From a virus: a stretch of DNA of 64,000 nt. Each line of letters begins with the position of its first letter. The first letter of the stretch is position 1. Location: IMG/VR virus record IMGVR_UViG_3300046096_000916, positions 1 through 64,000 of that record; one strand, 5' to 3'. The notes beneath the pieces were generated by a model. The model made no database searches, was not told the DNA's origin, and saw only the letters and a list, made by a program, of their open reading frames with translations. Both the position numbers and the translations under genes were made by a program. Below, piece after piece: positions 1 to 64,000 of the stretch.

Positions 1-863
1 GGAAATAAGTCTTTTTGATTATTCGCTTCATGCCATTTTTTAATCCTATTCTCCCCAACTTCAAAATATTCTTTATCTTTTTCAATACAAATATATTTAC
101 GGTTTAACTCAAGACAACTTATTGCCGTTGTGAAGCTACCAGCAAAAGGATCAACTACTAGGTCATTTTCTTTTGTTGTTAATTCAATTAATTGTTTGAA
201 GAGTTTAACTGGTTTTTGTGTAGGATGTTCAAATTGGTAATGCTCTCTACCTACGGGCAAAATACTTCTCAAGACAGCTCCTTTTTGATGACTGTTAAAA
301 GTACCAAAAGCTCTATCTCTTCGCAGTACAGAATTTCTTTTAGTTATTCCATGCTTAATTTTGTCTTCTTTATTGAACTTTCCCCATTCGATAAAATCTT
401 GATAAGATTTTATCTTTTTAATACTACTTAATATTCTTTTGTAATCTTGATTGATATTTGCTGGTGCGAATATTTCATCAAATCCTATTTTATCAATATA
501 GACTTTATTTAATTTACTTTTTTGTTTGCCAAATAAATTAGCAGATTCATGCACTCTTAGTAGAGGATTCATAGGGCTACTCGCTCTCTTTTTATACCAA
601 ATTAATTCTTCTTTAAAGATAAAACCTAATTCACTACATAATACATTCCATTTTGCAAACTCAAAACCACGACCAAAGAATAATAAAAAGCCCGTATCTT
701 TAATTATTCTATGACATTCAGTAAAAATAGCTTGAGCATCAAAAGGACAATCTAGTTTGTGTTTGAGATAACCATAAGGAGGATCAGTTATGACCGCATC
801 AACTGACTTATCTGGAAGTGTTCTTAAAATATCTAAACAATCGGCGTGATAAATTTGGTTCAT
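1..863 (-). CDS. DNA methyltransferase, N4/N6 type, 3' end cut by window edge
   Basis: An open frame starting at the ATG on the minus strand at 861-863 runs off the left edge. The N-terminus MNQIYHADCLDIL is followed by DPPYG (about residue 28, motif IV) and, near the C-terminus, DPFAGSFTTA (motif I). This motif order is that of the N6_N4_Mtase family, which transfers a methyl group from S-adenosylmethionine to adenine N6 or cytosine N4. The protein is very similar over its whole length to the complete gene at 12958-13830 and shares both ends with 58604-59452, so only a few residues should be missing. No restriction partner lies nearby; protection of phage DNA or regulation is likely, target unknown. 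Confidence 0.9.
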   Translation of the reverse strand, partial: MNQIYHADCLDILRTLPDKSVDAVITDPPYGYLKHKLDCPFDAQAIFTECHRIIKDTGFLLFFGRGFEFAKWNVLCSELGFIFKEELIWYKKRASSPMNPLLRVHESANLFGKQKSKLNKVYIDKIGFDEIFAPANINQDYKRILSSIKKIKSYQDFIEWGKFNKEDKIKHGITKRNSVLRRDRAFGTFNSHQKGAVLRSILPVGREHYQFEHPTQKPVKLFKQLIELTTKENDLVVDPFAGSFTTAISCLELNRKYICIEKDKEYFEVGENRIKKWHEANNQKDLF

Positions 864-965
864 AAAAATAGAAAATAGTTGTAACTTTATTGTAATTTAT
901 TTAACTACAAATAATTATAAATATAGATTTTTTCCTATGCTTCATTATTTCTTTATAGATAATCT

Positions 966-1209
966 CCAATTGACGATTGATAATTATTACTTATAGCTTT
1001 ACTCATTTCCTATAACTTTCGTCAATTGATGATCGATAATAATAGCTTATATCAAATATAATAGCTATCAGTTTCATTAATCAATAAAATCACTACTCAT
1101 ACATAAATACCTATACTTATTTAGCTATAAATAGAGATAAGCCAATTGACGATTGATAAATAAAACTTATAAATTAAGACAGTATTAATAAGTTTCACCA
1201 ATTGACGAG
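966..1209 (+). repeat. Iteron-like repeats, consensus TCAATTGACGATTGATAA
   Basis: Four spaced copies occur at 966-983, 1022-1040, 1142-1159 and 1199-1209, with a variant at 1602-1615. Related copies lie at 46362-46374, 46741-46757 and 46796-46808. The core TCAATTGA is itself a palindrome. Spacing is roughly 40 to 120 bp. Repeats of this kind are typical binding sites for a replication initiator or a repressor; no binding protein can be assigned from sequence alone. Confidence 0.7.
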
Positions 1210-1560
1210 TTTCTATCGATAGGAAGCCTGATGCACGATGCCTATTGATACATAGCCTGTTGTTGGGTATCTATCGGTAGGTTTTCGATAGACATAATTA
1301 ATATTAATTAACTCAATATCAATCTACTTATTGATCAAAAAAAAAAGATCAATTTACTTAAGCAAAAAACGATTTTTCTTTTTTTTTTGATTAAAGAGAG
1401 CAACTAAAGGAATAATCAATTATTCTCTCTATTCACGTTTATTTAATCAAATAAGGCTGTTTAGATAGATAAATGATTAATCGTACTTAAAGAGAATAAC
1501 TAAGGTTAAATTAGTCAATTATGAAAGTATAGTTATTTATCTATGTGGTGATTGTAGATA
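1187..1560 (+). repeat. Repeat module R1 (copy 1 of 3)
   Basis: The module consists of an iteron-like TCACCAATTGACGAG, a cluster of CTATCGATAG-like elements (1213-1290), an A/T-only hairpin with perfect 15-nt arms at 1334-1348 and 1377-1391, then GATTAAAGAGAGCAACTAA. A second conserved block around 1470-1530 contains AAAGAGAATAACTAAGG. The same order recurs at 46351-46670 (R2) and, without the second block, at 46785-46979 (R3). Compared with R2 and R3 the clusters have diverged, but the hairpin arms have changed together. Confidence 0.8.
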
Positions 1561-1637
1561 GATAAGTATTGGTTATGATTTAAGGATGTATCTATAACTT
1601 TCATCAATTAACGAGTTTTTAAATTTGAATTTTGTAG

Positions 1638-1643
1638 TATAAT
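1638..1643 (+). promoter_or_regulatory. -10-like TATAAT upstream of the prohead protease
   Basis: TATAAT lies 28 bases before the ATG at 1671, and AAGGA precedes the start codon. No good -35 box stands 16-18 bases upstream; an iteron-like TCATCAATTAACGAG lies at 1601-1615 instead, so an activator- or repressor-controlled promoter is possible. Confidence 0.4.
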
Positions 1644-1670
1644 TGTAATTGAAAAGTAAGGATAAAAAAG

Positions 1671-2243
1671 ATGCAATACGATTTTATAAGTATTAGTAAA
1701 AATTCAATAAAACAAGTGGCTGGTGGTGGGATAAGATTAAAAGGGACTTTAGCGTCAAGTGGGTGGTTAGAATATAAAAATAGTGATGGTACAAGTGAGA
1801 TGCAATTTGTGCCAACTAAAACGTTATTTGATAGGGATTATGTAGATTCGCTTTATGGAATGCCATTAACGTTATTTCACCCTGATGATCCAGTTACGCC
1901 AACAAATTATAGAGAATTGACAGTAGGTACATTATTAAATATTACTTGCAACTTAAGAGAAAAATGTTTAGAGGGGGAAATTGCAATTAACGATCGCCAA
2001 GCTATTGAAAGTGTATTATCGAAATCAATTACTGATTTATCAATGGGTTATGAAGTAGATAAGGAAAATATCAACAGCAATAAATTTACGCAAACAAAAC
2101 GAAGAGGTAACCATATTTCCTTAGTGCCTGAAGGTAGAGATAAAAAAGCCCGTCTGCATTTAGATGCTGACGGGTTAGAATTAATAAGTAATGATGTAGT
2201 GATACCTAAAAAAGTTTTAATTAGAGCATTACCAGTTTTCTAA
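1671..2243 (+). CDS. Prohead maturation protease-like protein (DUF2213 type)
   Basis: 190 residues. The C-terminal part contains NHISLVPEGRDKKARLHLD, the signature stretch of DUF2213 phage proteins, thought to be prohead proteases that cleave scaffold and capsid proteins during head maturation. The earlier FHPDDPVTPTNY and the LSMGYEV segment fit the same family. It is short, so the scaffold is probably encoded elsewhere. It is the only plus-strand gene in this region and converges with the next gene with a 4-bp overlap. AAGGA sits 9 bases before the ATG. Family assignment is from motif memory, so moderately sure. Confidence 0.7.
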   Translation: MQYDFISISKNSIKQVAGGGIRLKGTLASSGWLEYKNSDGTSEMQFVPTKTLFDRDYVDSLYGMPLTLFHPDDPVTPTNYRELTVGTLLNITCNLREKCLEGEIAINDRQAIESVLSKSITDLSMGYEVDKENINSNKFTQTKRRGNHISLVPEGRDKKARLHLDADGLELISNDVVIPKKVLIRALPVF

Positions 2244-2452
2244 TTACATTCTGCAAATATTTCACAACTATCTCCGCCCAATAAATCGATTTGGTAAGTG
2301 TAATCGTCCGCATCATTTCTGACTATTCCTTCCCATTGTTTAGCCTGATGTATTATGTCTGTAACACTACGATTATTTCTGAAAAATACTCTATTTTTAG
2401 CAGTTAAATCTTTTGTAAATTCATTACCTACTGTAGGATATTTAGATTCCAT
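2240..2452 (-). CDS. Small hypothetical protein, 70 aa
   Basis: Unrecognised. It is acidic near the C-terminus (NDADDY), has no membrane segment, and is encoded 5 bp downstream of the PP-loop gene in the same direction, so the two are probably co-transcribed. Its 3' end overlaps that of the prohead protease by 4 bp. Confidence 0.55.
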   Translation of the reverse strand: MESKYPTVGNEFTKDLTAKNRVFFRNNRSVTDIIHQAKQWEGIVRNDADDYTYQIDLLGGDSCEIFAECN

Positions 2453-2457
2453 ATCAG

Positions 2458-3132
2458 CTATAAATCAAATGCGTTAGGATTTTCTTTATATATCTGAAAC
2501 AGTTTTTTATCAGCTTTTTTCCAGCAAGTAATACAATTACTTTGATAACCTTTTAATTCAAGTCTAAAAGGCATTCGATCCCAAAAAGTATTGATCATTG
2601 GTTTATTTACTGAAATCATATCGATCAAAGGATAAATAAATCTTTTCTCTTTAGCTTTATCGTTTATTCTATCTATTTCATCATTTCTAATACCTATGGC
2701 TGTATCGTATTTCTCACCATGAAACCAATCTTTTGCGAATGCTTTAATAGGAGCTTGTTTTAATTCTCGAGTGCAATGAGGGAACGCTGGATTAGGTATT
2801 CCATATTTTTTAATTATCTCTTCAAAGGGTTCACCTTTTCTTTTTGCTTCTTTAAAATTGGTCAGAGAATAACCTGTACTTTTTCTCTCGTGATGATTAA
2901 CCTTAGCTTCAACCCATTGAATATTAAAATTCCAATAATCATCACATTGTTGAATAAATTTTAATGTTTGTTCATTCTCTAAACCAGTATTAGCAAAAAC
3001 ATAAACAACTTTATCATAGTTAGTAGTTAGATGCTTTTTGATCCATTTAGCCATAAAAGCAGAAGTTTCACCGCCAGAAAAGGATACTAATAAATTCTCA
3101 CTGGTTTCCCCTGAATTTAATATCTTATTCAT
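2458..3132 (-). CDS. PP-loop ATPase, phage PAPS reductase-like
   Basis: 224 residues. The PP-loop SFSGGETSAFMA (residues 18-29) is the ATP-pyrophosphatase signature of the adenine nucleotide alpha-hydrolase / PAPS reductase superfamily. Further family features are ANTGLENEQT, a cysteine in PHCTRELKQAP, DTAIGIRNDEIDR and the C-terminal CITCWKKADKKL. Known relatives adenylate a substrate and often transfer sulfur or another group, but phage members are biochemically unassigned. No iron-sulfur partner or dnd-like genes lie beside it. A role in nucleic acid or nucleotide modification is possible; sulfate assimilation is less likely without pathway neighbours. Confidence 0.75.
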   Translation of the reverse strand: MNKILNSGETSENLLVSFSGGETSAFMAKWIKKHLTTNYDKVVYVFANTGLENEQTLKFIQQCDDYWNFNIQWVEAKVNHHERKSTGYSLTNFKEAKRKGEPFEEIIKKYGIPNPAFPHCTRELKQAPIKAFAKDWFHGEKYDTAIGIRNDEIDRINDKAKEKRFIYPLIDMISVNKPMINTFWDRMPFRLELKGYQSNCITCWKKADKKLFQIYKENPNAFDL

Positions 3133-3195
3133 TTTTCTTTTTTCTGTTTGTTATCTCTGATTTTAACATTTTAAAACCTGAGATAACATCATATA

Positions 3196-3483
3196 TTACG
3201 CATATACTACAATAAAAAATAATTCAATAGGTTTGATAAAGGGTAAAAACTTATTGCCAAACCGATAGATAGATTCATCAAAACTAGGATTAATGACGGT
3301 AGTTTTCTGATCAGAGGAGGCTAAAATCTTACCAAAATAGACAACATCATTGTCGTCATCTACAATCATATTAATACCGACATCTGAATATCCTTCAAGA
3401 AATGGCGACCATTTGTCTTGATAAGGCTCTATCAGATCGTAAGGATAAGCAAAACCTTTGATGACATAACTTGTTTTCTCCAT
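3196..3483 (-). CDS. Hypothetical protein, 95 aa
   Basis: Not recognised. The sequence begins MEKTSYVIKGFAYPYDL, has an acidic VDDDNDV stretch in the middle and ends in a hydrophobic PIELFFIVVYA. It starts 6 bp after the phoH-like stop codon on the same strand and so probably shares its transcript. Confidence 0.55.
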   Translation of the reverse strand: MEKTSYVIKGFAYPYDLIEPYQDKWSPFLEGYSDVGINMIVDDDNDVVYFGKILASSDQKTTVINPSFDESIYRFGNKFLPFIKPIELFFIVVYA

Positions 3484-3489
3484 AGTTCT

Positions 3490-4329
3490 TTAACCTTTAT
3501 TAAATATTAATCTCTTGGTTATTTCGTCTAAATGTATCTTTTTGTTTTCAAAATGCTCTGTAGATGCCTTTGTTCTTTCATTTTCTACTTTTAAATCGAT
3601 TACTCTTTGTAGTATATCAGTAATTAATGGGTGACGTTCATTAATTTTCTGTTTAAATTCAACGATTCCGATGTCATCAATTCCAGTGAGTAAACGTTTA
3701 AGATAGTGCATTCCGTGACCATCTGAATTATAGCGATCACATTGTGCATCATCACCATTAAAAACCATCTTAGTACCTTTACCTATACGAGTAAGTACAG
3801 TAATAAGTTCGTGTTGATTAAGGTTTTGAGATTCTTCAATAATGATCCCTTTATGATGAAAAGTACGACCTCTTACAAAACTCATAGGTAATACTTTAAT
3901 TTTATTATTATCGAAAAGATAATTTATTTCACCTTCAGAAACAAATAACTCAAGATTATCTCTAATGGCTTCCCAAAATGGGGAAGTTTTATCTTTTACC
4001 TCGCCCGGTAATGCCCCTAAATCTTCATCTCTATTACCAGCAATTAATCTGATAATTAGTATCTCATTAATAGCGTGGGCTTTTAACATCTGATAAAGAG
4101 TTTGAATACAGAAAAGAGTTTTACCTGTACCAGCGTTGCCTGTCACCAATGAAATACTGTTATTGCGAATACTATGGACTAACTTTTTCTGCTCTTCATT
4201 CGGAATTAAGAATTTTATTTCCTGTTTAGCTGAATGATGATACTCTTTTTCACAATCAGCTATATCCTTAACCACTGTCAAACCTCTTTGTCTTTTAGGA
4301 TTGCTAGGGGGCATTTTTTGTCTTGCCAT
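3490..4329 (-). CDS. phoH: PhoH-like ATPase
   Basis: 279 residues of the PhoH family. Walker A is GNAGTGKT (residues 64-71) and Walker B is IIIEESQN (162-169), where most members have DEAQN; the acidic pair is kept. The intervening RLIAGNRDEDLGALPGEVKDK and the downstream FNGDDAQCDR are typical. PhoH proteins are nucleotide-binding and thought to act on RNA or in phosphate stress; they are very common auxiliary genes in cyanophages. A basic N-terminal tail (PKRQRG) could bind nucleic acid. Function in this phage is inferred from the family only. Confidence 0.92.
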   Translation of the reverse strand: MARQKMPPSNPKRQRGLTVVKDIADCEKEYHHSAKQEIKFLIPNEEQKKLVHSIRNNSISLVTGNAGTGKTLFCIQTLYQMLKAHAINEILIIRLIAGNRDEDLGALPGEVKDKTSPFWEAIRDNLELFVSEGEINYLFDNNKIKVLPMSFVRGRTFHHKGIIIEESQNLNQHELITVLTRIGKGTKMVFNGDDAQCDRYNSDGHGMHYLKRLLTGIDDIGIVEFKQKINERHPLITDILQRVIDLKVENERTKASTEHFENKKIHLDEITKRLIFNKG

Positions 4330-4384
4330 AAGTACATTTTTATTTGTAGATTTATAATCTGATCATACCACAAATATATTACTT

Positions 4385-4609
4385 TTAAATAGTGACTAAA
4401 TCGCCTACTATTACATCTGAAAAAATATCTTTGTTACTTCTGATTACTGAGACTTTTCTATGCACAATCAGAACGTCACCGTGATCTTTAAAATATCCAT
4501 CCGTAGAATAAATAGTTACTCTACTACCTTGACACACTCCATCGTTTGATCCTTTATCAATAACTATTTCATTTGGTGCTGAAACTACAATCACATTTGA
4601 TTCAAACAT
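4385..4609 (-). CDS. Small beta-rich hypothetical protein, 74 aa
   Basis: No confident family. The stretch NEIVIDKGSNDGVCQGSRV resembles the small beta-barrel motif found in many surface and secretion proteins (IN-x-G-x-x-x-G-V-x-x-G). No signal peptide or membrane segment is seen. It lies between the subtilase and phoH-like genes, same strand. Confidence 0.5.
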   Translation of the reverse strand: MFESNVIVVSAPNEIVIDKGSNDGVCQGSRVTIYSTDGYFKDHGDVLIVHRKVSVIRSNKDIFSDVIVGDLVTI

Positions 4610-4659
4610 TAATTTCTTTTATTAAAATGTAACTTGATAGTAACACAAAATATTACAAG

Positions 4660-7287
4660 TTAAGATAACTTTTGTTTGAGTATCGAATAAACCTGATCAG
4701 GTGTAAGATTAGGGTTAGCTTCTAACATTAAAGCAATAACTCCAGAAACATAAGGAGCCGACATAGAAGTACCTGCCTTGTTCCCAAAATCATCAATTCC
4801 GATTGTACTTATACCTTCTGCACCAGCTGTTACGTAAGTCATATTACTATTTGAACCAGCTTTATTGCTAAAACCAGCTTGATATGCACCAACGGCGATC
4901 GCCAATCCATCTTGTGCAAAGGCGGCGGGATAAATAGGATTTATTTCCCCATAATTACCAGCGGAGGCTATAACTACAACACCTTTACTTTTCGCGTATT
5001 CTAAAGCTGTTTTTATGGAAGCTACACGACCACCCCCTAATGACATATTAATAATATCAGCACCGTTGTTTACTGCATAATAAATACTCTGTTCTACATT
5101 ATTCCAAGTTCTCAAGCCTTCAATAGCCATAATAGTAGAATTGTAAGCAACGCCAGTATTACCGATAGAATTATTCTCTGACCCAACCAAACCAATAACA
5201 TGAGTTCCATGACCACCATTTGAAGTGAATTGATTATTATTATTTACAAAATTCCAACCGTTAAGATCATCTACAAACCCATTATTATCATTATCTAAAC
5301 CATCGTTAGCAATTTCATTTTTATTTATCCAGATATTATCATCTAAGTCTGAATGTCTTATATTTATCTGATGATCTATTACCGCTACTATTACCCCTTT
5401 ACCAGTAATTCCTTTATTCCATACTTCTGGTACGTTTATTAAATCTAAATAGCTACCATTTAATCCTCCATAATTAGCCACATTCTCAAATAATGTTTTA
5501 TTTCCTAATGCTATATTTACTGCCTCGTTTGCATTTATTAATCCATAACCTGTATCTGAATTAAACGTTTTATTCCCTACATTTAATAATGGTTCTTCAG
5601 GTATTACTTCAATAATTGGTTGTGTTACATCTATTATTATTTTCCCTAATGAAGTATTTACTCCGTCTGATACTTCATAATTCAATATTTCTTGTCCTAC
5701 AAATGTATTTTTAGGGGAATAGATATATTCATTTCCTACCTTTGTTAAAATACCATTTAAAGGGTTTGTAATACTTTTTATACTCAATGGTTTATTTTCT
5801 GGATCACTATCATTCAATAAAGGATCAAAAGTAATTATTTTATCATTAGTAATAGTCAGTAAATCATCATTTACTGTAGGAGGTTTGTTTTCTATTACAT
5901 TAAAAGTTATAATTCCTCTTGCTGTGATATTCCCTTGTTGTAATCTATAAGACACCGTTTCCTGTCCTATAAAACCATCGTTCGGTTTATAAATCAGATT
6001 TACCCCGTCTTTTATTAATGCCCCATTCTTTGGCAAGTAATACGACCGTAAAGAGATATTTTCTCCTACATCATTTTCTAAGGGATTAAATATTACCCCT
6101 TTATTCATCTCCGTTATTATCAAATCTTCATTGGCTTTTATCCCTGATTGTTCCGACAATGTCGTTAAACTCATTTCACCTATTGTCATCTCTGGACTTT
6201 GTACACTAGGGAATGGAATATCTATTGTTACTTTTGCTGTAAATAATTCACCCGTTGTACTTTTTGTAGTATATTCAAAAATATCTTGCCCTACAAAACC
6301 ATCATTGGGTAAATATGAAAAAGTCTTTTTGTCAGCATCAAATGATAATGTTCCGTCTAACGGTTCTGAGATTGAATCAAAAGTTACTCCAGTATCATTA
6401 TTCAATAAGTCATTTACTGTAAAACGAGTGACTTCGTTCTGACTACCTACAAAAAAATCATCTTTGATTGAAGGTAATACTAAATTAGGATCAATATTCA
6501 AGTTTACATAAACTGTACTATAACCTCCTAATTCATCTGTAACAGTATAATCAAATCTTACAGTTCCTTTAAATCCAGCTTTCGGTGCTACTAATATCTC
6601 ATTATTTTCTACTTTTATATCTATAGGTGAAAATATTGTACTCACTCTATTATTGTAGTCAACAGAAACTATTTTTAATGGGTTATTTTCTCTATCTAAG
6701 TCATTTTTCAAAACATCTATCTTCACATATTCATTGCTTTTTCCTTTCTCTCTAAACCAATCAAATCTTCCATCTATTGATTGCTTCCCTTTTATTGTGA
6801 ATAAATCATCTTTAGCTATCGGAGCTGAATTATTTACATTCTGTAATTCTCTATTGACATAGAAAAAACTCGATCTGATAAATTTATCTTCAGTATCGTA
6901 GATACTGTATCTGCCCGTTAATGATTGTTGTTTTGATGTTACAAATAAACTATCTTCTGATACTCTATTTGAATATAACCCCGTGTCCGATTTCCCGTCA
7001 AATTCACTTATCGAAATACTTACTTTACCTACATTGATACCCTTAAGCTCATCATTTGCCAATAAGGCTTCTTTTGTTACTTCAAATGCTTCTAGTGATC
7101 CTACTGTGAATATATCTGGTCTCACTACTACTGTCTGCTCTCTTAACCCTTTCAATTCTTGCCCTATCCCCCCTGAACTAGGATTTAACACTCCATTAAA
7201 TTCTAGTTTTTTACTATCTTGTCCTATTCCTGTAAAACCCGTCTGTAATACTTGTGTACTTTTCTGTATTTCTGATTGAATATCCAT
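4660..7287 (-). CDS. Subtilisin-like serine protease with N-terminal Ig-like repeats
   Basis: 875 residues from the ATG at 7285-7287, chosen because AAGGG precedes it; an upstream TTG start would overlap the next gene. Residues ~150-590 hold four or five Ig/cadherin-like repeats with recurring Y.P..GF.G...F.Y. motifs. The S8 peptidase domain (~620-875) has a complete triad: D638 (VAVIDHQ), H693 (GGHGTHVIG) and S841 (GTSMSAP). A Ca-binding-like DGLDNDNNGFVDD precedes the histidine. No signal peptide is visible. It may be a virion-associated protease or a protein exported by a C-terminal or type I route; tail maturation is another option. Neighbours give no firm answer. Confidence 0.9.
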   Translation of the reverse strand: MDIQSEIQKSTQVLQTGFTGIGQDSKKLEFNGVLNPSSGGIGQELKGLREQTVVVRPDIFTVGSLEAFEVTKEALLANDELKGINVGKVSISISEFDGKSDTGLYSNRVSEDSLFVTSKQQSLTGRYSIYDTEDKFIRSSFFYVNRELQNVNNSAPIAKDDLFTIKGKQSIDGRFDWFREKGKSNEYVKIDVLKNDLDRENNPLKIVSVDYNNRVSTIFSPIDIKVENNEILVAPKAGFKGTVRFDYTVTDELGGYSTVYVNLNIDPNLVLPSIKDDFFVGSQNEVTRFTVNDLLNNDTGVTFDSISEPLDGTLSFDADKKTFSYLPNDGFVGQDIFEYTTKSTTGELFTAKVTIDIPFPSVQSPEMTIGEMSLTTLSEQSGIKANEDLIITEMNKGVIFNPLENDVGENISLRSYYLPKNGALIKDGVNLIYKPNDGFIGQETVSYRLQQGNITARGIITFNVIENKPPTVNDDLLTITNDKIITFDPLLNDSDPENKPLSIKSITNPLNGILTKVGNEYIYSPKNTFVGQEILNYEVSDGVNTSLGKIIIDVTQPIIEVIPEEPLLNVGNKTFNSDTGYGLINANEAVNIALGNKTLFENVANYGGLNGSYLDLINVPEVWNKGITGKGVIVAVIDHQINIRHSDLDDNIWINKNEIANDGLDNDNNGFVDDLNGWNFVNNNNQFTSNGGHGTHVIGLVGSENNSIGNTGVAYNSTIMAIEGLRTWNNVEQSIYYAVNNGADIINMSLGGGRVASIKTALEYAKSKGVVVIASAGNYGEINPIYPAAFAQDGLAIAVGAYQAGFSNKAGSNSNMTYVTAGAEGISTIGIDDFGNKAGTSMSAPYVSGVIALMLEANPNLTPDQVYSILKQKLS

Positions 7288-7300
7288 ATCTAATCCCTTT

Positions 7301-7588
7301 TTAATTTTGTTGTTTTGAGCCAAACCAACCAAGAGCGATAGAGCCTAACAAAAAAGAATATTCGTTGACATTATTAGGGCTAAATACCATCACAAGGATA
7401 AGCCCTAATAATAAACATAGAATTATAATCCCCATTGGTTTTGATTCCGCTTGTTTTACTGTTAGCCAACCCATGTAAGCATCTAGAGTAAGGAAAAAGT
7501 TATCGTTCAAATCATCTATTCTAAATATTAACCAATAGATATATGAACCGATTAATCCTAATACTAAATAGTGTGGCATTCCTTTCAT
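7301..7588 (-). CDS. Small membrane protein, possible holin
   Basis: 95 residues with three predicted membrane segments (about 6-22, 52-68 and 77-91) and a short polar C-terminus (GSKQQN). Size and topology match class I holins, which make the membrane hole for phage lysis, but there is no sequence motif and no endolysin next to it, so this is only a candidate. It lies directly upstream of the subtilase gene on the same strand. Confidence 0.55.
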   Translation of the reverse strand: MKGMPHYLVLGLIGSYIYWLIFRIDDLNDNFFLTLDAYMGWLTVKQAESKPMGIIILCLLLGLILVMVFSPNNVNEYSFLLGSIALGWFGSKQQN

Positions 7589-7641
7589 CTTACATTTTGT
7601 AATACGCTCTCTTTATCTTAACAAAATCAAAAAAGGTAACT

Positions 7642-8658
7642 TTAGAAATTCCATCCCCCCACATTAGTTGCCATATTGTAAGAAGTGACACTACTTTCAA
7701 AGAAGTTTGTTTTACTACTTGCATCTTTACTCACGTCTGCTATTTTCTCTAAGTGTCCATAAGGATTAGTGCAATCAGTCTCGTACATCGGTTCTAATCC
7801 TATTGCTTTTAATCTTAAGTTAGCTAAATATCTTGTATAATTTCTATTTGATGTCTCAGTAATGCCTAAAATGTTTTCCCCAATAATATGATCTGACCAT
7901 GCAATCTCTTGTTTTACTGTTGATTCGCATAAGGTATATATTGTTTCTTCTCTCAATATATCTTGTTGTAATACGTCTTCTAATATTTTCTGATACAATC
8001 TCACATGACTTAACTCATCTCTATGAATTAATTTGATCATATCCGCCGTATTATTCATTAGACTTCTAGACGCTAAGTTATAAAAAAACATGAAGCCATT
8101 ATAAAAATAAATCCCTTCTAAAAAATAATTGGCTACTAATGAAAGAATAAGATTACTATCTTTATTGTCATCTATGAAATTTTGATAGAAATTGGCGATC
8201 GCCTTACATCTATCTGCTAATATTTTATCTTCACGCCAATAATCATAAATATAGTTTTTCTTTTCTATTGGTAAAATTGTTTCAATCAAATATTGATAAC
8301 TCGCAGAATGTAAAGCTTCTTGAGATGCTTGTTCCGTCAAACATAATCTTATTTCAGGTGCGGTTATTTTACTCAATATGTTGGGTATATTTACTGTTTG
8401 TATTGAATCTAAAAATATTAAGTAACTCAAAATACCATCATAGGCTGTTTTTTCCTTATCACTTAAATCTTTATAAGAATTAATATCCCCCACAACGTCA
8501 ACTTTTTCAGGTTGCCAAAAGTTATTACGCATTTGTTTATATAACTGTATAGCCCAAAGATATTTAACATTATTTAAGTTATTTATATTGGTACTATTCC
8601 CATTAATTATCTGTCGATCTTTGATCGCATCGCTTCCAATTGAGTTAAATATTTGCAT
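7642..8658 (-). CDS. nrdB: Ribonucleotide reductase class I, small (beta) subunit
   Basis: 338 residues. It carries the di-metal site that makes the tyrosyl radical used by NrdA to reduce ribonucleotides. All ligands can be placed: D84, E114, H117 (EALH), E181, E215 and H218 (DELSH), and the radical tyrosine Y121 lies four residues after H117 as in canonical enzymes. Length is normal for the family. The partner nrdA is 41 kb away at 49921-52107 on the other strand, an unusual separation. AAGGA precedes the ATG. It contains a HIP1 site at about 8196. A TnpB gene sits just upstream on the same strand. Confidence 0.95.
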   Translation of the reverse strand: MQIFNSIGSDAIKDRQIINGNSTNINNLNNVKYLWAIQLYKQMRNNFWQPEKVDVVGDINSYKDLSDKEKTAYDGILSYLIFLDSIQTVNIPNILSKITAPEIRLCLTEQASQEALHSASYQYLIETILPIEKKNYIYDYWREDKILADRCKAIANFYQNFIDDNKDSNLILSLVANYFLEGIYFYNGFMFFYNLASRSLMNNTADMIKLIHRDELSHVRLYQKILEDVLQQDILREETIYTLCESTVKQEIAWSDHIIGENILGITETSNRNYTRYLANLRLKAIGLEPMYETDCTNPYGHLEKIADVSKDASSKTNFFESSVTSYNMATNVGGWNF

Positions 8659-8689
8659 GATTTTTCCTTGATTACTTCTCTTTATTTTA

Positions 8690-8760
8690 ACTTTTCTGTA
8701 TAAGATAAAGCTGGTTTTACCATCACTATATCCGCACCGCTCTGAAAAACCTACGTAAAC
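8690..8760 (-). other. Possible omega-RNA / right-end region of the TnpB element
   Basis: The guide RNA of TnpB normally overlaps the 3' end of tnpB and the element's right end, which would lie here. I see no clear right-end hairpin or target-site repeat in these bases, and the nrdB leader begins almost at once. The end may therefore be degraded, or may coincide with the nrdB promoter region. Confidence 0.25.
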
Positions 8761-9993
8761 CTATGCAATATCAAAAAAAGACAACTGTCTAGGCTTACTG
8801 TTTCCTTCTTGCTTCATCGTAGTCTCAAGATGTCTCTTGAGTTGTTTTACTACTCCACAAGCTAACCTGCCCGAGCTGGGCATTATTTCTGAACGCTCAG
8901 GGATATTTATTCCTTCAAACCAGCTAAAAATATTTTTAGCTGCATTTAAATCTCTATCTTCTTTATGTCCACATTCTGGACACTCATATACTCGCTGTTT
9001 TAAGGGCATTTTATGCCTATGGGTTGTACAGCTTGAGCATATTTGACTACTTGGATAAAATCTATCTACTAAAATCAATTTACTTGAAAACTTTTGCGTT
9101 TTATACTCAAGTTGTCTTTTAAATTCATACATTCCACAATCAGCTATCGCTCCAGCGAGTTTATGGTTTTTCAAAAATGCTTTGATTGATAAATCCTCAA
9201 TCTTTATCTCGCTGTGGTTTTTGGCTAGATAAGTCGTGAGTTTATTAATCCCATCTTTACGAATATTAGATACTCTAGCGTGAAGTTTAGCTAATTTACG
9301 GACGGCTTTTGTGCGATTAGCTGATCCTTTTATTTTTCTACTTACTGCCCGTTGTAATTGCTTTAGCTTCTTTAACATTCTACGATAGGCTTTGGGATTT
9401 TCAAAAACCTTCCCGTTAGAACAAACAGCCAACTCTTTAATCCCTACATCAACACCCACAGACGGGCGATTTATGGGCATTTTAGGTAACTGTACATCAT
9501 GTTTTATAGAGATAAACCATTTATCGGCTTGTCTGCTAATTACGCAGTTATGTACAGCAGTTAAAGGTAATGGTTCGGCTAATCGTACCCAACCTATAGT
9601 TGGTAACTTTATGCGTTTACCGTCATTCTTAATCATTGGTTTAGCTATCGTTCCCGCTTCTAAGTAAAAAGAATCACATCGACCTTTTTTCTTAAAACGG
9701 GGAGCTTTACCTAACTTTTTAAAACAACGATCCCAAGCCGTACGTAAATTGGCGATCGCCTTCTGGGGTACATTTTTTGAAACGTCATAATACCATTTAT
9801 TTATTGGTTTAACTTCCGCCACTAATCGTTTATGTAAATCAAAAGCCGATGGTGTTTTTTCTCCATTTTTTAAGCATTCTTGAACAGTAGCACAAGCCCA
9901 GTTATAGGCGTGTCTTGCTGTACCTGATGCTTTTCTAAAAAGAGTAGATTGTTTATTGTTAGGTTTTAATTCAGTTTTAAAACTTAATAACAT
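8761..9993 (-). CDS. tnpB: TnpB-type RNA-guided nuclease (IS200/IS605 OrfB)
   Basis: 410 residues from the ATG at 9991-9993, which begins MLLSFKTELKPN as in TnpB relatives; an upstream TTG is less likely. The RuvC catalytic residues appear intact: D182 (VGVDVGIKEL), E266 (IKIEDLSIKAF) and aspartates in DRDLNAAKNI (346/348). A four-cysteine zinc ribbon (CSSC at 319-322, CPEC at 338-341) is present. TnpB proteins are omega-RNA-guided DNA nucleases that retain the element at its site. No tnpA transposase accompanies it, so it is a stand-alone IS1341-like element or a domesticated copy. Confidence 0.95.
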   Translation of the reverse strand: MLLSFKTELKPNNKQSTLFRKASGTARHAYNWACATVQECLKNGEKTPSAFDLHKRLVAEVKPINKWYYDVSKNVPQKAIANLRTAWDRCFKKLGKAPRFKKKGRCDSFYLEAGTIAKPMIKNDGKRIKLPTIGWVRLAEPLPLTAVHNCVISRQADKWFISIKHDVQLPKMPINRPSVGVDVGIKELAVCSNGKVFENPKAYRRMLKKLKQLQRAVSRKIKGSANRTKAVRKLAKLHARVSNIRKDGINKLTTYLAKNHSEIKIEDLSIKAFLKNHKLAGAIADCGMYEFKRQLEYKTQKFSSKLILVDRFYPSSQICSSCTTHRHKMPLKQRVYECPECGHKEDRDLNAAKNIFSWFEGINIPERSEIMPSSGRLACGVVKQLKRHLETTMKQEGNSKPRQLSFFDIA

Positions 9994-10106
9994 ATCAGTA
10001 GTAGTAAGATACAAAAATCATAGCATGTTTTAGGAGTAGTTTGAAGTTTTGTTGTGATTATTCTAGAGTTTATCCTAAGATTTGATAAGATATTAATTAA
10101 TTAAAT

Positions 10107-10241
10107 CTAAGTATATCTAAGTATTTTGTCTACTTTTTTATTCCCTACTTGACACATTTCTGTGGCATTGACAAAATTATCAGCTTTACGATAAGATATA
10201 TTTCTGTCGTTGTAGTTAGCGATTTCGATATTTACGTTCAT
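10107..10241 (-). pseudogene. KilA-N domain gene fragment (5' part, 44 aa)
   Basis: A short frame from the ATG at 10239-10241, preceded by AGGAG, encodes the start of a KilA-N domain: ISYRKADNFVNATEMC, then GNKKVDKILR, followed by a stop after two more residues. KilA-N domains run about 80-110 residues, so this is cut off after the first third. The truncation point lies 114 bp from the TnpB start, suggesting damage during insertion or rearrangement. The residues after the break match the beginning of the KilA-N gene at 13895 (GNKKVNDWLRLDST), which lacks exactly this N-terminal part. Confidence 0.7.
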
Positions 10242-10264
10242 TTTTAACTCCTATAAATTCATTA

Positions 10265-10336
10265 AATCAGTCTTAATTACATCTTGAGACTGATTTTGTT
10301 TTGTCGGTATTTAATGACTTACGCTGTGGTCAATTC
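10265..10336 (-). promoter_or_regulatory. KilA-N leader element A (hairpin plus conserved motif)
   Basis: Upstream of the KilA-N fragment, 9-nt arms AATCAGTCT (10265-10273) and AGACTGATT (10287-10295) form a hairpin. Next to it, 10308-10336 holds a motif read on the minus strand as GACCACAGCGTAAGTCATTA. The same arrangement (motif, hairpin, AGGAG, ATG) stands before the intact KilA-N gene at 10695-11420, although hairpin sequences differ. Shared regulation at the transcript or operator level is inferred. Confidence 0.55.
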
Positions 10337-10422
10337 TTCTTTGTTTATTGTAAACTAATTGAGTGCTTTTCTCACATTTTAATTAAAACATCTTTGCCAT
10401 AAACAAAGAGTTTTTTAATCGA

Positions 10423-10632
10423 TTAAAGATTAAATTTTCTTTGAGTGCTTATAAATATACTGGTCGTTATTGTTCTTAAATCCTCAGCCGATAATTCGAT
10501 ATTGTCTAATTCAGCCTCCGCTTTTACAGCTTTATAAGTACGAAAATAAAGATTAGCTTGTTTGCCTATGTATTCATTAACTCTATCTTTGAGAGTTGGC
10601 GGTTCTTTTTTTATTTCTGTTACTTGATCCAT
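10423..10632 (-). CDS. Small hypothetical protein, 69 aa
   Basis: Unrecognised, mixed-charge, probably helical protein with a Lys/Glu-rich N-terminus and no membrane segment. The start is supported by GAGAGG upstream. It follows the KilA-N gene on the same strand (62 bp gap) and is probably part of that regulatory operon. Confidence 0.55.
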   Translation of the reverse strand: MDQVTEIKKEPPTLKDRVNEYIGKQANLYFRTYKAVKAEAELDNIELSAEDLRTITTSIFISTQRKFNL

Positions 10633-10694
10633 TTTGTTTACCTCTCAATTAATTATTTTTATTCAAGGAGGTATTTAACCTCCTTGTTTTCTAG

Positions 10695-11420
10695 TTAGTG
10701 ATTAGGTGTAAAGAATTGTCTGATAGTGTTATCCAACTCCTCAGATACCTCATAAACACAAATATTTCGTGCCTGTCCATTACATAGTCTTTTTTCTTGG
10801 GTAGAAGGTAATCCTTTTGCTTTTACAAATTTTCCTAAGCAACCTCTTGTTTTGTGATTAGGTTTAAATCCTAATTCTTCCGCTCGTTGTGATACTCCCA
10901 TTTTTATTATTTTGCTTTCGCTTGATGTTAATAATTTAGCTGTTTGCAATTCATCACCAGCTTTGTCCAATAACAATTGTTTCAATGCTTCGCTACATTG
11001 TAGTTCTGGTATCTTGGCGATCGCCGTAACGTATTCAGTCACGGGTGGTAATGCTTTACGATACTCTCTCACTGTCCGTTCTGGTTTCACTATCGATACC
11101 GTGCCAGTCTCTAATAAGGTTTTGATATGTTTATCGCACCATATCGCAAACTCTGGACTTATCCAACGTCCGAAGTTTAAAGCTAATAATGGGTGCGCCC
11201 ATGTACCTTGTTGGCTAGGAATACCACCTTTATTTATTATCAAAAGTTCCGTTGTCGCTTTCCCGATATCGGCTTCTAACGCTTGTAAGTAGGCTCTCGT
11301 AGCTTCTAACTGTGACCAGTGCCCAATCAAAACCCCATTAGCTTTTGCCATTTGAGTTAAGTTGACGTAACCATCTTGATCACGTTGGTTGATTTCTTGT
11401 TCTCTGTACGTTAAAATCAT
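10695..11420 (-). CDS. KilA-N domain protein, likely phage antirepressor/regulator
   Basis: 241 residues. The N-terminal KilA-N domain (about 1-110) has YREQEINQRDQDGYVNLTQM, the GGIPSQQGTWAHP segment and ALNFGRWISPEFAIWCDKHI. KilA-N is a DNA-binding domain of large DNA viruses and phages, often in antirepressors. The C-terminal domain (about 160-241) with RAEELGFKPNH and LDNTIRQFF matches the C-terminus of the 13895-14590 gene, so the two are paralogues. AGGAG lies before the ATG. A conserved leader with a hairpin stands upstream. It contains a HIP1 site at about 11010. Confidence 0.85.
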   Translation of the reverse strand: MILTYREQEINQRDQDGYVNLTQMAKANGVLIGHWSQLEATRAYLQALEADIGKATTELLIINKGGIPSQQGTWAHPLLALNFGRWISPEFAIWCDKHIKTLLETGTVSIVKPERTVREYRKALPPVTEYVTAIAKIPELQCSEALKQLLLDKAGDELQTAKLLTSSESKIIKMGVSQRAEELGFKPNHKTRGCLGKFVKAKGLPSTQEKRLCNGQARNICVYEVSEELDNTIRQFFTPNH

Positions 11421-11446
11421 AATAGTCTCCTATCGTTGGTTAATTT

Positions 11447-11513
11447 AACCTATCTTGATGAGCGTCAAGATAGGTTTTTAGCGATATTTAACGACTTACG
11501 CAGTGGTCGGTTC
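11447..11513 (-). promoter_or_regulatory. KilA-N leader element B (hairpin plus conserved motif)
   Basis: Twelve-nt arms AACCTATCTTGA (11447-11458) and TCAAGATAGGTT (11465-11476) form a strong hairpin 27 bp before the ATG. The adjacent block 11485-11513, read on the minus strand as GACCACTGCGTAAGTCGTTA, matches the block at 10308-10336 with few changes. The hairpin could act as an operator, an attenuator or an mRNA-stability element. Confidence 0.6.
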
Positions 11514-11520
11514 AGATACT

Positions 11521-11928
11521 TTAAGCTACATTTTTTACTTTAATTAATTGCAAAATTTGTTTAGCTCTGGTATAATCTGGATCAAGTACATTCTGAATAA
11601 ATGCCAAAGATTTTTTAATCTCTTTTAACGCATTTATTAGCTGTGAAGGCGTTATTATTTCTTCATTAATAAAAAAGTTTTTAACTGTATCGAGAGCTTT
11701 TATGGCTTTTCGTTCATACGGTTTAAAACGTTTTAACAAGTAAGAATGTTCTCGGCAGTCAATCTTATTGACTTTGAAATAATGCTTAATCGCTTTACGT
11801 GCAACAATCTCAAAGAAAAGATTATCTTCTTTTTTGTAATACTTCATTTTCAAAATATTTTTGATTTCTGAATTATCTTGAGTGTCTAGCATTAGTAAAG
11901 CAATTTGTTGACAATGAGAATTATTCAT
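11521..11928 (-). CDS. Hypothetical helical protein, 135 aa
   Basis: No recognised domain. Lysine-rich and apparently all-helical. Its start overlaps the end of the upstream gene by 8 bp, showing translational coupling in a two-gene operon with 11921-12397. Confidence 0.6.
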   Translation of the reverse strand: MNNSHCQQIALLMLDTQDNSEIKNILKMKYYKKEDNLFFEIVARKAIKHYFKVNKIDCREHSYLLKRFKPYERKAIKALDTVKNFFINEEIITPSQLINALKEIKKSLAFIQNVLDPDYTRAKQILQLIKVKNVA

Positions 11929-12397
11929 TTATTACCCCGTAATAATTATTTTCTGTGTTGACAAGCATATATCCGTCAGAATTAATAGCTTTTGTCTCTA
12001 TAATTTCGGAGCTTAACTTTTCGATATATTCTTCTTTTTTGATGAATAAATTATCTATCTGTCCTTGCTCTAAATCTATGAGATTATCTAGCTTATTGAC
12101 GGCATCGTTAATCTTATCTTCTAATTCTATCAATTCCTTTGCTGTAGCTTGATTTACAAGTATTGGGGAATAGGTTTTGCCAGTTTCTAAACAATACAGT
12201 TGACCATCTAATTCGATGTACTTATTTATTGTTTCAGACTTAACAAGCTCTATTACTTTTCTTTGAATCTTGCTTACTTCTAACTGAATTGTTTTGAATT
12301 CTTTGAGAAGGTTAACTATTTCGATTAATTCAGTTTTAGACAATGACCAATTGTCTAAAACTGAATTGGACTTAGTAATCAATTCTAATGAGATCAT
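11921..12397 (-). CDS. Hypothetical coiled-coil protein, 158 aa
   Basis: Residues ~15-50 and 80-130 look like coiled coil (TKELIELEDKINDAVNKLDN). A strong AAGGAAAAGG sequence precedes the ATG. Codons 11-24 lie inside a perfect 18-bp inverted repeat, listed separately. Function unknown; it is co-transcribed with the following gene. Confidence 0.65.
   Translation of the reverse strand: MISLELITKSNSVLDNWSLSKTELIEIVNLLKEFKTIQLEVSKIQRKVIELVKSETINKYIELDGQLYCLETGKTYSPILVNQATAKELIELEDKINDAVNKLDNLIDLEQGQIDNLFIKKEEYIEKLSSEIIETKAINSDGYMLVNTENNYYGVINE
12327..12367. repeat. Perfect 18-bp inverted repeat inside a coding start
   Basis: AATTCAGTTTTAGACAAT at 12327-12344 is repeated exactly inverted at 12350-12367 with a 5-nt spacer. 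It begins about 30 bases inside the gene 11921-12397. In RNA it would be a stable hairpin close to the ribosome start; in DNA it is an ideal dimeric-protein operator. Confidence 0.85.
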
Positions 12398-12513
12398 CTC
12401 GCCTTTTCCTTATTTAATATTTGTAATTTGTCGAGGTTCTCTTAGAGTTGATTCTCTTGTTTTCTATTGTATTGCTTTTTACACGCAATGTCAATATAAA
12501 TAAAAAGATTGTT

Positions 12514-12804
12514 TTATTTGTTAGTGTAAAAGTCTTGTATATCAGCATCTAAGGATTTTAACAAAGCAAGAAATTTATCCGATTTAATACTTTCAGCTGA
12601 TCCATTCTCTAGCGTATTAATATAATTCATGCTACAAGTTACGCCGTAAGTTGCCATTTTTGCAGATAATTGTTTCATGGATAAACCTTTATCTAGTCTT
12701 TTATTTTTCAGAATAGTGGATTTTACCCGATCCCATTTAAAATAGGCGATCGCCTCGATACTAAATTGTGTAGATGTGGGTTTGTCCATAACTAAAATAC
12801 TCAT
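12514..12804 (-). CDS. XRE-family helix-turn-helix regulator
   Basis: 96 residues. The segment LKNKRLDKGLSMKQLSAKM through SMNYINTLENGSAESIKSDKFLALLKSLDAD is a Cro/C1-type helix-turn-helix (residues ~30-88). Size fits a phage repressor or Cro-like switch protein. It lies upstream of the coiled-coil gene on the same strand, so it may control this operon, possibly at the 12327 palindrome. It contains a HIP1 site at about 12747. Confidence 0.75.
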   Translation of the reverse strand: MSILVMDKPTSTQFSIEAIAYFKWDRVKSTILKNKRLDKGLSMKQLSAKMATYGVTCSMNYINTLENGSAESIKSDKFLALLKSLDADIQDFYTNK

Positions 12805-12880
12805 GTCATTTCTACCTCTTTTTTAATCTTATATTATTTTGTGTAAAATTTAAAAGTCTTTGAATAAATCAAAGACTTTG

Positions 12881-12935
12881 TGGATTGCTTTTCTAGTGTT
12901 TACATTCTTTTATTTATTGTAACAGATTTAAGTAC
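12881..12935 (+). repeat. Repeat flanking methyltransferase genes, copy 1
   Basis: The stretch with GATTGCTTTTCTAGTGTTTA and TTTATTTATTGTAAC recurs with few changes at about 58530-58585. Both copies lie just beyond the 3' end of a methyltransferase gene (12958 and 58604), so gene and flank were duplicated together. Confidence 0.65.
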
Positions 12936-12957
12936 TTTTTTAACTTTCTTCTCAATT

Positions 12958-13830
12958 TCAATTACACGAAAACAAGTCTTTTTGATTATTCTCTTCATGC
13001 CATTTAGCTATTCTGTTTTTGCCTACTTCAAAATATTCTTTATCCTTTTCGATGCAAATATATTTACGATTTAACTCAAGACAACTTATCGCCGTTGTGA
13101 AGCTACCAGCAAATGGATCAATTACTAAATCGTTTTCTTTTGTTGTCAATTCGATTAATTGCTTAAATAGTTTGACGGGCTTTTGTGTAGGATGTTCAAA
13201 TTGATAATGCTCTTTTTTTGCTACTAAAATACTTTTACAGAGTGCCCCTTTTTGATAACTATTAAAAGTTTCAAAATATCTATCTCTACGCAAAACAGGA
13301 CTCCGCTTGGTTATTCCATGTTTAATATTTTCCTTTCTAGTAAACTTACCCCATTCAATAAAATCTTCATAAGATTTTATTCTTTTTATTCCTGTCAGTA
13401 TTCTTTTGCAATCATCATTGGTAACGGAAGGAGACAATTGCTCATCAAATTCTATTTTATCCGTAAAAACTTTGTTCAATTTACTTTTTTCTTTTCCCAA
13501 TAAATTAGCTATTTCATGTATTCTCAATAAAGCATTCATTGGGTTACTAGGTCTTTTCTTATACCAAATTAACTCTTCCTTAAATACAAAACCGAATTCA
13601 CTACATATTACATTCCATTTAGCAAACTCAAAACCACGACCAAAAAACAATAAAAAACCCGTATCTTTAATTATTCTGTGACATTCAGTAAAGACAGCTT
13701 GAGCATCAAAAGGACAATCTAGTTTGTGTTTCAAATAACCATAAGGAGGATCAGTTATCACCGCATCAACTGAATTATCGGGAAGTGTTTTTAAAATATT
13801 CAAACAGTCATCGTGATAAATTTGGTTCAT
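12958..13830 (-). CDS. DNA methyltransferase, N4/N6 type
   Basis: 290 residues. DPPYG (about residues 28-32) is motif IV and DPFAGSFTTAIS (about 241-252) is motif I, the order found in the N6_N4_Mtase family. It is a close full-length paralogue of the gene at 1-863 and more distantly related to 58604-59452; N-terminus (MNQIYHDDCLNIL) and C-terminus (IEKDKEYFEVGKNRIAKWH) are shared by all three while the middle, probable target-recognition part differs most. No restriction enzyme is adjacent. Methylation to evade host restriction is the likely role. Confidence 0.93.
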   Translation of the reverse strand: MNQIYHDDCLNILKTLPDNSVDAVITDPPYGYLKHKLDCPFDAQAVFTECHRIIKDTGFLLFFGRGFEFAKWNVICSEFGFVFKEELIWYKKRPSNPMNALLRIHEIANLLGKEKSKLNKVFTDKIEFDEQLSPSVTNDDCKRILTGIKRIKSYEDFIEWGKFTRKENIKHGITKRSPVLRRDRYFETFNSYQKGALCKSILVAKKEHYQFEHPTQKPVKLFKQLIELTTKENDLVIDPFAGSFTTAISCLELNRKYICIEKDKEYFEVGKNRIAKWHEENNQKDLFSCN

Positions 13831-13894
13831 AATTTATTAATAAATAAGTAATCTAATTGTAATATAAATAAAGTATAAATTAAATCATTTATGA

Positions 13895-14590
13895 ATGAAG
13901 AAATTTTGTATTGGGAATAAAAAAGTAAATGATTGGTTACGATTGGATTCTACCAATGCCTACATTCAAGCATTATCAAGAACTACGGGAATTATCGCAA
14001 ATGATTTAACCTCAGTAAAAGCTGGTTCACCTGTTAATGGCGGTGGTACTTGGATACATCCTAAGTTAACTTTAGAGTTAGCACGTTGGATAAGTGTTGA
14101 GTTTGCGATCTGGTGCGATACTCACTTAATGGAATTGTTGACTACAGGAAAAACTGAATTAAAACAAAATGAGGTAATTCCTTTAGTAGATGCAAAAGTA
14201 GAAAAAGATAAAGATGATCCTTTAACCATAATCTCTACGGTAATTGACTTAAAACAAAAGCTAGACGGTTTGAAACAAGATCGGTTAACTGAATTGTTAA
14301 ATTACCAATTAACAAGCCAAATAGAGATGTTAAACGTTAATCAAAGACGATTAGGCACTGCCACAGTAACTGAACAAAAACATTATCAGCCATGCAATGT
14401 ACGAGCCAAAGATTTAGGTTACAACATTTATCAAGTCAGCAACGGGACTGATTTAGGACGTTATGTCAAAAAATTAGTTGAACCAGCGTTTAAGGATTAT
14501 CAAGGACAATATCATGTTTGGCATTATGAAGTGAATAAACAGTTAGACAACGTCATTCACAGTTATTTTAAAAAAGATATTAATCGTTAA
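13895..14590 (+). CDS. KilA-N domain protein, N-terminally truncated
   Basis: 231 residues. The KilA-N domain begins mid-way, at KKFCIGNKKVNDWLRLDST, and continues with the GGGTWIHPKLTLELARWIS and FAIWCDTHLMELL segments. The usual first 30 residues (YRxxDxFVNATEMC) are missing from this frame. No Shine-Dalgarno sequence is seen and the KilA-N leader found upstream of the other copies is absent. The C-terminal domain (about 160-231) matches the 10695-11420 protein. It may be an expressed remnant or a pseudogene; an intact terminator follows. Confidence 0.7.
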   Translation: MKKFCIGNKKVNDWLRLDSTNAYIQALSRTTGIIANDLTSVKAGSPVNGGGTWIHPKLTLELARWISVEFAIWCDTHLMELLTTGKTELKQNEVIPLVDAKVEKDKDDPLTIISTVIDLKQKLDGLKQDRLTELLNYQLTSQIEMLNVNQRRLGTATVTEQKHYQPCNVRAKDLGYNIYQVSNGTDLGRYVKKLVEPAFKDYQGQYHVWHYEVNKQLDNVIHSYFKKDINR

Positions 14591-14593
14591 GTT

Positions 14594-14620
14594 AAAAAGC
14601 CGATCGCCTGATCGGCTTTT
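14594..14620. terminator. Bidirectional intrinsic terminator
   Basis: AAAAGCCGATC (14595-14605) pairs perfectly with GATCGGCTTTT (14610-14620) around a 4-nt loop, with A and T runs on both sides. It separates the convergent genes 13895-14590 and 14619-14891. Confidence 0.85.
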
Positions 14621-14891
14621 AAAGTAATAACATCTTTTCAATTAAATTAATTACTTGGCAATTATCCATGTCTCTAAACTCAAACCATTCACCAGTTTTT
14701 TTGAATTGTCTCAGTAAATAATGTAATCTCCGTTCCATTAACCGTTCGTTATATATTTTAGATGGGTTATCAAAAACCTTTACAATTCTTAACTTACTGC
14801 CGTTACCCGTTTGTAATTGTTTTAATCTTTTGTGAGGATTTACTGAAATTCCTATCTTAAAATTGTTGTCATCTGCGAATAAATAAATCAT
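14619..14891 (-). CDS. T5orf172 / GIY-YIG-like nuclease domain protein
   Basis: 90 residues. The pattern IYLFADDNNFKIGIS..P..RLKQLQTGN followed by LMERRLHYLLRQFKKTGEWF matches the T5orf172 (MUG113-type) version of the GIY-YIG fold, with the first-strand I-Y-L, K-I-G-I-S, the conserved arginine and the GEWF C-terminal motif. Such stand-alone domains occur in phages and are presumed DNA-cleaving or DNA-binding; function is not established. Confidence 0.75.
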   Translation of the reverse strand: MIYLFADDNNFKIGISVNPHKRLKQLQTGNGSKLRIVKVFDNPSKIYNERLMERRLHYLLRQFKKTGEWFEFRDMDNCQVINLIEKMLLL

Positions 14892-14924
14892 AATTTAATT
14901 ATCGATTATTAATTATTTAACACT

Positions 14925-15314
14925 ATGAAAAAGTTAATTATAGCACTTAGTGCAATGGCGATCGCCTCTTTTAATTTTATAACTCCTGTATCTGCTGAAT
15001 ATCGCAGACAAGAATTTGAAGATAGTTTTGATTACGTTTTGGAAAAGTTTAAGCAAGGAATTTATATTGGCGATTATGAACAATTCAGTTTTGATACTCA
15101 ACAAGAATTTGCCAAACAAGTGTGTATTGAAGGTAATTTTGAAAAAGCATTAGATAATTTCAAGAAAACCAAATATAACTATTATGTCGCTTTAATAATA
15201 TTATTGAATCAAGATCGTTATGAAATTTACGCTTTCAAACAAAATCTAATAACAAAAATGGCAAAATATTGCCCACAGGATAAAATAATTTATCCTACAG
15301 TTTTAAAAAATTAA
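14925..15314 (+). CDS. Secreted hypothetical protein, 129 aa
   Basis: A clear Sec signal peptide: MKK, hydrophobic core and a likely cut after PVSA (residue 24). The mature part is helical, with two cysteines and FEKALDNFKKTKYNYYVALI resembling a TPR-like helix pair. A HIP1 site lies inside the signal peptide codons. Its end overlaps the tape measure end by 4 bp in convergent orientation. Role unknown; it would act in the periplasm. Confidence 0.65.
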   Translation: MKKLIIALSAMAIASFNFITPVSAEYRRQEFEDSFDYVLEKFKQGIYIGDYEQFSFDTQQEFAKQVCIEGNFEKALDNFKKTKYNYYVALIILLNQDRYEIYAFKQNLITKMAKYCPQDKIIYPTVLKN

Positions 15315-18300
15315 GTATATCTATTATCTTTTGTTTGAGCTATCTTTTGTTCTTGAGCAATAAGACTGGCAGACTTTCTAAAACTATTAACATCAGTTGC
15401 TTTGACTGTCACATAACTATTATTATTCACAACCATATTACTGTTAGATTTATTCATTGTATTTGTAGTTGGGTTGCCAATACTACCACCATTTAAGTAA
15501 TTAGGGATGTTACGATTATATTTATAATCAGTTTTTAAACTTTCCCACTCTCCCGACTTTTCTAAATATCTATAAAAATCAGCGTCTCCATTTTTCTGAC
15601 TTAATACTTGTTCATTGAGACTTACTACAATAGGAAGGGCATTTGCACCTTCTTTTTTCATTGCTTTACTAATACCCAACGATAAGTTAACCATTGATTC
15701 CAATTTATTTTTAACTGATCCACCTTTGGCAAAAGTATCAAGCTTAGGTATTTTCTGCCCGATACTACCGCCTTCTTTAAAGTTAGGTATCATTTCAGGT
15801 TTAACCTCTCCACCCGTCATAAAATTGAGAATTTTGGGTATTTTCTCAGTAATTATTCCTCCTTCTTTAAAGTTAGGTATATCTTGAGTTTTAATCTGAC
15901 CACCCTCTTTAAATGCTTTTAGATCAGGTGAAAAGCTACCAGTAGAAAAATCAATACCAGCTGGTGATGCAAAATCACCGAAAGTACTAGCCCCACTTAA
16001 ATCTAAACCAACACCCCCACCGATAGCACCGACTGCCATATTTAAGCCCGTCCCGATTAACTTCCCTAAAAAGCCTCCGCCTCCTTGACTACTACCACCG
16101 CTACTTATCATCGTGACTAAACTAATTAAACCTTGTTGTAAAGCTACTTGAGTGTCTGTTAAGATAGCGTCAATGTCACCGAAGCTAGATGATAAACCAG
16201 CAGTCAAAACATTAGTAGCGTCAGTAAAGTCTATCTTCATATCTTCACTGAAAGTTGCGTTTTCTAAATTAGCATAAGGGTTATAGATACCAATTTCAGA
16301 GTTAGGGTTATATAAAGTAGGCATTCCCCCCTTACCTATATCAGAGTATTGTTCCGATACTCCTGCCCCAGATTGTCTATTTAATGCTTCTAACATTAAA
16401 TTCAAAGTATTATTAACTCTAACTAATTCATTGATGTCGGGAGTATCCTCACTACTTAATAATGATTTAGATTTTTCATCTTGTCCGATATTCTCAGGTA
16501 ATAATCCTTTAAAGAATTTCCCTTTTATCCATTTCATCGCTTGATTATGAATCATCTCAACTGACATATTTAAGAAGAATTTACGGATGCTTTCTAAGAA
16601 ATCTTTAGCTATATCATTAAATGATTTTTGCCCTGTCATTAGAGTATCTAAACTTTCACCCAAAGCATTTTTGAATGGTTCATTTAGTGCCTTAGAAAAT
16701 AAGGTTGCCTCAAAAGTTATATCGGATAATTTTTCTTTATTTATCTCTTGTAATTTGCTTCTCAATGCTTCTAACTCTTTAATTTTCTCAGGCGTCCCCT
16801 CAAATTCCTTCATAAAGTCATCAAAAGATTTCATCATTTCTAACTGTCTTATTTGTTCTTCTAAGACGGCACTCTGAAATAATCCACTCATATCAAGAGG
16901 ATTTTTCTTATTTTCATACTCTGCTATTTGTTTGAGATAATCTGATAATCCTTTAACTTTTTCTAATGTTTGTTCATAATTGATTTTATACGCTAGACTT
17001 TGTAAATTTATCTTTTCACCTAATTCTACCTTCTGTTCCAATAATGAGATTTCTTCTCGTATTAGTTTAAGTTTTTCTCTAGCTGGGATTGTTTTATCAT
17101 TTATAACTCCTAGTAATCTCCCCCCTGCTTCTTCAGTTATTTTTCCTTCATTTTTTGCTTTCTCTACTTCTGCTTTTATATTGTTAATAGCTTCTTCTTC
17201 TTTTTTTACTCTTTCTTCAGGAGACAAATCTTTATCAGTAAACCCAAGATTAGTATCGATAGTTAATCGAAAATTCTCTAAACCTCTTTTCATATCTCTT
17301 ACTTTGTTTGTTAACTCATCAAATTGACGGGTTGCATCTTCCGCAAAAGTAAGATAACCTTTAGCATTAAGAGAAAATTCTTTAACCTGAGTATTTAGCC
17401 CGTAGAAAGTATCCTCCGCTTGACGGGTTGCATCGAATATTTGAGTAGCATAGTCGAATAGTTTAGCTTCATTCTCTAATTGAGTAGATTTTTGTTTTTG
17501 AATTTGATTTAGAGCTTCTAATTGATTTTTATAGACTTTTAATTGTTCTAAATCTATCCCTAATAATTGAGCTTCTTGTAATAACTCATTAAAACGACCC
17601 TCATCTTTTAATCGGATCAATTTAGCTAATTGATCAACACCTTCTTTATTATCAGAGAATTTTTGTTCTTTTACCAGTTGCTCAATTATAGAATTTGCAT
17701 CCACAAAATCTAAGACAGCGTCACCTGGTTGAGAAACCATACTAGGGTTATAACCAATTTTACTTATTTGATTCCATTTTGTTTGACCCCCTTGAATACC
17801 ATTAATACCATTTACATTAGGAAGGTTAAGTCCACCAGCTCCAGCTTGATTCATTAACTGTTGACTTTTCGGACTTTGATGGGCAAATTTAACAATAACG
17901 CCAGTAAGTAAATCTTCAAAATACGAAACACCACCATAACCACCAGCAACGCCAAAATCTACGGGTTTTAATCTGGATGTATCGACAGATAGAACCGTAC
18001 CTTCTAGTAGCCCAAAATCACGCCCTTTATGATTTGTTGATGCACCTGGTATTCCTGTATCTCTCGGTCCGTAATCTGAAGACGGTCGCATACTTGTTAG
18101 AGGTTTGCCATTTGCATAGATATATTTTTCGTATTCTTTAGGATTGAAATATGATCCATTTCTCTGAGCGGCAAGATGAAGATGAGGTCCACTTGCAGTC
18201 CCTTGATATTTTGTCCCGTCTTTCGGTCCAGCGACAATCGAAACTGGTACTATTTTATTTTGATTATTATTAGCAACAGGTTTGTTATTAGTATTTTGTG

Positions 18301-21300
18301 CTTGAACATTGTTATAGGCTTCTTTAATACCTACTGCAAATTGTTTTGACCATTTAGTTATTTCAGTAAAATCACCTGATTTAATGGCACGAAGGAACAT
18401 ATCAGAAACTTCTTTATCCATAGCACTTAATTCTAATAAAGTTCCGCCTCTTGTGGGGATAGTTAAGTCTTTTCTGGTCGAATCAAATTTATTTAATCCG
18501 TATTCATCTTGTAAAGCATTTGTTAAAGGATTTCGTTTACCTTTCTCTCCTATAATTACACCATTTTCTCCATTATTCGCATCTAAATGAATTTCTAAAG
18601 GAAAAGCATTTGACTTATTAGCCTGATTAATAAAATTCTCTGAACGTTTAATTCTATCTGTTTCTTTTGATTTGAACAACTGAGTAGGCACACCTAGATT
18701 TTTTAATTGTTCGACTAAGATGGGAGCTAATATTTCAAGTGCTACTGATTCTAAAGTTCTGCCATTAAGATTAAAACCGTTAGCGGTTCCGTTTGTTCCG
18801 CCTCCATTCGGCTCTTGATGACCTGCATTAATCAAAATAGATTTTTGATTATTTGAATTTCTTTTATTTAACACTGGTAACGTTTTAACAGCTTGTGCCA
18901 TTAACTCACTCGCAGGGAAATTAAGATCAATGCCATCTTTAGGTTTATTAATATCAATACCTTGATTTAACCAATTCATAGCCTTAGTATCTAATTTTAA
19001 ATCTGGTAGTTGTTGTTGACGTGGTAAGATACCACCCATATCAGATACTACATTAGGATTAAAATTAGATGCTATTAAGTTAGAAGTAGGTAGGTTAGAT
19101 TGTGGAAGGTTAGATTGGTTATTTTGTTTGTTTTTGTTGGGGAATAGAAAGGGTGCTAATTTGTCTCCTCGATATTTTTCATAAACCTCTCCATATTTTA
19201 GATTTTCTTCATTATAAATATCGAGATTCTTCCAAAGATAATCATAATTATTTTTCTCATCATATTTGATCTCGAGTAACTTTTTCTCGATCGCCTCGAA
19301 CAATAAATCTCTATCCTTTTTCTGTTGATCAAATATCCCCGTAATATTTTTAAGAGGATTTCTATTTTCTTTGGTTAATCTATCTATATCAGCTTTTGTA
19401 AAAGTGTTATTAGGTTGTTCTTTAATAAAACTATCTGTTGGTTTTGATTTTGATTGTGGTGTAATGACAGGAGTTGTTTGTCTTTTCTGTTCTACAAAAG
19501 GAGTTGCTATTTTATGATAAGGGCTAGTAGGATTATTATTATATTTTTGAGCTTCTTTAATCCTTTCTTCTACTAATTTAATTCTCCCAGTGTCTGTCGT
19601 AGTATTGGAGTTGAAATCTTTATGACTAATATTTTTAGTATCTTTATCTCCTAAGTCTTTGAGGAAACCAGTATCTTCTAAAAACCACCTGACGGTATTT
19701 TTCTTCTCACCATCTTTCATTGCTATAAAAGCAGATTTATCAATCTTGACCTCTACTATTTTATTTGTAGTTTTGTCATAGATTACTTGCAACACTTTAT
19801 TTAATGCGGCTTCAGAAACTCCATTAGCTTCACTTTTGCTTTGTTGGCTTCTAATTATTGAACTAGCAATTCCTAAAAGCCCTTGTCCATTTTTATTATC
19901 TTGTCCAGCTAATTTAGTTCGGAATAAATCCATGCCTGTTAAAGTATAGGTTGGGCTTGTAATAATGGGTGTAGTTTTGTCTCTATTTGCATTTCTACTC
20001 GAATTATTGTTATCCCCTGATGCTTTACCATTAACAGTAGGTTTAGCTTGGTTATTAGTAGTGTTAGTAACAGGTGGGTTGGCTGACCTTGCTTTAGCAT
20101 TGATTAGGGCTTCTTGTGAATAGGTTTGATATTCAGGGAAAGCTCTTTCTTTCATGCTAGGTCTTAAAAAGTTATTTAAGATATGATTTACCATTGCAGA
20201 TAAAGTTTTTTGTTGTTTGAAGTCATCTAAATTTTTGAAACCTTGCATCTCTTTAGATTCTTTCATGGCAAAATCTATTTGCTTTTCTATATCGTCAAAT
20301 ATGAAACCTGTCATAGGGGCATAAGCTAACATTGCCTCTTTTCTTCCCCCCGTTGAGGTTTGTTGATATAGCCCAGTAGCTTTTGAAGATGAATTTACAT
20401 TATAAGGATCGTTTGTAGATTCTTTCCTTGCTGTTCCTGCCCAAGCGGACGCTTGTTCAAGTGTCATACCATATTTTGTTGTCAGTATATGGATAATAAA
20501 GGCTTCTCTCTGTGCTACTGTTGTCACCTTGTCAACCGCACCTTTTACTGGATCGACTTTCAGCTTTCTATCAAATGTGAAATTACCTACTGAACTACCA
20601 TCCCCACTACCCGTATAACTTCCCCCACTCTCCATCTGCCCTTGATATTGTTCAACTGATTGCTTAACACTTTCAGCCAACTTAGATATATTGTTATGAA
20701 TATCAACATAATTAGCATTTATATTACCAATACTATCAGCTATACCCTTAAAGTTAACTCCCATTGTATTAGCTTGTAATACCATATCATCTGATTGATT
20801 TCTGATACCTCTCCAAGCTAAGGTTTGACTTTGTTGAAAATCATCAAATTGTCTAGTTAATTCAATTTCTTGAGCTGTTCTTTGACGTGCCAAATCAAAT
20901 ACTTGTTCTTCTAAACCTCTTATCTGTTTAGCAATACCAACCATTTCAGTGGCGATCGCCAATCGTTGTTCATCTAAAGTTAAAGTTTCATTTCTAACAT
21001 CAGTCTCACTAGTCTGGATACCTTCAAATAAAGTAATGAAATCAGCCAAGAAACCTTTTTGCCCGAATTCTAAACCAGCCCTTAACTTATTAATGCTGGT
21101 GCGTCTTGTTAATTCAGATGTAATCTTAGTAATTTCATTAGCGGTAGTGAGTAATTGAGTTTTTAGACTGGTGATTAAATCTTGATAAGATTCAACTAAA
21201 TCACGTTCACCTCGTTGATTTTGAATACTTGCATCTTCTAATCGAATACGCATATCATAAAGACTTCTAGCACGGTCTCTAAAGTAATCCCTAACAGTTA

Positions 21301-24300
21301 TATCAAGATCTTGTAAACTTCTGAGGAAACCACGCATATCAACAAATTGCTGTTTCCCTAAATCTTTTAAAGCTAATTGAGATGTTAACTCTTGTAACTT
21401 AGAATTTTCGTACTCATTGCGATTTTCTTGTCTTCTCTTTAGTGCAACAATAACATCTTGAGTTCCTTCGGGGGCTTTTTTCTCTACATCGTTAAGGGTA
21501 CTTAATTTCGCATCGGTTAATTTGGTAACGTTGTCTCCTAAAGCCCCAAATAAAGTTAACAGTGAGTCTGTAGCACGTTTATCAGTAGTTTCATTTATTA
21601 TCTTCGTACTTTCAGTATATTCAGCTTCTAATCTTTTTGTCTCTTTCTGTGCGTTAGTTAATTCTAATTCTGCATTTTTACGTTGATAACTAAGTGCGTC
21701 TGAATAGCCTGTACTGAGTTGATTCCCTACTATTCCTTTTTTATCTTGAGTAATTTCTTTTTGCAATAAGAATTTACTCGCTTCTACCCTTGAGGCGAAA
21801 CGGGATAATGTTTGAGTTAAAGTCAACATTCCTGTGCTACTATCTTGTAAAGCATCATTCATGTCTTCTATTTTCTTTTTAATTTCAGGGATAATCTTAT
21901 CTAATTCTGCGGAGACTATCGCAAAAGTTCCGCCAAAATCTGTCCCACTTTTCACTTTCTCATCAACAAAAAGTTTTTGATTTTCTAGGTTGGTTAATAT
22001 ATCCTGATAAGAAGTAGGATAAAATTGTTTATTTAAAGCTGTTAACTCAGCTGTTTTAATTTGATTTTCTTTTTTTAACTTTCCCATCGTCTCATTACTG
22101 TTCGGTAAGCCACTATCTTTTAACCCAGCTATTGTTATGGCATTAGCTAGAATATCAGCGTTTAGCTTACCAGCTTTTTCTAAATATTCTTTTTGACCCC
22201 CGTTATTTTGTTCATATCGGATGACCAACTCATATTCTTTTATCGTTTTATCAAAAGATCTTTGTAAAACAATTGCTTGACCGATACTATCTGTTTCTTT
22301 TTGACTAGCTTGTCCAAACCAACCACGACCAATATTATCTTTTTTATTTCCATCCATCCAAGCAAACATATTTCCAAACCAACCACGATCTATATTTGTA
22401 TTCCCCTCCTCATCCTTCTCTGGATTTTTCCCGTCTTTTTTATCTTGCTCAGCTTTCTGTGTTTTCGCTAATTCTCTGGTAGCTTTTTCCATGCGTTCTA
22501 ATCCAGCAGTGGCTTGGGCTGCTAAATCTTTGGTAGCCTCTAATCTAGTAAAGAGGTTTGAAACAAAGTCAACTACCATCATAATAGGGATCAATGGCAA
22601 GAATTTCATTAAAGTAACTTTAAAACTATTTACTAATGTCGTTAAAGTAGTAAATAGTCCTTTAGCTCCTTTTGCTATATTTGCAAACAAACCGAAACTA
22701 CTCGCTTGTAGGGACGTTAACCCGGCTTCTGTACTTATACGGAAATCAAACCATAACAATTTTAGGTTATTCATGAACAAGGCAAAAGCTGACATTATAT
22801 TAGTTAGGGCTACACGGATAGTTGCTTCGATCACTGGTGCGAAAAACAAAGTTGTTAATGCAATTCCAGCCTTAACAATTTCTTCGGTAAATTGTATAAA
22901 TAGATTAATAGCAGCAGTAACTCCAGTTATTAATGGTTTTGTAAAATCTATCATCCCAGACCCTAAAGCTATTTTGAGATTTTCAATTGCATTCTCTAAT
23001 TGAGTTAATTTTACAGCCCCTGTATCTAAAGCCCCCTCCATAAAAGGATCAGCTTCTTTATTCATCTGAGTAGTAAACTTAGGTAAAAATTCATCAGAAA
23101 AGATTTTACCTGCAGCTACCTCTGACATTAACTGTGTAGTGGTCATATTCATAGCACGAGCGGCTAGGGGTAACGCACCGGGTAACGCTTCACCTAATTG
23201 ACCATTTAACTCTTCCATCGAAACTTTACCCTTGTTTGCAATCTGAGTTAAAGCTACTAATGCACGAGAAGTCCCTTCCGCATTTACTCCCCTCACTGTC
23301 AATCCTTTTTGAATACCCTCAAACATAGGGAGGGCGGAGTCTTCCATCTGTACACCTTGAAGCCCTAAAGCAAACTGTGCGAATTGTTGGGTAGTGGTTT
23401 TGACACTTTGACCTAGTTTATCTGTTTGTTTTCTAATCTGTTCTAATTGTGTAATCCCTGTTACCTGTCCAAAAGTAAATCTAAATTGATTTGTCTGTGA
23501 TTCGAAATCTAAGGCCGCTTGAAAAGTCGTTCTGAATAACTCTTGTACTTTCTGGACTGTAGCTTGTACTGTTGCTGTGATAGCTTTGCCCAATAAGTTT
23601 AATCCGATAGGAGCTACAAAGGCTAGAACCCCTATTTGTAAACCTATTCTCTTAAATACATTTTCCAATGATTGTAGAAAAGGATATTTCGACTTTAAAT
23701 TGTCTAATTGATTTCCTAAAGAAGTAAAAACAGTACCAGCTAGTTTTTTCATCTCAGTAAGGACGGTTTTAAATTTATCAAAGGCTGAAACTGTATCAGG
23801 TTCAATTACTGGTACTTCAGTTTCATAAATACTATTTATATCTGCTAAACTTCCGCTTTGTTGAATCTCAAATACTTTCTTGCGAGAAGTCTCTTTAATA
23901 TTTTTTTGTTCTCCTAGTGATGTGGTCAATTTAGATTCAGCCGACTCTAAGTTACTTATCTCAGCTAATCTTCGTTGTTCTAATCTGATAATCTCATTTA
24001 AGTCTTGTCTTTCTTTTGCCTTAGCTTGGTTTTTTAATTTAGTGTATCTATTTTCGACATTTTCTTTTTTCTTCCCTATCGATTGTAATTTATTTTCGAT
24101 AGCCAATATCTCTTGTGTACTCGCCTCATAAATACTTAGATTAGAAGTAATACTATTAGCTGTTTCAATGGTCGATTGTTTCAGCTCTTCATTGGCAATT
24201 TGTATTTTCTCTGCTAAACTATCTAACCCATCCGTTAACGTATCAAATCCTCTTAAATATTCTGCTACTTGGGCTTCTGTATCAAAGTCACCCAAGAGGA

Positions 24301-27300
24301 TAGCTACCTCTCCTAATTCTTTTTTATATTTACTTTCTACATTTTTAATATCCTGTAGTTGTTTTGCTCTCATTTTAAGATAAGATTTATAGCCATCTTC
24401 TAAAGTTTTAGCTTCAGTTATTTTATTTTGTGCTATTAATCTTTTATAGTCACTATCATATTTAGCTTTGACCGATTTAATATCAGTAATAAAATTTGTT
24501 TTATTTGCTACATTTTCAGTACGAGAAGATTGAATATCATCAACAGTCGCTTTTTTATCATAAATATTAACTAAAGTCCTAGTAGCCTGTTGTTTATTTT
24601 CTTCGAAAGTTGGCATTTGAAAATTATCAAAGTCTAATGCAACTCTAGCCTCTTTCCCTACTAATGCTAATTTTTCTATTTGTGCGATAACTGATTCAGG
24701 TACTTTCAAATTCCGTAATGACTCGCTGTCAAGGTTTAATATATTCACCATTGAATCTTGAAAACTATCAGCCATTGTCTCAAAATCATTAAATCCTTTC
24801 GTAGCATCGACAATAAAAGAATTAAGATTTCTACGAGCTTCTACAGGTAAAGTATTTAATGCTTTTTGGACGTTAGGATTAACTTTAAAGTTTTGGGTGA
24901 GATTCCCCAATGTCACTTTATATCTGTACATTAATTTTTCTACTTCTTGAAAATATTTTACGATCGCCCTTTTATCTAAAGTCCCGTCTTGTTGTTTAAA
25001 AGCTGGAGGCGTTGCCAATTTTGCTGCAATCTCTTTTTTAATTGCAGACATTTCTTTTATCTCTTGCCTTACTTGTTTAAAAGATGCGTTTTCTCTTCTA
25101 TTTAAGACACCTCCGAAACTATTTATGACTGAGTCTACATCAGTAGCCCCCATGATCTTTAATCTATTAAATCCAGTGTTTAGTTTCTCAATAGCTTTAT
25201 CTACATCAGCCGTATCTTTTAGATTAATCCCAAGTAGATCATATAATTTAACTTCCCCACGATCAATCATATCATCTGCAAAATTTCCTAATTTCGCTTT
25301 CAAATTATTAGCTAAATCATTCCCAAAATCTAGTCCTGTTATTTTTACCCCATTCAAAACATCGGTCAAGTTTCTAAAACTTCTCTCGGATTCCTTAGTC
25401 ATTCCTTGCATAGAAACGCCTACAGACTTAGTGGTTTCCTTCCATCTATTTCTAATATCTTGAGTTAAACCAGGTGAACCTTCCGCTAGATTATGTAGTA
25501 TTTTATAACCCTCTGTTTTCGAGACTTTAGACATCTCTCTAACAACTTTTTTAAAATAGTTGCCAGTTTCGCCCCAACGGTCATCTATGTTCTCTATTTC
25601 AGAATGCAATTCGGCAAAAGGATTTTCCCCTCCATTCAAATTAATAGCGTCCCACTCAGATTCGATCTCCGCAATTACTCCTTTCAAAGACGCAGGATTT
25701 AATTCGATCTTATCTATCAATAAAGGCAATAAATCACTATTTGACTGAATACTAGTTAAAGGAACTTCAGCTATTTTCGCTATATTTCTAGTTCCTTTTC
25801 TATCAAGGCTCAGTATTGCTTTATTCAAGGCAACAAATAATTTTCTGAAATAAATTTCTTCTTGTTTAGTATCATCTTTTCCCGTCTTATACTCTCCTTT
25901 TTCAGATAAAGCGGGGCTGTCATTGTCAGGATTAGAAAAATCTATATTTTGAGTATCGATTGATTTTTCTTTTGATTTTAGGAAAGGAATACTATTTAAT
26001 TTTTCTTTTAAATTATTGAATAGATTAGATAGACCTTGTAACGATTTATTTATTATTTCCCCAGTCGTTTGTACTTTATCCTCTAGTAGAGTGAAAATAC
26101 CAGAAAATAATGTTGTAGAAGTCTCGATACCTGATCTGATTCCTGCAACGCTTTTAGTAAAGAATAAGATTGTTTTATTTATATTTTTGATAAGTGTAAC
26201 AATAAAGGTATTGTTATTAAGTTTATCCATTATTTTGAACTTATCTTCAAGATTAGCTAATTCTTCACTGATTGTATCAGCCAACGTAATAGCAACTTCT
26301 TTGATTACATTGAACAAAACAGGACCTAATAACAAAGAACCTTGCTTGATAAAAATATAAGAAGATTTAGTTAATAATTTGACTATTCTAGCCCAAGATT
26401 TATCACTATCTTTAAAAGCAATATTAAGATTTTTGGCTGAAGTTTCGATCACATTTTCAAAACTGAAATCAAATGTACTTATCTTAGTAGCTAAAGCACT
26501 CATTTTAGCTTTTATCTCGATAAGATTCGAATATATCTCATCGGAGATCGCCATAATTTCAGTCAAAGGATTTGTTATTTTCTCTAAAATATTATTAATA
26601 TTACGGAATAATTCAACAATATTGATAGACACTAACGTTTGAAATTCGTCTATATTTTCTTTTATTGTTGTTTTATTTTGTGTTATTGCATTTGCCAGAT
26701 CAATACTATCAATAAAAGATTTGAAAAAGATTTTATATTTTCTGATCTGACTAATTACAAAACCATAAAACGTCACCAATGTTTTATGGACAACATTGAG
26801 TGATTCTTGGTATTTTATCTTTTGTAGCTCAGTATTGATCCCAGAAAATAATTTATCTATTGCTTCATTCATTTTATTAATAGCCGTGCTAAATACGCTA
26901 TTAAGATCAAATGAATTTCTTTTCACTACTGTACTTTTATCTTGATTATCTTCACTTACAATTGTTTCATCATTTATTTTTGTAGTTTTATTATCTACAC
27001 TTTCAGGAATAGTTAGACTATCATTTAATGATTTAAAGATAGCTTTATAACTTTTGATTTGAGTAATTATGTGACCATAAAAAGACTGTAGAGTTTTATT
27101 TATGACCAGTAAAGGTTTTTTAAATTCTATTTTTTGTAGTTCCGTATTAATACCAGTAAATAGTTTATTGATACTTAAACTTATTTGTTTAATCGTCTTA
27201 CTCAATACACTATTAATATCAAATGAATTTACCTTAGTTTCCTTACTTTCATCTTGAGTATTCTCTTTAACATTCTCCTCAATAATATTTTTTGTAGCTA

Positions 27301-30300
27301 CTTGTTTACTTTCAGTAGTCACATTTTCAGAAATGGTTAGGCTATCACTAAATGATTTAAAGATAGCTTTATAACTTTTTACTTGAGTAATTATGTGACC
27401 ATAAAAAGACTGTAGAGTTTTATTTATGACCAGTAAAGGTTTTTTAAATTCTATTTTTTGTAGTTCCGTATTAATACCAGTAAATAGTTTATTGATACTT
27501 AAACTTATTTGTTTAATCGTCTTACTCAATACACTATTAATATCAAATGAATTTACCTTAGTTTCCTTACTTTCATCTTGAGTATTCTCTTTAACATTCT
27601 CCTCAATAATATTTTTTGTAGCTACTTGTTTACTTTCAGTAGTCACATTTTCAGAAATGGTTAGGCTATCACTAAATGATTTAAAGATAGCTTTATAACT
27701 TTTTACTTGAGTAATTATGTGACCATAAAAAGACTGTAGAGTTTTATTTATGACCAGTAAAGGTTTTTTAAATTCTATTTTTTGTAGTTCCGTATTAATA
27801 CCAGTAAATAGTTTATTGATACTTAGACTTATTTGTTTAATCGTCTTACTCAATACACTATTGAGATCAAATGATTTCAATATATCTAATTTCGTATTTA
27901 TTTCTCCTTTTATTCCCTCGAAATCTGGCAACTCTGGTAATTCTATTTTGTTAGTAATATCTTCTTTTACTGCAGTAGCATTCTCTCCAATCTTATTTTT
28001 AATAGCGTTCGCTTTGTTTCCTATCGAATCAGTAAAACTCCCTAATAGACTTTTACTTGCATCTGCTAAATTATTAAATTTAATTCCTTTTATTCTAGCC
28101 TCAATATCTGTTACTATTTTTCCTATATTCACAAAAGCATCAGAAAAAGATTTCGCTAAAAATCCACCTATTTTTTTTGATGGTGCTACTAATCTAATCA
28201 TTTGTTTAATCAGATAGTCAGCAGTTTTTAGCCAATGTTTTCTTATTTTCTCAGTCGGACCAGGTGAATTTTCAGCTATATTATGTGTGAGATTGTCACC
28301 AACATTTTCGGAGACAGCTAAAAGTCTATTTAATGTCGCTACAATATCATCTCCTGCCTCAGCCCATTTCCCACTAGTCTCCTCTGCTGATTCTTCTAAG
28401 CCCTCACTATTTACATTAGAAGACTTTAATCTAGTAGAAGTCACTCCCCCACTTAAATCTGGGGCGTAATCTTTATGTCTATCCAATGCTAATTTTTCCC
28501 AGTTTTTTACTAAAAAACTGGCTATTCCGTTCAATTTCTCAAAATCATCTGCTTCTGTTAAATTAGATATTATATCTTGCAGCTCGGATCGTACAGTATT
28601 TACCGGTTTAGCTTTATTCCCTTGTTTAAAATCTAATCCCAAGTCAAGCGAAGCGTTCAGAAGACTTATTCCCCCTTCTACTGCTGTTTTTTCTCCGACT
28701 CTCCCCCCACCTTTTTGCCTCAATAAATTAACAATAGGGATTAAAGCCATACCAATTGTTTTAGCCGTTATGGGGGCTACTAAAGGGATATTATTTTCAG
28801 CCAAAGGATTGTTCAGATTATTCTCATTTTCTGTAGTACCTATAATTCCTTGTCCACTAATTAGATTATTTTCATTTTCTGTAGTGCCTACAATGCCTTG
28901 ATCACTAAGAAGAGTATTCGTCTGTTTTAATTCTAATAAAATATTTTGTAGTATATCTTCCGTTGTAATAGGGGTATCTTTTTCTACTTGTTTAAATAAA
29001 TCTTTAAAAGATATCCCCGCTATTTTTTCCGAAAACTTTAGCATTTTGTCAAAAAGATTTGTCTGCCCCGCCCGAGTAAAAATTGACCCTAGCTTCCCAG
29101 TAGGGTCAACCGTATTTTGTCGCCTCTGCCCAAACAATGGATGAGGCGCACCCTGTCCGAAAGCCTGTTCTCTAAACTTATTCATTCTTCCCCATTGAGA
29201 AGCAATGAAGACCCCTAATGGGTCTGTTTGAGTATAGTTAATAGCTTTTTCTTTTACTTTGGTAGCTAAAACTGGGAACGATTTTGTGACAGAAGCCGCA
29301 ATAAATCCTAATCGTGATCCTTGATCTTGTTTCTCTTGGTTTGTTTTACCACCTAAAACCCGATCATAAGTTTTCTTGAAAGGAATAATCGTCAAGTTCG
29401 CAAAAAGGCTACCGGCTTGAGATAATGCTCCTGCAAACATTTTGGCTGGACTTGTGACGATTTTATTTGCAGTGCCTACTAACGATTTCCCTATTGCCCT
29501 CCCGAAAGTTACCGCTGTACCTTGTATTATTACTCTCTTTAATTCTTTTAGTGTATGATGAATCAATTCGGCCGTTTTCACTTCACGGTAAGTACTAAAA
29601 AGTACTGAATCTAATTTAGATAAATGTTTGTTAGCGGTACTAAAAAAAGAGGAAAACATCCCGTTCTGTTCTGCTAAACTACCTGTTAAAGCTTCTAAAC
29701 TTCTCCCCATTGTGAATGAACCTAATAGCAATCCTTCTAATTGTTTTGTAGGTAATTTCTCGGCGATTAAAGTTTCAGTACCTCTTTCTGCGATACGTGG
29801 CACTATTTTTTTAGCTATGCCATTCGCTTTTTCTCCCAGTAATACTTCAGCTCCTTTTTCTGCTAATTTAGGCCCCATTTTCAAAATCAAATATTCCCCT
29901 AATGACTGCCCGATATAACCTGTTACCCCTTTCCAGATAGAGCCAAATAAACTAGATCTATTTGCTTTTGCAAATTTATCACTAGAAATTCCGAAGCTAT
30001 TAACTGCCTTTTGAAAAAACCCGATAACATTTAATTGTCTTGCAGATAATTTATGTTGAGTATTGAAAAACATTGTTAATTCTTTTTTCATTACCCCAGT
30101 CACTACGGTGGGAACTAACATCGAAGAGGCTAGGATTTTTTTATCTTCTTTTTTTGCTTCTTCTTTAGGCTTTGTATTTTTTTCATTATCAGCCGTTAGT
30201 AAATCAGGTTCTGATAATTCAGCGACAATATCGGCGATCGCATCGACTTGTGTCAAGCTTTTAACTTCTTTATCAATTCTCTCTAATGGTTTTACTTCTA

Positions 30301-30859
30301 TTTCTTGTGTCAAAGCAATAGGTATCTCAAATTTATTTTTTGCATCTGACAATTCAGATTCTAAGTCTTGTAACGTTACACCTGCACCGCCATTATCTGT
30401 ATTTGGACGTAACGGTTTTTTTGCCATGTGTCCATTCAGATTATCCCAGTGTTGTTGCTTCAAATCAAGATGTTTATTTAATTCTTCTAATGGCTTGTGA
30501 TCTACTACTGGCAAAATAACTTTATTATTTAAAGCCTCATACTGAGCCATGATAGTAGATAGATCAACTGCTGGATTTCCTATATTCGTCTCAAGTCGTG
30601 GTTGCTCTATCGTTTCATTTCTCTTCGTATTTATTGTGATCTCATTATCTTGTTTTTGAATATCAGACAAGGTCTTGTTAAAAGCCGTATCATCGACAGC
30701 TAATTTTGTTTTAAGTATAGGTGGCGTTATTTTTTTTGTATCTAATTTTATTGTAGTATCAATTTTCTGTAACACTTTTTTCATCTCAGCTACCTGTTGA
30801 TTGAACTGTGTTACATCTAACTTCGCCGTCCATTGTACGCTACCAACATCTAATACCAC
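15311..30859 (-). CDS. Giant tail tape measure protein with three murein hydrolase domains
   Basis: 5182 residues from a GTG preceded by GAGGTG. Residues ~2440-2600 match the tape-measure N-terminal core (QLEQIRKQTDKLGQSV, SMEELNGQLGEALPGALPLA). Hydrophobic stretches lie near 2405, 2670 and 2755. Domains further on: tail-lysozyme-like (~3450-3570, ARKEST and ATGLYQQTSTGGR), Amidase_3 (~4003-4185, INAGHQEP, EIHLDAN, LLELSAMD) and M23-like parts (~4218-4325) in permuted order. Three near-identical and one divergent 108-residue repeats lie at ~996-1420. The rest is long helix and coiled coil; the C-terminus is Gly-rich. The tape measure sets tail length and is ejected into the cell envelope at infection. 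It follows the chaperone genes, as in siphoviruses. Confidence 0.95.
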   Translation of the reverse strand: MVLDVGSVQWTAKLDVTQFNQQVAEMKKVLQKIDTTIKLDTKKITPPILKTKLAVDDTAFNKTLSDIQKQDNEITINTKRNETIEQPRLETNIGNPAVDLSTIMAQYEALNNKVILPVVDHKPLEELNKHLDLKQQHWDNLNGHMAKKPLRPNTDNGGAGVTLQDLESELSDAKNKFEIPIALTQEIEVKPLERIDKEVKSLTQVDAIADIVAELSEPDLLTADNEKNTKPKEEAKKEDKKILASSMLVPTVVTGVMKKELTMFFNTQHKLSARQLNVIGFFQKAVNSFGISSDKFAKANRSSLFGSIWKGVTGYIGQSLGEYLILKMGPKLAEKGAEVLLGEKANGIAKKIVPRIAERGTETLIAEKLPTKQLEGLLLGSFTMGRSLEALTGSLAEQNGMFSSFFSTANKHLSKLDSVLFSTYREVKTAELIHHTLKELKRVIIQGTAVTFGRAIGKSLVGTANKIVTSPAKMFAGALSQAGSLFANLTIIPFKKTYDRVLGGKTNQEKQDQGSRLGFIAASVTKSFPVLATKVKEKAINYTQTDPLGVFIASQWGRMNKFREQAFGQGAPHPLFGQRRQNTVDPTGKLGSIFTRAGQTNLFDKMLKFSEKIAGISFKDLFKQVEKDTPITTEDILQNILLELKQTNTLLSDQGIVGTTENENNLISGQGIIGTTENENNLNNPLAENNIPLVAPITAKTIGMALIPIVNLLRQKGGGRVGEKTAVEGGISLLNASLDLGLDFKQGNKAKPVNTVRSELQDIISNLTEADDFEKLNGIASFLVKNWEKLALDRHKDYAPDLSGGVTSTRLKSSNVNSEGLEESAEETSGKWAEAGDDIVATLNRLLAVSENVGDNLTHNIAENSPGPTEKIRKHWLKTADYLIKQMIRLVAPSKKIGGFLAKSFSDAFVNIGKIVTDIEARIKGIKFNNLADASKSLLGSFTDSIGNKANAIKNKIGENATAVKEDITNKIELPELPDFEGIKGEINTKLDILKSFDLNSVLSKTIKQISLSINKLFTGINTELQKIEFKKPLLVINKTLQSFYGHIITQVKSYKAIFKSFSDSLTISENVTTESKQVATKNIIEENVKENTQDESKETKVNSFDINSVLSKTIKQISLSINKLFTGINTELQKIEFKKPLLVINKTLQSFYGHIITQVKSYKAIFKSFSDSLTISENVTTESKQVATKNIIEENVKENTQDESKETKVNSFDINSVLSKTIKQISLSINKLFTGINTELQKIEFKKPLLVINKTLQSFYGHIITQIKSYKAIFKSLNDSLTIPESVDNKTTKINDETIVSEDNQDKSTVVKRNSFDLNSVFSTAINKMNEAIDKLFSGINTELQKIKYQESLNVVHKTLVTFYGFVISQIRKYKIFFKSFIDSIDLANAITQNKTTIKENIDEFQTLVSINIVELFRNINNILEKITNPLTEIMAISDEIYSNLIEIKAKMSALATKISTFDFSFENVIETSAKNLNIAFKDSDKSWARIVKLLTKSSYIFIKQGSLLLGPVLFNVIKEVAITLADTISEELANLEDKFKIMDKLNNNTFIVTLIKNINKTILFFTKSVAGIRSGIETSTTLFSGIFTLLEDKVQTTGEIINKSLQGLSNLFNNLKEKLNSIPFLKSKEKSIDTQNIDFSNPDNDSPALSEKGEYKTGKDDTKQEEIYFRKLFVALNKAILSLDRKGTRNIAKIAEVPLTSIQSNSDLLPLLIDKIELNPASLKGVIAEIESEWDAINLNGGENPFAELHSEIENIDDRWGETGNYFKKVVREMSKVSKTEGYKILHNLAEGSPGLTQDIRNRWKETTKSVGVSMQGMTKESERSFRNLTDVLNGVKITGLDFGNDLANNLKAKLGNFADDMIDRGEVKLYDLLGINLKDTADVDKAIEKLNTGFNRLKIMGATDVDSVINSFGGVLNRRENASFKQVRQEIKEMSAIKKEIAAKLATPPAFKQQDGTLDKRAIVKYFQEVEKLMYRYKVTLGNLTQNFKVNPNVQKALNTLPVEARRNLNSFIVDATKGFNDFETMADSFQDSMVNILNLDSESLRNLKVPESVIAQIEKLALVGKEARVALDFDNFQMPTFEENKQQATRTLVNIYDKKATVDDIQSSRTENVANKTNFITDIKSVKAKYDSDYKRLIAQNKITEAKTLEDGYKSYLKMRAKQLQDIKNVESKYKKELGEVAILLGDFDTEAQVAEYLRGFDTLTDGLDSLAEKIQIANEELKQSTIETANSITSNLSIYEASTQEILAIENKLQSIGKKKENVENRYTKLKNQAKAKERQDLNEIIRLEQRRLAEISNLESAESKLTTSLGEQKNIKETSRKKVFEIQQSGSLADINSIYETEVPVIEPDTVSAFDKFKTVLTEMKKLAGTVFTSLGNQLDNLKSKYPFLQSLENVFKRIGLQIGVLAFVAPIGLNLLGKAITATVQATVQKVQELFRTTFQAALDFESQTNQFRFTFGQVTGITQLEQIRKQTDKLGQSVKTTTQQFAQFALGLQGVQMEDSALPMFEGIQKGLTVRGVNAEGTSRALVALTQIANKGKVSMEELNGQLGEALPGALPLAARAMNMTTTQLMSEVAAGKIFSDEFLPKFTTQMNKEADPFMEGALDTGAVKLTQLENAIENLKIALGSGMIDFTKPLITGVTAAINLFIQFTEEIVKAGIALTTLFFAPVIEATIRVALTNIMSAFALFMNNLKLLWFDFRISTEAGLTSLQASSFGLFANIAKGAKGLFTTLTTLVNSFKVTLMKFLPLIPIMMVVDFVSNLFTRLEATKDLAAQATAGLERMEKATRELAKTQKAEQDKKDGKNPEKDEEGNTNIDRGWFGNMFAWMDGNKKDNIGRGWFGQASQKETDSIGQAIVLQRSFDKTIKEYELVIRYEQNNGGQKEYLEKAGKLNADILANAITIAGLKDSGLPNSNETMGKLKKENQIKTAELTALNKQFYPTSYQDILTNLENQKLFVDEKVKSGTDFGGTFAIVSAELDKIIPEIKKKIEDMNDALQDSSTGMLTLTQTLSRFASRVEASKFLLQKEITQDKKGIVGNQLSTGYSDALSYQRKNAELELTNAQKETKRLEAEYTESTKIINETTDKRATDSLLTLFGALGDNVTKLTDAKLSTLNDVEKKAPEGTQDVIVALKRRQENRNEYENSKLQELTSQLALKDLGKQQFVDMRGFLRSLQDLDITVRDYFRDRARSLYDMRIRLEDASIQNQRGERDLVESYQDLITSLKTQLLTTANEITKITSELTRRTSINKLRAGLEFGQKGFLADFITLFEGIQTSETDVRNETLTLDEQRLAIATEMVGIAKQIRGLEEQVFDLARQRTAQEIELTRQFDDFQQSQTLAWRGIRNQSDDMVLQANTMGVNFKGIADSIGNINANYVDIHNNISKLAESVKQSVEQYQGQMESGGSYTGSGDGSSVGNFTFDRKLKVDPVKGAVDKVTTVAQREAFIIHILTTKYGMTLEQASAWAGTARKESTNDPYNVNSSSKATGLYQQTSTGGRKEAMLAYAPMTGFIFDDIEKQIDFAMKESKEMQGFKNLDDFKQQKTLSAMVNHILNNFLRPSMKERAFPEYQTYSQEALINAKARSANPPVTNTTNNQAKPTVNGKASGDNNNSSRNANRDKTTPIITSPTYTLTGMDLFRTKLAGQDNKNGQGLLGIASSIIRSQQSKSEANGVSEAALNKVLQVIYDKTTNKIVEVKIDKSAFIAMKDGEKKNTVRWFLEDTGFLKDLGDKDTKNISHKDFNSNTTTDTGRIKLVEERIKEAQKYNNNPTSPYHKIATPFVEQKRQTTPVITPQSKSKPTDSFIKEQPNNTFTKADIDRLTKENRNPLKNITGIFDQQKKDRDLLFEAIEKKLLEIKYDEKNNYDYLWKNLDIYNEENLKYGEVYEKYRGDKLAPFLFPNKNKQNNQSNLPQSNLPTSNLIASNFNPNVVSDMGGILPRQQQLPDLKLDTKAMNWLNQGIDINKPKDGIDLNFPASELMAQAVKTLPVLNKRNSNNQKSILINAGHQEPNGGGTNGTANGFNLNGRTLESVALEILAPILVEQLKNLGVPTQLFKSKETDRIKRSENFINQANKSNAFPLEIHLDANNGENGVIIGEKGKRNPLTNALQDEYGLNKFDSTRKDLTIPTRGGTLLELSAMDKEVSDMFLRAIKSGDFTEITKWSKQFAVGIKEAYNNVQAQNTNNKPVANNNQNKIVPVSIVAGPKDGTKYQGTASGPHLHLAAQRNGSYFNPKEYEKYIYANGKPLTSMRPSSDYGPRDTGIPGASTNHKGRDFGLLEGTVLSVDTSRLKPVDFGVAGGYGGVSYFEDLLTGVIVKFAHQSPKSQQLMNQAGAGGLNLPNVNGINGIQGGQTKWNQISKIGYNPSMVSQPGDAVLDFVDANSIIEQLVKEQKFSDNKEGVDQLAKLIRLKDEGRFNELLQEAQLLGIDLEQLKVYKNQLEALNQIQKQKSTQLENEAKLFDYATQIFDATRQAEDTFYGLNTQVKEFSLNAKGYLTFAEDATRQFDELTNKVRDMKRGLENFRLTIDTNLGFTDKDLSPEERVKKEEEAINNIKAEVEKAKNEGKITEEAGGRLLGVINDKTIPAREKLKLIREEISLLEQKVELGEKINLQSLAYKINYEQTLEKVKGLSDYLKQIAEYENKKNPLDMSGLFQSAVLEEQIRQLEMMKSFDDFMKEFEGTPEKIKELEALRSKLQEINKEKLSDITFEATLFSKALNEPFKNALGESLDTLMTGQKSFNDIAKDFLESIRKFFLNMSVEMIHNQAMKWIKGKFFKGLLPENIGQDEKSKSLLSSEDTPDINELVRVNNTLNLMLEALNRQSGAGVSEQYSDIGKGGMPTLYNPNSEIGIYNPYANLENATFSEDMKIDFTDATNVLTAGLSSSFGDIDAILTDTQVALQQGLISLVTMISSGGSSQGGGGFLGKLIGTGLNMAVGAIGGGVGLDLSGASTFGDFASPAGIDFSTGSFSPDLKAFKEGGQIKTQDIPNFKEGGIITEKIPKILNFMTGGEVKPEMIPNFKEGGSIGQKIPKLDTFAKGGSVKNKLESMVNLSLGISKAMKKEGANALPIVVSLNEQVLSQKNGDADFYRYLEKSGEWESLKTDYKYNRNIPNYLNGGSIGNPTTNTMNKSNSNMVVNNNSYVTVKATDVNSFRKSASLIAQEQKIAQTKDNRYT
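26590..27874 (-). repeat. Tandem 108-codon repeats in the tape measure gene
   Basis: Units start at about 27874, 27550 and 27226 (324-bp period) with a diverged fourth from 26914 (312 bp further). Units one and two are almost identical in DNA, including silent positions, so the duplication is recent. Each unit encodes SVLSKTIKQISLSINKLF and then a linker with TTESKQVATKNIIEENVKEN in the first two. Confidence 0.9.
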
Positions 30860-30907
30860 AATAACACCTCATACATACTACTATTACTATCTTAACAAAT
30901 ACAGAAA

Positions 30908-30943
30908 AATGACTGGCAAGTCTATTTTTTCTCGCCAGTCATT
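30908..30943 (-). terminator. Intrinsic terminator between tail chaperone and tape measure
   Basis: AATGACTGGC pairs with GCCAGTCATT (10 bp, positions 30934-30943 and 30908-30917), followed on the minus strand by TTTTT. The hairpin overlaps the stop codon of the chaperone extension. It would lower tape measure transcription relative to the genes upstream. Confidence 0.65.
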
Positions 30944-31407
30944 AATATTTCACCTACTTTTTTATCTATCTTAAATACTTTAGCTACATAATCAGGGATA
31001 GCACCGTCTTTTACACATTCCCAATAAATATCGATAGTATCTTGTTCTAACAGTTCGAAATCATCAGTTTCAGACTTAAAAGGTAAATAATCATCTAATC
31101 TGATATTATCCCGTCCACCTTGACTACTAAATGAGCTAAACCCTTGCTCTAATAAAATAGCTACTCTAGCTGTTGTACTAGAGATTAGATTGATTTTATT
31201 TCTATCTTGTTTTCTAATCTCTTTTAATAAATTCAAAATAAACCAAATTGGTTGTTTGAGATATTCCATATACCCTTCTTCAAGGGTCGCTTTATAAAAG
31301 CCATTAGCAACCAATGTATAAAATATCTCTTCAAAATTTATTGAATTTCGATCTCGTTTGGCTTCTCTTCGATAGAAGTCAATTGACCCGTTGTGATGGT
31401 GGTAGTC
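30922..31407 (-). CDS. Tail assembly chaperone extension (gpT-like), made by -1 frameshift
   Basis: This frame is open without interruption from the slippery site at 31407-31415 to the stop at 30922. Its only early start, a TTG at 31312-31314, has no ribosome binding site. Entry by a -1 shift from the upstream gene gives 189 + 161 = 350 residues, the G/GT arrangement of lambda-like phages, in which the longer product coats the tape measure and recruits tube protein. Position directly before the tape measure gene is diagnostic. The sequence itself shows no named domain (ends KKVGEILMTGEKK). Confidence 0.75.
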   Translation of the reverse strand, partial: DYHHHNGSIDFYRREAKRDRNSINFEEIFYTLVANGFYKATLEEGYMEYLKQPIWFILNLLKEIRKQDRNKINLISSTTARVAILLEQGFSSFSSQGGRDNIRLDDYLPFKSETDDFELLEQDTIDIYWECVKDGAIPDYVAKVFKIDKKVGEILMTGEKK

Positions 31408-31973
31408 TTTTTTTTCTCTCCTTCATTCGTCCAACCTGTTAATTCTCCATTAACAAATTCCATAATCTTATTATATAAACTGACAGGTAATTTTAAAGTA
31501 TCTGTTAATTCCCATGCTGGATTAACTCGTAGTGACATAACCCCTGTGAAATTAGTAGCTTCTTTTGTAGCTTTCAACTGTGATTCTCTTAAAATCATTA
31601 ATAATTGATGTAACTGTTCCGATTTTAATTTCGTCCATTTTGTGGTATCTTGTACAATTTGTTCTGCTTCTGCTTGAGAATAACCTTCTGCTAACAAATC
31701 ACCAATAATACTCATGTAATTACTCGCAGATTCTACACTCATTTGAGCTGTCTGTAACTCTTGAGTTTCCCCTACTAATAAACTATTTCGTTTAGGTAAA
31801 ATCAAATGCCATTCATTAACACCATCAGCGTTAGGTACTTCTTTAATTTTATTACTTTCGATTAATTTCTTGGCAGTGCTTTCATTTTCTGCTACACAAC
31901 TACCTTCTGCTTCTGTAATTACGATATGGTATTCTTGATTAACTTTCGTGAATAAAGTATTGATGGTTGACAT
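31338..31973 (-). CDS. Tail assembly chaperone (gpG-like)
   Basis: 211 residues, located between the tail tube and tape measure genes, where siphoviruses place their tail chaperones. The middle part is helical (MSIIGDLLAEGYSQAEAEQIV). Near the C-terminus, codons 187-189 (AAA AAA AAG) form the frameshift site. Its start overlaps the end of 31939-32226 by 35 bp. Assignment rests on synteny and the frameshift, not on sequence similarity. Confidence 0.72.
   Translation of the reverse strand: MSTINTLFTKVNQEYHIVITEAEGSCVAENESTAKKLIESNKIKEVPNADGVNEWHLILPKRNSLLVGETQELQTAQMSVESASNYMSIIGDLLAEGYSQAEAEQIVQDTTKWTKLKSEQLHQLLMILRESQLKATKEATNFTGVMSLRVNPAWELTDTLKLPVSLYNKIMEFVNGELTGWTNEGEKKKTTTITTGQLTSIEEKPNEIEIQ
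31407..31415 (-). promoter_or_regulatory. Programmed -1 ribosomal frameshift site
   Basis: On the minus strand the message reads AAGGAGAGAAAAAAAAGAC: a slippery A AAA AAG heptamer in the zero frame, with a Shine-Dalgarno-like AAGGAG just before it, as in dnaX. After the shift, GAC TAC CAC continues in frame with 30922-31314 with no stop in between. Confidence 0.75.
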
Positions 31974-32226
31974 AATTTTCTGCTATTCCTATTTGTAAAT
32001 AATCTTTTTCTACTACTATTAAATCTCTAGTTAAAAACCTGATTTCTTTTGGCAAATCAAGTTTACAGATTTCTATTTTCCTTTTATCCTGTAAGATGAT
32101 AGGATTACTCCCTATCATCATTCTTAAATAACCCATCTGTATCTCTACATATTTTAAACACACTTTACAGTTAATCAAAAACATTCGAGGATTTGATGGG
32201 TCATCAACTAAATAATCAAAATACAT
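31939..32226 (-). CDS. Hypothetical tail-region protein, 95 aa
   Basis: Unrecognised, beta-rich sequence with two cysteines (NCKVCLKYV). Its ATG overlaps the stop of the tube protein gene by one base and its end overlaps the chaperone start by 35 bp, so it belongs to the tail operon. It may be a tail accessory protein. Confidence 0.6.
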   Translation of the reverse strand: MYFDYLVDDPSNPRMFLINCKVCLKYVEIQMGYLRMMIGSNPIILQDKRKIEICKLDLPKEIRFLTRDLIVVEKDYLQIGIAENYVNHQYFIHES

Positions 32227-33038
32227 TAAAAATCAGGGATCAGAATCGCATAAGGAACTGGGCGACCATCACCTGTTAAAGCGATACTCACTTTCTGATT
32301 TTCACCACGTGCATCAGTTACACTGGTATTTCCAATTGTTACCAACCCTTCACAAGCACTAGGTCCAGCACCATATTGTAATAAACCACCGTTACCATCA
32401 GCAAATTCATCAAAAGGAGCTTGAGTAATCATAATATATAATTTCCCCCAACCTTGACTTTTATCAAATAACAAAGGTAGGGATGGATCACTTCTTAATA
32501 ACGCACCATTAAGATTACTCGTCCAAGAACGAGTAAACACATCTGATGTTTTCCAGGGTCCTTGTGCTTTATTTTGTGTCATGGCAGTATCCGCACTAGC
32601 TTGTGGGAAGGTTGCTTCTTCTACAAAGTTACAAGGACGTAAACCTTCATAAATTGCAGAGGTATTACCTGTTGTCCCCAGAGGAACTCCTACATAAGGA
32701 AGAATAGGAACAGGAGTCAACGTAGTTGCTGGAATTACAGTATCTACGGTTGGAATAATAATCCCGTCAATTACATCACTTGTTCCTAAATCACTACCTA
32801 CTGCGATAGGTATTCTGGCATATAAAGTAATTGCTACGGGGCTTGTAATGTTAACAGTTTCAGCATTAGCGGGTATAGTCCCTACTGTTAATTCAATTTT
32901 CGTTGGTCGTTGTGCATTGTAAATAACAGGAGCAACAGCTACTTGAGTTAAATCACCCCTTGCATACGAGTTCCCTGTCTCGTCTCTACCTAATTGATAC
33001 AATTTAGTGTCAGCGTAATCAGCTAAAATTGTAGCCAT
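32226..33038 (-). CDS. Probable major tail (tube) protein
   Basis: 270 residues, beta-rich with many Thr, Val and Pro residues, low in charged residues, no signal peptide. It lies two genes upstream of the tape measure, in front of the chaperones and after the tail completion candidate, the standard place of the tube protein. The C-terminal GDGRPVPYAILIPDF and the segment TRSWTSNLNGALLRSDPSLP suggest a folded beta-sandwich subunit. A weak alternative is the major capsid protein, but capsid genes normally stand beside protease and portal. Assignment by position. Confidence 0.65.
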   Translation of the reverse strand: MATILADYADTKLYQLGRDETGNSYARGDLTQVAVAPVIYNAQRPTKIELTVGTIPANAETVNITSPVAITLYARIPIAVGSDLGTSDVIDGIIIPTVDTVIPATTLTPVPILPYVGVPLGTTGNTSAIYEGLRPCNFVEEATFPQASADTAMTQNKAQGPWKTSDVFTRSWTSNLNGALLRSDPSLPLLFDKSQGWGKLYIMITQAPFDEFADGNGGLLQYGAGPSACEGLVTIGNTSVTDARGENQKVSIALTGDGRPVPYAILIPDF

Positions 33039-33104
33039 ATTTTTTTTCTCTCTATCTATTAATATCCATATATCTAGTTTAACACATACGAAATTACAGT
33101 TATG

Positions 33105-33584
33105 TTACAGAAAATGTTGATCGTTAAATTGAGTTTGTGGGATATAAATAATAGTTCTAGGTGGTTCGATACCTTGTTTATTAGGTAATTGTATTGCATC
33201 TCTAATGGCTGGTTGTGACACTGGTCTCATATAACTAGGGAAGGTATAGAAATAATCGATTACATCAGTTAATCCATCGGTCGGATCATGTTGTATCAAT
33301 AAAATCTCCCAGTATCTAGTATTTTTAGTATTGCCAAAATTTAAAAACTGAATATTTGTATTGGGTTCTGATTTAATGATACATTCGATACCTTTATTTT
33401 CTTTCATTTTATAGGCGATCGCCTCTGTAACTCTAGGATAGTTAATTCTAATACTAGGAGTTTCACCTTTAACTACGCCATTAACTGATAATTCATAGAC
33501 CCCTAAATAGTCAGCCAATAATATTTTAAAATTCTCAAGGTAAAATATACTACTTTGTTTTCTCGTTTTCATTTTCAACTCCAT
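33105..33584 (-). CDS. Possible tail terminator / completion protein
   Basis: 159 residues, no named domain. Its place just before the tube protein gene fits the tail terminator, which stops tube growth. Segments RYWEILLIQHDPTDGLTDVIDYFYTF resemble the beta-strand edge of such proteins, but this is weak. The start codon follows a terminator-like hairpin directly and has no Shine-Dalgarno sequence. Confidence 0.5.
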   Translation of the reverse strand: MELKMKTRKQSSIFYLENFKILLADYLGVYELSVNGVVKGETPSIRINYPRVTEAIAYKMKENKGIECIIKSEPNTNIQFLNFGNTKNTRYWEILLIQHDPTDGLTDVIDYFYTFPSYMRPVSQPAIRDAIQLPNKQGIEPPRTIIYIPQTQFNDQHFL

Positions 33585-33589
33585 AAGAA

Positions 33590-33616
33590 AAAAAGAGGTT
33601 ATAAAAGCCTCTTTTT
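33590..33616 (-). terminator. Intrinsic terminator after the sliding clamp gene
   Basis: AAAAAGAGG and CCTCTTTTT (33590-33598 and 33608-33616) pair around a 9-nt loop; on the minus strand a T-run follows. It separates the clamp gene from the tail genes and ends 6 bases before the next ATG. Confidence 0.7.
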
Positions 33617-33625
33617 CTATTGTAA

Positions 33626-34891
33626 TTAATCTTTAATTTGAACTGGCATGACTAAAGTAAAAGCGTCAGGTTCACCTAAACCTGATATGATAACGGGCAT
33701 ATTAGGCTCGTTATATTTGATTTTTAATTCTCTTTTTTTGCAGACTTTGATGGCATCTAAGACATAACGATGATTAAACCCGATGTCAATAGTTTTAGTG
33801 ACTTCACATTGAATAATAGCCTTCGCTTCTCCTAAATCTCTAGCAGTTGAAACTAACGTTAAAACTTGGTCGTCTCCATCCATTGAGAATTTAACCAGAT
33901 TACTTTTCTGATCTAATAATACAGAAATCTGGTCTAACCCTTTTGTAAATTTATCTTTATCGCAACAGACTTCCCCTTTAAACTCTTTAGGGATTAATTG
34001 TTCATACTTAGGAAAACTACCTGTCAAGATACGGCTATTTATTAAAGTATCTTTTAACTGAAAAGATAAATATTTATCATCGTATTTGAGTGTAACAGTT
34101 TGATCTTCTTTACTATTCAAAATACTTAATAGATTAGCTAATTCATCTCCTTTAATTGTCACTTGTAATCCATCATTTATTATTTCTTCTTTTTTCTCAC
34201 TCTCTTCAAGATTATCTATATCTTGATCATCTTGAGTATTTTCTGGCAAATCAAAATTATTATCTTCTAATTCTGAAAAAGGTTCTTCTATAGCCTCTTT
34301 TTCTTCAATGATCAAAGCTTCATCTAAAGTAATACAAGATAGACGATGTCCATCGGTACTTGCCAAAGTTAATTGATTATCTCTATTAATTTTGAAATTC
34401 ACCCCTGTTAACACGTTTTTAGTTTCATCTTTAGCACAAGATGGTAAAACATGAGCTAAACCTCTTTTTAGACTGGTCACATCTAAATCTATAGCTATTT
34501 CTCCTTTTATTTCTTGAATAGTATTCGGGTATTCATCGTAAGACATTCCTTTAAGATGATACTTGCCATTAAAACTATGAATAGCAATAGTGGGATTATC
34601 TTCGTCTTCATCTTCACAGGCGATCGCCAATTCCCCATCAGGTAATTTTTGAACCATATCTTTGAAGATTTTATAAGGTACAGTAATAGCACCATCTCCG
34701 CCGATCTCACATTCAAATTCACTTTTAATAGTGAAGTATAAATTAGACCCCGTTAAAATCAATCTATTATTTTCTATATCTGTTTTGATAGCTACATTAG
34801 TCAATACTTGATGTGTGGCTCTAGCTGGTACTGCTAACCCGATAGAAATTAAATTACTTACTAAATCTGATCTCTGACATTTGAATTGCAT
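33626..34891 (-). CDS. dnaN: DNA polymerase III beta sliding clamp homologue
   Basis: 421 residues with the three-domain clamp layout: MQFKCQRSDLVSNL at the start, LASTDGHRLSCITL in domain 2 (about 176-189), GSFPKYEQLIPKEF in domain 3 and the family C-terminus FTLVMPVQIKD. The clamp encircles DNA and tethers polymerase. It is longer than the usual ~370 residues because of an acidic, disordered-looking insertion at about 191-240. A phage-encoded bacterial-type clamp suggests recruitment of host polymerase III or a polymerase gene outside the window. It contains a HIP1 site at about 34619. Confidence 0.92.
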   Translation of the reverse strand: MQFKCQRSDLVSNLISIGLAVPARATHQVLTNVAIKTDIENNRLILTGSNLYFTIKSEFECEIGGDGAITVPYKIFKDMVQKLPDGELAIACEDEDEDNPTIAIHSFNGKYHLKGMSYDEYPNTIQEIKGEIAIDLDVTSLKRGLAHVLPSCAKDETKNVLTGVNFKINRDNQLTLASTDGHRLSCITLDEALIIEEKEAIEEPFSELEDNNFDLPENTQDDQDIDNLEESEKKEEIINDGLQVTIKGDELANLLSILNSKEDQTVTLKYDDKYLSFQLKDTLINSRILTGSFPKYEQLIPKEFKGEVCCDKDKFTKGLDQISVLLDQKSNLVKFSMDGDDQVLTLVSTARDLGEAKAIIQCEVTKTIDIGFNHRYVLDAIKVCKKRELKIKYNEPNMPVIISGLGEPDAFTLVMPVQIKD

Positions 34892-34900
34892 ATTTTCTCC

Positions 34901-35293
34901 TTAAATTATTTTAGTGTTTAATATTTTGCCAAAAGAAGCCAAAAAGCCTAATGGTCTAGATTCTGGTAATTGATAACCTAATTGATTAACAATAAATTCT
35001 TTTTTCTGTAAATAATCTAATATTTGATTGATGTCTTGAATAGTAAAATAATGGGGGGAAATCGCACTCCATGTATCATTAGCTGTCTCTAATAATAAAT
35101 AATTAGTTGGGCTATCTAAATTATTAACTTCACAGTAAGATAAGTAAGTTTGTATAAAACTACTTAACCAACGTTTTGGTTTGTGGTGACAATTTTTAAA
35201 ATGTACGAAATAATCTCCATAATTAGTGACTATTTGTTTTGCAGGTACTCTTTCATCACCTATAAATAAATCTTTTGCCTTATATTTGTTCAT
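34901..35293 (-). CDS. Hypothetical protein, 130 aa
   Basis: No domain recognised. It is basic in the first half (KNCHHKPKRWLSSF) with scattered aromatic residues. It lies 9 bp before the sliding clamp gene and overlaps the J-domain gene end by 14 bp, so all three are co-transcribed. Confidence 0.55.
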   Translation of the reverse strand: MNKYKAKDLFIGDERVPAKQIVTNYGDYFVHFKNCHHKPKRWLSSFIQTYLSYCEVNNLDSPTNYLLLETANDTWSAISPHYFTIQDINQILDYLQKKEFIVNQLGYQLPESRPLGFLASFGKILNTKII

Positions 35294-36020
35294 ACTGTGC
35301 TAACTCCTTTTCCGTAAGAAAAACAATATTATTATTTGTAGTATCACGACAGCGATAATGATCATCAAGACAAGAAGCCATACTAATCACTTTCATTCCG
35401 CCTACCATTTCACTGTTCCTATATTTAGGACAAAAAAGATAGCTTTTAGCCCTTAGACTAGGATGTGTCAAAGATTCAAATTTCTGTTTATCTTCTTCAT
35501 TGAGATTGTTATAGTCGACAAACCACTTCCATCTAATCTCTTCCATTAATTTCTGAATTTCTGAGAATAAAGATTCACTTCCGACTGGTAGATCAGGGTG
35601 GACTTCTTTTATCTTTTTGCGATATTGGTGTGACAACGTTTCCTGATCAAAATAACTTAATCCCAATAAATCTTCAATATCCCGTTTTGCACCTAGTGAA
35701 ATAGTTTCTTTTTCTAACTCTAACTCTAAGTCGACAATTTTATTTGCTTTTGGATTAGTCTGAGTATTTGTAAAAGGTTCACTATCACCTGTTAAAAGTA
35801 AAGGTTTCGTTTCTTCTTTTTTTAAATAATCATAAGTTATGACCCCTACTAGTATGACTACACTTACTGGCGGTTCTACTATAAATTTAGTTACATCAAA
35901 CAGCCCCTTCAATGTCTTCCCTAGAAGCCGTCCGCCCTTTTCACAGACTCCTACAATACCACCGTTTTTTTTGAATAATTTTATTGGTTTATTTATTTTC
36001 TCCAATAAAGTTTTTTTCAT
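35280..36020 (-). CDS. Membrane-anchored J-domain (DnaJ-like) protein
   Basis: 246 residues. Residues ~50-64 (PVSVVILVGVITYDY) form one membrane segment. A J-domain spans ~112-165: DIEDLLGLSYFDQETLSHQY, the HPD tripeptide at 141-143 and LFSEIQKLMEEI. J-domains stimulate Hsp70 ATPases, so this protein would recruit host DnaK, here to a membrane. No zinc-finger or C-terminal substrate domain of classical DnaJ is present; the C-terminal ~80 residues are unassigned and contain several cysteines. It is first in an operon with the sliding clamp. Confidence 0.8.
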   Translation of the reverse strand: MKKTLLEKINKPIKLFKKNGGIVGVCEKGGRLLGKTLKGLFDVTKFIVEPPVSVVILVGVITYDYLKKEETKPLLLTGDSEPFTNTQTNPKANKIVDLELELEKETISLGAKRDIEDLLGLSYFDQETLSHQYRKKIKEVHPDLPVGSESLFSEIQKLMEEIRWKWFVDYNNLNEEDKQKFESLTHPSLRAKSYLFCPKYRNSEMVGGMKVISMASCLDDHYRCRDTTNNNIVFLTEKELAQYEQI

Positions 36021-36198
36021 ATTTCTTACTGTAGTATATTTTCTTTATCTTATCTTAAAGGAAGATAAATTGCAATTTTTCTTGTAAACTTTTCTCTTAT
36101 TTTTTCTTTTTTTTATTGCTTTATTCTTCTCTATAAACAAAGTGTAACATAAATGTAATTTACAATATGTTAAGATGTGATCAACATGGGAAAAGAAA

Positions 36199-36591
36199 AT
36201 GGAGAGATTAACTGCCAAGCAAGAAACTCTAATCAATGAGCTTTTAAACGGATATTCATGGGAATCAACAAAAGAGAAGCATAAGTTGACTTGGAAACAA
36301 ATAAATCAATTAAGGGAAAATAATTTATTTGTAGAGGAGTTAAAAAAGAAGCAAAGGATTTTATTTACTGAAACTAATAATCATAGTCATCTTTATATTA
36401 CGGATGCGTTAAAAGCATTACAGTTATTAACGAAAACGTCAAAGAATGAAAGAATAAAATTAGAAGCAGCCACAAGGTTAATTAAAGCTGTCCATGAAAA
36501 TATTGATATAATCTCTACCTTAAATACACGAACCGAAATAGATGACATAAAGAAACAATTAAGTCTCGAATTGGAGTTAGATAATGAATAA
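36199..36591 (+). CDS. terS: Small terminase subunit
   Basis: 130 residues. The N-terminal half has a helix-turn-helix (LINELLNGYSWESTKEKHKL...WKQINQLREN), followed by helical oligomerisation segments (ALQLLTKTSKNERIKLEAATRLIKAV). It overlaps the large terminase by 8 bp. The small subunit recognises the packaging site on the genome. The sequence is divergent; the call depends on fold, size and position. Confidence 0.8.
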   Translation: MERLTAKQETLINELLNGYSWESTKEKHKLTWKQINQLRENNLFVEELKKKQRILFTETNNHSHLYITDALKALQLLTKTSKNERIKLEAATRLIKAVHENIDIISTLNTRTEIDDIKKQLSLELELDNE

Positions 36592-38089
36592 ATTAAATCA
36601 ACTCAACAAAAAAGATTTACTTTTTCTTAAGAAATACAAAGAGGATCGAGGCACTACTAAACCAAAAATAGTCATCCCTACTGACTGGGTGCAATTTTGC
36701 TCTCTTCTGGAGGTACAATCTGGTAATAGATATGTAAAATTAATTCCCTACGATTATCAAATTGATCTTTATAATACCATTGAATCTCATAACTTTACCT
36801 TAGTAGTGAAATCCCGTCAGATGGGTTTTTCTATGACTGTTATTCTTATCTTTCTTTTCAAAGCCATACATAATCCAGCCTATAAAGCCATTGTTTTCTC
36901 TAAAGGACAAAAAGATACTTCAGAGTTAGCAAGGCGTATGAGGGTACTTATAGATGCGTTACAGAAATATGGTATTGCTCAAACTGAAAATAGTAACTTT
37001 CAAAATATTTCTTTTAAAAACGGTGGTAATATTTATTTCTTAAATTCAAAACCAGATGCAGGTCGTGGTATCGATTCAGTTTCTGATATATTTTATGATG
37101 AGGCTGGGTTTGTAGATAAAATAGAAATGACTTTTGAAAATAATATACCATCTCAAGAAATGGTGGGAAACCAAGCCCGTACTATCATAGGGTCAACTCC
37201 TAATGGTCAAGCTGGTTGGTATTATCAAAAATTGATGTCAGATAATCCTGAAGATAAAAACCCTTTAGAGATTATTGAAAAAGTTAGATCAGGTGCTTTA
37301 CTTCCTACTCAAATATGGACTGATAACAGTGGGTGGGCAAAATATGTTACCCATTGGAAGGCACACCCTATTTATAGTCAACAAGAAAATTATTTAGAAA
37401 ATATTGCTAAGAAAAAAAAAGTCTCCTTAGAATCTGTTAAACAAGAGTATGATTTATGTTTTAATAGTGCCGCTTCGATGGTTTTTTTATCTGAATTAGT
37501 TAAGTCAACTTGTATTCTTAAACAACTTGATGATATTCCTAAAGAAAGTAGCGATTATTATATTACTTTAGATACAGCAACGATAGGGAAGGATTATGTA
37601 GTAGCTATGGTTTTTGAATCAAGAGATAATCATTATTACCAATCAGAAATTTATCGAAAAAGAGAAAAGCCCTCAGAATATCATATTTACCAAGTATCTG
37701 AATTAATCGATAAATATAAACCAATAAAAGTAGGTATTGAGATAACTGGAGGTGTTGGACAAGTCTATCTTGAAAGATTACAAATACAACACCCTGACAT
37801 TACTTTTGTTAAAATTAGAACAACGGGGGAATCAAAACCTATGATGATCGAAAGATTAAATATGTTGTTAGAGCAACATAAATTATCTTTGGCTGATAGT
37901 GCAATGATTAGAGATGAGTTTTTATCATTTCAAAAAAAAGAAGATGGTAAAATGGAAGCTGTCAGTGGCAGTCATGACGACATCGTTATGGCGACAGCTT
38001 TTCTCACCATGATAATTGAAGATTTCATCTATTATAAATACGCTGATTTATCTTTACCAACTGCTCAAAAAGATTTAATTTTATATTAA
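36584..38089 (+). CDS. terL: Large terminase subunit
   Basis: 501 residues. The ATPase has a Walker A-like KSRQMGFSM (76-84), in the relaxed form common in terminases, and Walker B DIFYDEAG (168-175). The nuclease (RNase H fold) has D330 (TLDTATIGKDYV), E386 (GIEITGG) and a D-D pair in SGSHDDIVMA near 465. It pumps DNA into proheads and cuts it. It is complete and follows the small subunit; the portal gene is 25 kb away on the other strand rather than next to it. Confidence 0.95.
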   Translation: MNKLNQLNKKDLLFLKKYKEDRGTTKPKIVIPTDWVQFCSLLEVQSGNRYVKLIPYDYQIDLYNTIESHNFTLVVKSRQMGFSMTVILIFLFKAIHNPAYKAIVFSKGQKDTSELARRMRVLIDALQKYGIAQTENSNFQNISFKNGGNIYFLNSKPDAGRGIDSVSDIFYDEAGFVDKIEMTFENNIPSQEMVGNQARTIIGSTPNGQAGWYYQKLMSDNPEDKNPLEIIEKVRSGALLPTQIWTDNSGWAKYVTHWKAHPIYSQQENYLENIAKKKKVSLESVKQEYDLCFNSAASMVFLSELVKSTCILKQLDDIPKESSDYYITLDTATIGKDYVVAMVFESRDNHYYQSEIYRKREKPSEYHIYQVSELIDKYKPIKVGIEITGGVGQVYLERLQIQHPDITFVKIRTTGESKPMMIERLNMLLEQHKLSLADSAMIRDEFLSFQKKEDGKMEAVSGSHDDIVMATAFLTMIIEDFIYYKYADLSLPTAQKDLILY

Positions 38090-38090
38090 A

Positions 38091-38549
38091 ATGAATACCG
38101 AAAAATATATTGCTTTTATTCACTTTGACGGGTTATTTACTTTCTATTTAAGTTTGGCATTATCTGATAAAAATTATCTTCATGTTATAGATATATATGA
38201 TTTTAATTACGAAAATCTCATAGAATTTATCAATAAGTTAACGATAGATATTAAATATTTTACTAATCTGTTACCACAAGAAACTTTATTTAAAACTCTT
38301 AAATCTGCCATTTCTACTTTAAAAAGTGTTCAATTAAATAAAGATCAGAAAACACTTTACCAAGATTATTACGCCTCTACTAATACGGGTTTTATTCAAT
38401 ATAATCGGGGGTTGCGAGATAAAATAATAGAATGGACAAAAATTATTGATCAAGAAAAATTTATCTACGCTCCTCAATTAATTAGTCTTATGTATCTTAC
38501 TGCTATTAAAAATAAACCTATTACTTGTTTTGATCGTTTAATCGTATGA
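38091..38549 (+). CDS. Hypothetical protein, 152 aa
   Basis: Begins MNTEKYIAFIHFDGLFTFYL, which recalls a nucleotide- or DHH-like core strand, but the motif is too weak to name. Mostly helical afterwards. It starts one base after the terminase stop and overlaps the next gene by 4 bp, so it is part of the packaging transcript. Confidence 0.6.
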   Translation: MNTEKYIAFIHFDGLFTFYLSLALSDKNYLHVIDIYDFNYENLIEFINKLTIDIKYFTNLLPQETLFKTLKSAISTLKSVQLNKDQKTLYQDYYASTNTGFIQYNRGLRDKIIEWTKIIDQEKFIYAPQLISLMYLTAIKNKPITCFDRLIV

Positions 38550-38968
38550 AAAATAGAAATTTACCAGCCCGTGATGACTGGCAAACCCCAAAAGAAATAT
38601 ATCAAAAATTAAATACAGAGTTTCAATTTGATTTTGATCCTTGCCCTTTACTCAATGAGTTTGACGGTTTGACCATTGATTGGCAACAGAGTAATTTCAT
38701 TAATCCTCCCTATTCACTCAAATTAAAACAGGCCTTTGTTTTAAAAGCCATTGAGGAAAGTAAAAAAGGTAAATTATGCGTTATGTTATTACCCGTTTCT
38801 ACTAGCACTAAACTATTTCATAATCATATTTTGCCTAATGCCTCTGAAATTAGATTTATTGAAAAAAGAATTAAGTTTATAGGTATAAATACTAAAGGTG
38901 AATATGTCACTACTAAAACGCCTATGCACGACAGTATGGTCGTTGTTTTCAGAGGTAATCAATGTTAG
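38546..38968 (+). CDS. Phage DNA N6-adenine methyltransferase (Dam-like)
   Basis: 140 residues of the phage Dam (PF05869) type: RDDWQTPKEIY at the N-terminus, FDFDPCPL, then NPPYSLKLKQAF carrying the catalytic NPPY motif at about 54-57. These enzymes transfer a methyl group to adenine N6. Shorter than many relatives (about 170) but with the recognisable core. It overlaps both neighbours by a few bases, in a packaging/recombination operon. It is unrelated to the three larger methyltransferases in this window. Confidence 0.85.
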   Translation: MKNRNLPARDDWQTPKEIYQKLNTEFQFDFDPCPLLNEFDGLTIDWQQSNFINPPYSLKLKQAFVLKAIEESKKGKLCVMLLPVSTSTKLFHNHILPNASEIRFIEKRIKFIGINTKGEYVTTKTPMHDSMVVVFRGNQC

Positions 38969-39354
38969 TAATACCTATTACCCCTATGGGAAAACCTAGA
39001 ATGACAAGAGCCGATAAATGGAAACGAAGAGATTGTGTAACCCGTTATTGGGAGTTTGGCGATCGCCTTCGTGAACATTTAACTGAAATACCCCAACCTT
39101 GTTCAATGGTATTTGTGTTTCCTATGCCTAAAACATGGAGTAAAAAGAAAAAAGAATTAATGAGAGGAAAGCCTCATCAACAAAAACCTGATATAGATAA
39201 TTGTGAAAAGGCTATCTTAGATTCTATTTATAAAGATGATGCTCACGTCTGGAATATTCACCATCTCAAAGTTTGGGGGGATGAAGGTAAAATATTAATT
39301 AAACCGATCAGTATTAATGAAAGTTTAATGAGTGAAATCAGGGATTGTCTTTGA
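38962..39354 (+). CDS. rusA: RusA-like Holliday junction resolvase
   Basis: 130 residues. KPDIDNCEKAILDSIYKDDAHV carries the RusA family aspartates that bind catalytic magnesium, and MGKPRMTRADKW is the usual N-terminal entry. RusA cuts four-way DNA junctions made during replication or recombination, and in phages debranches DNA for packaging, consistent with its place after the terminase genes. It overlaps the Dam-like gene by 7 bp and contains a HIP1 site at about 39059. Confidence 0.88.
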   Translation: MLVIPITPMGKPRMTRADKWKRRDCVTRYWEFGDRLREHLTEIPQPCSMVFVFPMPKTWSKKKKELMRGKPHQQKPDIDNCEKAILDSIYKDDAHVWNIHHLKVWGDEGKILIKPISINESLMSEIRDCL

Positions 39355-39365
39355 CACTCCTTTAT

Positions 39366-39752
39366 TTATTCGGCAACAGCATCTAAATAAACACTAATGC
39401 TATTCTCGAAATATTCACTTCGAGGTGTAAGACAAGTCGTTATAATACCTTCCGATTGAATCTTTAAACGACATTCTGAAAAATAAATCACAATGTATAT
39501 TTTCCCATCGGAATAATATACATTGTCAATGAATTCAATAACATCACCTATTATTTCGTTTAAACTCTCTACGACTCTAAAAGAAGAGTGGCTTTCATTA
39601 AAAGCATAAAGCTCAACATCACAAAACTCTTTATCGGAAGTGACAGTGAAAATTTCATTCTCTAACTGAAAGGTTAATTCTTTTTTTATTATACTAAGCC
39701 CTTCGATACGCTTTCCTTGTAATTTATCTAAATTCTCTTTGTTTATTTCCAT
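39366..39752 (-). CDS. Hypothetical protein, 128 aa
   Basis: Beta-rich and acidic, no recognised family. It is transcribed divergently from 39842-40141; a good promoter (TTGTAT, 17 bp, TACAAT) faces it in the gap. Confidence 0.6.
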   Translation of the reverse strand: MEINKENLDKLQGKRIEGLSIIKKELTFQLENEIFTVTSDKEFCDVELYAFNESHSSFRVVESLNEIIGDVIEFIDNVYYSDGKIYIVIYFSECRLKIQSEGIITTCLTPRSEYFENSISVYLDAVAE

Positions 39753-39785
39753 AAAACTCTTTATTAGTTATTCGGTTATCTTTAA

Positions 39786-39817
39786 TTTATTGTAAATCAT
39801 AATTTGTTATAATACAA
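39786..39817. promoter_or_regulatory. Overlapping divergent promoters
   Basis: Minus strand: -35 TTGTAT (39812-39817), 17-bp spacer, -10 TACAAT (39789-39794), for the gene ending at 39366. Plus strand: -35-like TTTATT (39786-39791), 16-bp spacer, -10 TATAAT (39808-39813), for the gene at 39842. The two overlap, so they should compete for polymerase. Confidence 0.6.
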
Positions 39818-39841
39818 TTGTAACTGTTAATATTACATCTT

Positions 39842-40141
39842 ATGAAAAAGAAAATTGAGGATATAGAAATGGTAGTAGATGGAACAACCGTAGAACAAAC
39901 ACCAGTAGTAGAAACCCAAGCTGTAAGTACTTCTGTAGTTACTCCAGCTTTTACAGCTACTAAAACTATTAGAGAAGGTTTAAAATCTTATGAGGTGGAT
40001 GCCCCTAAAGATGGTAAAGCTAAATTGACAGTATCTAGTGATTTAGGAACAGGGAAGACAAAAACTACTATTAAATTAATTGACTTGTCAGAAGCCGAAT
40101 TTGCGGACGAGGCACTGTTAAAAGCTAAATTAATCAAATAA
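39842..40141 (+). CDS. Small hypothetical protein, 99 aa
   Basis: A Thr/Val-rich N-terminal half (VVETQAVSTSVVTPAFTATK) followed by a charged beta-like domain (SYEVDAPKDGKAKLTVSSDL). It has its own promoter and a strong terminator, so it is a monocistronic and possibly highly expressed gene; a virion decoration or internal protein is conceivable, without direct evidence. Confidence 0.65.
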   Translation: MKKKIEDIEMVVDGTTVEQTPVVETQAVSTSVVTPAFTATKTIREGLKSYEVDAPKDGKAKLTVSSDLGTGKTKTTIKLIDLSEAEFADEALLKAKLIK

Positions 40142-40173
40142 TTTAAAAGGTCGGGGAAACCCGACCTTTTAAA
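40142..40173. terminator. Strong bidirectional intrinsic terminator
   Basis: A perfect 14-bp stem with GGTCGGG/CCCGACC and a GAAA loop, flanked by A and T runs (40142-40155 and 40160-40173). It ends both the plus-strand gene at 39842 and the minus-strand gene at 40176. Confidence 0.9.
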
Positions 40174-40175
40174 AA

Positions 40176-40739
40176 CTAACTGACTGAAGACAATAAATAA
40201 AGATTAGATTTAAAAGAATTAATTATCTCAACTAATTTCTCAAAACTAAATTTTTCTCGTAATTTCTTGGCGACTGTATTCCTGGTATTTATTCGTATAG
40301 AAATGTCACAGATTATTTTTAATTTTTTAAACTCTGCTTCATCTAAACTGTTAATTATATCTTCAAATTTATCAAGGCCACTTGACTGCACTATTAAAGG
40401 TGGTGTCAAATCTTCTTCTATGTCTGCATGAAGAAAACGATCACTTTGAGATAATTCTACATAATTATCTTTAACATTTTCTGCCAAGTCTTCTATCTTT
40501 TCTTTTACACCATCAAGAAATTCAATAGGAAAAACTCCTGTACAATCTTTGAGTAATTTCTCACCTTCTTTAAGCCATTTATTAACCTCATTTTCTGCTG
40601 TCTTTTGAGCTTGTGCTAATTGTTGCTCAACTCGTAATGACTGTTTTAACTCATTTAATTGAAGTTGAATTGACTCAATCGTAGCAAGTGTTTGATCTAA
40701 TTTCTGAGCTTGATTCTCAATTATATTTTTTATTTGCAT
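40176..40739 (-). CDS. Coiled-coil hypothetical protein, 187 aa
   Basis: The first 60 residues form a strong coiled coil (LDQTLATIESIQLQLNELKQ). The rest is helical and acidic in the middle. No family recognised. It sits between the head morphogenesis candidate and the terminator. Confidence 0.6.
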   Translation of the reverse strand: MQIKNIIENQAQKLDQTLATIESIQLQLNELKQSLRVEQQLAQAQKTAENEVNKWLKEGEKLLKDCTGVFPIEFLDGVKEKIEDLAENVKDNYVELSQSDRFLHADIEEDLTPPLIVQSSGLDKFEDIINSLDEAEFKKLKIICDISIRINTRNTVAKKLREKFSFEKLVEIINSFKSNLYLLSSVS

Positions 40740-40804
40740 TTTCTTTATCTGTTTTGTTTGTTATATCAAATTATAACATATTCTCTGTACTTTTAGTACA
40801 TATT

Positions 40805-41437
40805 TTATTTTTCATATTCAACAAAACAACAACACTTTTGTCCACATTGACAAGCAACACCAGGTAAAATTAAATCACTTAAATTGACCCATCCTTTCTC
40901 AGCATAACCGATACAATCACTACAATGATTTTTACAACTTCCAAGTAATCTACGGGCTTGTTTAACTCCTTTAAACTTCTCTACACTTAACTTCCCTTTT
41001 TCATAACTTGTCTTAATTGCAAAGCCATATTGTCTAGCACGATTAACTATTTGTTTAGCAGTCAATTGAGCGTCTTTAATCGCTTTGGCAAATTGTTTAT
41101 GGGCGGGATAATGTACTTTCCTTAAGTCGTTACCCACTTCTAAATAATGATTAGCAAAAGTATTTTTAGCACCTCCCCTACCTAATCTCATCATGTTCAC
41201 ATGACTAGTTTTTATAATTTGTAATGATTTCTTCTGCCATGTTTCAAAGTCTATTCTCCCTACTATTAATTGAAAGGCTATTTTTTCCTGTTTTTTAGCT
41301 ACCCTTTCAACTTCCTGTTTTATTATTTTGGAGATCGATTTATCATTAACTTTTTGCTTATTCGATTTATAGTAATAAGCATTATCTTTAAACTCAATTT
41401 TATCTTTTAATCTTTTAGCATCTATATTAAGGTTCAT
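40805..41437 (-). CDS. Putative head morphogenesis / minor head protein
   Basis: 210 residues, basic and helical N-terminal two thirds, ending in a Cys-rich tail: CKNHCSDCIGYAEKGW, then LPGVACQCGQKCCCFVEY. A C-terminal C..C......G........PG...C...C.C pattern is typical of phage minor head proteins of the Mu-F group, where it sits at the end of the morphogenesis domain. Such proteins ride on the portal. The portal gene, however, is over 20 kb away. Moderately confident on pattern alone. It overlaps the small upstream gene by 11 bp. Confidence 0.55.
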   Translation of the reverse strand: MNLNIDAKRLKDKIEFKDNAYYYKSNKQKVNDKSISKIIKQEVERVAKKQEKIAFQLIVGRIDFETWQKKSLQIIKTSHVNMMRLGRGGAKNTFANHYLEVGNDLRKVHYPAHKQFAKAIKDAQLTAKQIVNRARQYGFAIKTSYEKGKLSVEKFKGVKQARRLLGSCKNHCSDCIGYAEKGWVNLSDLILPGVACQCGQKCCCFVEYEK

Positions 41438-41669
41438 TTTCGCTATTGGTTAAAGATAGAGAATAAAGATAGTTAAATCTTATATAAAGATTTGGAAAGT
41501 AATTTGCTATAAATATTTGAGAATTTTCATCTTTTAAAAAACTTTCAAATAAAATGGTTTCTGTTATTTGTTGCCAGAAAATCAATCTTATTTTAAATTG
41601 AATAATAAAGAAAAATACCAAAATTAGCTTATATACGGTTTCTAAAACTTGCTTGAAATAATTGATCAT
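41427..41669 (-). CDS. Small membrane-associated hypothetical protein, 80 aa
   Basis: One hydrophobic segment (about 11-30, YKLILVFFFIIQFKIRLIFW), otherwise unrecognised. It overlaps the start of the head morphogenesis candidate by 11 bp. Confidence 0.5.
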   Translation of the reverse strand: MINYFKQVLETVYKLILVFFFIIQFKIRLIFWQQITETILFESFLKDENSQIFIANYFPNLYIRFNYLYSLSLTNSENEP

Positions 41670-41700
41670 TTGTACCTAAGAATTTTCTTTTATTCTAACA

Positions 41701-42285
41701 TTAAGCAAATTTTAACCAACCATTGCGTTTTGCCTCATCTCTAACTGAATGTCTATTCATTCCTAAATCTTTAGCTGCTTTAGTTAAACTTTCGTAAACC
41801 TCACCTGTATCTGTCCTTTTGATTTTATGACGCACTGAGACAGGGGGACTTTTTTCTTTGTTACTTAAAATAAAATCAGTTAAGGATTCGCCAAAATAAT
41901 ATAATAAAATATCTTTAGATACGACAGCCAACAATTCAGGTTTTCTTTTGGCGAACTCGATCATATTTTCTTTACTTATGATCCAATAATTACAACCTTT
42001 GATAGCTCCTAATCCTACTTTTCTAATCCAACCTTGTACTCTGTGAGACTTTAAGCCTAACGCTCTTGCCCATTCTTTAGCTGACATGTTATCTTCAGTA
42101 GCTATATGAGAATAACCCATTCTGTTTATTTTTACTTCGATAGCATTTTTTGTCCTAGTAACACCTGTTTTATGTTTACGATTAAACTTATTTATTTTAT
42201 CAGTGATCATCTCAGTTGGGCAAGTATTTATTAATTTTTCTAATAATTCTAACTCGCCCTCGCTCCATGCTTTGTTACTTCCCAT
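41701..42285 (-). CDS. DNA-binding protein with Myb-like and NUMOD1-like segments
   Basis: 194 residues. The start (KAWSEGELELLEKLI) resembles a SANT/Myb-type helix bundle; a middle part (SAKEWARALGLKSHRVQGWI) resembles a MerR/excisionase-type helix-turn-helix; the end (KRTDTGEVYESLTKAAKDLG...SVRDEAK) matches the NUMOD1-type DNA-binding repeat. No nuclease motif is seen. It lies 34 bp after the DnaB gene. A transcription factor or a remnant of a homing-endonuclease DNA-binding part are both possible. Confidence 0.65.
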   Translation of the reverse strand: MGSNKAWSEGELELLEKLINTCPTEMITDKINKFNRKHKTGVTRTKNAIEVKINRMGYSHIATEDNMSAKEWARALGLKSHRVQGWIRKVGLGAIKGCNYWIISKENMIEFAKRKPELLAVVSKDILLYYFGESLTDFILSNKEKSPPVSVRHKIKRTDTGEVYESLTKAAKDLGMNRHSVRDEAKRNGWLKFA

Positions 42286-42319
42286 AATCTTCTTTATTTT
42301 GTTAACTAGTTTTCGACTA

Positions 42320-43624
42320 TCAATCTCTTGCTTTTAAAACTCCAGTCCTCATATCAAATGAACACTTAACAGTCCCCTCACTTCCACTACGATTTTTCGC
42401 TACAATTATCTCTAAATCGCTAGGATCAGCATCAGGATTATATTTAGATTCTCTGTAAAGTAATAAAATTTTATTAGCATACTTTTCAAGTTGGGCTGAA
42501 TCACTTAAATCTGAACAATAAGGACGTTTATCTCCACGATTCCCAACATTTCGAGTATTTAACTGAGCTAAGAGAAGAAAAGGACAGTTAAATTCATAGG
42601 CTAATAATTTTAACCCATTTAACAATTCTCCTATGGCATAAGTCAATAATTGCCCTTGTTCAGACTTAGCAATTAACTGTAAATAATCAATGACAACAAT
42701 TCCTATCTGTCCATAAGTTTCTTTTGCTGTCAATAAATCTTTTTTTATGTCGGCTAAAGTCAAAATACTACCAGGTTTATCTTGTACGATAATAGGGTAA
42801 TCTATTTTTTCCTCGTAAATATCGCTTATTCTTGCAAACTCAAGCTCAGTTAAGGGAATAAGCCCATCCATTTTACCGCGTGGCAATATTTCTGAGTATG
42901 CCTCGAAATATTCCTTACCTAAAAATCTGGTAGCTAATTCCTCTCTTGACATTTCCGCACTAAAAAACACGGCTGGAGTTCCTTTTTTTACAATACTATC
43001 CGCTACTACCAACCCAGTATAAGTTTTCCCATCCGCAGGTCTTCCCCCTAAAACTATCAACTCTTTCGGGGCAAAACCCTGCGTTATATCATCTAACTCT
43101 TTAAGCCCTGTAGAAATAGCTTTTATCCCCTGAGAAAGTGAAGTCATTTTCTCAGCAATCCCTTCCGCTATATATTTTAAGGGATATTGATCGTCAAAAG
43201 AAATACCGTCAACAAAAGTATTACAATCATCTTTTACAGCATTTATAATCTCTGTTGTATTCAAAGTTTTATCGCTCATTATTTTTTGGATTTTTAAAGC
43301 TAATTCCCAACCCTCACTTCTGACATAAGCCTCTTCTAATTCTTTTAATAAAACAGTGAGATCGAAAACTTCTATAGATTCTATAGTTGCTGTCAAAATG
43401 TCATTTATGGTAGGTGATATGTCTTCATTTCTATCTCTGTTTAATTCTGTTATCAAAGAGGCGGTAGTTAACTCTCCTCCTTTCCTTTCTATTAATGATA
43501 TTTTCTGATGAATTTCCTTATGTAATTGTACTTGGAAGTATTTAATATCTATCTCTACAATTTGATGTAACTTTTCAGTCATCAAGGAATACCCTATAAT
43601 TTTCGTTTCTGCTTTACTATTCAT
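42320..43624 (-). CDS. dnaB: Replicative DNA helicase DnaB-like
   Basis: 434 residues. RecA-type helicase core with Walker A GGRPADGKT (about 193-201), Walker B IVVIDYLQL, and family motifs FFSAEMSREELATRFL and AQLNTRNVGNRGDKRPYCSD, ending with KNRSGSEGTVKCSFD. The N-terminal collar domain is divergent. It unwinds DNA ahead of the replication fork. Overlaps the upstream winged-helix gene by 8 bp, an initiator/loader plus helicase arrangement. No intein is present. No primase was found in the window. Confidence 0.93.
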   Translation of the reverse strand: MNSKAETKIIGYSLMTEKLHQIVEIDIKYFQVQLHKEIHQKISLIERKGGELTTASLITELNRDRNEDISPTINDILTATIESIEVFDLTVLLKELEEAYVRSEGWELALKIQKIMSDKTLNTTEIINAVKDDCNTFVDGISFDDQYPLKYIAEGIAEKMTSLSQGIKAISTGLKELDDITQGFAPKELIVLGGRPADGKTYTGLVVADSIVKKGTPAVFFSAEMSREELATRFLGKEYFEAYSEILPRGKMDGLIPLTELEFARISDIYEEKIDYPIIVQDKPGSILTLADIKKDLLTAKETYGQIGIVVIDYLQLIAKSEQGQLLTYAIGELLNGLKLLAYEFNCPFLLLAQLNTRNVGNRGDKRPYCSDLSDSAQLEKYANKILLLYRESKYNPDADPSDLEIIVAKNRSGSEGTVKCSFDMRTGVLKARD

Positions 43625-44546
43625 TTTTTGCTTTTTCTATTAATGGTTTATAAATTGTCTGATATTTTTCTGTTATCTCATCTAATTCTTTTCTGATCCC
43701 TTGTTCTGCTTCGACTTTCTCTTTTAGTGATCCTATCCCCAATGATCCTGATAGTTTCCCCCAAAAGTTAGGTAATAATTTTTTTGATACAGCTATTTGC
43801 TCTGTATGAATTTTATCTTTCATTTCATTCTCTAATCTTTTAACCTCAGTCATTTCACCCTGTTTATTTATTTCGATTTTATTTTTTTCTTTTTTTTCTT
43901 CAATGAGAATGAACTCAGTTATTCTCGCCCCCATATCTGAATTTATCTCATTCAATTTTCTATTGATATGATTCTCTACTTCTAAGTCTGTTGCTGAACG
44001 ACCTAATTTTTTATAATGATCACAATTAGATAACCATTTTTTCCTATCTGCAATAAACTTATCTATCAAATTTTCATTATTCGCAAATAATGTTTGCCAT
44101 TCTCTTTTTTTCTCTTCTACTTTGGGTTCTACTTTGGGTTCTACCTTCGGTTCTACTTTAATATCCACTTTCTCAACAATTTCACTCACTTCTACCACTG
44201 AAGGTTTTTCGCTTTCTTTATCTGGCAATTTATAATTCATCAAAGTGACATCATCTCTAATCTCTCCTTTCTTGTCTCTTACTTTATAAATATAGCCTAG
44301 TAGCCCCCCCATTCTTGTTTGTATTCTTTCAACTAAACCTTTTTTTATTAAGTTTTTTACATTCATTCTCACTTGATAAACGGAACAGTTCAATTGCTCT
44401 GCCATATAGCTAATTTTAAACTGCCAATTTTTACTTTGCGATTTCATATGTACATACAACCCTATCTCAGCTAGGCTCAAGCCTTCCACTGTCTCGGTAA
44501 TTATTTTTGTGTAAAAGTCAAATCCCTGCTCTGCTGTCATTTCCAT
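43617..44546 (-). CDS. Winged-helix replication protein, likely initiator or helicase loader
   Basis: 309 residues. A winged helix at ~20-90 (SLAEIGLYVHMKSQSKNWQF, MAEQLNCSVYQVRMNVKNLI, KKGLVERIQT) resembles replication initiators of phages. It is followed by a KVEP repeat linker (~125-142), then a long charged helical part. The gene directly precedes and overlaps the DnaB gene, so it may bring the helicase to the origin. AAGGAG is upstream; the leader carries CGAAAACAAA at 44571-44580. Confidence 0.7.
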   Translation of the reverse strand: MEMTAEQGFDFYTKIITETVEGLSLAEIGLYVHMKSQSKNWQFKISYMAEQLNCSVYQVRMNVKNLIKKGLVERIQTRMGGLLGYIYKVRDKKGEIRDDVTLMNYKLPDKESEKPSVVEVSEIVEKVDIKVEPKVEPKVEPKVEEKKREWQTLFANNENLIDKFIADRKKWLSNCDHYKKLGRSATDLEVENHINRKLNEINSDMGARITEFILIEEKKEKNKIEINKQGEMTEVKRLENEMKDKIHTEQIAVSKKLLPNFWGKLSGSLGIGSLKEKVEAEQGIRKELDEITEKYQTIYKPLIEKAKNE

Positions 44547-44637
44547 TGGTTTACTCCTTTTTTTTATGTCTTTGTTTTCGTAGTGAAAAAATTACTTATT
44601 TTCTTATATTAGCTAAAAAAAGTTCATACGTAAATAT

Positions 44638-45336
44638 TTAAGTACAATTTATTTTCTCAATTTGAAATCCTTTTTTTTGATTTATTTTTTTTACATGATT
44701 ACGTGCCTTTGTTATTTTTTTCTCAATCTCATTCAAAAAACCATCAATATATTTTAACATAAGAGGCTTTTCCAATTCTATCTTTTTCTCTTCAATTGTT
44801 TGTTTAAACTTTTTCGATACTAATTTTAACCAACTTAGTTGATCGTCCCAAAGTTTGTAATTTTTGGCCACAATTCCCTGCATCGTCAACTGTCTCGCCT
44901 CTTCAAGAATATGTAAACCATACATAAACATAATCCCTAAAAATAGATTTTCTAAATGAGTTTTATAATCTACAGGCTCTAATGACAAATCTTTACTTCC
45001 ATCTTTCCTTACATACCATTGTATTTTCCCTATGGCAAATATTTCTGGTATTCCTATTCTTTTATTCCATCTACTACATTTGTTTGAAATCCATAAATGA
45101 TCTAATCTATGTCTCTCCTCAAATATTCTTTTCTGTTGTCGTGTTCCTTGTCTTTTCATCAAAACTGTAAATATTCTACAATCTTCATAAAGATCAACTG
45201 ATTTCCCCGTGACTACCCCTTTTTTATTCCCTACTATTATTACTATTGATCCATCTACAAAATATTCTAACGGTTTACGATATGTTTTTTCATAGTCGGG
45301 TCTAGGTAATAGTTCTGGCAAAGTAATTGTATCCAT
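44638..45336 (-). CDS. Hypothetical protein, 232 aa
   Basis: Unrecognised. Begins with a beta-rich part (VDGSIVIIVGNKKGVVTGKS) and ends with long basic helices (KKITKARNHVKKINQKKG). A strong AAAGGAGG lies before the ATG. It overlaps the upstream gene by 70 bp. Nucleic-acid binding is plausible from the charge only. Confidence 0.6.
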   Translation of the reverse strand: MDTITLPELLPRPDYEKTYRKPLEYFVDGSIVIIVGNKKGVVTGKSVDLYEDCRIFTVLMKRQGTRQQKRIFEERHRLDHLWISNKCSRWNKRIGIPEIFAIGKIQWYVRKDGSKDLSLEPVDYKTHLENLFLGIMFMYGLHILEEARQLTMQGIVAKNYKLWDDQLSWLKLVSKKFKQTIEEKKIELEKPLMLKYIDGFLNEIEKKITKARNHVKKINQKKGFQIEKINCT

Positions 45337-45569
45337 TTTTCCTCCTTTAAGTATTGTGCTAAAAAAAAACCATTACACGGATTTTTTAATAGTTTTATGT
45401 TTAATCCTTTCAAATCTTCAATTGTTTTCCCTTCTTTTTCTCGTTCTCTTTTTTCTATTTTTCTTAGTTTACTTAGCTGGTCATATCTATAAAAATAATC
45501 TTCACCATCTTCAGATACTAAAATCCATAACCAGTTATTCGAGACATAGAAGATTTTTTGTATTTTCAT
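45267..45569 (-). CDS. Hypothetical protein, 100 aa
   Basis: No family recognised; aromatic N-terminus (FYVSNNWLWILVSEDGEDYF) and a charged middle (KIEKREREKEGKT). Its 70-bp overlap with the next gene is long, but codon use looks genuine in both frames, so both are kept. Confidence 0.5.
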   Translation of the reverse strand: MKIQKIFYVSNNWLWILVSEDGEDYFYRYDQLSKLRKIEKREREKEGKTIEDLKGLNIKLLKNPCNGFFLAQYLKEEKWIQLLCQNYYLDPTMKKHIVNR

Positions 45570-45645
45570 TTTTAAACTAAATACTATCTGTTTCTTTTAT
45601 ACAATATTTCTAATTTATTGTCAATAGCTAACAATATTTTTCTAT

Positions 45646-45740
45646 CGAAAACAAAGAACATGTTAACGAGGTATCAAGGTTTCTAAGCCATTTTTTGTAT
45701 TTTTTATTATTTAATTATATAATGGAAATAATTAAATAAT
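45646..45740 (+). promoter_or_regulatory. Upstream control region with 13-bp inverted repeat
   Basis: ATTATTTAATTAT (45706-45718) and ATAATTAAATAAT (45728-45740) are exact inverted copies with a 9-nt spacer, 15 bp before the ATG at 45756. CGAAAACAAAG lies at 45646-45656. A dimeric repressor site is likely. Confidence 0.6.
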
Positions 45741-45755
45741 CTCTTTTTACATAAC

Positions 45756-46325
45756 ATGACAAAAAATATTTTATTAGAATGCGTACACCCTATTAAAGCA
45801 ATAGAATTTCTAATATATGCGTCTGGCATAAGCCGTAATCGTTTATTTTCTGATGCGGGAATAACTTGTACCTCTGGTTATAACTCTTTGAAAGACGGAC
45901 ATACCATGAGTTCATCTAATTGGTACAACTTAATATCAAAACTCCCCGATAATATGTACTCTATGTATTTCAAACTCATCACACGTACTCATCAAGATAC
46001 TGTTTTACAGGGGACACTTTCTTACGATCCTTTTCTGTTTTACACTAAACGAGAATCTAACCCCCATCCTGTCAATAAAGTGCTCATTTATCTTGTTAAT
46101 GTTTATGGTCTTGACACTCGTGATATTTCTTTCCACACGGGCATTAAATCCGACCTTTTGAGACTTTATCTTATACATGGTTCTCAAGAGCCACGATTAG
46201 ATCGACTCCGTCTTATCTTAAGTGCCTTCCCTATAAATGTTGTTTACGAATTTGAATGGTTTATGCGGAATGTTCACGCCCAAACTCCTTTAACAGATTT
46301 TACCTATATTAAATCTGTTATATAA
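45756..46325 (+). CDS. Hypothetical protein, possible helix-turn-helix regulator, 189 aa
   Basis: Two segments, AIEFLIYASGISRNRLFSDAG and VYGLDTRDISFHTGIKSDL, each look like the helix-turn-helix start of an XRE-like fold, separated by about 90 residues, suggesting a tandem arrangement. Not otherwise recognised. It has a palindromic operator candidate upstream and ends only 26 bp before repeat module R2. Confidence 0.6.
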   Translation: MTKNILLECVHPIKAIEFLIYASGISRNRLFSDAGITCTSGYNSLKDGHTMSSSNWYNLISKLPDNMYSMYFKLITRTHQDTVLQGTLSYDPFLFYTKRESNPHPVNKVLIYLVNVYGLDTRDISFHTGIKSDLLRLYLIHGSQEPRLDRLRLILSAFPINVVYEFEWFMRNVHAQTPLTDFTYIKSVI

Positions 46326-46350
46326 GTAAAACTTATCGCTATTGCATAAC

Positions 46351-46670
46351 CTGATAAGTTTCATCAATTGACGAGTTTCTATCGATAGACTACCTAACGC
46401 TAGACTATCTAACGATAGGATGCCTATTGGTAGAATTTCAATAGACAAAATTATAATTAAATCAATTAAGATCAAAAAAAACAAAAATCAATCAACTTAC
46501 GCAAAATGACCTTTTTTGTTTTTTTTTGATTAAAGAAGCAACTAAGAAGACAGTTAATTATTCTTTCTATTGATATTTATTTAATGAAATAACGTTGTCT
46601 TGAGAAGTAAATGATTAATCATACCTAAAGAGAATAACTAAGGTTAAATTGGTCAATTATAAAGATATAG
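46351..46670 (+). repeat. Repeat module R2 (copy 2 of 3)
   Basis: Same order as R1: iteron TCATCAATTGACGAG, a cluster of CTATCGATAG/CTAACGCTAG/CTAACGATAG elements (46379-46420), a hairpin with arms at 46471-46487 and 46512-46530 (A8-C-A5 against T6-G-T9), then GATTAAAGAAGCAACTAAG, then the second block with AAAGAGAATAACTAAGG near 46630. The first 196 bp are almost identical to R3. Confidence 0.85.
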
Positions 46671-46784
46671 GCTTATTTCTTAAATAGGTTAAACAAGCAA
46701 TAGGTTTTCTTTATAACTTAGTTACTTTTCTATAAGTTCCATTAATTAACAATTGATAAGTTTTATTTATAGACAAAGTAATTA

Positions 46785-46979
46785 CTGATAAGTTTCATCA
46801 ATTGACGAGTTTCTATCGATAGACTACCTAACGCTAGACTATCTAACGATAGGATGCCTATTGGTAGAATTTCAATAGACAAAATTATAATTAAATCAAT
46901 TAAGATCAAAAAAACAAAAATCAATCAACTTACGCAAAATGACCTTTTTTTTGTTTTTTTGATTAAAGAAGCAACTAAG
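46785..46979 (+). repeat. Repeat module R3 (copy 3 of 3)
   Basis: A 195-bp direct repeat of 46351-46546, 434 bp away. Hairpin arms lie at 46905-46920 and 46945-46963 (A7-C-A5 against T8-G-T7). The copy stops 7 bp before the recombinase stop codon, and the second conserved block is missing, so R3 is truncated at the gene's end. Confidence 0.9.
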
Positions 46980-46986
46980 CGGATAG

Positions 46987-48375
46987 TCAGAGATTTAATC
47001 TGACTTCAATAACTTCGCCGTCAAGAATTAAAATTTTATCAACTAATCTTTGGACAATTTCTTTAAGTTGATGTGGCAATAAAGATTCCCAAAAGCTGGA
47101 AGAGGAAAAAAGAGATTTCAAATAAACTTCGTCTTGTTGAATAGTCTTATATTTTAAATGCTCTAAGTTAGAAATCTGTGATCTTATGTCTTCGATCGCC
47201 TTATCAATAGCAGGATTTTTGGGTAATGATTCCAAAGATTGAATTTGTAATGATAAAGAGTTAGTTTCTGTTGAGTTGGGATTTGAAAGAGGATTTTGAG
47301 TAATAGCGATTAACTCATCGTATTTAGATTGTAAACAGGAAAATAAAGCGTCAGTAATTTTCTCGATGCGAATTAATTTTCTATTTGAACAAACATTTAG
47401 ATAGACTTGAGAACAACGATAATATTGGTTATAAGCAATATTAGTTTTATTAGAAATAGCAGACATAGTGCTACCACAGTGTTGGCAGACAATATAGCCT
47501 GTGAAAATATTGTTACTAGATACACCAAATCCTCTCACTTTTTTATTGTGAGTAATAATATTTTGTATCTCAACGAATTCAGTCTCACTCAAAATAGGAG
47601 TGTGATTATTAAAATGGTAAATAGGAGGTCGTGTTTTATCTTTATGAAAATAAACAATATGTCCACGCCAAGTAGGATGGATAATCAATATTTTCAGACC
47701 AGCATGAGAAAAATGTAGAGATTTATGGTGTTTCAGGCTTTGGTTATTAAGTTTAGATAATCCAAAATAAGTATTTAGTTTTTTCAAGCAACGACCGAAA
47801 CTTTTTTCTTCCAAGAAAAAAGAAATAATAAGACGGGCGACATCATATCGGGAATATTCTTGTTTATCAGCGATGGTACAAACAAAAGAATCTAAATCTA
47901 ATTCTATTTTGGTATCAACGATTTTATAGCCAAAAGAAATACGATTAACTTTTTTTATTTTCCTTTGATAAGAAAATCCATGTTTGATTCGCTCTGAAAG
48001 ATCGTCAGAATAATTTTGAGAGAAGGCACCTAAAATATTAGTAGTTAATTTACCAGATGCCGTAGTCAAATCAACATGTTGATCTAATACAGTCAATTTA
48101 ATCCGCCTTTCTTCAAAAAGAGAAATTAAATTTAATTGTTTGAGTAAATTGCGGATCAATCGATCCATTCGAGTAATGACTAATTCTGTAACTTCTCCTC
48201 TTTCTATATCTGCGAGTAATTTTTGATACTCTTTTCTTTTCTCAGTTCTGCCTGATTCTATATCAACATAAAGCCGTTGTATATTTTGGCTTTCAATTCG
48301 GGCAATTTGTTGTTTCAACGCATTTTGATCAATGGCTTGTTCTTTGTTGCTTACTCTACAATATCCTACTTTCAT
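46987..48375 (-). CDS. Large serine recombinase (phage integrase type)
   Basis: 462 residues. Resolvase domain (1-~140) with catalytic S9 in GYCRVSNKEQ, VITRMDRLIRN, and FSQNYSDDLSERIKHGF; recombinase domain to ~280; zinc ribbon CQHCG with later cysteines (about 298-340); C-terminal helix with coiled-coil character. Such enzymes integrate or excise phages, or cut out elements such as the heterocyst excisases XisF. It abuts repeat module R3 at the 3' end and carries a 9-bp palindrome at its start. Integration, excision or inversion are all possible. Confidence 0.92.
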   Translation of the reverse strand: MKVGYCRVSNKEQAIDQNALKQQIARIESQNIQRLYVDIESGRTEKRKEYQKLLADIERGEVTELVITRMDRLIRNLLKQLNLISLFEERRIKLTVLDQHVDLTTASGKLTTNILGAFSQNYSDDLSERIKHGFSYQRKIKKVNRISFGYKIVDTKIELDLDSFVCTIADKQEYSRYDVARLIISFFLEEKSFGRCLKKLNTYFGLSKLNNQSLKHHKSLHFSHAGLKILIIHPTWRGHIVYFHKDKTRPPIYHFNNHTPILSETEFVEIQNIITHNKKVRGFGVSSNNIFTGYIVCQHCGSTMSAISNKTNIAYNQYYRCSQVYLNVCSNRKLIRIEKITDALFSCLQSKYDELIAITQNPLSNPNSTETNSLSLQIQSLESLPKNPAIDKAIEDIRSQISNLEHLKYKTIQQDEVYLKSLFSSSSFWESLLPHQLKEIVQRLVDKILILDGEVIEVRLNL

Positions 48376-48382
48376 ATATTAT

Positions 48383-48414
48383 ATTGGCTATTAATCTTGT
48401 ATTTGATAGCCAAT
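48383..48414. promoter_or_regulatory. Palindromic operator candidate upstream of the recombinase
   Basis: ATTGGCTAT (48383-48391) and ATAGCCAAT (48406-48414) are perfect inverted copies separated by 14 nt, 8 bp before the recombinase start. The position suggests repression or autoregulation. Confidence 0.55.
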
Positions 48415-48520
48415 GTAGCAAGAAACAAATTACAAATAATAAAAAATAAAAAACTCCTTTGTTTGTGGTAAACTCTTTTCTAATAAAATCAATTATCTTT
48501 AACGAAAATGTTTACCTTAA

Positions 48521-48883
48521 ATGTATTTACAAAATGCAATAAATCGTTACAAAAAAGCAATAAGTCAAGAGAAAAGTGATTGCTGTCAAATAGCTGGTTC
48601 AATCTCTACTTGCAAAGAATGCCCTAATTATAAATTAAGAGTTAACAGAATTACCATGAATTTAATCGAACAAGAATTAAAGTCTCAAAATAAATTAAAT
48701 ACGCAATGGGAATATTATTCCTTATGGCGAGAAATAGTCAAAATTTCTACAGAGTTAAATAATGTAGGTTTAGCTTTAATGAATTTAGATATTACTGAAG
48801 ATAATTTGAATAAAGTTACAACTGTACTACAAAAAAGTAAAAAGGCGATCGCCAATTTAGAGATAAAGAAAAACCGCTCATAA
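48521..48883 (+). CDS. Hypothetical protein with Cys motif, 120 aa
   Basis: CCQIAG....CKECPNYKLR near residues 21-41 gives four closely spaced cysteines, a possible metal site, then mostly helix. It is not a known family. It has no Shine-Dalgarno; a CGAAAATG leader lies upstream. It contains HIP1 near its end and is followed by a terminator. Confidence 0.6.
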   Translation: MYLQNAINRYKKAISQEKSDCCQIAGSISTCKECPNYKLRVNRITMNLIEQELKSQNKLNTQWEYYSLWREIVKISTELNNVGLALMNLDITEDNLNKVTTVLQKSKKAIANLEIKKNRS

Positions 48884-48891
48884 AAGAGCGG
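48874..48891 (+). terminator. Intrinsic terminator
   Basis: CCGCTC and GAGCGG pair around a 6-nt loop, followed by AGTTTTCTTT. The stem overlaps the stop codon of 48521-48883. Confidence 0.75.
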
Positions 48892-48921
48892 AGTTTTCTT
48901 TACTGTTTATTTATATTCAAG

Positions 48922-49140
48922 CTAAATAGAAACTAAGAAGCTATTAAATTTATGGATAAAATTAACAGCTTCCTCTCCTTCTAAGTCTGTATATCCATTA
49001 ACAAAACGGATGGAAAGACGTTCTCTCTCTTGATCTTTGTGCATAGAAACGATAGCATTTGCGTCAATAAAGTTATTGTTAACTACGATATAACCTTCTT
49101 CAATATTCTCAGCAAAATCTGGTAGTGTTACGCTTGTCAT
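48922..49140 (-). CDS. Small hypothetical protein, 72 aa
   Basis: Beta-strand rich sequence (GYIVVNNNFIDANAIVSMHKD) without recognised family. It is 10 bp downstream of the lipoprotein gene, same strand, so may belong to the lysis transcript. Confidence 0.55.
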   Translation of the reverse strand: MTSVTLPDFAENIEEGYIVVNNNFIDANAIVSMHKDQERERLSIRFVNGYTDLEGEEAVNFIHKFNSFLVSI

Positions 49141-49150
49141 ATGTATGTAA

Positions 49151-49387
49151 TTATTTTTTTCTGATCATAACATAGGAAACTGAAAATAAGGCATAAGAGA
49201 AAAGAAAAGAAGGTTCAGGGATTTCAAGAGAGATAGGAGTTTCGTCAATAATTAAATCATCATCATTGTAACCATAATCAGGTCTATACTCAGGCTCAAA
49301 ATGATGATTAGTTCCGTTTCTTTTGTTATGGTTACAAGAGGTAACAATTAGAGCCAGAGTAATTATAGTAAGAATAATTTTAAACAT
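49151..49387 (-). CDS. Small lipoprotein with C-terminal membrane segment (u-spanin candidate)
   Basis: 78 residues. N-terminal lipoprotein signal with lipobox V-T-S-C at 15-18. The mature part is hydrophilic (FEPEYRPDYGYNDDD), then a C-terminal hydrophobic segment ending in IRKK. An outer-membrane lipoprotein tail at one end and an inner-membrane helix at the other is the design of unimolecular spanins such as phage T1 gp11, which fuse the two membranes in lysis. The IPEPSF before the segment also resembles a PEP-CTERM sorting tail. It lies 1 bp after a peptidoglycan-enzyme gene, favouring the spanin idea. Shorter than T1 gp11. Confidence 0.65.
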   Translation of the reverse strand: MFKIILTIITLALIVTSCNHNKRNGTNHHFEPEYRPDYGYNDDDLIIDETPISLEIPEPSFLFSYALFSVSYVMIRKK

Positions 49388-49388
49388 A

Positions 49389-49841
49389 TTACGAATATAT
49401 TACAGAAAGTGGTAATTCATTAAGAGATAAAGACTTCATTCTTTTTTCAAAACCGTCAAAGTTTTTACGATCCATAACGATACAACCCATTGAACCAGGT
49501 ACATTAGCATCAAGATGAATGCCAAAATCACCTCTTACTCCGCCTTTATCGGTTTTAACTTCGTGAGGATTAATTTTATAGAAATTACCTTCAACACCTT
49601 TTATTTGTGGCATAGGAATAGGTTTAGTTAAAACGGTGTAACGTTTAGCAGAGGATCGATAATTAGGGGGAATTAAACCGCCTCTTTGATGGAAGTCTTC
49701 AATGCCTTGCTTACTGTCAACAGAACTGGTAGCAGTCCAGATGTCGATATGACCTTGTTCAGTATCAAATAATTGTAACCGTCCTTGATCTAATCCTTTA
49801 TCTCGATCAAAGTGCATTGAGAAAATTAATAATAGTGACAT
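49389..49841 (-). CDS. L,D-transpeptidase-like peptidoglycan enzyme, possible endolysin
   Basis: 150 residues. The C-terminal part has FGIHLDANVPGSMGCIVM, the histidine, small-residue loop and Ser-x-Gly-Cys of the YkuD/DUF2778 fold with catalytic cysteine. N-terminal DIWTATSSVDSKQG matches the entry of that fold. Family members cut or join peptidoglycan peptide stems. No signal peptide is seen, so a holin would be needed. Strong AAGGAG before the ATG. Adjacent to the spanin candidate. Confidence 0.65.
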   Translation of the reverse strand: MSLLLIFSMHFDRDKGLDQGRLQLFDTEQGHIDIWTATSSVDSKQGIEDFHQRGGLIPPNYRSSAKRYTVLTKPIPMPQIKGVEGNFYKINPHEVKTDKGGVRGDFGIHLDANVPGSMGCIVMDRKNFDGFEKRMKSLSLNELPLSVIYS

Positions 49842-49920
49842 AAAGCTCCTTTTTTCTTATAATACTAACATAAGTAAAATTAAGATTTTATTCACAAAAA
49901 CATAAACGAAAACAAAGTAA

Positions 49921-52107
49921 ATGATTCAAGTAATAAAACGCAACGGACGAAAAGAAGATTTACAGATTAGTAGAATTAGAGAGGTTGCTACTTGGGCTTG
50001 TGAAGGGTTGACAGTAAATGAATTAACTTTAGAAGCGGGTCTAAAAACAAGATTAAGAGACGGCATTACTACTCGTGAAATTCAAGATAGTTTAATTCAA
50101 TGTGCTTTAGAAAACTGTACTTTAGAAGATTCCGATTATCGTTATGTAGCTGGTCGTTTATTAATGTGGTCATTATGGAAAGATACTTTTATCAGTCGTG
50201 GTTATGGTTATGAAGGTTATATTAAATCTTTAAATAGCAAAATATTTAAAGGTATTTATGATAAAAGATTAGAAGAATATAATTATGAAGAATTAAAAGA
50301 AGCAAGTAGTTGGCTCGATCAAAAATATGATTTGGATTATGATTATGCTGGTGCTTTATTGCTCACCTCTCGCTATCTACTGCCTGATGAATTACCTCAA
50401 GAAGCATTTTTGACCTGTGCCTTATTATTAGCATTGTCTGAGTTCAAAGAGAATAGATTAGAATTTGCAAAACAAACTTATTTATCAATCGCCCAACGTA
50501 AAATATCATTAGCTACACCGATATTAGCTAACCTTAGAGTGCCTAATGGTAGTTTAACTAGTTGTTTTATTATTACAGCTGATGATAATTTAGAAAGTAT
50601 TTTTCGTGAGATAACCAATACAGCCCGTATTAGTAAAAATGGGGGTGGTGTAGGTGTTAACCTGAGTAAGATTAGAGCTACTGGTGCGAGTGTGATGGGG
50701 CATCCTAACGCTAGTGGAGGTGTAGTTTCATGGATAAAATTACTAAATGATACTGCGGTTGCGGTTAATCAAGGTGGTAAACGTTCAGGGGCAGTTACAG
50801 TAGGTTTAGATATATGGCATTACGATATACCAGAGTTTTTGGAACTACAAACAGAAAACGGTGATCAAAGACGTAAGGCTTATGATGTATTCCCTCAAGT
50901 GATTATTCCCGATCTTTTTATGCAAAGAGTTAAATCAAATAGTGATTGGACTTTATTTGATCCTTATGAAATTAAAAAGAAATTTGAGATAGATTTAACT
51001 GAATTATGGGGGACTGAATTTGAATCAGCCTATAGAATCATGGAATCCTATTCAGGTGATTTAACATTAAGAAAAACAGTAAATGCCAGAGAATTATTTA
51101 AAGAGATAATGAAATCTCAAGTAGAAACTGGAATGCCTTATTTAGCTTTTAAAGACACCATTAATAAATATAATGCCAATAAACATGATGGTTATATCCC
51201 CCAAATCAATCTGTGCTGTGAATCTTTTTCCAACGTAGCTTCTGGCAAGTATGCTCACTGTTGTAACCTAGTTAGTTTGAATTTAGCTAACATTGAAGAT
51301 GAAGATGAACTTGCTACTTTATCTCAATTAGCAGTAAATATTTTAGATAATACTATTGACTTAACCTCCCCCCCATTTGAAGACGCAAAAGCTCATAATG
51401 ATCGTTATCGCACTATCGGTGTAGGTACGATGGGCTTAGCCGATTACTTGGCAAAACATGGGTTATCTTATACTAAGTTAGATGCAATCGGTGAATTATA
51501 TGAGATTATTTCTTACAATTGCATTTTAGCTTCTGCTATGTTAGCTGGTGAACGTGGTAAATATTTAGCTTATGAAGGTAGTGATTGGAGTAAAGAATTA
51601 GTTTTAAGTAAACCTTTAGAATGGTTTGAGAATAATGGTACTCAAGACTGGGAATCTCTTTTCGATTTAATTAGAGATAACGGTATTAGAAATTCAATGT
51701 TAATGGCGATCGCCCCTAATACATCATCAAGTTTAGTACAAGGTTGTACGGCGAGTATTTTGCCATGTTACAGTAAATTTTATTACGATAAATGGAGTAA
51801 AGGAACTGTCCCGATTGCACCACCATTTATAAAAGAAAGTTTATGGTATTACAGAGAAAATAAAACCTTAGATCAAAATATCGTAGTAAAAGCCGTTGCT
51901 GAAATACAAAAATGGATAGATACGGGTATCTCAATGGAATTAATATTTAACCTTAATGAAGGTGTTTATGGAGACAACGCATTGAGTGCTAAAGATATTT
52001 ACGATGTGATGATCAACGCTTGGGAATCTGAATGTAAAGCGGTTTACTACGTCCGTATCGTACAAAAAGATAACTTTCAAGAATCTTGTGTATCGTGTGC
52101 AAATTAA
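49921..52107 (+). CDS. nrdA: Ribonucleotide reductase class I, large (alpha) subunit
   Basis: 728 residues. An ATP-cone allosteric domain occupies ~1-90. Catalytic residues are all present: C215 (SLTSCFI), N430/C432/E434 (QINLCCE), C447 or C448 (YAHCCNL), the radical-transfer YY pair near 705 and the reducing CVSC at 723-726. The N-terminal ATP cone implies dATP inhibition or control. It makes dNDPs from NDPs together with NrdB (7642-8658). No intein. No Shine-Dalgarno; the leader has CGAAAACAAAG 3 bp before the ATG. It contains a HIP1 site at about 51706. Confidence 0.96.
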   Translation: MIQVIKRNGRKEDLQISRIREVATWACEGLTVNELTLEAGLKTRLRDGITTREIQDSLIQCALENCTLEDSDYRYVAGRLLMWSLWKDTFISRGYGYEGYIKSLNSKIFKGIYDKRLEEYNYEELKEASSWLDQKYDLDYDYAGALLLTSRYLLPDELPQEAFLTCALLLALSEFKENRLEFAKQTYLSIAQRKISLATPILANLRVPNGSLTSCFIITADDNLESIFREITNTARISKNGGGVGVNLSKIRATGASVMGHPNASGGVVSWIKLLNDTAVAVNQGGKRSGAVTVGLDIWHYDIPEFLELQTENGDQRRKAYDVFPQVIIPDLFMQRVKSNSDWTLFDPYEIKKKFEIDLTELWGTEFESAYRIMESYSGDLTLRKTVNARELFKEIMKSQVETGMPYLAFKDTINKYNANKHDGYIPQINLCCESFSNVASGKYAHCCNLVSLNLANIEDEDELATLSQLAVNILDNTIDLTSPPFEDAKAHNDRYRTIGVGTMGLADYLAKHGLSYTKLDAIGELYEIISYNCILASAMLAGERGKYLAYEGSDWSKELVLSKPLEWFENNGTQDWESLFDLIRDNGIRNSMLMAIAPNTSSSLVQGCTASILPCYSKFYYDKWSKGTVPIAPPFIKESLWYYRENKTLDQNIVVKAVAEIQKWIDTGISMELIFNLNEGVYGDNALSAKDIYDVMINAWESECKAVYYVRIVQKDNFQESCVSCAN

Positions 52108-52126
52108 TAATTAAGAGGAGATAAAA

Positions 52127-52456
52127 ATGATTGAAAATTATTGGGGATTGTCTGAACAAAAAAAAGATGATTGCGATTATAAAGAGGACTTTTTTAGGGG
52201 TCATAAGGCATTCTATCAAGGACAGTTTGACGACTCCCTAATGTATTTTCAATCTGTTTTAGACGAGGATCGAGAAAACCCTGAATCCTGGTACAACGTA
52301 GGGGTTATTTTTGCAGAATTAGAAGACTATGATCGGGCGATAGACCATTTTGATAAAGCCTTAGAAATTGATCCTTATGATGTTTCTATTACAGAAGCTA
52401 GACACTTGGCTAAACAACGAAAATATTTATCACAATACAAGATAAATATCGATTGA
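52127..52456 (+). CDS. TPR-repeat protein, 109 aa
   Basis: At least two TPR units: FFRGHKAFYQGQFDDSLMYF and WYNVGVIFAELEDYDRAIDHFDKALEIDP. Acidic. TPRs bind protein partners; the partner is unknown. GAGGAG is upstream of the ATG and nrdA ends 19 bp before, so the two are probably co-transcribed. Confidence 0.8.
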   Translation: MIENYWGLSEQKKDDCDYKEDFFRGHKAFYQGQFDDSLMYFQSVLDEDRENPESWYNVGVIFAELEDYDRAIDHFDKALEIDPYDVSITEARHLAKQRKYLSQYKINID

Positions 52457-52460
52457 AATT

Positions 52461-53177
52461 ATGAGACGGGTCAGGACATTATATCAGAAGTATCCTAAAC
52501 AGGTAGAGATTTATTGGGATAATGAGAAAAACCAATTATTAAATTTATCGCCTAAAGAATTATGTAAAACATCAGATAAAAAGGCGTGGTTTATATGTCC
52601 AGTCGATGGGCATAGTTGGGAATCAGCCATGAAAAAAATAAACTATTACTGGAGAGACGGCAAGAGTGGCTGTCCAGTATGCTTGTCTAAAAAGAAAATT
52701 GAAGAAGGTTTATCTTTAGTTGATAATTATCCCAAACAATTGAAAAAATACTGGGATTATGAAAAGAATAAAATTCCCCCTCAACATTTTTCTATTTGTT
52801 CAAACAAAAAAGCCTTCTTTAAATGCCCTATTGACGGGCATCAATGGAGTTCAATAATAGAAGGCATTACTAACTCATGGAGTAAAAAATACAGTGGGTG
52901 TCTAGTCTGTAAAAGATCGGTTCTTACTGAATATAACGCTCTGATTAAGTTATTCCCTTACCATGTTGAAGAATATTGGCATTATGAAAAAAATAATGAG
53001 TTAGGAATATATCCAGATGAAGTGACTAGGGGTAGTAATAAAAAGGCATGGTTTAAATGCCCTGTTGATGGTAACCAATGGTACTCACATATTTCACACG
53101 TTACTAATGCTTGGCGTAAAGGTAATAGTGGTTGTCAAGTTTGTAAATTATTCTATCAGTCAACTAAAAGAATTTAA
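52461..53177 (+). CDS. Triple zinc-ribbon (treble-clef) repeat protein
   Basis: 238 residues made of three ~75-residue repeats. Each has YP.Q...YWDYEKN, then KKAWF.CP.DGH.W.S, then ITN.W....SGC.VC, giving two Cys pairs per unit for zinc (DUF4379-like). Such repeats often precede Vsr-like nucleases, but no nuclease part is encoded here. DNA or RNA binding is inferred. It follows the TPR gene by 4 bp. Confidence 0.8.
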   Translation: MRRVRTLYQKYPKQVEIYWDNEKNQLLNLSPKELCKTSDKKAWFICPVDGHSWESAMKKINYYWRDGKSGCPVCLSKKKIEEGLSLVDNYPKQLKKYWDYEKNKIPPQHFSICSNKKAFFKCPIDGHQWSSIIEGITNSWSKKYSGCLVCKRSVLTEYNALIKLFPYHVEEYWHYEKNNELGIYPDEVTRGSNKKAWFKCPVDGNQWYSHISHVTNAWRKGNSGCQVCKLFYQSTKRI

Positions 53178-53188
53178 CCCATTCTCAA

Positions 53189-53298
53189 TGGTCTCAGCTA
53201 TTTATTGGCGATCGCCTATTACACCTTCTACCCCAAAATCTGTTTTACTTAAACGAAAACAATGGCTTTTAATACAACTATCACAACTAAAAAATTAA
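53189..53298 (+). other. Possible very small gene, 36 aa
   Basis: A frame from an ATG at 53189 reads MVSAIYWRSPITPS and ends at 53298. It contains a HIP1 octamer and lies after the zinc-ribbon gene. A CGAAAACAA motif lies inside at 53254-53262, followed at once by an ATG with a short 15-codon frame. Coding potential is uncertain. Confidence 0.25.
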
Positions 53299-53392
53299 TT
53301 TTAACGTAATTTCAATAGTTTTGAGCTTTGACTATATCTATTTTGTACATTGTTTCTTATAATAAAAATATAACGAAAACAACAGATAAACT

Positions 53393-53527
53393 ATGAAAAC
53401 TATAAGTCTAAAAGTAGATGCGGAGTTTCACTCTGAGTTAAAAGCAAAGTTAAGAAAAAAAAATAAGCAATTAAATGACTTGGTAGTTGAATTTTTGCTT
53501 AATTACTTAGAACAAAATGATGATTAG
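53393..53527 (+). CDS. Ribbon-helix-helix (CopG/Arc-like) regulator, 44 aa
   Basis: The frame MKTISLKVDAEFHSELKAKL continues with RKKNKQLNDLVVEFLLNYLEQ and stops at 53527. The strand ISLKVD followed by two helices is the classic Arc/CopG layout; size fits. Promoter-like TATAAT is at 53358-53363 and CGAAAACAA lies at 53374-53382. A DNA-binding dimer, perhaps acting on the nearby palindrome at 53648-53678. Confidence 0.8.
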   Translation: MKTISLKVDAEFHSELKAKLRKKNKQLNDLVVEFLLNYLEQNDD

Positions 53528-53647
53528 TTGGCGAGTTAATTTCTTTGTTTTAGTGTTATCTTTTTCTATACAAAATAGAGTTTTTTCTTCAAAAAAAGGT
53601 AGTAGATATTGACAATAACAGTTATAATAGAAACAAGACAAGCAAAA

Positions 53648-53678
53648 CTTTATCTGTAAATAACGATTACAGATAAAG
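53648..53678. repeat. Perfect 12-bp inverted repeat (operator or hairpin)
   Basis: CTTTATCTGTAA (53648-53659) and TTACAGATAAAG (53667-53678), 7-nt spacer, in the 245-bp gap between the RHH regulator and 53773. No T-run follows, so an operator is more likely than a terminator. Confidence 0.7.
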
Positions 53679-53772
53679 TGAATAATAAAGACGTACTCAT
53701 TATTATAACATAATATTAAATAATTCAGTTTCTTTATTGTATCTTGTCTTCAGAAATAGATCAAGTAAAATT

Positions 53773-54738
53773 ATGAAGATAAAAGAAATGACGAAAAGTA
53801 TCACAATTTACAGGAAAGAACAGGCAAAAAACGCATTAAGTAGCAATCTCAAATTGTTGAGTGAGTTTCTTTGTTTAGATATTGAATCAATGCCAGAGTT
53901 GGAATTTTACACTGTATTAGATGAATATGCTAGAAAACTTATTAATGGAAATTGTTTTCCATCAATAAAAACAGAGAAAACAGAGAAAATAGGAACGTTG
54001 CCAATCCTCTTCGATCCCGTTGTAACAGAACAATTTGCAGGATTTAAAAAGATGCCATCCGGATACAAAAACTTTAGGAAGCGAAGCTATGAAGCCCAGT
54101 GCCTTATCGGGCGAGAAGAGGATGCGTATGAATTTGATCAGATAGTAAAAGGCAAAAGGGATATTTCTTTTTCCAAAGAAAGTGATCGGAATTTAATATG
54201 TAGAGCTTTTCTCCGACCGTCAACTTCACAGGCGATAGCAGTAGTAGAAAAAATAATAAAAGAGTTAAAAAGAGAATTTAGATGGATGTCAGAAGCACCT
54301 ATCCTTTATACGATGGATTACAATGGGAAACTTCCACATCTTAGCACGAAAAATGATTTGAGGAATATCAATTTGGATATAAGAAGCGATTACGATTTAA
54401 GAAAGAAAACAGAGGATCGGATTCTCAGAGTGTTTCTCCGTACAAGATTTTCCTTTGATAGTTGGATGCATTCTCTAAAGTCCAAAATAGCGAAAATTAT
54501 CTCAGACGAGTTGCGGTTTGAGAAGAAGATTCTAGATAGCGAGTTGACATCTATAATAGAAAGAGCATATATGTCCAAAGGAGAGCTTAATCTCGAGATA
54601 ATAAAAAAAGTAGAAAGTTCCCCCTATTTATACCTCATGTTCAATAGTCCTCTGATCCGTCAAATTCGGGAAGAAAACCAAGTCTCATTAAATTCTTTCA
54701 GGGATCAAGCTTTAGTTTTCCCTACCCTACATGATTAA
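53773..54738 (+). CDS. Hypothetical protein of atypical composition, 321 aa
   Basis: The ATG at 53773 is preferred to a TTG start 36 bases upstream. No family recognised; helical and basic (KKTEDRILRVFLRTRFSFDS). The codon use differs from neighbours, with many C- and G-ending codons (for example GCGAAGC, CCATCCGGATAC), and no HIP1 site occurs. Recent acquisition from another source is likely. The stop overlaps the next start (TAATG). Confidence 0.7.
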   Translation: MKIKEMTKSITIYRKEQAKNALSSNLKLLSEFLCLDIESMPELEFYTVLDEYARKLINGNCFPSIKTEKTEKIGTLPILFDPVVTEQFAGFKKMPSGYKNFRKRSYEAQCLIGREEDAYEFDQIVKGKRDISFSKESDRNLICRAFLRPSTSQAIAVVEKIIKELKREFRWMSEAPILYTMDYNGKLPHLSTKNDLRNINLDIRSDYDLRKKTEDRILRVFLRTRFSFDSWMHSLKSKIAKIISDELRFEKKILDSELTSIIERAYMSKGELNLEIIKKVESSPYLYLMFNSPLIRQIREENQVSLNSFRDQALVFPTLHD

Positions 54739-55088
54739 TGTTTGCGTTACCAATCAAAACATATATAAAAACAATGACAGTAGTCCCATTAGATCGAAAC
54801 GGACAAATCCAATTATTTGGCATTAGATACGCAACCATAGCCACCTTTAAATCCCAAGATGGCTATGATTACCCCATCGAAAGAGGTTATCTCAAAACTA
54901 AAGATGTTTATACCTTACCTTTAGTTAAAGAAATTGTAAAAACGCTTAATGAAAAATATCCTCAGTATAAATTTATTCAATTCCCTATGAGATACCCACC
55001 TAAAGACCCTGTCACTAAACCATTACTAAGATTAGACTTATCCTTTATCGAAGACTTAATTCCCAAAGTTTTAAATCTAAAATTCTAA
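54738..55088 (+). CDS. Hypothetical protein, 116 aa
   Basis: Unrecognised. It has the local AT-rich codon use, unlike the gene before it. It starts at the overlapping TAATG. FPMRYPPKDPVTKPLLRLDL is a Pro-rich middle. Followed by a strong AT hairpin. Confidence 0.55.
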   Translation: MFALPIKTYIKTMTVVPLDRNGQIQLFGIRYATIATFKSQDGYDYPIERGYLKTKDVYTLPLVKEIVKTLNEKYPQYKFIQFPMRYPPKDPVTKPLLRLDLSFIEDLIPKVLNLKF

Positions 55089-55092
55089 TCTT

Positions 55093-55139
55093 ATATCTGA
55101 TAAATAAAACTTATCTATTCTGTTTTATTTATCAGATAT
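55093..55139. repeat. Perfect 18-bp AT-rich inverted repeat
   Basis: ATATCTGATAAATAAAAC (55093-55110) pairs exactly with 55122-55139 around an 11-nt loop. It lies between genes 54738-55088 and 55211-55408. It may end transcription weakly or be an operator of the following RHH gene. Confidence 0.8.
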
Positions 55140-55166
55140 TCTTACTTAAAATACCTTGTCTATTTA

Positions 55167-55179
55167 CATGGTAAAATGA
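55167..55179 (+). promoter_or_regulatory. Shared promoter-like motif CATGGTAAAATGA
   Basis: TGGTAAAAT fits an extended -10. The same 13-mer, with a similar T/A-rich 5' flank, occurs at 59765-59777 before another plus-strand gene. Leader to the ATG at 55211 is about 30 bases. Confidence 0.5.
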
Positions 55180-55210
55180 TAAGATAAAAGAGTAAAGAAA
55201 AGGAAAAAGT

Positions 55211-55408
55211 ATGGCAAAAAATAAATATACAATATCGTTAAGTGTTGAGATGCTAGAGATATTGAGAGGTATAGCATTAGAGTTAGGTTATATTTGGGGG
55301 AATAAAGGATCGATAACTTTACTTTTGATAGGCATCTGTAAAGGGGAGGTTACCCTAAGTAAAAATCAAATTAAATATGAAGTAACTAGATCAAATAAAG
55401 AGGAGTAA
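55211..55408 (+). CDS. RHH-like small DNA-binding protein, 65 aa
   Basis: YTISLSVEMLEILRGIALEL followed by GNKGSITLLLIGICKGE matches the strand-helix-helix of plasmid-type CopG proteins. AAAGGAAAAAG is the ribosome site. It begins a plus-strand operon with the thymidylate synthase-like gene and may regulate it, possibly at the 55093 palindrome. Confidence 0.65.
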   Translation: MAKNKYTISLSVEMLEILRGIALELGYIWGNKGSITLLLIGICKGEVTLSKNQIKYEVTRSNKEE

Positions 55409-55411
55409 ATA

Positions 55412-55738
55412 ATGATACCAGAAGAATTAGAATTAGTGCTACAAAAATGGCAAGGTACAGAAAAAGAAAGCGGAATAGTATTTTATCATTTAGAAGATAG
55501 AGAAGCAGGTTATTTCATAGTCAGCAACCAGTATGAAAGGTTTTTAGGCTGTGAAATTGAACAAGCAAAAATAGAAATTAGTTTATTCTTTAACTTCGGT
55601 TTTATGCGTGATTTAAGACATTTAAAATGTAGAGAAGGCACAATTAATGTAAATGATTATGATGCTTATTTTGCGGCATTAGATGAGACACATAGACTAC
55701 AAGAATTAAAGGAATTAGAAAAGGCAAATAAAAAATAA
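55412..55738 (+). CDS. Hypothetical protein, 108 aa
   Basis: Acidic and helical; no family recognised. It starts 3 bp after the RHH gene and ends 2 bp before the thymidylate synthase-like gene. Confidence 0.6.
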   Translation: MIPEELELVLQKWQGTEKESGIVFYHLEDREAGYFIVSNQYERFLGCEIEQAKIEISLFFNFGFMRDLRHLKCREGTINVNDYDAYFAALDETHRLQELKELEKANKK

Positions 55739-55740
55739 AA

Positions 55741-57249
55741 GTGAAAATGTTTAAAGCAAAATATAAACCGAATCAATTAATTTACGGCACGGGTGATAAT
55801 CTAGTTATTGTTACAGGTTGGACACCTAAAGAGGCGATCGCCAAGAAATTAGCATCTAAAGAGTATGCGGTGATTGGTAACCTTTACTCATCATCAAGGG
55901 GAATAAATTTTTTAATTAGAAATTTATTATTAAATCCTCAAGTTAAACACGTAAGGATTTTAAGTACCACTAGAGAGGATCAAAACAGTGGTAGTTGTAA
56001 ATGCTTATTTGACTTTTTTAAACACGGTGTAACTCAAAAAAACGATAAATGGGTTATTAATTCAGATATAGTTGGTTATTTGGATATAGAGATAAGTAAA
56101 GAAGCCTTAGAAATATTAAGAGTTTCTATTACAGTGAGTTATCAAGATAGTAACGATTTAGAAAAGATAACTGCTACTATTAATGAACGTCAATCCTATG
56201 AATTTGAGATAAAAGAAAATAGTACAGAAATAAAACCAAGTAATATTTATGCTCATACAGTAACGGGTAAGACTATTGCGGAGACTTGGGTAAAGATAAT
56301 TCATAGAATTAGAAATAACGGTACAATTCGCCCTACTGGTTATGATGGTCAATGGCAAGAATTAATTGATCTTAAAGCGATTATTACTGATGAACCTTTA
56401 GATTTTTACTTTCCAATACCTAATTATTTACCAGTGGATCAGGCTTATATTCAAAATTATCTACCACAGATTTTAGAAGATGCACCCTATAAAGAAGGTG
56501 TTAAATATACTTATGGTCAACGTTTAAGGTCTTGGTTTGGGTGCGATCAGATAAAGCAAGTCATTGACAAGTTAAAAAAAGAAACTGATTCTGCTAGTGC
56601 GGTAATGAATTTATGGGATTCAGGTACTGGCTGTGGCGATCGCCAATCGATTAAAATAATTGATGATTGTGGGATGCCTGAACGAGTACCTTATCAAATA
56701 GCAAGGTATGGTAGGGAAGCTGGAGATAGTGATCATCAACACGGAGGCTCACCTTGTCTTAATCATATATGGGTAAGGATAATTGATGGTAAATTAAGTA
56801 TGACAGCTACTTTCCGTAGTAATGATATATTTAGTGCTTGGGTAGCTAATGCAATGGGTTTAAGAGCATTACAAGTACATATTAGAGATAATATAAATAC
56901 TTCTTTAGAATTAGCACCTTTAATAACTATTAGTCAATCTGCTCATATTTATGATGATTGTTTTGAGAATGCCGATAAATTAATTGACACTCAATACTAT
57001 AAGAACAGGAAACTGGATTATGCTGATCCTATTGGTAATTTTCTTATTGATTACATTGATACTATAAACGTATTACATCTTGATAAAAATGATAATACAG
57101 TCAAGAAATATGAAGGTAAAAATCCGTTGGTTATTTTGAAGCAAATAGCTAAAGATAACCCAAGTATTGATCCCTTACATATTGGTTATCTTGGTTTAGA
57201 ATTACAAAAAGCCTCAGAGAAAAAAGAGGAGTATATTCAAGATGTTTAA
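55741..57249 (+). CDS. Thymidylate synthase-like protein with extra N-terminal domain
   Basis: 502 residues. The C-terminal half has the thymidylate synthase core: catalytic C339 (SPCLNHIW), then exactly 20 residues on R359, S360, D362 (FRSND) and N370. The asparagine at the position of E. coli N177 predicts dUMP-type rather than dCMP-type substrate. The N-terminal ~170 residues match the DUF4346-type domain associated with cyanobacterial ThyA-like proteins. With NrdA/B it would provide dTMP. It starts with GTG or an ATG two codons later and overlaps the next gene by 8 bp. It contains two HIP1 sites. Confidence 0.82.
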   Translation: MKMFKAKYKPNQLIYGTGDNLVIVTGWTPKEAIAKKLASKEYAVIGNLYSSSRGINFLIRNLLLNPQVKHVRILSTTREDQNSGSCKCLFDFFKHGVTQKNDKWVINSDIVGYLDIEISKEALEILRVSITVSYQDSNDLEKITATINERQSYEFEIKENSTEIKPSNIYAHTVTGKTIAETWVKIIHRIRNNGTIRPTGYDGQWQELIDLKAIITDEPLDFYFPIPNYLPVDQAYIQNYLPQILEDAPYKEGVKYTYGQRLRSWFGCDQIKQVIDKLKKETDSASAVMNLWDSGTGCGDRQSIKIIDDCGMPERVPYQIARYGREAGDSDHQHGGSPCLNHIWVRIIDGKLSMTATFRSNDIFSAWVANAMGLRALQVHIRDNINTSLELAPLITISQSAHIYDDCFENADKLIDTQYYKNRKLDYADPIGNFLIDYIDTINVLHLDKNDNTVKKYEGKNPLVILKQIAKDNPSIDPLHIGYLGLELQKASEKKEEYIQDV

Positions 57250-57595
57250 GGTAATTATTTGTGGTACTCGTACTTTTTCTGATTACAATTTGTTAAAAAC
57301 TAAATGCGATCACTACTTGAGTAATAAATCGGAAGTTACAGTAATTAGTGGTTGTGCGAAAGGAGCTGATACTTTGGGTGAACAATACGCTATTGAGAAA
57401 GGTTTTAATATTTTAAAATATCCAGCAGACTGGGAACAATTCGGGAAATCGGCTGGATATAAAAGAAATCAGCAAATGGCAGAAATGACTGATGGTGTAA
57501 TTGCATTCTGGGATGGTCAGAGCAAAGGCACTCAACACATGATTAATATAGCTAAAGAGAAAAACATTAGAGTGATTGTAGTCAATTATGTCTAA
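57242..57595 (+). CDS. SLOG-family nucleotide-binding protein (YspA / DUF2493-like)
   Basis: 117 residues. VIICGTRTFSDY at the start, ISGCAKGADTLGEQYA in the middle and ADWEQFGKSAGYKRNQQMAE later are the YspA/SLOG motif set: a Rossmann-like fold that binds nucleotides or derivatives. SLOG proteins occur in nucleotide-signal and defence contexts. It overlaps both neighbours by 8 bp, placing it with the dTMP pathway gene. Confidence 0.82.
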   Translation: MFKVIICGTRTFSDYNLLKTKCDHYLSNKSEVTVISGCAKGADTLGEQYAIEKGFNILKYPADWEQFGKSAGYKRNQQMAEMTDGVIAFWDGQSKGTQHMINIAKEKNIRVIVVNYV

Positions 57596-57809
57596 TGACA
57601 ATTTAACACTCTTAGAATTGAATATTTTAGCAGTTGCACAGCATTATAAAAGTTTTCCTTATCGTTATTTATTTACTCAAACAATGGAGGCTACAAAAGA
57701 GGAAAAAGAAAAAGCAATAGATAATTTAATCAATAAAGGTTATTTTATCTATTGCTCTGATTGCGGTTTGCGATTAACTTTAAAAGGTCTCCAATGTCCG
57801 ATCGATTAA
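57588..57809 (+). CDS. Small winged-helix-like protein, 73 aa
   Basis: A helical start and an EKAIDNLINKGYFIYCSDCG....LTLKGL C-terminal wing give a winged-helix appearance with a CxxC. Function unknown. Its last 30 bp overlap the convergent gene 57780-58451. Confidence 0.55.
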   Translation: MSNDNLTLLELNILAVAQHYKSFPYRYLFTQTMEATKEEKEKAIDNLINKGYFIYCSDCGLRLTLKGLQCPID

Positions 57810-58451
57810 TTCTATTGGTGTTGCTTCAGGATATTTTACAGCAAATCGATTAGCTGTTCGTTCAAAATCGATAATTATTCTTTGTTCTTCAATAGTCATA
57901 TTGTCACGGTCACATTTAAAATGTGGGCGATTGTAAAGAAATTTATTAACTTTGACTGTCCATTTTTTATAATCATCAGCGATTGGTTTAGCCCCGTATA
58001 ATTCAAGGTGTCTTTTCATCAAAACATCGGTGTAAACGATACGGGCTTCTATGCGTTCGATGCGTATTTTTAAACGTTCATTATATTCATCTTCGCTACA
58101 TTTTATGTTAAAAGCATTATTGAAACGGCGTTCTATTGATTCTTCTGCTAATGCTAATAGTAAAGATTGAGCTTGAACATTACCTGCAAAAGCGATTTTG
58201 TTTAAAATCATCATCAATTCCGTCAAGCTAACTACATTGATTTTTTGATTTATTTTTTCGATACTTATCTTGGATGGACGAAAACTCTCACCTAATAACC
58301 GTTTGAGGTCTCTGGACATGGTGTTTTTGGATGTACCAATTAACTCCGCTATCTGAGGTACTGAAACTTTATATCTCCCGTCTGGTAACATCAATCCTTC
58401 TACCTTTGTAAACCCAAAATCTACTTGTGCTAATTTCGCTTTCTGTGACAT
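57780..58451 (-). CDS. DNA-binding regulator with N-terminal HTH, 223 aa
   Basis: YKVSVPQIAELIGTSKNTMSRDLKRLLG (about 27-54) is a helix-turn-helix; the region after it (SLTELMMILNKIAFAGNVQAQ) recalls Bro/Rha-like phage regulators. The C-terminus is basic. It lies next to a methyltransferase, as the KilA-N and XRE genes do near the second one. Role probably in lysogeny control. Confidence 0.65.
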   Translation of the reverse strand: MSQKAKLAQVDFGFTKVEGLMLPDGRYKVSVPQIAELIGTSKNTMSRDLKRLLGESFRPSKISIEKINQKINVVSLTELMMILNKIAFAGNVQAQSLLLALAEESIERRFNNAFNIKCSEDEYNERLKIRIERIEARIVYTDVLMKRHLELYGAKPIADDYKKWTVKVNKFLYNRPHFKCDRDNMTIEEQRIIIDFERTANRFAVKYPEATPIELIDRTLETF

Positions 58452-58529
58452 AATTAAATTGTCTCCTATTGTTCTTAAAGTTGTTAGGATTCACTAGATG
58501 ATAATAAGCAATTCATAACGTAATTTATG

Positions 58530-58585
58530 GGTTGCTTTTCTAGTATTTACTTCCTTTATTTATTGTAACCGATTTAAGCTATAAA
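58530..58585 (+). repeat. Repeat flanking methyltransferase genes, copy 2
   Basis: Matches 12881-12935 (GGTTGCTTTTCTAGTATTTA, then TTTATTTATTGTAAC), 19 bp beyond the 3' end of the methyltransferase. Confidence 0.65.
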
Positions 58586-58603
58586 TTACAGTTTTACTTG
58601 ATT

Positions 58604-59452
58604 TTAATAACACGGGAACAAGTCTCTTTGATTATTGTCTTCATGCCATTTAGCTATTCTAGCTTTGCCTATTTCAAAATATTCTTTATCTTTTTCAATG
58701 CAAATATAATTACGTCCTAATTCTAAACAGGCGATCGCCAATGTAAAACTACCAGCAAAAGGATCAAGTATTGTGCCACCAACTGGTGAACACATCTCGA
58801 CTAATCTTTTAATTACTTCTAAAGGTTTTTCTGTAGGATGTAAATATTGTCCGTTTCTAACTACTTGAGTTGGTGGTAGAAAACTCCATACATTGGTAAA
58901 GTTAACATCGACTGGTGTTCTGATATGTTCTTTCTGCTTTATTCTTTTATATTCTTTTTGTGGCTTCGCATAGCTATTACTCATCCCGTTTGATTTTTCT
59001 TGCAATACACTCTGTAGGTTACTTATATGTCTTTGATAACTTTCAATTGTGGCTATATCAAATAAAATACCGGGTAACTTAACATCCTCATACTTTCCTT
59101 TTGTGCTATAAAATTTCTTTTTATTTTTAGTGTAAAGATATATACTTTCATGGCTTCTACTTAATCTGACGCAAGGACTAGCTGTTCTTTTTACCCAACT
59201 AACATGCTCAAGATAATTAAAATTATCTTGAGCATGGTTAATGAAATTTGAAACCGTTGGCATTTGCCCAAAGAATACATAGAAATCAGTTGTAATACGC
59301 TTCGATTGTGTAGTTAATTCATTTATATTAATAGCCTTATCCCAATGACTTAAGTTAATACCATAAGGCGGATCAGTAATAACAGCATCAACTGAATTAC
59401 TTGGTAAATCTTTAAGGATGTCAAAACAATCGGCATTAAAAATCTGATTCAT
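58604..59452 (-). CDS. DNA methyltransferase, N4/N6 type (third paralogue)
   Basis: 282 residues. DPPYG (about 28-32) and DPFAGSFTLAI near the C-terminus as in the other two, but the middle (about 33-225) differs markedly from them while both ends stay alike. Different DNA targets are therefore likely. HIP1 at about 58731 lies in the C-terminal codons. No restriction partner is adjacent. Confidence 0.92.
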   Translation of the reverse strand: MNQIFNADCFDILKDLPSNSVDAVITDPPYGINLSHWDKAININELTTQSKRITTDFYVFFGQMPTVSNFINHAQDNFNYLEHVSWVKRTASPCVRLSRSHESIYLYTKNKKKFYSTKGKYEDVKLPGILFDIATIESYQRHISNLQSVLQEKSNGMSNSYAKPQKEYKRIKQKEHIRTPVDVNFTNVWSFLPPTQVVRNGQYLHPTEKPLEVIKRLVEMCSPVGGTILDPFAGSFTLAIACLELGRNYICIEKDKEYFEIGKARIAKWHEDNNQRDLFPCY

Positions 59453-59503
59453 AAAAATACTAAAATTGAAGTGTAGTTTTATTGTAGTATAGATAGAAAC
59501 AAA

Positions 59504-59701
59504 ATGGAATTTTTAACAGACCACTATCAACAAGTTTTATTCACTGTAACGGGCGGTTATACCTTACTAAGTTTATTGTTCGGGGTGATTAGTGAGAATA
59601 GATTAAGTAAAGTAGAAAAGCAATTAGATAAGAGAATTGACCAATTAGAAAAGCAATTAGTTATTTTGAAAACTAGACAAGATTATCATGAGCGGAGTTA
59701 A
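59504..59701 (+). CDS. Small membrane protein with coiled coil, 65 aa
   Basis: One membrane segment (about 9-29, VLFTVTGGYTLLSLLFGVIS) then a coiled coil (LSKVEKQLDKRIDQLEKQLV). The layout recurs at 62559-62873. Possibly a holin-associated or membrane-anchoring protein; no direct evidence. Confidence 0.6.
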   Translation: MEFLTDHYQQVLFTVTGGYTLLSLLFGVISENRLSKVEKQLDKRIDQLEKQLVILKTRQDYHERS

Positions 59702-59764
59702 CTTTTCCCATTAACTTATTTTGCTATTCATTCTTAAATTAACTGAGAAAAAGATTGCTACTTT

Positions 59765-59777
59765 CATGGTAAAATGA
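59765..59777 (+). promoter_or_regulatory. Shared promoter-like motif CATGGTAAAATGA, second copy
   Basis: Identical to 55167-55179. If TAAAAT (59770-59775) is a -10, transcription starts near 59782, which would exclude the ATG at 59774 as a start codon and favour the one at 59807. Confidence 0.5.
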
Positions 59778-59806
59778 GTTTAACAAACATACAGAAAAAT
59801 AGTAAA

Positions 59807-60178
59807 ATGACTGATAAAATAACGATTAACTTTCCAGCTTATTGTTATTGGATACGTTCCAATGTTTATCGTATCGATAATGATTTAATTGCTTTAGGTT
59901 GTAATATTCTTTCTATATCTGAAGATGGTTTATGGATAAAAGCAAAAGTACCAGATCATTGGTATTTTATAAGTAAAGGCGATCGCCATATTGAAATATA
60001 TAACGATAAAGAATATACTCAATTAATTGGAGTGATAAAAGAAAATATGAACACGGCTAGAATGATTACAGTGTTTGAAGATCGTGGTACTTTGGCTGAT
60101 AGAATGAACAATTATTATACACCGATTGCAATAAAACCTTTACCAATTGAGAAGGAAGGACAAATTAATTTATTTTAA
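59807..60178 (+). CDS. Hypothetical protein, 123 aa
   Basis: MTDKITINFPAYCYWIRSNVY, beta-rich, no recognised family. The start at 59807 is chosen since an upstream in-frame ATG (59774) lies in the promoter-like motif. It contains HIP1 at about 59989. Confidence 0.55.
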   Translation: MTDKITINFPAYCYWIRSNVYRIDNDLIALGCNILSISEDGLWIKAKVPDHWYFISKGDRHIEIYNDKEYTQLIGVIKENMNTARMITVFEDRGTLADRMNNYYTPIAIKPLPIEKEGQINLF

Positions 60179-60243
60179 GAGAAAATAAATGGAAATAGAA
60201 AAAGATAATATAATATAATTTATAGAAAATGAAATAAAAACAA

Positions 60244-60399
60244 ATGAAAAAAATAGAGAATGTAATTAGTATTATCCTTTCAATCATCGGTATGATAATT
60301 GTTCGTTCACTCAATGCCCCTTTCTTATTTATACTCATTTTTTATGTACTTGGGAATATCAATATCTTCCAACTATGCCAAAAAGAAATTAAAGAATAG
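60244..60399 (+). CDS. Tiny membrane protein, 51 aa
   Basis: MKKIENVISIILSIIGMIIV then FLFILIFYVLGNINIF: two membrane segments with a short loop. Ends at 60399 overlapping the convergent gp10-like gene by 11 bp. Coding is supported by hydropathy only. Confidence 0.45.
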   Translation: MKKIENVISIILSIIGMIIVRSLNAPFLFILIFYVLGNINIFQLCQKEIKE

Positions 60400-60763
60400 T
60401 TTGCCAATTAATCGTTTGTATTACATTATCAACCCAAGTGTAGCTAGGTTGTTTAGATGTGCCAAGATAAATTAAACTAGCGTAAGAGGTATTCCAAGAT
60501 GCTTTAAATATGATTGTATTACCTTCAATAGTTACATCTTTATTGAAACTATCTCTTAAGTCACCACTATCTACCACGTCTCTAGGACTTTGGGCAATAC
60601 GTCCAGTTTTACCTTCACCATACCTCCGCACTGTAAGTCGGGGGTATTCTCTTTTCTCTTCAATTATCTGATCTTGCATTACATCTGCTACCTTCCCAAA
60701 TCCCTTAGATGCTATTCTTTGGGCTTCTGCTTTGAATTTCTGTTCATCAAAAGTAAATTTCAT
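60389..60763 (-). CDS. HK97 gp10-like head-tail or minor tail protein
   Basis: 124 residues. RDVVDSGDLRDSF, then SWNTSYASLIYLGT and the C-terminal WVDNVIQ are the gp10-like pattern (RD..DTG.L..S....W...YA..H..G). Such proteins lie at the head-tail joint or tail end. It overlaps the next gene upstream by one base and lies in an operon pointing away from the portal. Confidence 0.75.
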   Translation of the reverse strand: MKFTFDEQKFKAEAQRIASKGFGKVADVMQDQIIEEKREYPRLTVRRYGEGKTGRIAQSPRDVVDSGDLRDSFNKDVTIEGNTIIFKASWNTSYASLIYLGTSKQPSYTWVDNVIQTINWQTIL

Positions 60764-61224
60764 TAAAGTCCGTTATCTCCTTTTGTTTCAAAATAACCTT
60801 GTATAGTTTGACCAATGGCGATCGCCAAATCGATTGATTCAGTAACAGGTGTTGTAATAGCATCAGTAAAATAAAATTTACCTTCATAAGACATATTATT
60901 TTGTATCAATGTGCAATCAACTACATTAGGAATACGTCCGTTATATTCAACAGGAGTGACTAACCAACCCTCACAATATACCCTAGAGTAATTGACCCCC
61001 CCGTTACTTTGTATTGTGCTTTCTTTTCTTTTGATTAATTTAGCTTTTACTGTTTTAATCGTTTCGGTCTCTAAAGTATAGTTACCTGTTAATTCATCAA
61101 TAATTACATTTCCACTACCTTCCTTGAAAGAAAATAGGGCATTGAATTGAATTCCAGTTACACCCTTCAAGCCCTTGCTTATACTTTTCAATTCGGTTAG
61201 TAACCCTTGATATGAAATTGTCAT
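60763..61224 (-). CDS. Putative head-tail connector protein, 153 aa
   Basis: Beta-rich, no named domain. It starts the two-gene set with the gp10-like protein, 1.6 kb from the portal in the same direction, where connector and stopper genes are normal. Contains HIP1 at about 60819. Assigned by context. Confidence 0.5.
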   Translation of the reverse strand: MTISYQGLLTELKSISKGLKGVTGIQFNALFSFKEGSGNVIIDELTGNYTLETETIKTVKAKLIKRKESTIQSNGGVNYSRVYCEGWLVTPVEYNGRIPNVVDCTLIQNNMSYEGKFYFTDAITTPVTESIDLAIAIGQTIQGYFETKGDNGL

Positions 61225-61285
61225 TATCTTTGTTTTTTATTCTCATTTTAATGTAATATGAAACTATTACAAGTATAAAACAATT

Positions 61286-61558
61286 ATGAATACAGATATA
61301 TTTACACAAAAGTTAGACGAGTTTTTGTTGGGAAAAGCAGAGATGACTTGGGAATTAGAAAAAGAAGATTACCCATTTTTAATAGAACATAATCAAAAAG
61401 TTTTATTATTGATAACTATTTCTAATGTTCTCTCTTCTTTTTATAGTTTTAGTAGTATAATGGAAACAACACATATTACAATTAATCAAATGATAACAGA
61501 GATAGGATTAATGGCACAAGATGTGTTGATAGAAAATATAGAAAAGGATTTTGAATAA
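61286..61558 (+). CDS. Hypothetical protein, 90 aa
   Basis: Helical, acidic; no family. Overlaps the next gene by one base. First of a five-gene plus-strand set inserted opposite the head-tail genes. Confidence 0.55.
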   Translation: MNTDIFTQKLDEFLLGKAEMTWELEKEDYPFLIEHNQKVLLLITISNVLSSFYSFSSIMETTHITINQMITEIGLMAQDVLIENIEKDFE

Positions 61559-61755
61559 TGGATTTAAAAACTTTATTAGAAGGGAAAGGCGTAAACAACA
61601 TAGAAGCAAGTAAACACTATGTAAAAACAGAGTTTGCAACTATAGAATCGAGAGAGGATAAAGATGGTGTATTAAGTTTAAATGTGCAATTAAAAGATTT
61701 AAGCGAGGTAAATGTAAACGATATTTTAGAAGTATTAAAAGATTACTTAAGATGA
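61558..61755 (+). CDS. Hypothetical protein, 65 aa
   Basis: Short acidic alpha/beta protein with a KDLSEVNVNDILEVLKDYL tail. It overlaps both neighbours (1 and 4 bp), so it is translationally coupled. Confidence 0.55.
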   Translation: MDLKTLLEGKGVNNIEASKHYVKTEFATIESREDKDGVLSLNVQLKDLSEVNVNDILEVLKDYLR

Positions 61756-62288
61756 AGTTATATCTGGTAAGAAAAGCAATGAACTTACTAAGTGAAAAAG
61801 TAAGTTATGATACTCCTGTGTATATTTCAAAAAAATATTTATTTGCAGGGTTTAATAAAAGAAACGATGGTTATTTAATACCACAAGTAAAAAAAGATAC
61901 GGGAGAATGGTATCACTCTAATTTAATAGCATTATTAAATAAATTAAATACGATCGCAAAATTAGAAAAAGATTATTATAATTATGAATTGGTATTCCCA
62001 AAAATAGAACCGTACGTTCCAGCAAAATTCATTTATGACAGAATCGATGACGTAATCTTTTTAGAAGAAGATAAATACCCTTTTTCTAATGGACAATTTA
62101 AGAGGTTCTGTCAATTTTATAATATAGGGGAAGAGGATCAGCTGATATTGGAAGATTTTATATCAAAAAAAATAACTAAAATTAATCAACGATTAGAAAA
62201 AGTTTTAGTTGAATTACTTAAACAAAAGATAAATACAGAAAATCAATATTTGATAGCATTAACAATAACCAGAATTAATAAATTTTAA
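61752..62288 (+). CDS. Hypothetical protein, 178 aa
   Basis: Tyr- and Lys-rich; ends in long helices (KINQRLEKVLVELLKQKIN). No domain recognised. Starts at an ATGA overlap with the upstream gene. Confidence 0.6.
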   Translation: MKLYLVRKAMNLLSEKVSYDTPVYISKKYLFAGFNKRNDGYLIPQVKKDTGEWYHSNLIALLNKLNTIAKLEKDYYNYELVFPKIEPYVPAKFIYDRIDDVIFLEEDKYPFSNGQFKRFCQFYNIGEEDQLILEDFISKKITKINQRLEKVLVELLKQKINTENQYLIALTITRINKF

Positions 62289-62289
62289 A

Positions 62290-62517
62290 ATGTTACCAAC
62301 TCAATATAAGCGCAATTTATTTTTATCTTTTCTCTTTGCAATCGGATTTATTATAGCTCATAGTCACCCTTTTTTATTGACTTTAAGTTTGATTACCTTA
62401 TGCTACAACTTCTTTAAAGTTGTCTATAGTTATCGTCAAACTGAAATAGAAGCTGAGGCGATAAAAAAATATTTGAAAGATAAATGGGTAAACAATGCAA
62501 AAAAAACAAATATTTAA
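62290..62517 (+). CDS. Small two-helix membrane protein, 75 aa
   Basis: Two membrane segments (about 10-24 and 27-46) and a basic C-terminal helix (AIKKYLKDKWVNNAKKTN). One base after the upstream gene. Holin-like size, no other support. Confidence 0.55.
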   Translation: MLPTQYKRNLFLSFLFAIGFIIAHSHPFLLTLSLITLCYNFFKVVYSYRQTEIEAEAIKKYLKDKWVNNAKKTNI

Positions 62518-62558
62518 CCATGTTAAAATAGAAATAGCAATAATTCTTAATATTTAAA

Positions 62559-62873
62559 ATGAGCCCTGAATTAATCGTGACAATAATAGTAGGATTACTA
62601 ACGATATTCGGTATTCCTATATTTAACTATTTGAATACCACAAAACAAACGATGATCAAAAATGATATTATGACTGTTTTGTCAAGTGATACCAATAAGA
62701 TAAAAGAAGGTATCAAAGAGAATGCCTCTAACTTAAGAGCCAGTAAAACTGAGATAAGAATATATCTGAAAAATATAGAAAAAAGAATTGATGGGATTGA
62801 ACGTTATTTAGAAAAAATAAATGGGTTCGTCCCTTCTAGTGGTGATACTCATAGTGAACGCAGTCAAGATTAA
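62559..62873 (+). CDS. Membrane-anchored coiled-coil protein, 104 aa
   Basis: N-terminal membrane segment (IVTIIVGLLTIFGIPIFNYL), then helices (TEIRIYLKNIEKRIDGIERYLEKI). Same design as 59504-59701. Overlaps the portal gene end by 4 bp in convergent orientation. Confidence 0.6.
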   Translation: MSPELIVTIIVGLLTIFGIPIFNYLNTTKQTMIKNDIMTVLSSDTNKIKEGIKENASNLRASKTEIRIYLKNIEKRIDGIERYLEKINGFVPSSGDTHSERSQD

Positions 62874-64000
62874 TCTTCCTCAATCGCTTCTAAGTCTTCT
62901 AAATCTATATCATAATAACTGTTTGGCAACAACTCTAAATTTCCTGTCACTATAAACTTTTCTACCTCCTGAGCGTCTTTTTTCTTTTCTGTCTCACCTG
63001 TTTCAGTAGTAGTTAATTCAGCTTCAGGTATTGGTAATGCTTCGGGTTCTTGTACGGTATTTTCTTTTTTAATTTCACTTAACATAATTTTAGTATCAGG
63101 GTTGTCAAATACTGACATTCTAACCTCTTCAGATGTCAAGACACCATTAGAAATGTATCTATCTAGCGTTACTGATTCTTTATCTTCCATTTCTAATTTT
63201 TCAAATTCGGTAGGGGAATAAGTGCTTAACCATTCCCATTTTCTGTTACTTTTTTTGATGTTGTACGGGGCTAAAATTAAATCTAATTGTGTATCTATCA
63301 ACTTACCCCATTTATCCTCTTGTAACGATAAAATACGATTAGCAGATGATAATCTTTCTTCTTTACTATTAGCTTTAATCTGATCTTTTTCTTTATAAAA
63401 TTCACCAGGATCAATGCCCGATGCTCCGATCATTTCTCTTAATGCAATATCTACTATTTTTTCTACATTGCTAAAATTTCTACTTAATATCTGTACTTCT
63501 TCAGTATCTTTATCCATCCATAAACCACGCTGACTACTTGCGTCAGTACTTACTTCTTTTGCTCTTTGTTTTATTGCCCTATACCCATTTTCACTTGCTG
63601 CTAACTTCTCGTTTAAATCTTGTATCTTGACAATCATTATCTCAAAATCTTTTAATGCCTCTGTTACATACTGATAACCCGCTAAATAATTTTTTAAAGG
63701 ATTAAGGAAAGGTTGTAATATTGAATCTTCCCACCCTTGATTTAATATCTGTTCATAAGGAGGTAATCGTTTGCCCCTAAATCTTAATATTCTATCTTTA
63801 TGGATTAACGTATTGTTAGGAATTTTCTTGTCATTTGAGTAACTCAATAAACTGTAATATTCAGGCTCATACGGCTCATTATTTGTATAACTTCTCGGAT
63901 CAATGATCATTTCCCATCTATCAAAAATTCTTGAGTAACCTTCAAAGGATTTTATCTTATCTAAATTCACAGGATCATATAATTCGCCGCCATCTTCAAT
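62870..64000 (-). CDS. Phage portal protein (DUF1073 type), 5' end beyond window
   Basis: The frame stays open to the right edge (reading IEDGGELYDPVNLDKIKSFE at the edge), so the 5' end is missing. RILRFRGKRLPP, GWEDSILQPFLNPLKNYLAG and DIALREMIGASGIDPGEFY are typical of DUF1073 portals. The C-terminus is acidic and extended. The portal ring is the DNA gate of the head. A GTG within (63968-63970) is not the true start. Confidence 0.85.
   Translation of the reverse strand: MEDGGELYDPVNLDKIKSFEGYSRIFDRWEMIIDPRSYTNNEPYEPEYYSLLSYSNDKKIPNNTLIHKDRILRFRGKRLPPYEQILNQGWEDSILQPFLNPLKNYLAGYQYVTEALKDFEIMIVKIQDLNEKLAASENGYRAIKQRAKEVSTDASSQRGLWMDKDTEEVQILSRNFSNVEKIVDIALREMIGASGIDPGEFYKEKDQIKANSKEERLSSANRILSLQEDKWGKLIDTQLDLILAPYNIKKSNRKWEWLSTYSPTEFEKLEMEDKESVTLDRYISNGVLTSEEVRMSVFDNPDTKIMLSEIKKENTVQEPEALPIPEAELTTTETGETEKKKDAQEVEKFIVTGNLELLPNSYYDIDLEDLEAIEED

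Follow-up and report, generated by a model that had tools for sequence, protein, structure and literature searches.

The window analysed here is a stretch of 64,000 nucleotides from a virus (IMG/VR record IMGVR_UViG_3300046096_000916, positions 1 to 64,000). Its minus strand carries a tape-measure open reading frame (ORF) with several recognizable domains, the last of which is very probably a circularly permuted M23 peptidase domain (Table 1). Membership of the encoded protein among phage tape measures was supported by family matches (TMP_3 and the tape-measure PHROGs phrog_9807 and phrog_2335), by the great length of the ORF and by its tailed-phage genome, with terminase and portal genes also found in the window. 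The terminase is closest to those of Nodularia phages (39.5%), which makes a cyanobacterial host likely, and the virus as read from its sequence is a probable siphophage of cyanobacteria. A large serine recombinase (46987-48375, minus strand) suggests a temperate lifestyle. The minus strand also encodes a subtilase (S8) with several bacterial Ig/cadherin-like repeats (4660-7332), here in a phage genome, and an OrfB/TnpB-like transposon protein with a Cas12f1-like TNB domain (8761-10014).

Table 1. Features of the tape-measure ORF, in window coordinates; residues are those of the encoded protein.
Feature	Position	Strand	Basis
Tape-measure ORF	15311..30859	minus	5182 aa, GTG start; TMP_3 E=2.9e-19 and tape-measure PHROGs
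TMP_3 tape-measure region, residues 2447-2628	22976..23521	minus	Pfam PF20155, 70 bits
Phage_lysozyme2 (tail lysozyme), residues 3455-3583	20111..20497	minus	PF18013, 45.9 bits vs cut-off 28.2
Amidase_3-like domain, residues 4008-4103 by Pfam	18551..18838	minus	PF01520, 19.5 bits, below cut-off 27
Probable circularly permuted M23 domain, residues ~4203-4340	17840..18253	minus	AlphaFold elements 17-154, colinear relatives, rotation scan
GPHLHLAA, residues 4224-4231, canonical C-terminal motif, now first	18167..18190	minus	
Junction PKEYEKYIYANGKPL, canonical C-terminus joined to canonical N-terminus	18098..18142	minus	relatives' alignment, rotation scan
NHKGRDFG, residues 4276-4283, canonical N-terminal zinc motif, now second	18011..18034	minus	
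FAHQ, residues 4325-4328	17876..17887	minus	

Three successive wall-hydrolase-type domains, a lysozyme, an amidase and the permuted M23, thus lie in one tape measure (17840-20497). The lysozyme domain contains RKES at residue 3478. The Amidase_3-like domain likely extends to ~4150, and H4013, E4036, H4091 and E4143 are in place at its motif positions; by the roles usual in the family we take these to be its putative zinc-binding and catalytic residues. It is established that tape measures can bear wall-cutting domains, lytic transglycosylase domains being one case (PMC10194240). Elsewhere in the same ORF (26997-27874), an in-frame tandem repeat of 324 bp (108 aa; 2.7 copies, 98% identity) points to a recent duplication that might change tail length.

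All three M23 motifs fall within the one uninterrupted minus-strand ORF, and each was found once in the 5182-residue protein. The window domain has HxGxD, xH and GPHLH in common with the Peptidase M23 family (PF01551; LytM, lysostaphin, ShyA, EnpA), yet the canonical order, in which HxxxD precedes HxH, is swapped. The initial annotation had read the order in this way, with SGPHLHLAA first and NHKGRDFG and FAHQ after it, and the exact positions bear this out; its residue numbers belonged to the right motifs at values 2-5 too low, and its DNA coordinates covered the motifs but slightly missed the start of the domain, which reaches ~18253. Between the first two motifs, PKEYEKY begins at residue 4240 and SDYGPR occupies residues 4261-4266. 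None of the five M23 active-site residues is missing (H4277/D4281, H4327 and H4226/H4228). In LytM, zinc is bound by His210, Asp214 and His293, and His260 and His291 are catalytic (PMC4594094). By sequence correspondence, H4277, D4281 and H4228 would be equivalent to the ligands His210, Asp214 and His293, and H4327 and H4226 to the catalytic His260 and His291.

We identified relatives with the same swapped order by tblastn against phage records. Acinetobacter phage tape measures align without a break across the junction (39% identity over 124 residues, E = 8e-14), as do Moraxella phage tail proteins. With the Moraxella sequence as query, Synechococcus phage S-EIV1 was recovered, in which the permuted domain opens a protein of 248 aa, starting at the initiator Met, and queries with S-EIV1 and the alignment led to dozens of aquatic viral contigs with the permuted domain. 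When viral contigs were scanned with just the window sequence, no near relative turned up under the patterns used. A profile built from six seeds gave 217 full-length matches in the loci examined, from which ~56 non-redundant permuted domains were left once near-copies and four false rows had been removed (L152, L165, L167 and L176, first taken as permuted and found to be canonical or misaligned). These domains span Acinetobacter and Moraxella (pro)phage tape measures and stand-alone proteins of aquatic phages, S-EIV1 included, and provide the further proteins in swapped order whose existence the initial annotation had raised. Throughout the permuted group, GxHL[HD] comes before HxGxD and this before xH, in one open frame with an alignable junction. 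Four active-site positions, those of H4226, H4277, D4281 and H4327 in the window, do not vary among the accepted permuted rows that reach the respective column, counted with the four canonical false rows set aside and cut-off rows excepted. The arrangement in the window, as judged from these sequences, should not be put down to chance, because it aligns unbroken and in the same order with the Acinetobacter tape measures and because four of its positions are invariant.

These relatives also bear on whether the swapped motifs are leftover halves of different M23 copies, as the initial annotation had considered; in the form weighed here, the copies would have been tandem and the halves would not form one site. 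A classical route to a permutation is to duplicate a domain in tandem and then lose the outer halves, so a tandem stage may plausibly have come in between. Against such a remnant, no second M23 match, whole or half, was found in the protein or in the 67-kb virus record, and both halves are kept together in every accepted permuted row. In 116 of the 213 counted matches, small ORFs carry the domain at their N-terminus and open, at or close to the initiator Met, with the permuted half, so that there is no upstream copy to leave a half behind; another 95 are large ORFs, many of them near-copies from Acinetobacter prophages. Together with the single compact domain predicted by AlphaFold (below), this makes leftover half-domains very improbable. 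The swapped order is a real rearrangement that recurs in many phages, not decay.

Circular permutation predicts a specific behaviour under rotation, and this was observed. The unrotated profile of the permuted family gave two swapped matches in all 36 canonical M23 proteins, whereas the profile rotated at the linker gave a single match in 36/36, with a mean span of 129 instead of 68 and a mean best score of 46.8 instead of 39.0 bits. When the cut was moved stepwise, score and span peaked at NGKPLTSM/MRPSSDYG, at the end of the very linker singled out by the initial annotation, and cuts at other places lowered the score to as little as 20 bits. Two unrelated fragments would not yield this pattern. 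The profile and its rotation thus establish sequence homology to canonical M23 members over the whole domain. Aligned to two M23 enzymes of solved structure, 3slu and 6muk, the profile likewise falls into two swapped pieces.

The Pfam M23 model agreed in direction. In its native form the window sequence matched the model in fragments; rotation extended the match from profile positions 75-96 to 2-96, with scores of 14.1-14.6 bits, native or rotated, that do not reach the curated cut-off of 28.7 and are too low to count alone. The Moraxella relative rose from 26.8 bits to 33.8, above the cut-off, and the Acinetobacter relative from 21.4 to 27.0, while the S-EIV1 protein had no Pfam match, native or rotated. 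Matches to LD_cluster2 (SLOG) at 12-14 bits were below cut-off and were rejected as chance.

The fold was predicted with AlphaFold, using 54 natural sequences for the window domain. Instead of two separate, incomplete lobes, the model is one compact domain (pLDDT 83.9, pTM 0.78; 104 of 167 residues at >=90), and the Acinetobacter relative gave the same strand order (pLDDT 81.8, pTM 0.78). Read from the junction onward and then from the start, the elements follow what we take to be the M23 order. In structure comparison by VIA-align, rows 1-8 for the Acinetobacter relative were all M23 enzymes, lysostaphin, LytM, EnpA, ShyA and LytU among them (Z 5.7-3.9, next unrelated 3.8). For the window model, ShyA, StM23 and lysostaphin were rows 1-3 at a modest Z of ~5 (5.0-4.8; lectins 4.5), in effect tied, to within 1 Z, with the rows of unrelated lectins and PH domains. 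The alignments cover ~90 residues, about what one would expect when a sequential alignment meets a permuted chain. Foldseek against the PDB returned only noise, with nothing at E <= 0.001; a sequential aligner would be expected to do so here, and the outcome does not count in favour of the fold.

A search of a viral fold library matched the window model to a structural protein of cyanophage S-TIM5 (E = 5e-7), a further permuted case. S-TIM5 DNA 107679-108050 encodes IIGWVGYSGES..GAHLHMEIRASGG..SEHGSRNPARPNHTGVD..IFLAHL, which is permuted and has all five residues (GAHLH, HTGVD and LAHL). The protein, annotated 'virion structural protein and packaging' (H6WFX6), differs from the window in its junction, SDFDPYITVGGKKPSQW, and its surroundings; it was found by fold only, the sequence-profile search of the S-TIM5 record having given no match. 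We regard it as an out-of-sample prediction that was passed, although the UniProt entry is tied to this ORF through its content, not through an accession.

Taken with the rotation scan and the small stand-alone relatives, the compact model supports the permuted fold that the initial annotation had offered as one option, and the window domain is in all likelihood an M23 (LytM/lysostaphin) peptidase fold that has genuinely been circularly permuted. In such a domain PKEYEKYIYANGKPL would link the old C-terminus to the old N-terminus, and the loop after the strand ending in [YF]xH, which reads VKxGD-V-xxGQxIG in canonical enzymes, would hold the new termini. Homology, conservation and topology lead us to infer that the five residues converge on one zinc: at a single predicted site H4277, D4281 and H4228 would hold the metal, and H4327 and H4226 would activate water.

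Whether the permutation arose once was addressed with a tree of rotated domains. The window domain fell among canonical M23 sequences, a weakly supported placement (78/74) on a branch of 2.43, as would be the case if permutation had occurred more than once and the window and S-EIV1/Acinetobacter domains were convergent; a single permuted clade was nevertheless not rejected (AU p = 0.46), and the tree does not decide between one event and several. The window and Acinetobacter domains have the cut point and the junction AxGKPL...SSxYGPR in common, which favours one origin for these two, and we consider repeated permutation rather unlikely.

The relatives differ in setting and in detail. The Acinetobacter Vieuvirus-type and Moraxella Mcat domains have the permuted order and a similar junction (AxGKPLTS) inside tape-measure or tail proteins that are annotated merely as such; they differ from the window in reading HLD instead of HLH, at ~26-39% identity. 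The S-EIV1 'peptidase M23 family' protein (AHV82231) and its aquatic relatives, permuted as in the window, are instead stand-alone proteins of ~220-270 aa with HLD and a longer junction. The S-EIV1 gene is flanked on one side by a head-protein-like gene and on the other by a tape-measure/lysozyme-like gene, a neighbourhood that fits a virion-associated role. Outside phages, permuted copies look rare. Matches at E <= 1e-8 were present in 38 of 299 sampled Pseudomonadota genomes, and the fetched loci were canonical or without recognised order except for one Acinetobacter prophage tape measure, whose genome was the centre of the 299-genome sample. Among 195 genomes of the order of that Acinetobacter genome, its own match was the sole one at E <= 1e-15.

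The likely role of the window domain is that of a virion-borne peptidoglycan endopeptidase. The tape measure would exit the tail tube ahead of the DNA, and the domain, with the preceding lysozyme and amidase domains, would cut peptidoglycan cross-links at the point of DNA entry; we infer its zinc binding, catalysis, timing and role along these lines. With a permuted M23 behind lysozyme- and amidase-type domains, one protein could attack three kinds of peptidoglycan bond.

Activity is less certain than fold. The second His of HxH is replaced by Asp in 52 of 60 aligned rows and retained by the window together with a small number of aquatic sequences, so the activity of the family cannot be assumed. 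Besides the window, the few relatives that keep this His are rows L251, L252, L254 and L255 and the S-TIM5 domain (L266). The permuted fold might therefore have lost catalysis and serve as a peptidoglycan-binding or structural tail module, a loss for which the degenerate LytM domains of EnvC/NlpD are a known parallel and to which the Asp in most relatives and the very long branch of the window in the tree would both be suited. Yet none of the five residues is lost in the window, relatives that change the His nearly always have a metal-capable Asp and not a random residue, the other four positions are invariant, and the adjoining lysozyme and amidase domains have their motif residues in place. 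A non-catalytic module is accordingly the less probable reading, at perhaps a chance in four, and from its sequence the window domain is reasonably likely to be an active endopeptidase.

A permuted M23 is apparently a so far undescribed variant: in the open-licence literature we found no description of a permuted M23, lysostaphin or tape-measure domain of this kind, which does not in itself prove absence. A precedent for a peptidoglycan-hydrolase fold with catalytic residues in swapped order is given by the papain-like NlpC/P60 (YaeF/LRAT) enzymes that are circularly permuted (Anantharaman and Aravind 2003, as cited by PMC6403190); these differ in belonging to an unrelated cysteine-peptidase fold.

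These findings have several implications. First, a branch that sits in tape measures and virion proteins and is fragmented or missed by family models means that wall-cutting functions of many phages are under-annotated. Second, the permuted domains may form a widespread, distinct M23 branch that serves phages as a virion-borne wall-cutter, mostly with a His-Asp-Asp site and with the window and S-TIM5 domains as His-keeping members, a picture for and against which we see about equal weight. Third, the Asp in place of His at the third zinc position of most members raises a question of metal choice and activity. Fourth, if permutation did arise repeatedly, insertion into long tail proteins may favour the permuted form. 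Lastly, these domains are a natural test of the tolerance of the LytM fold for new termini.
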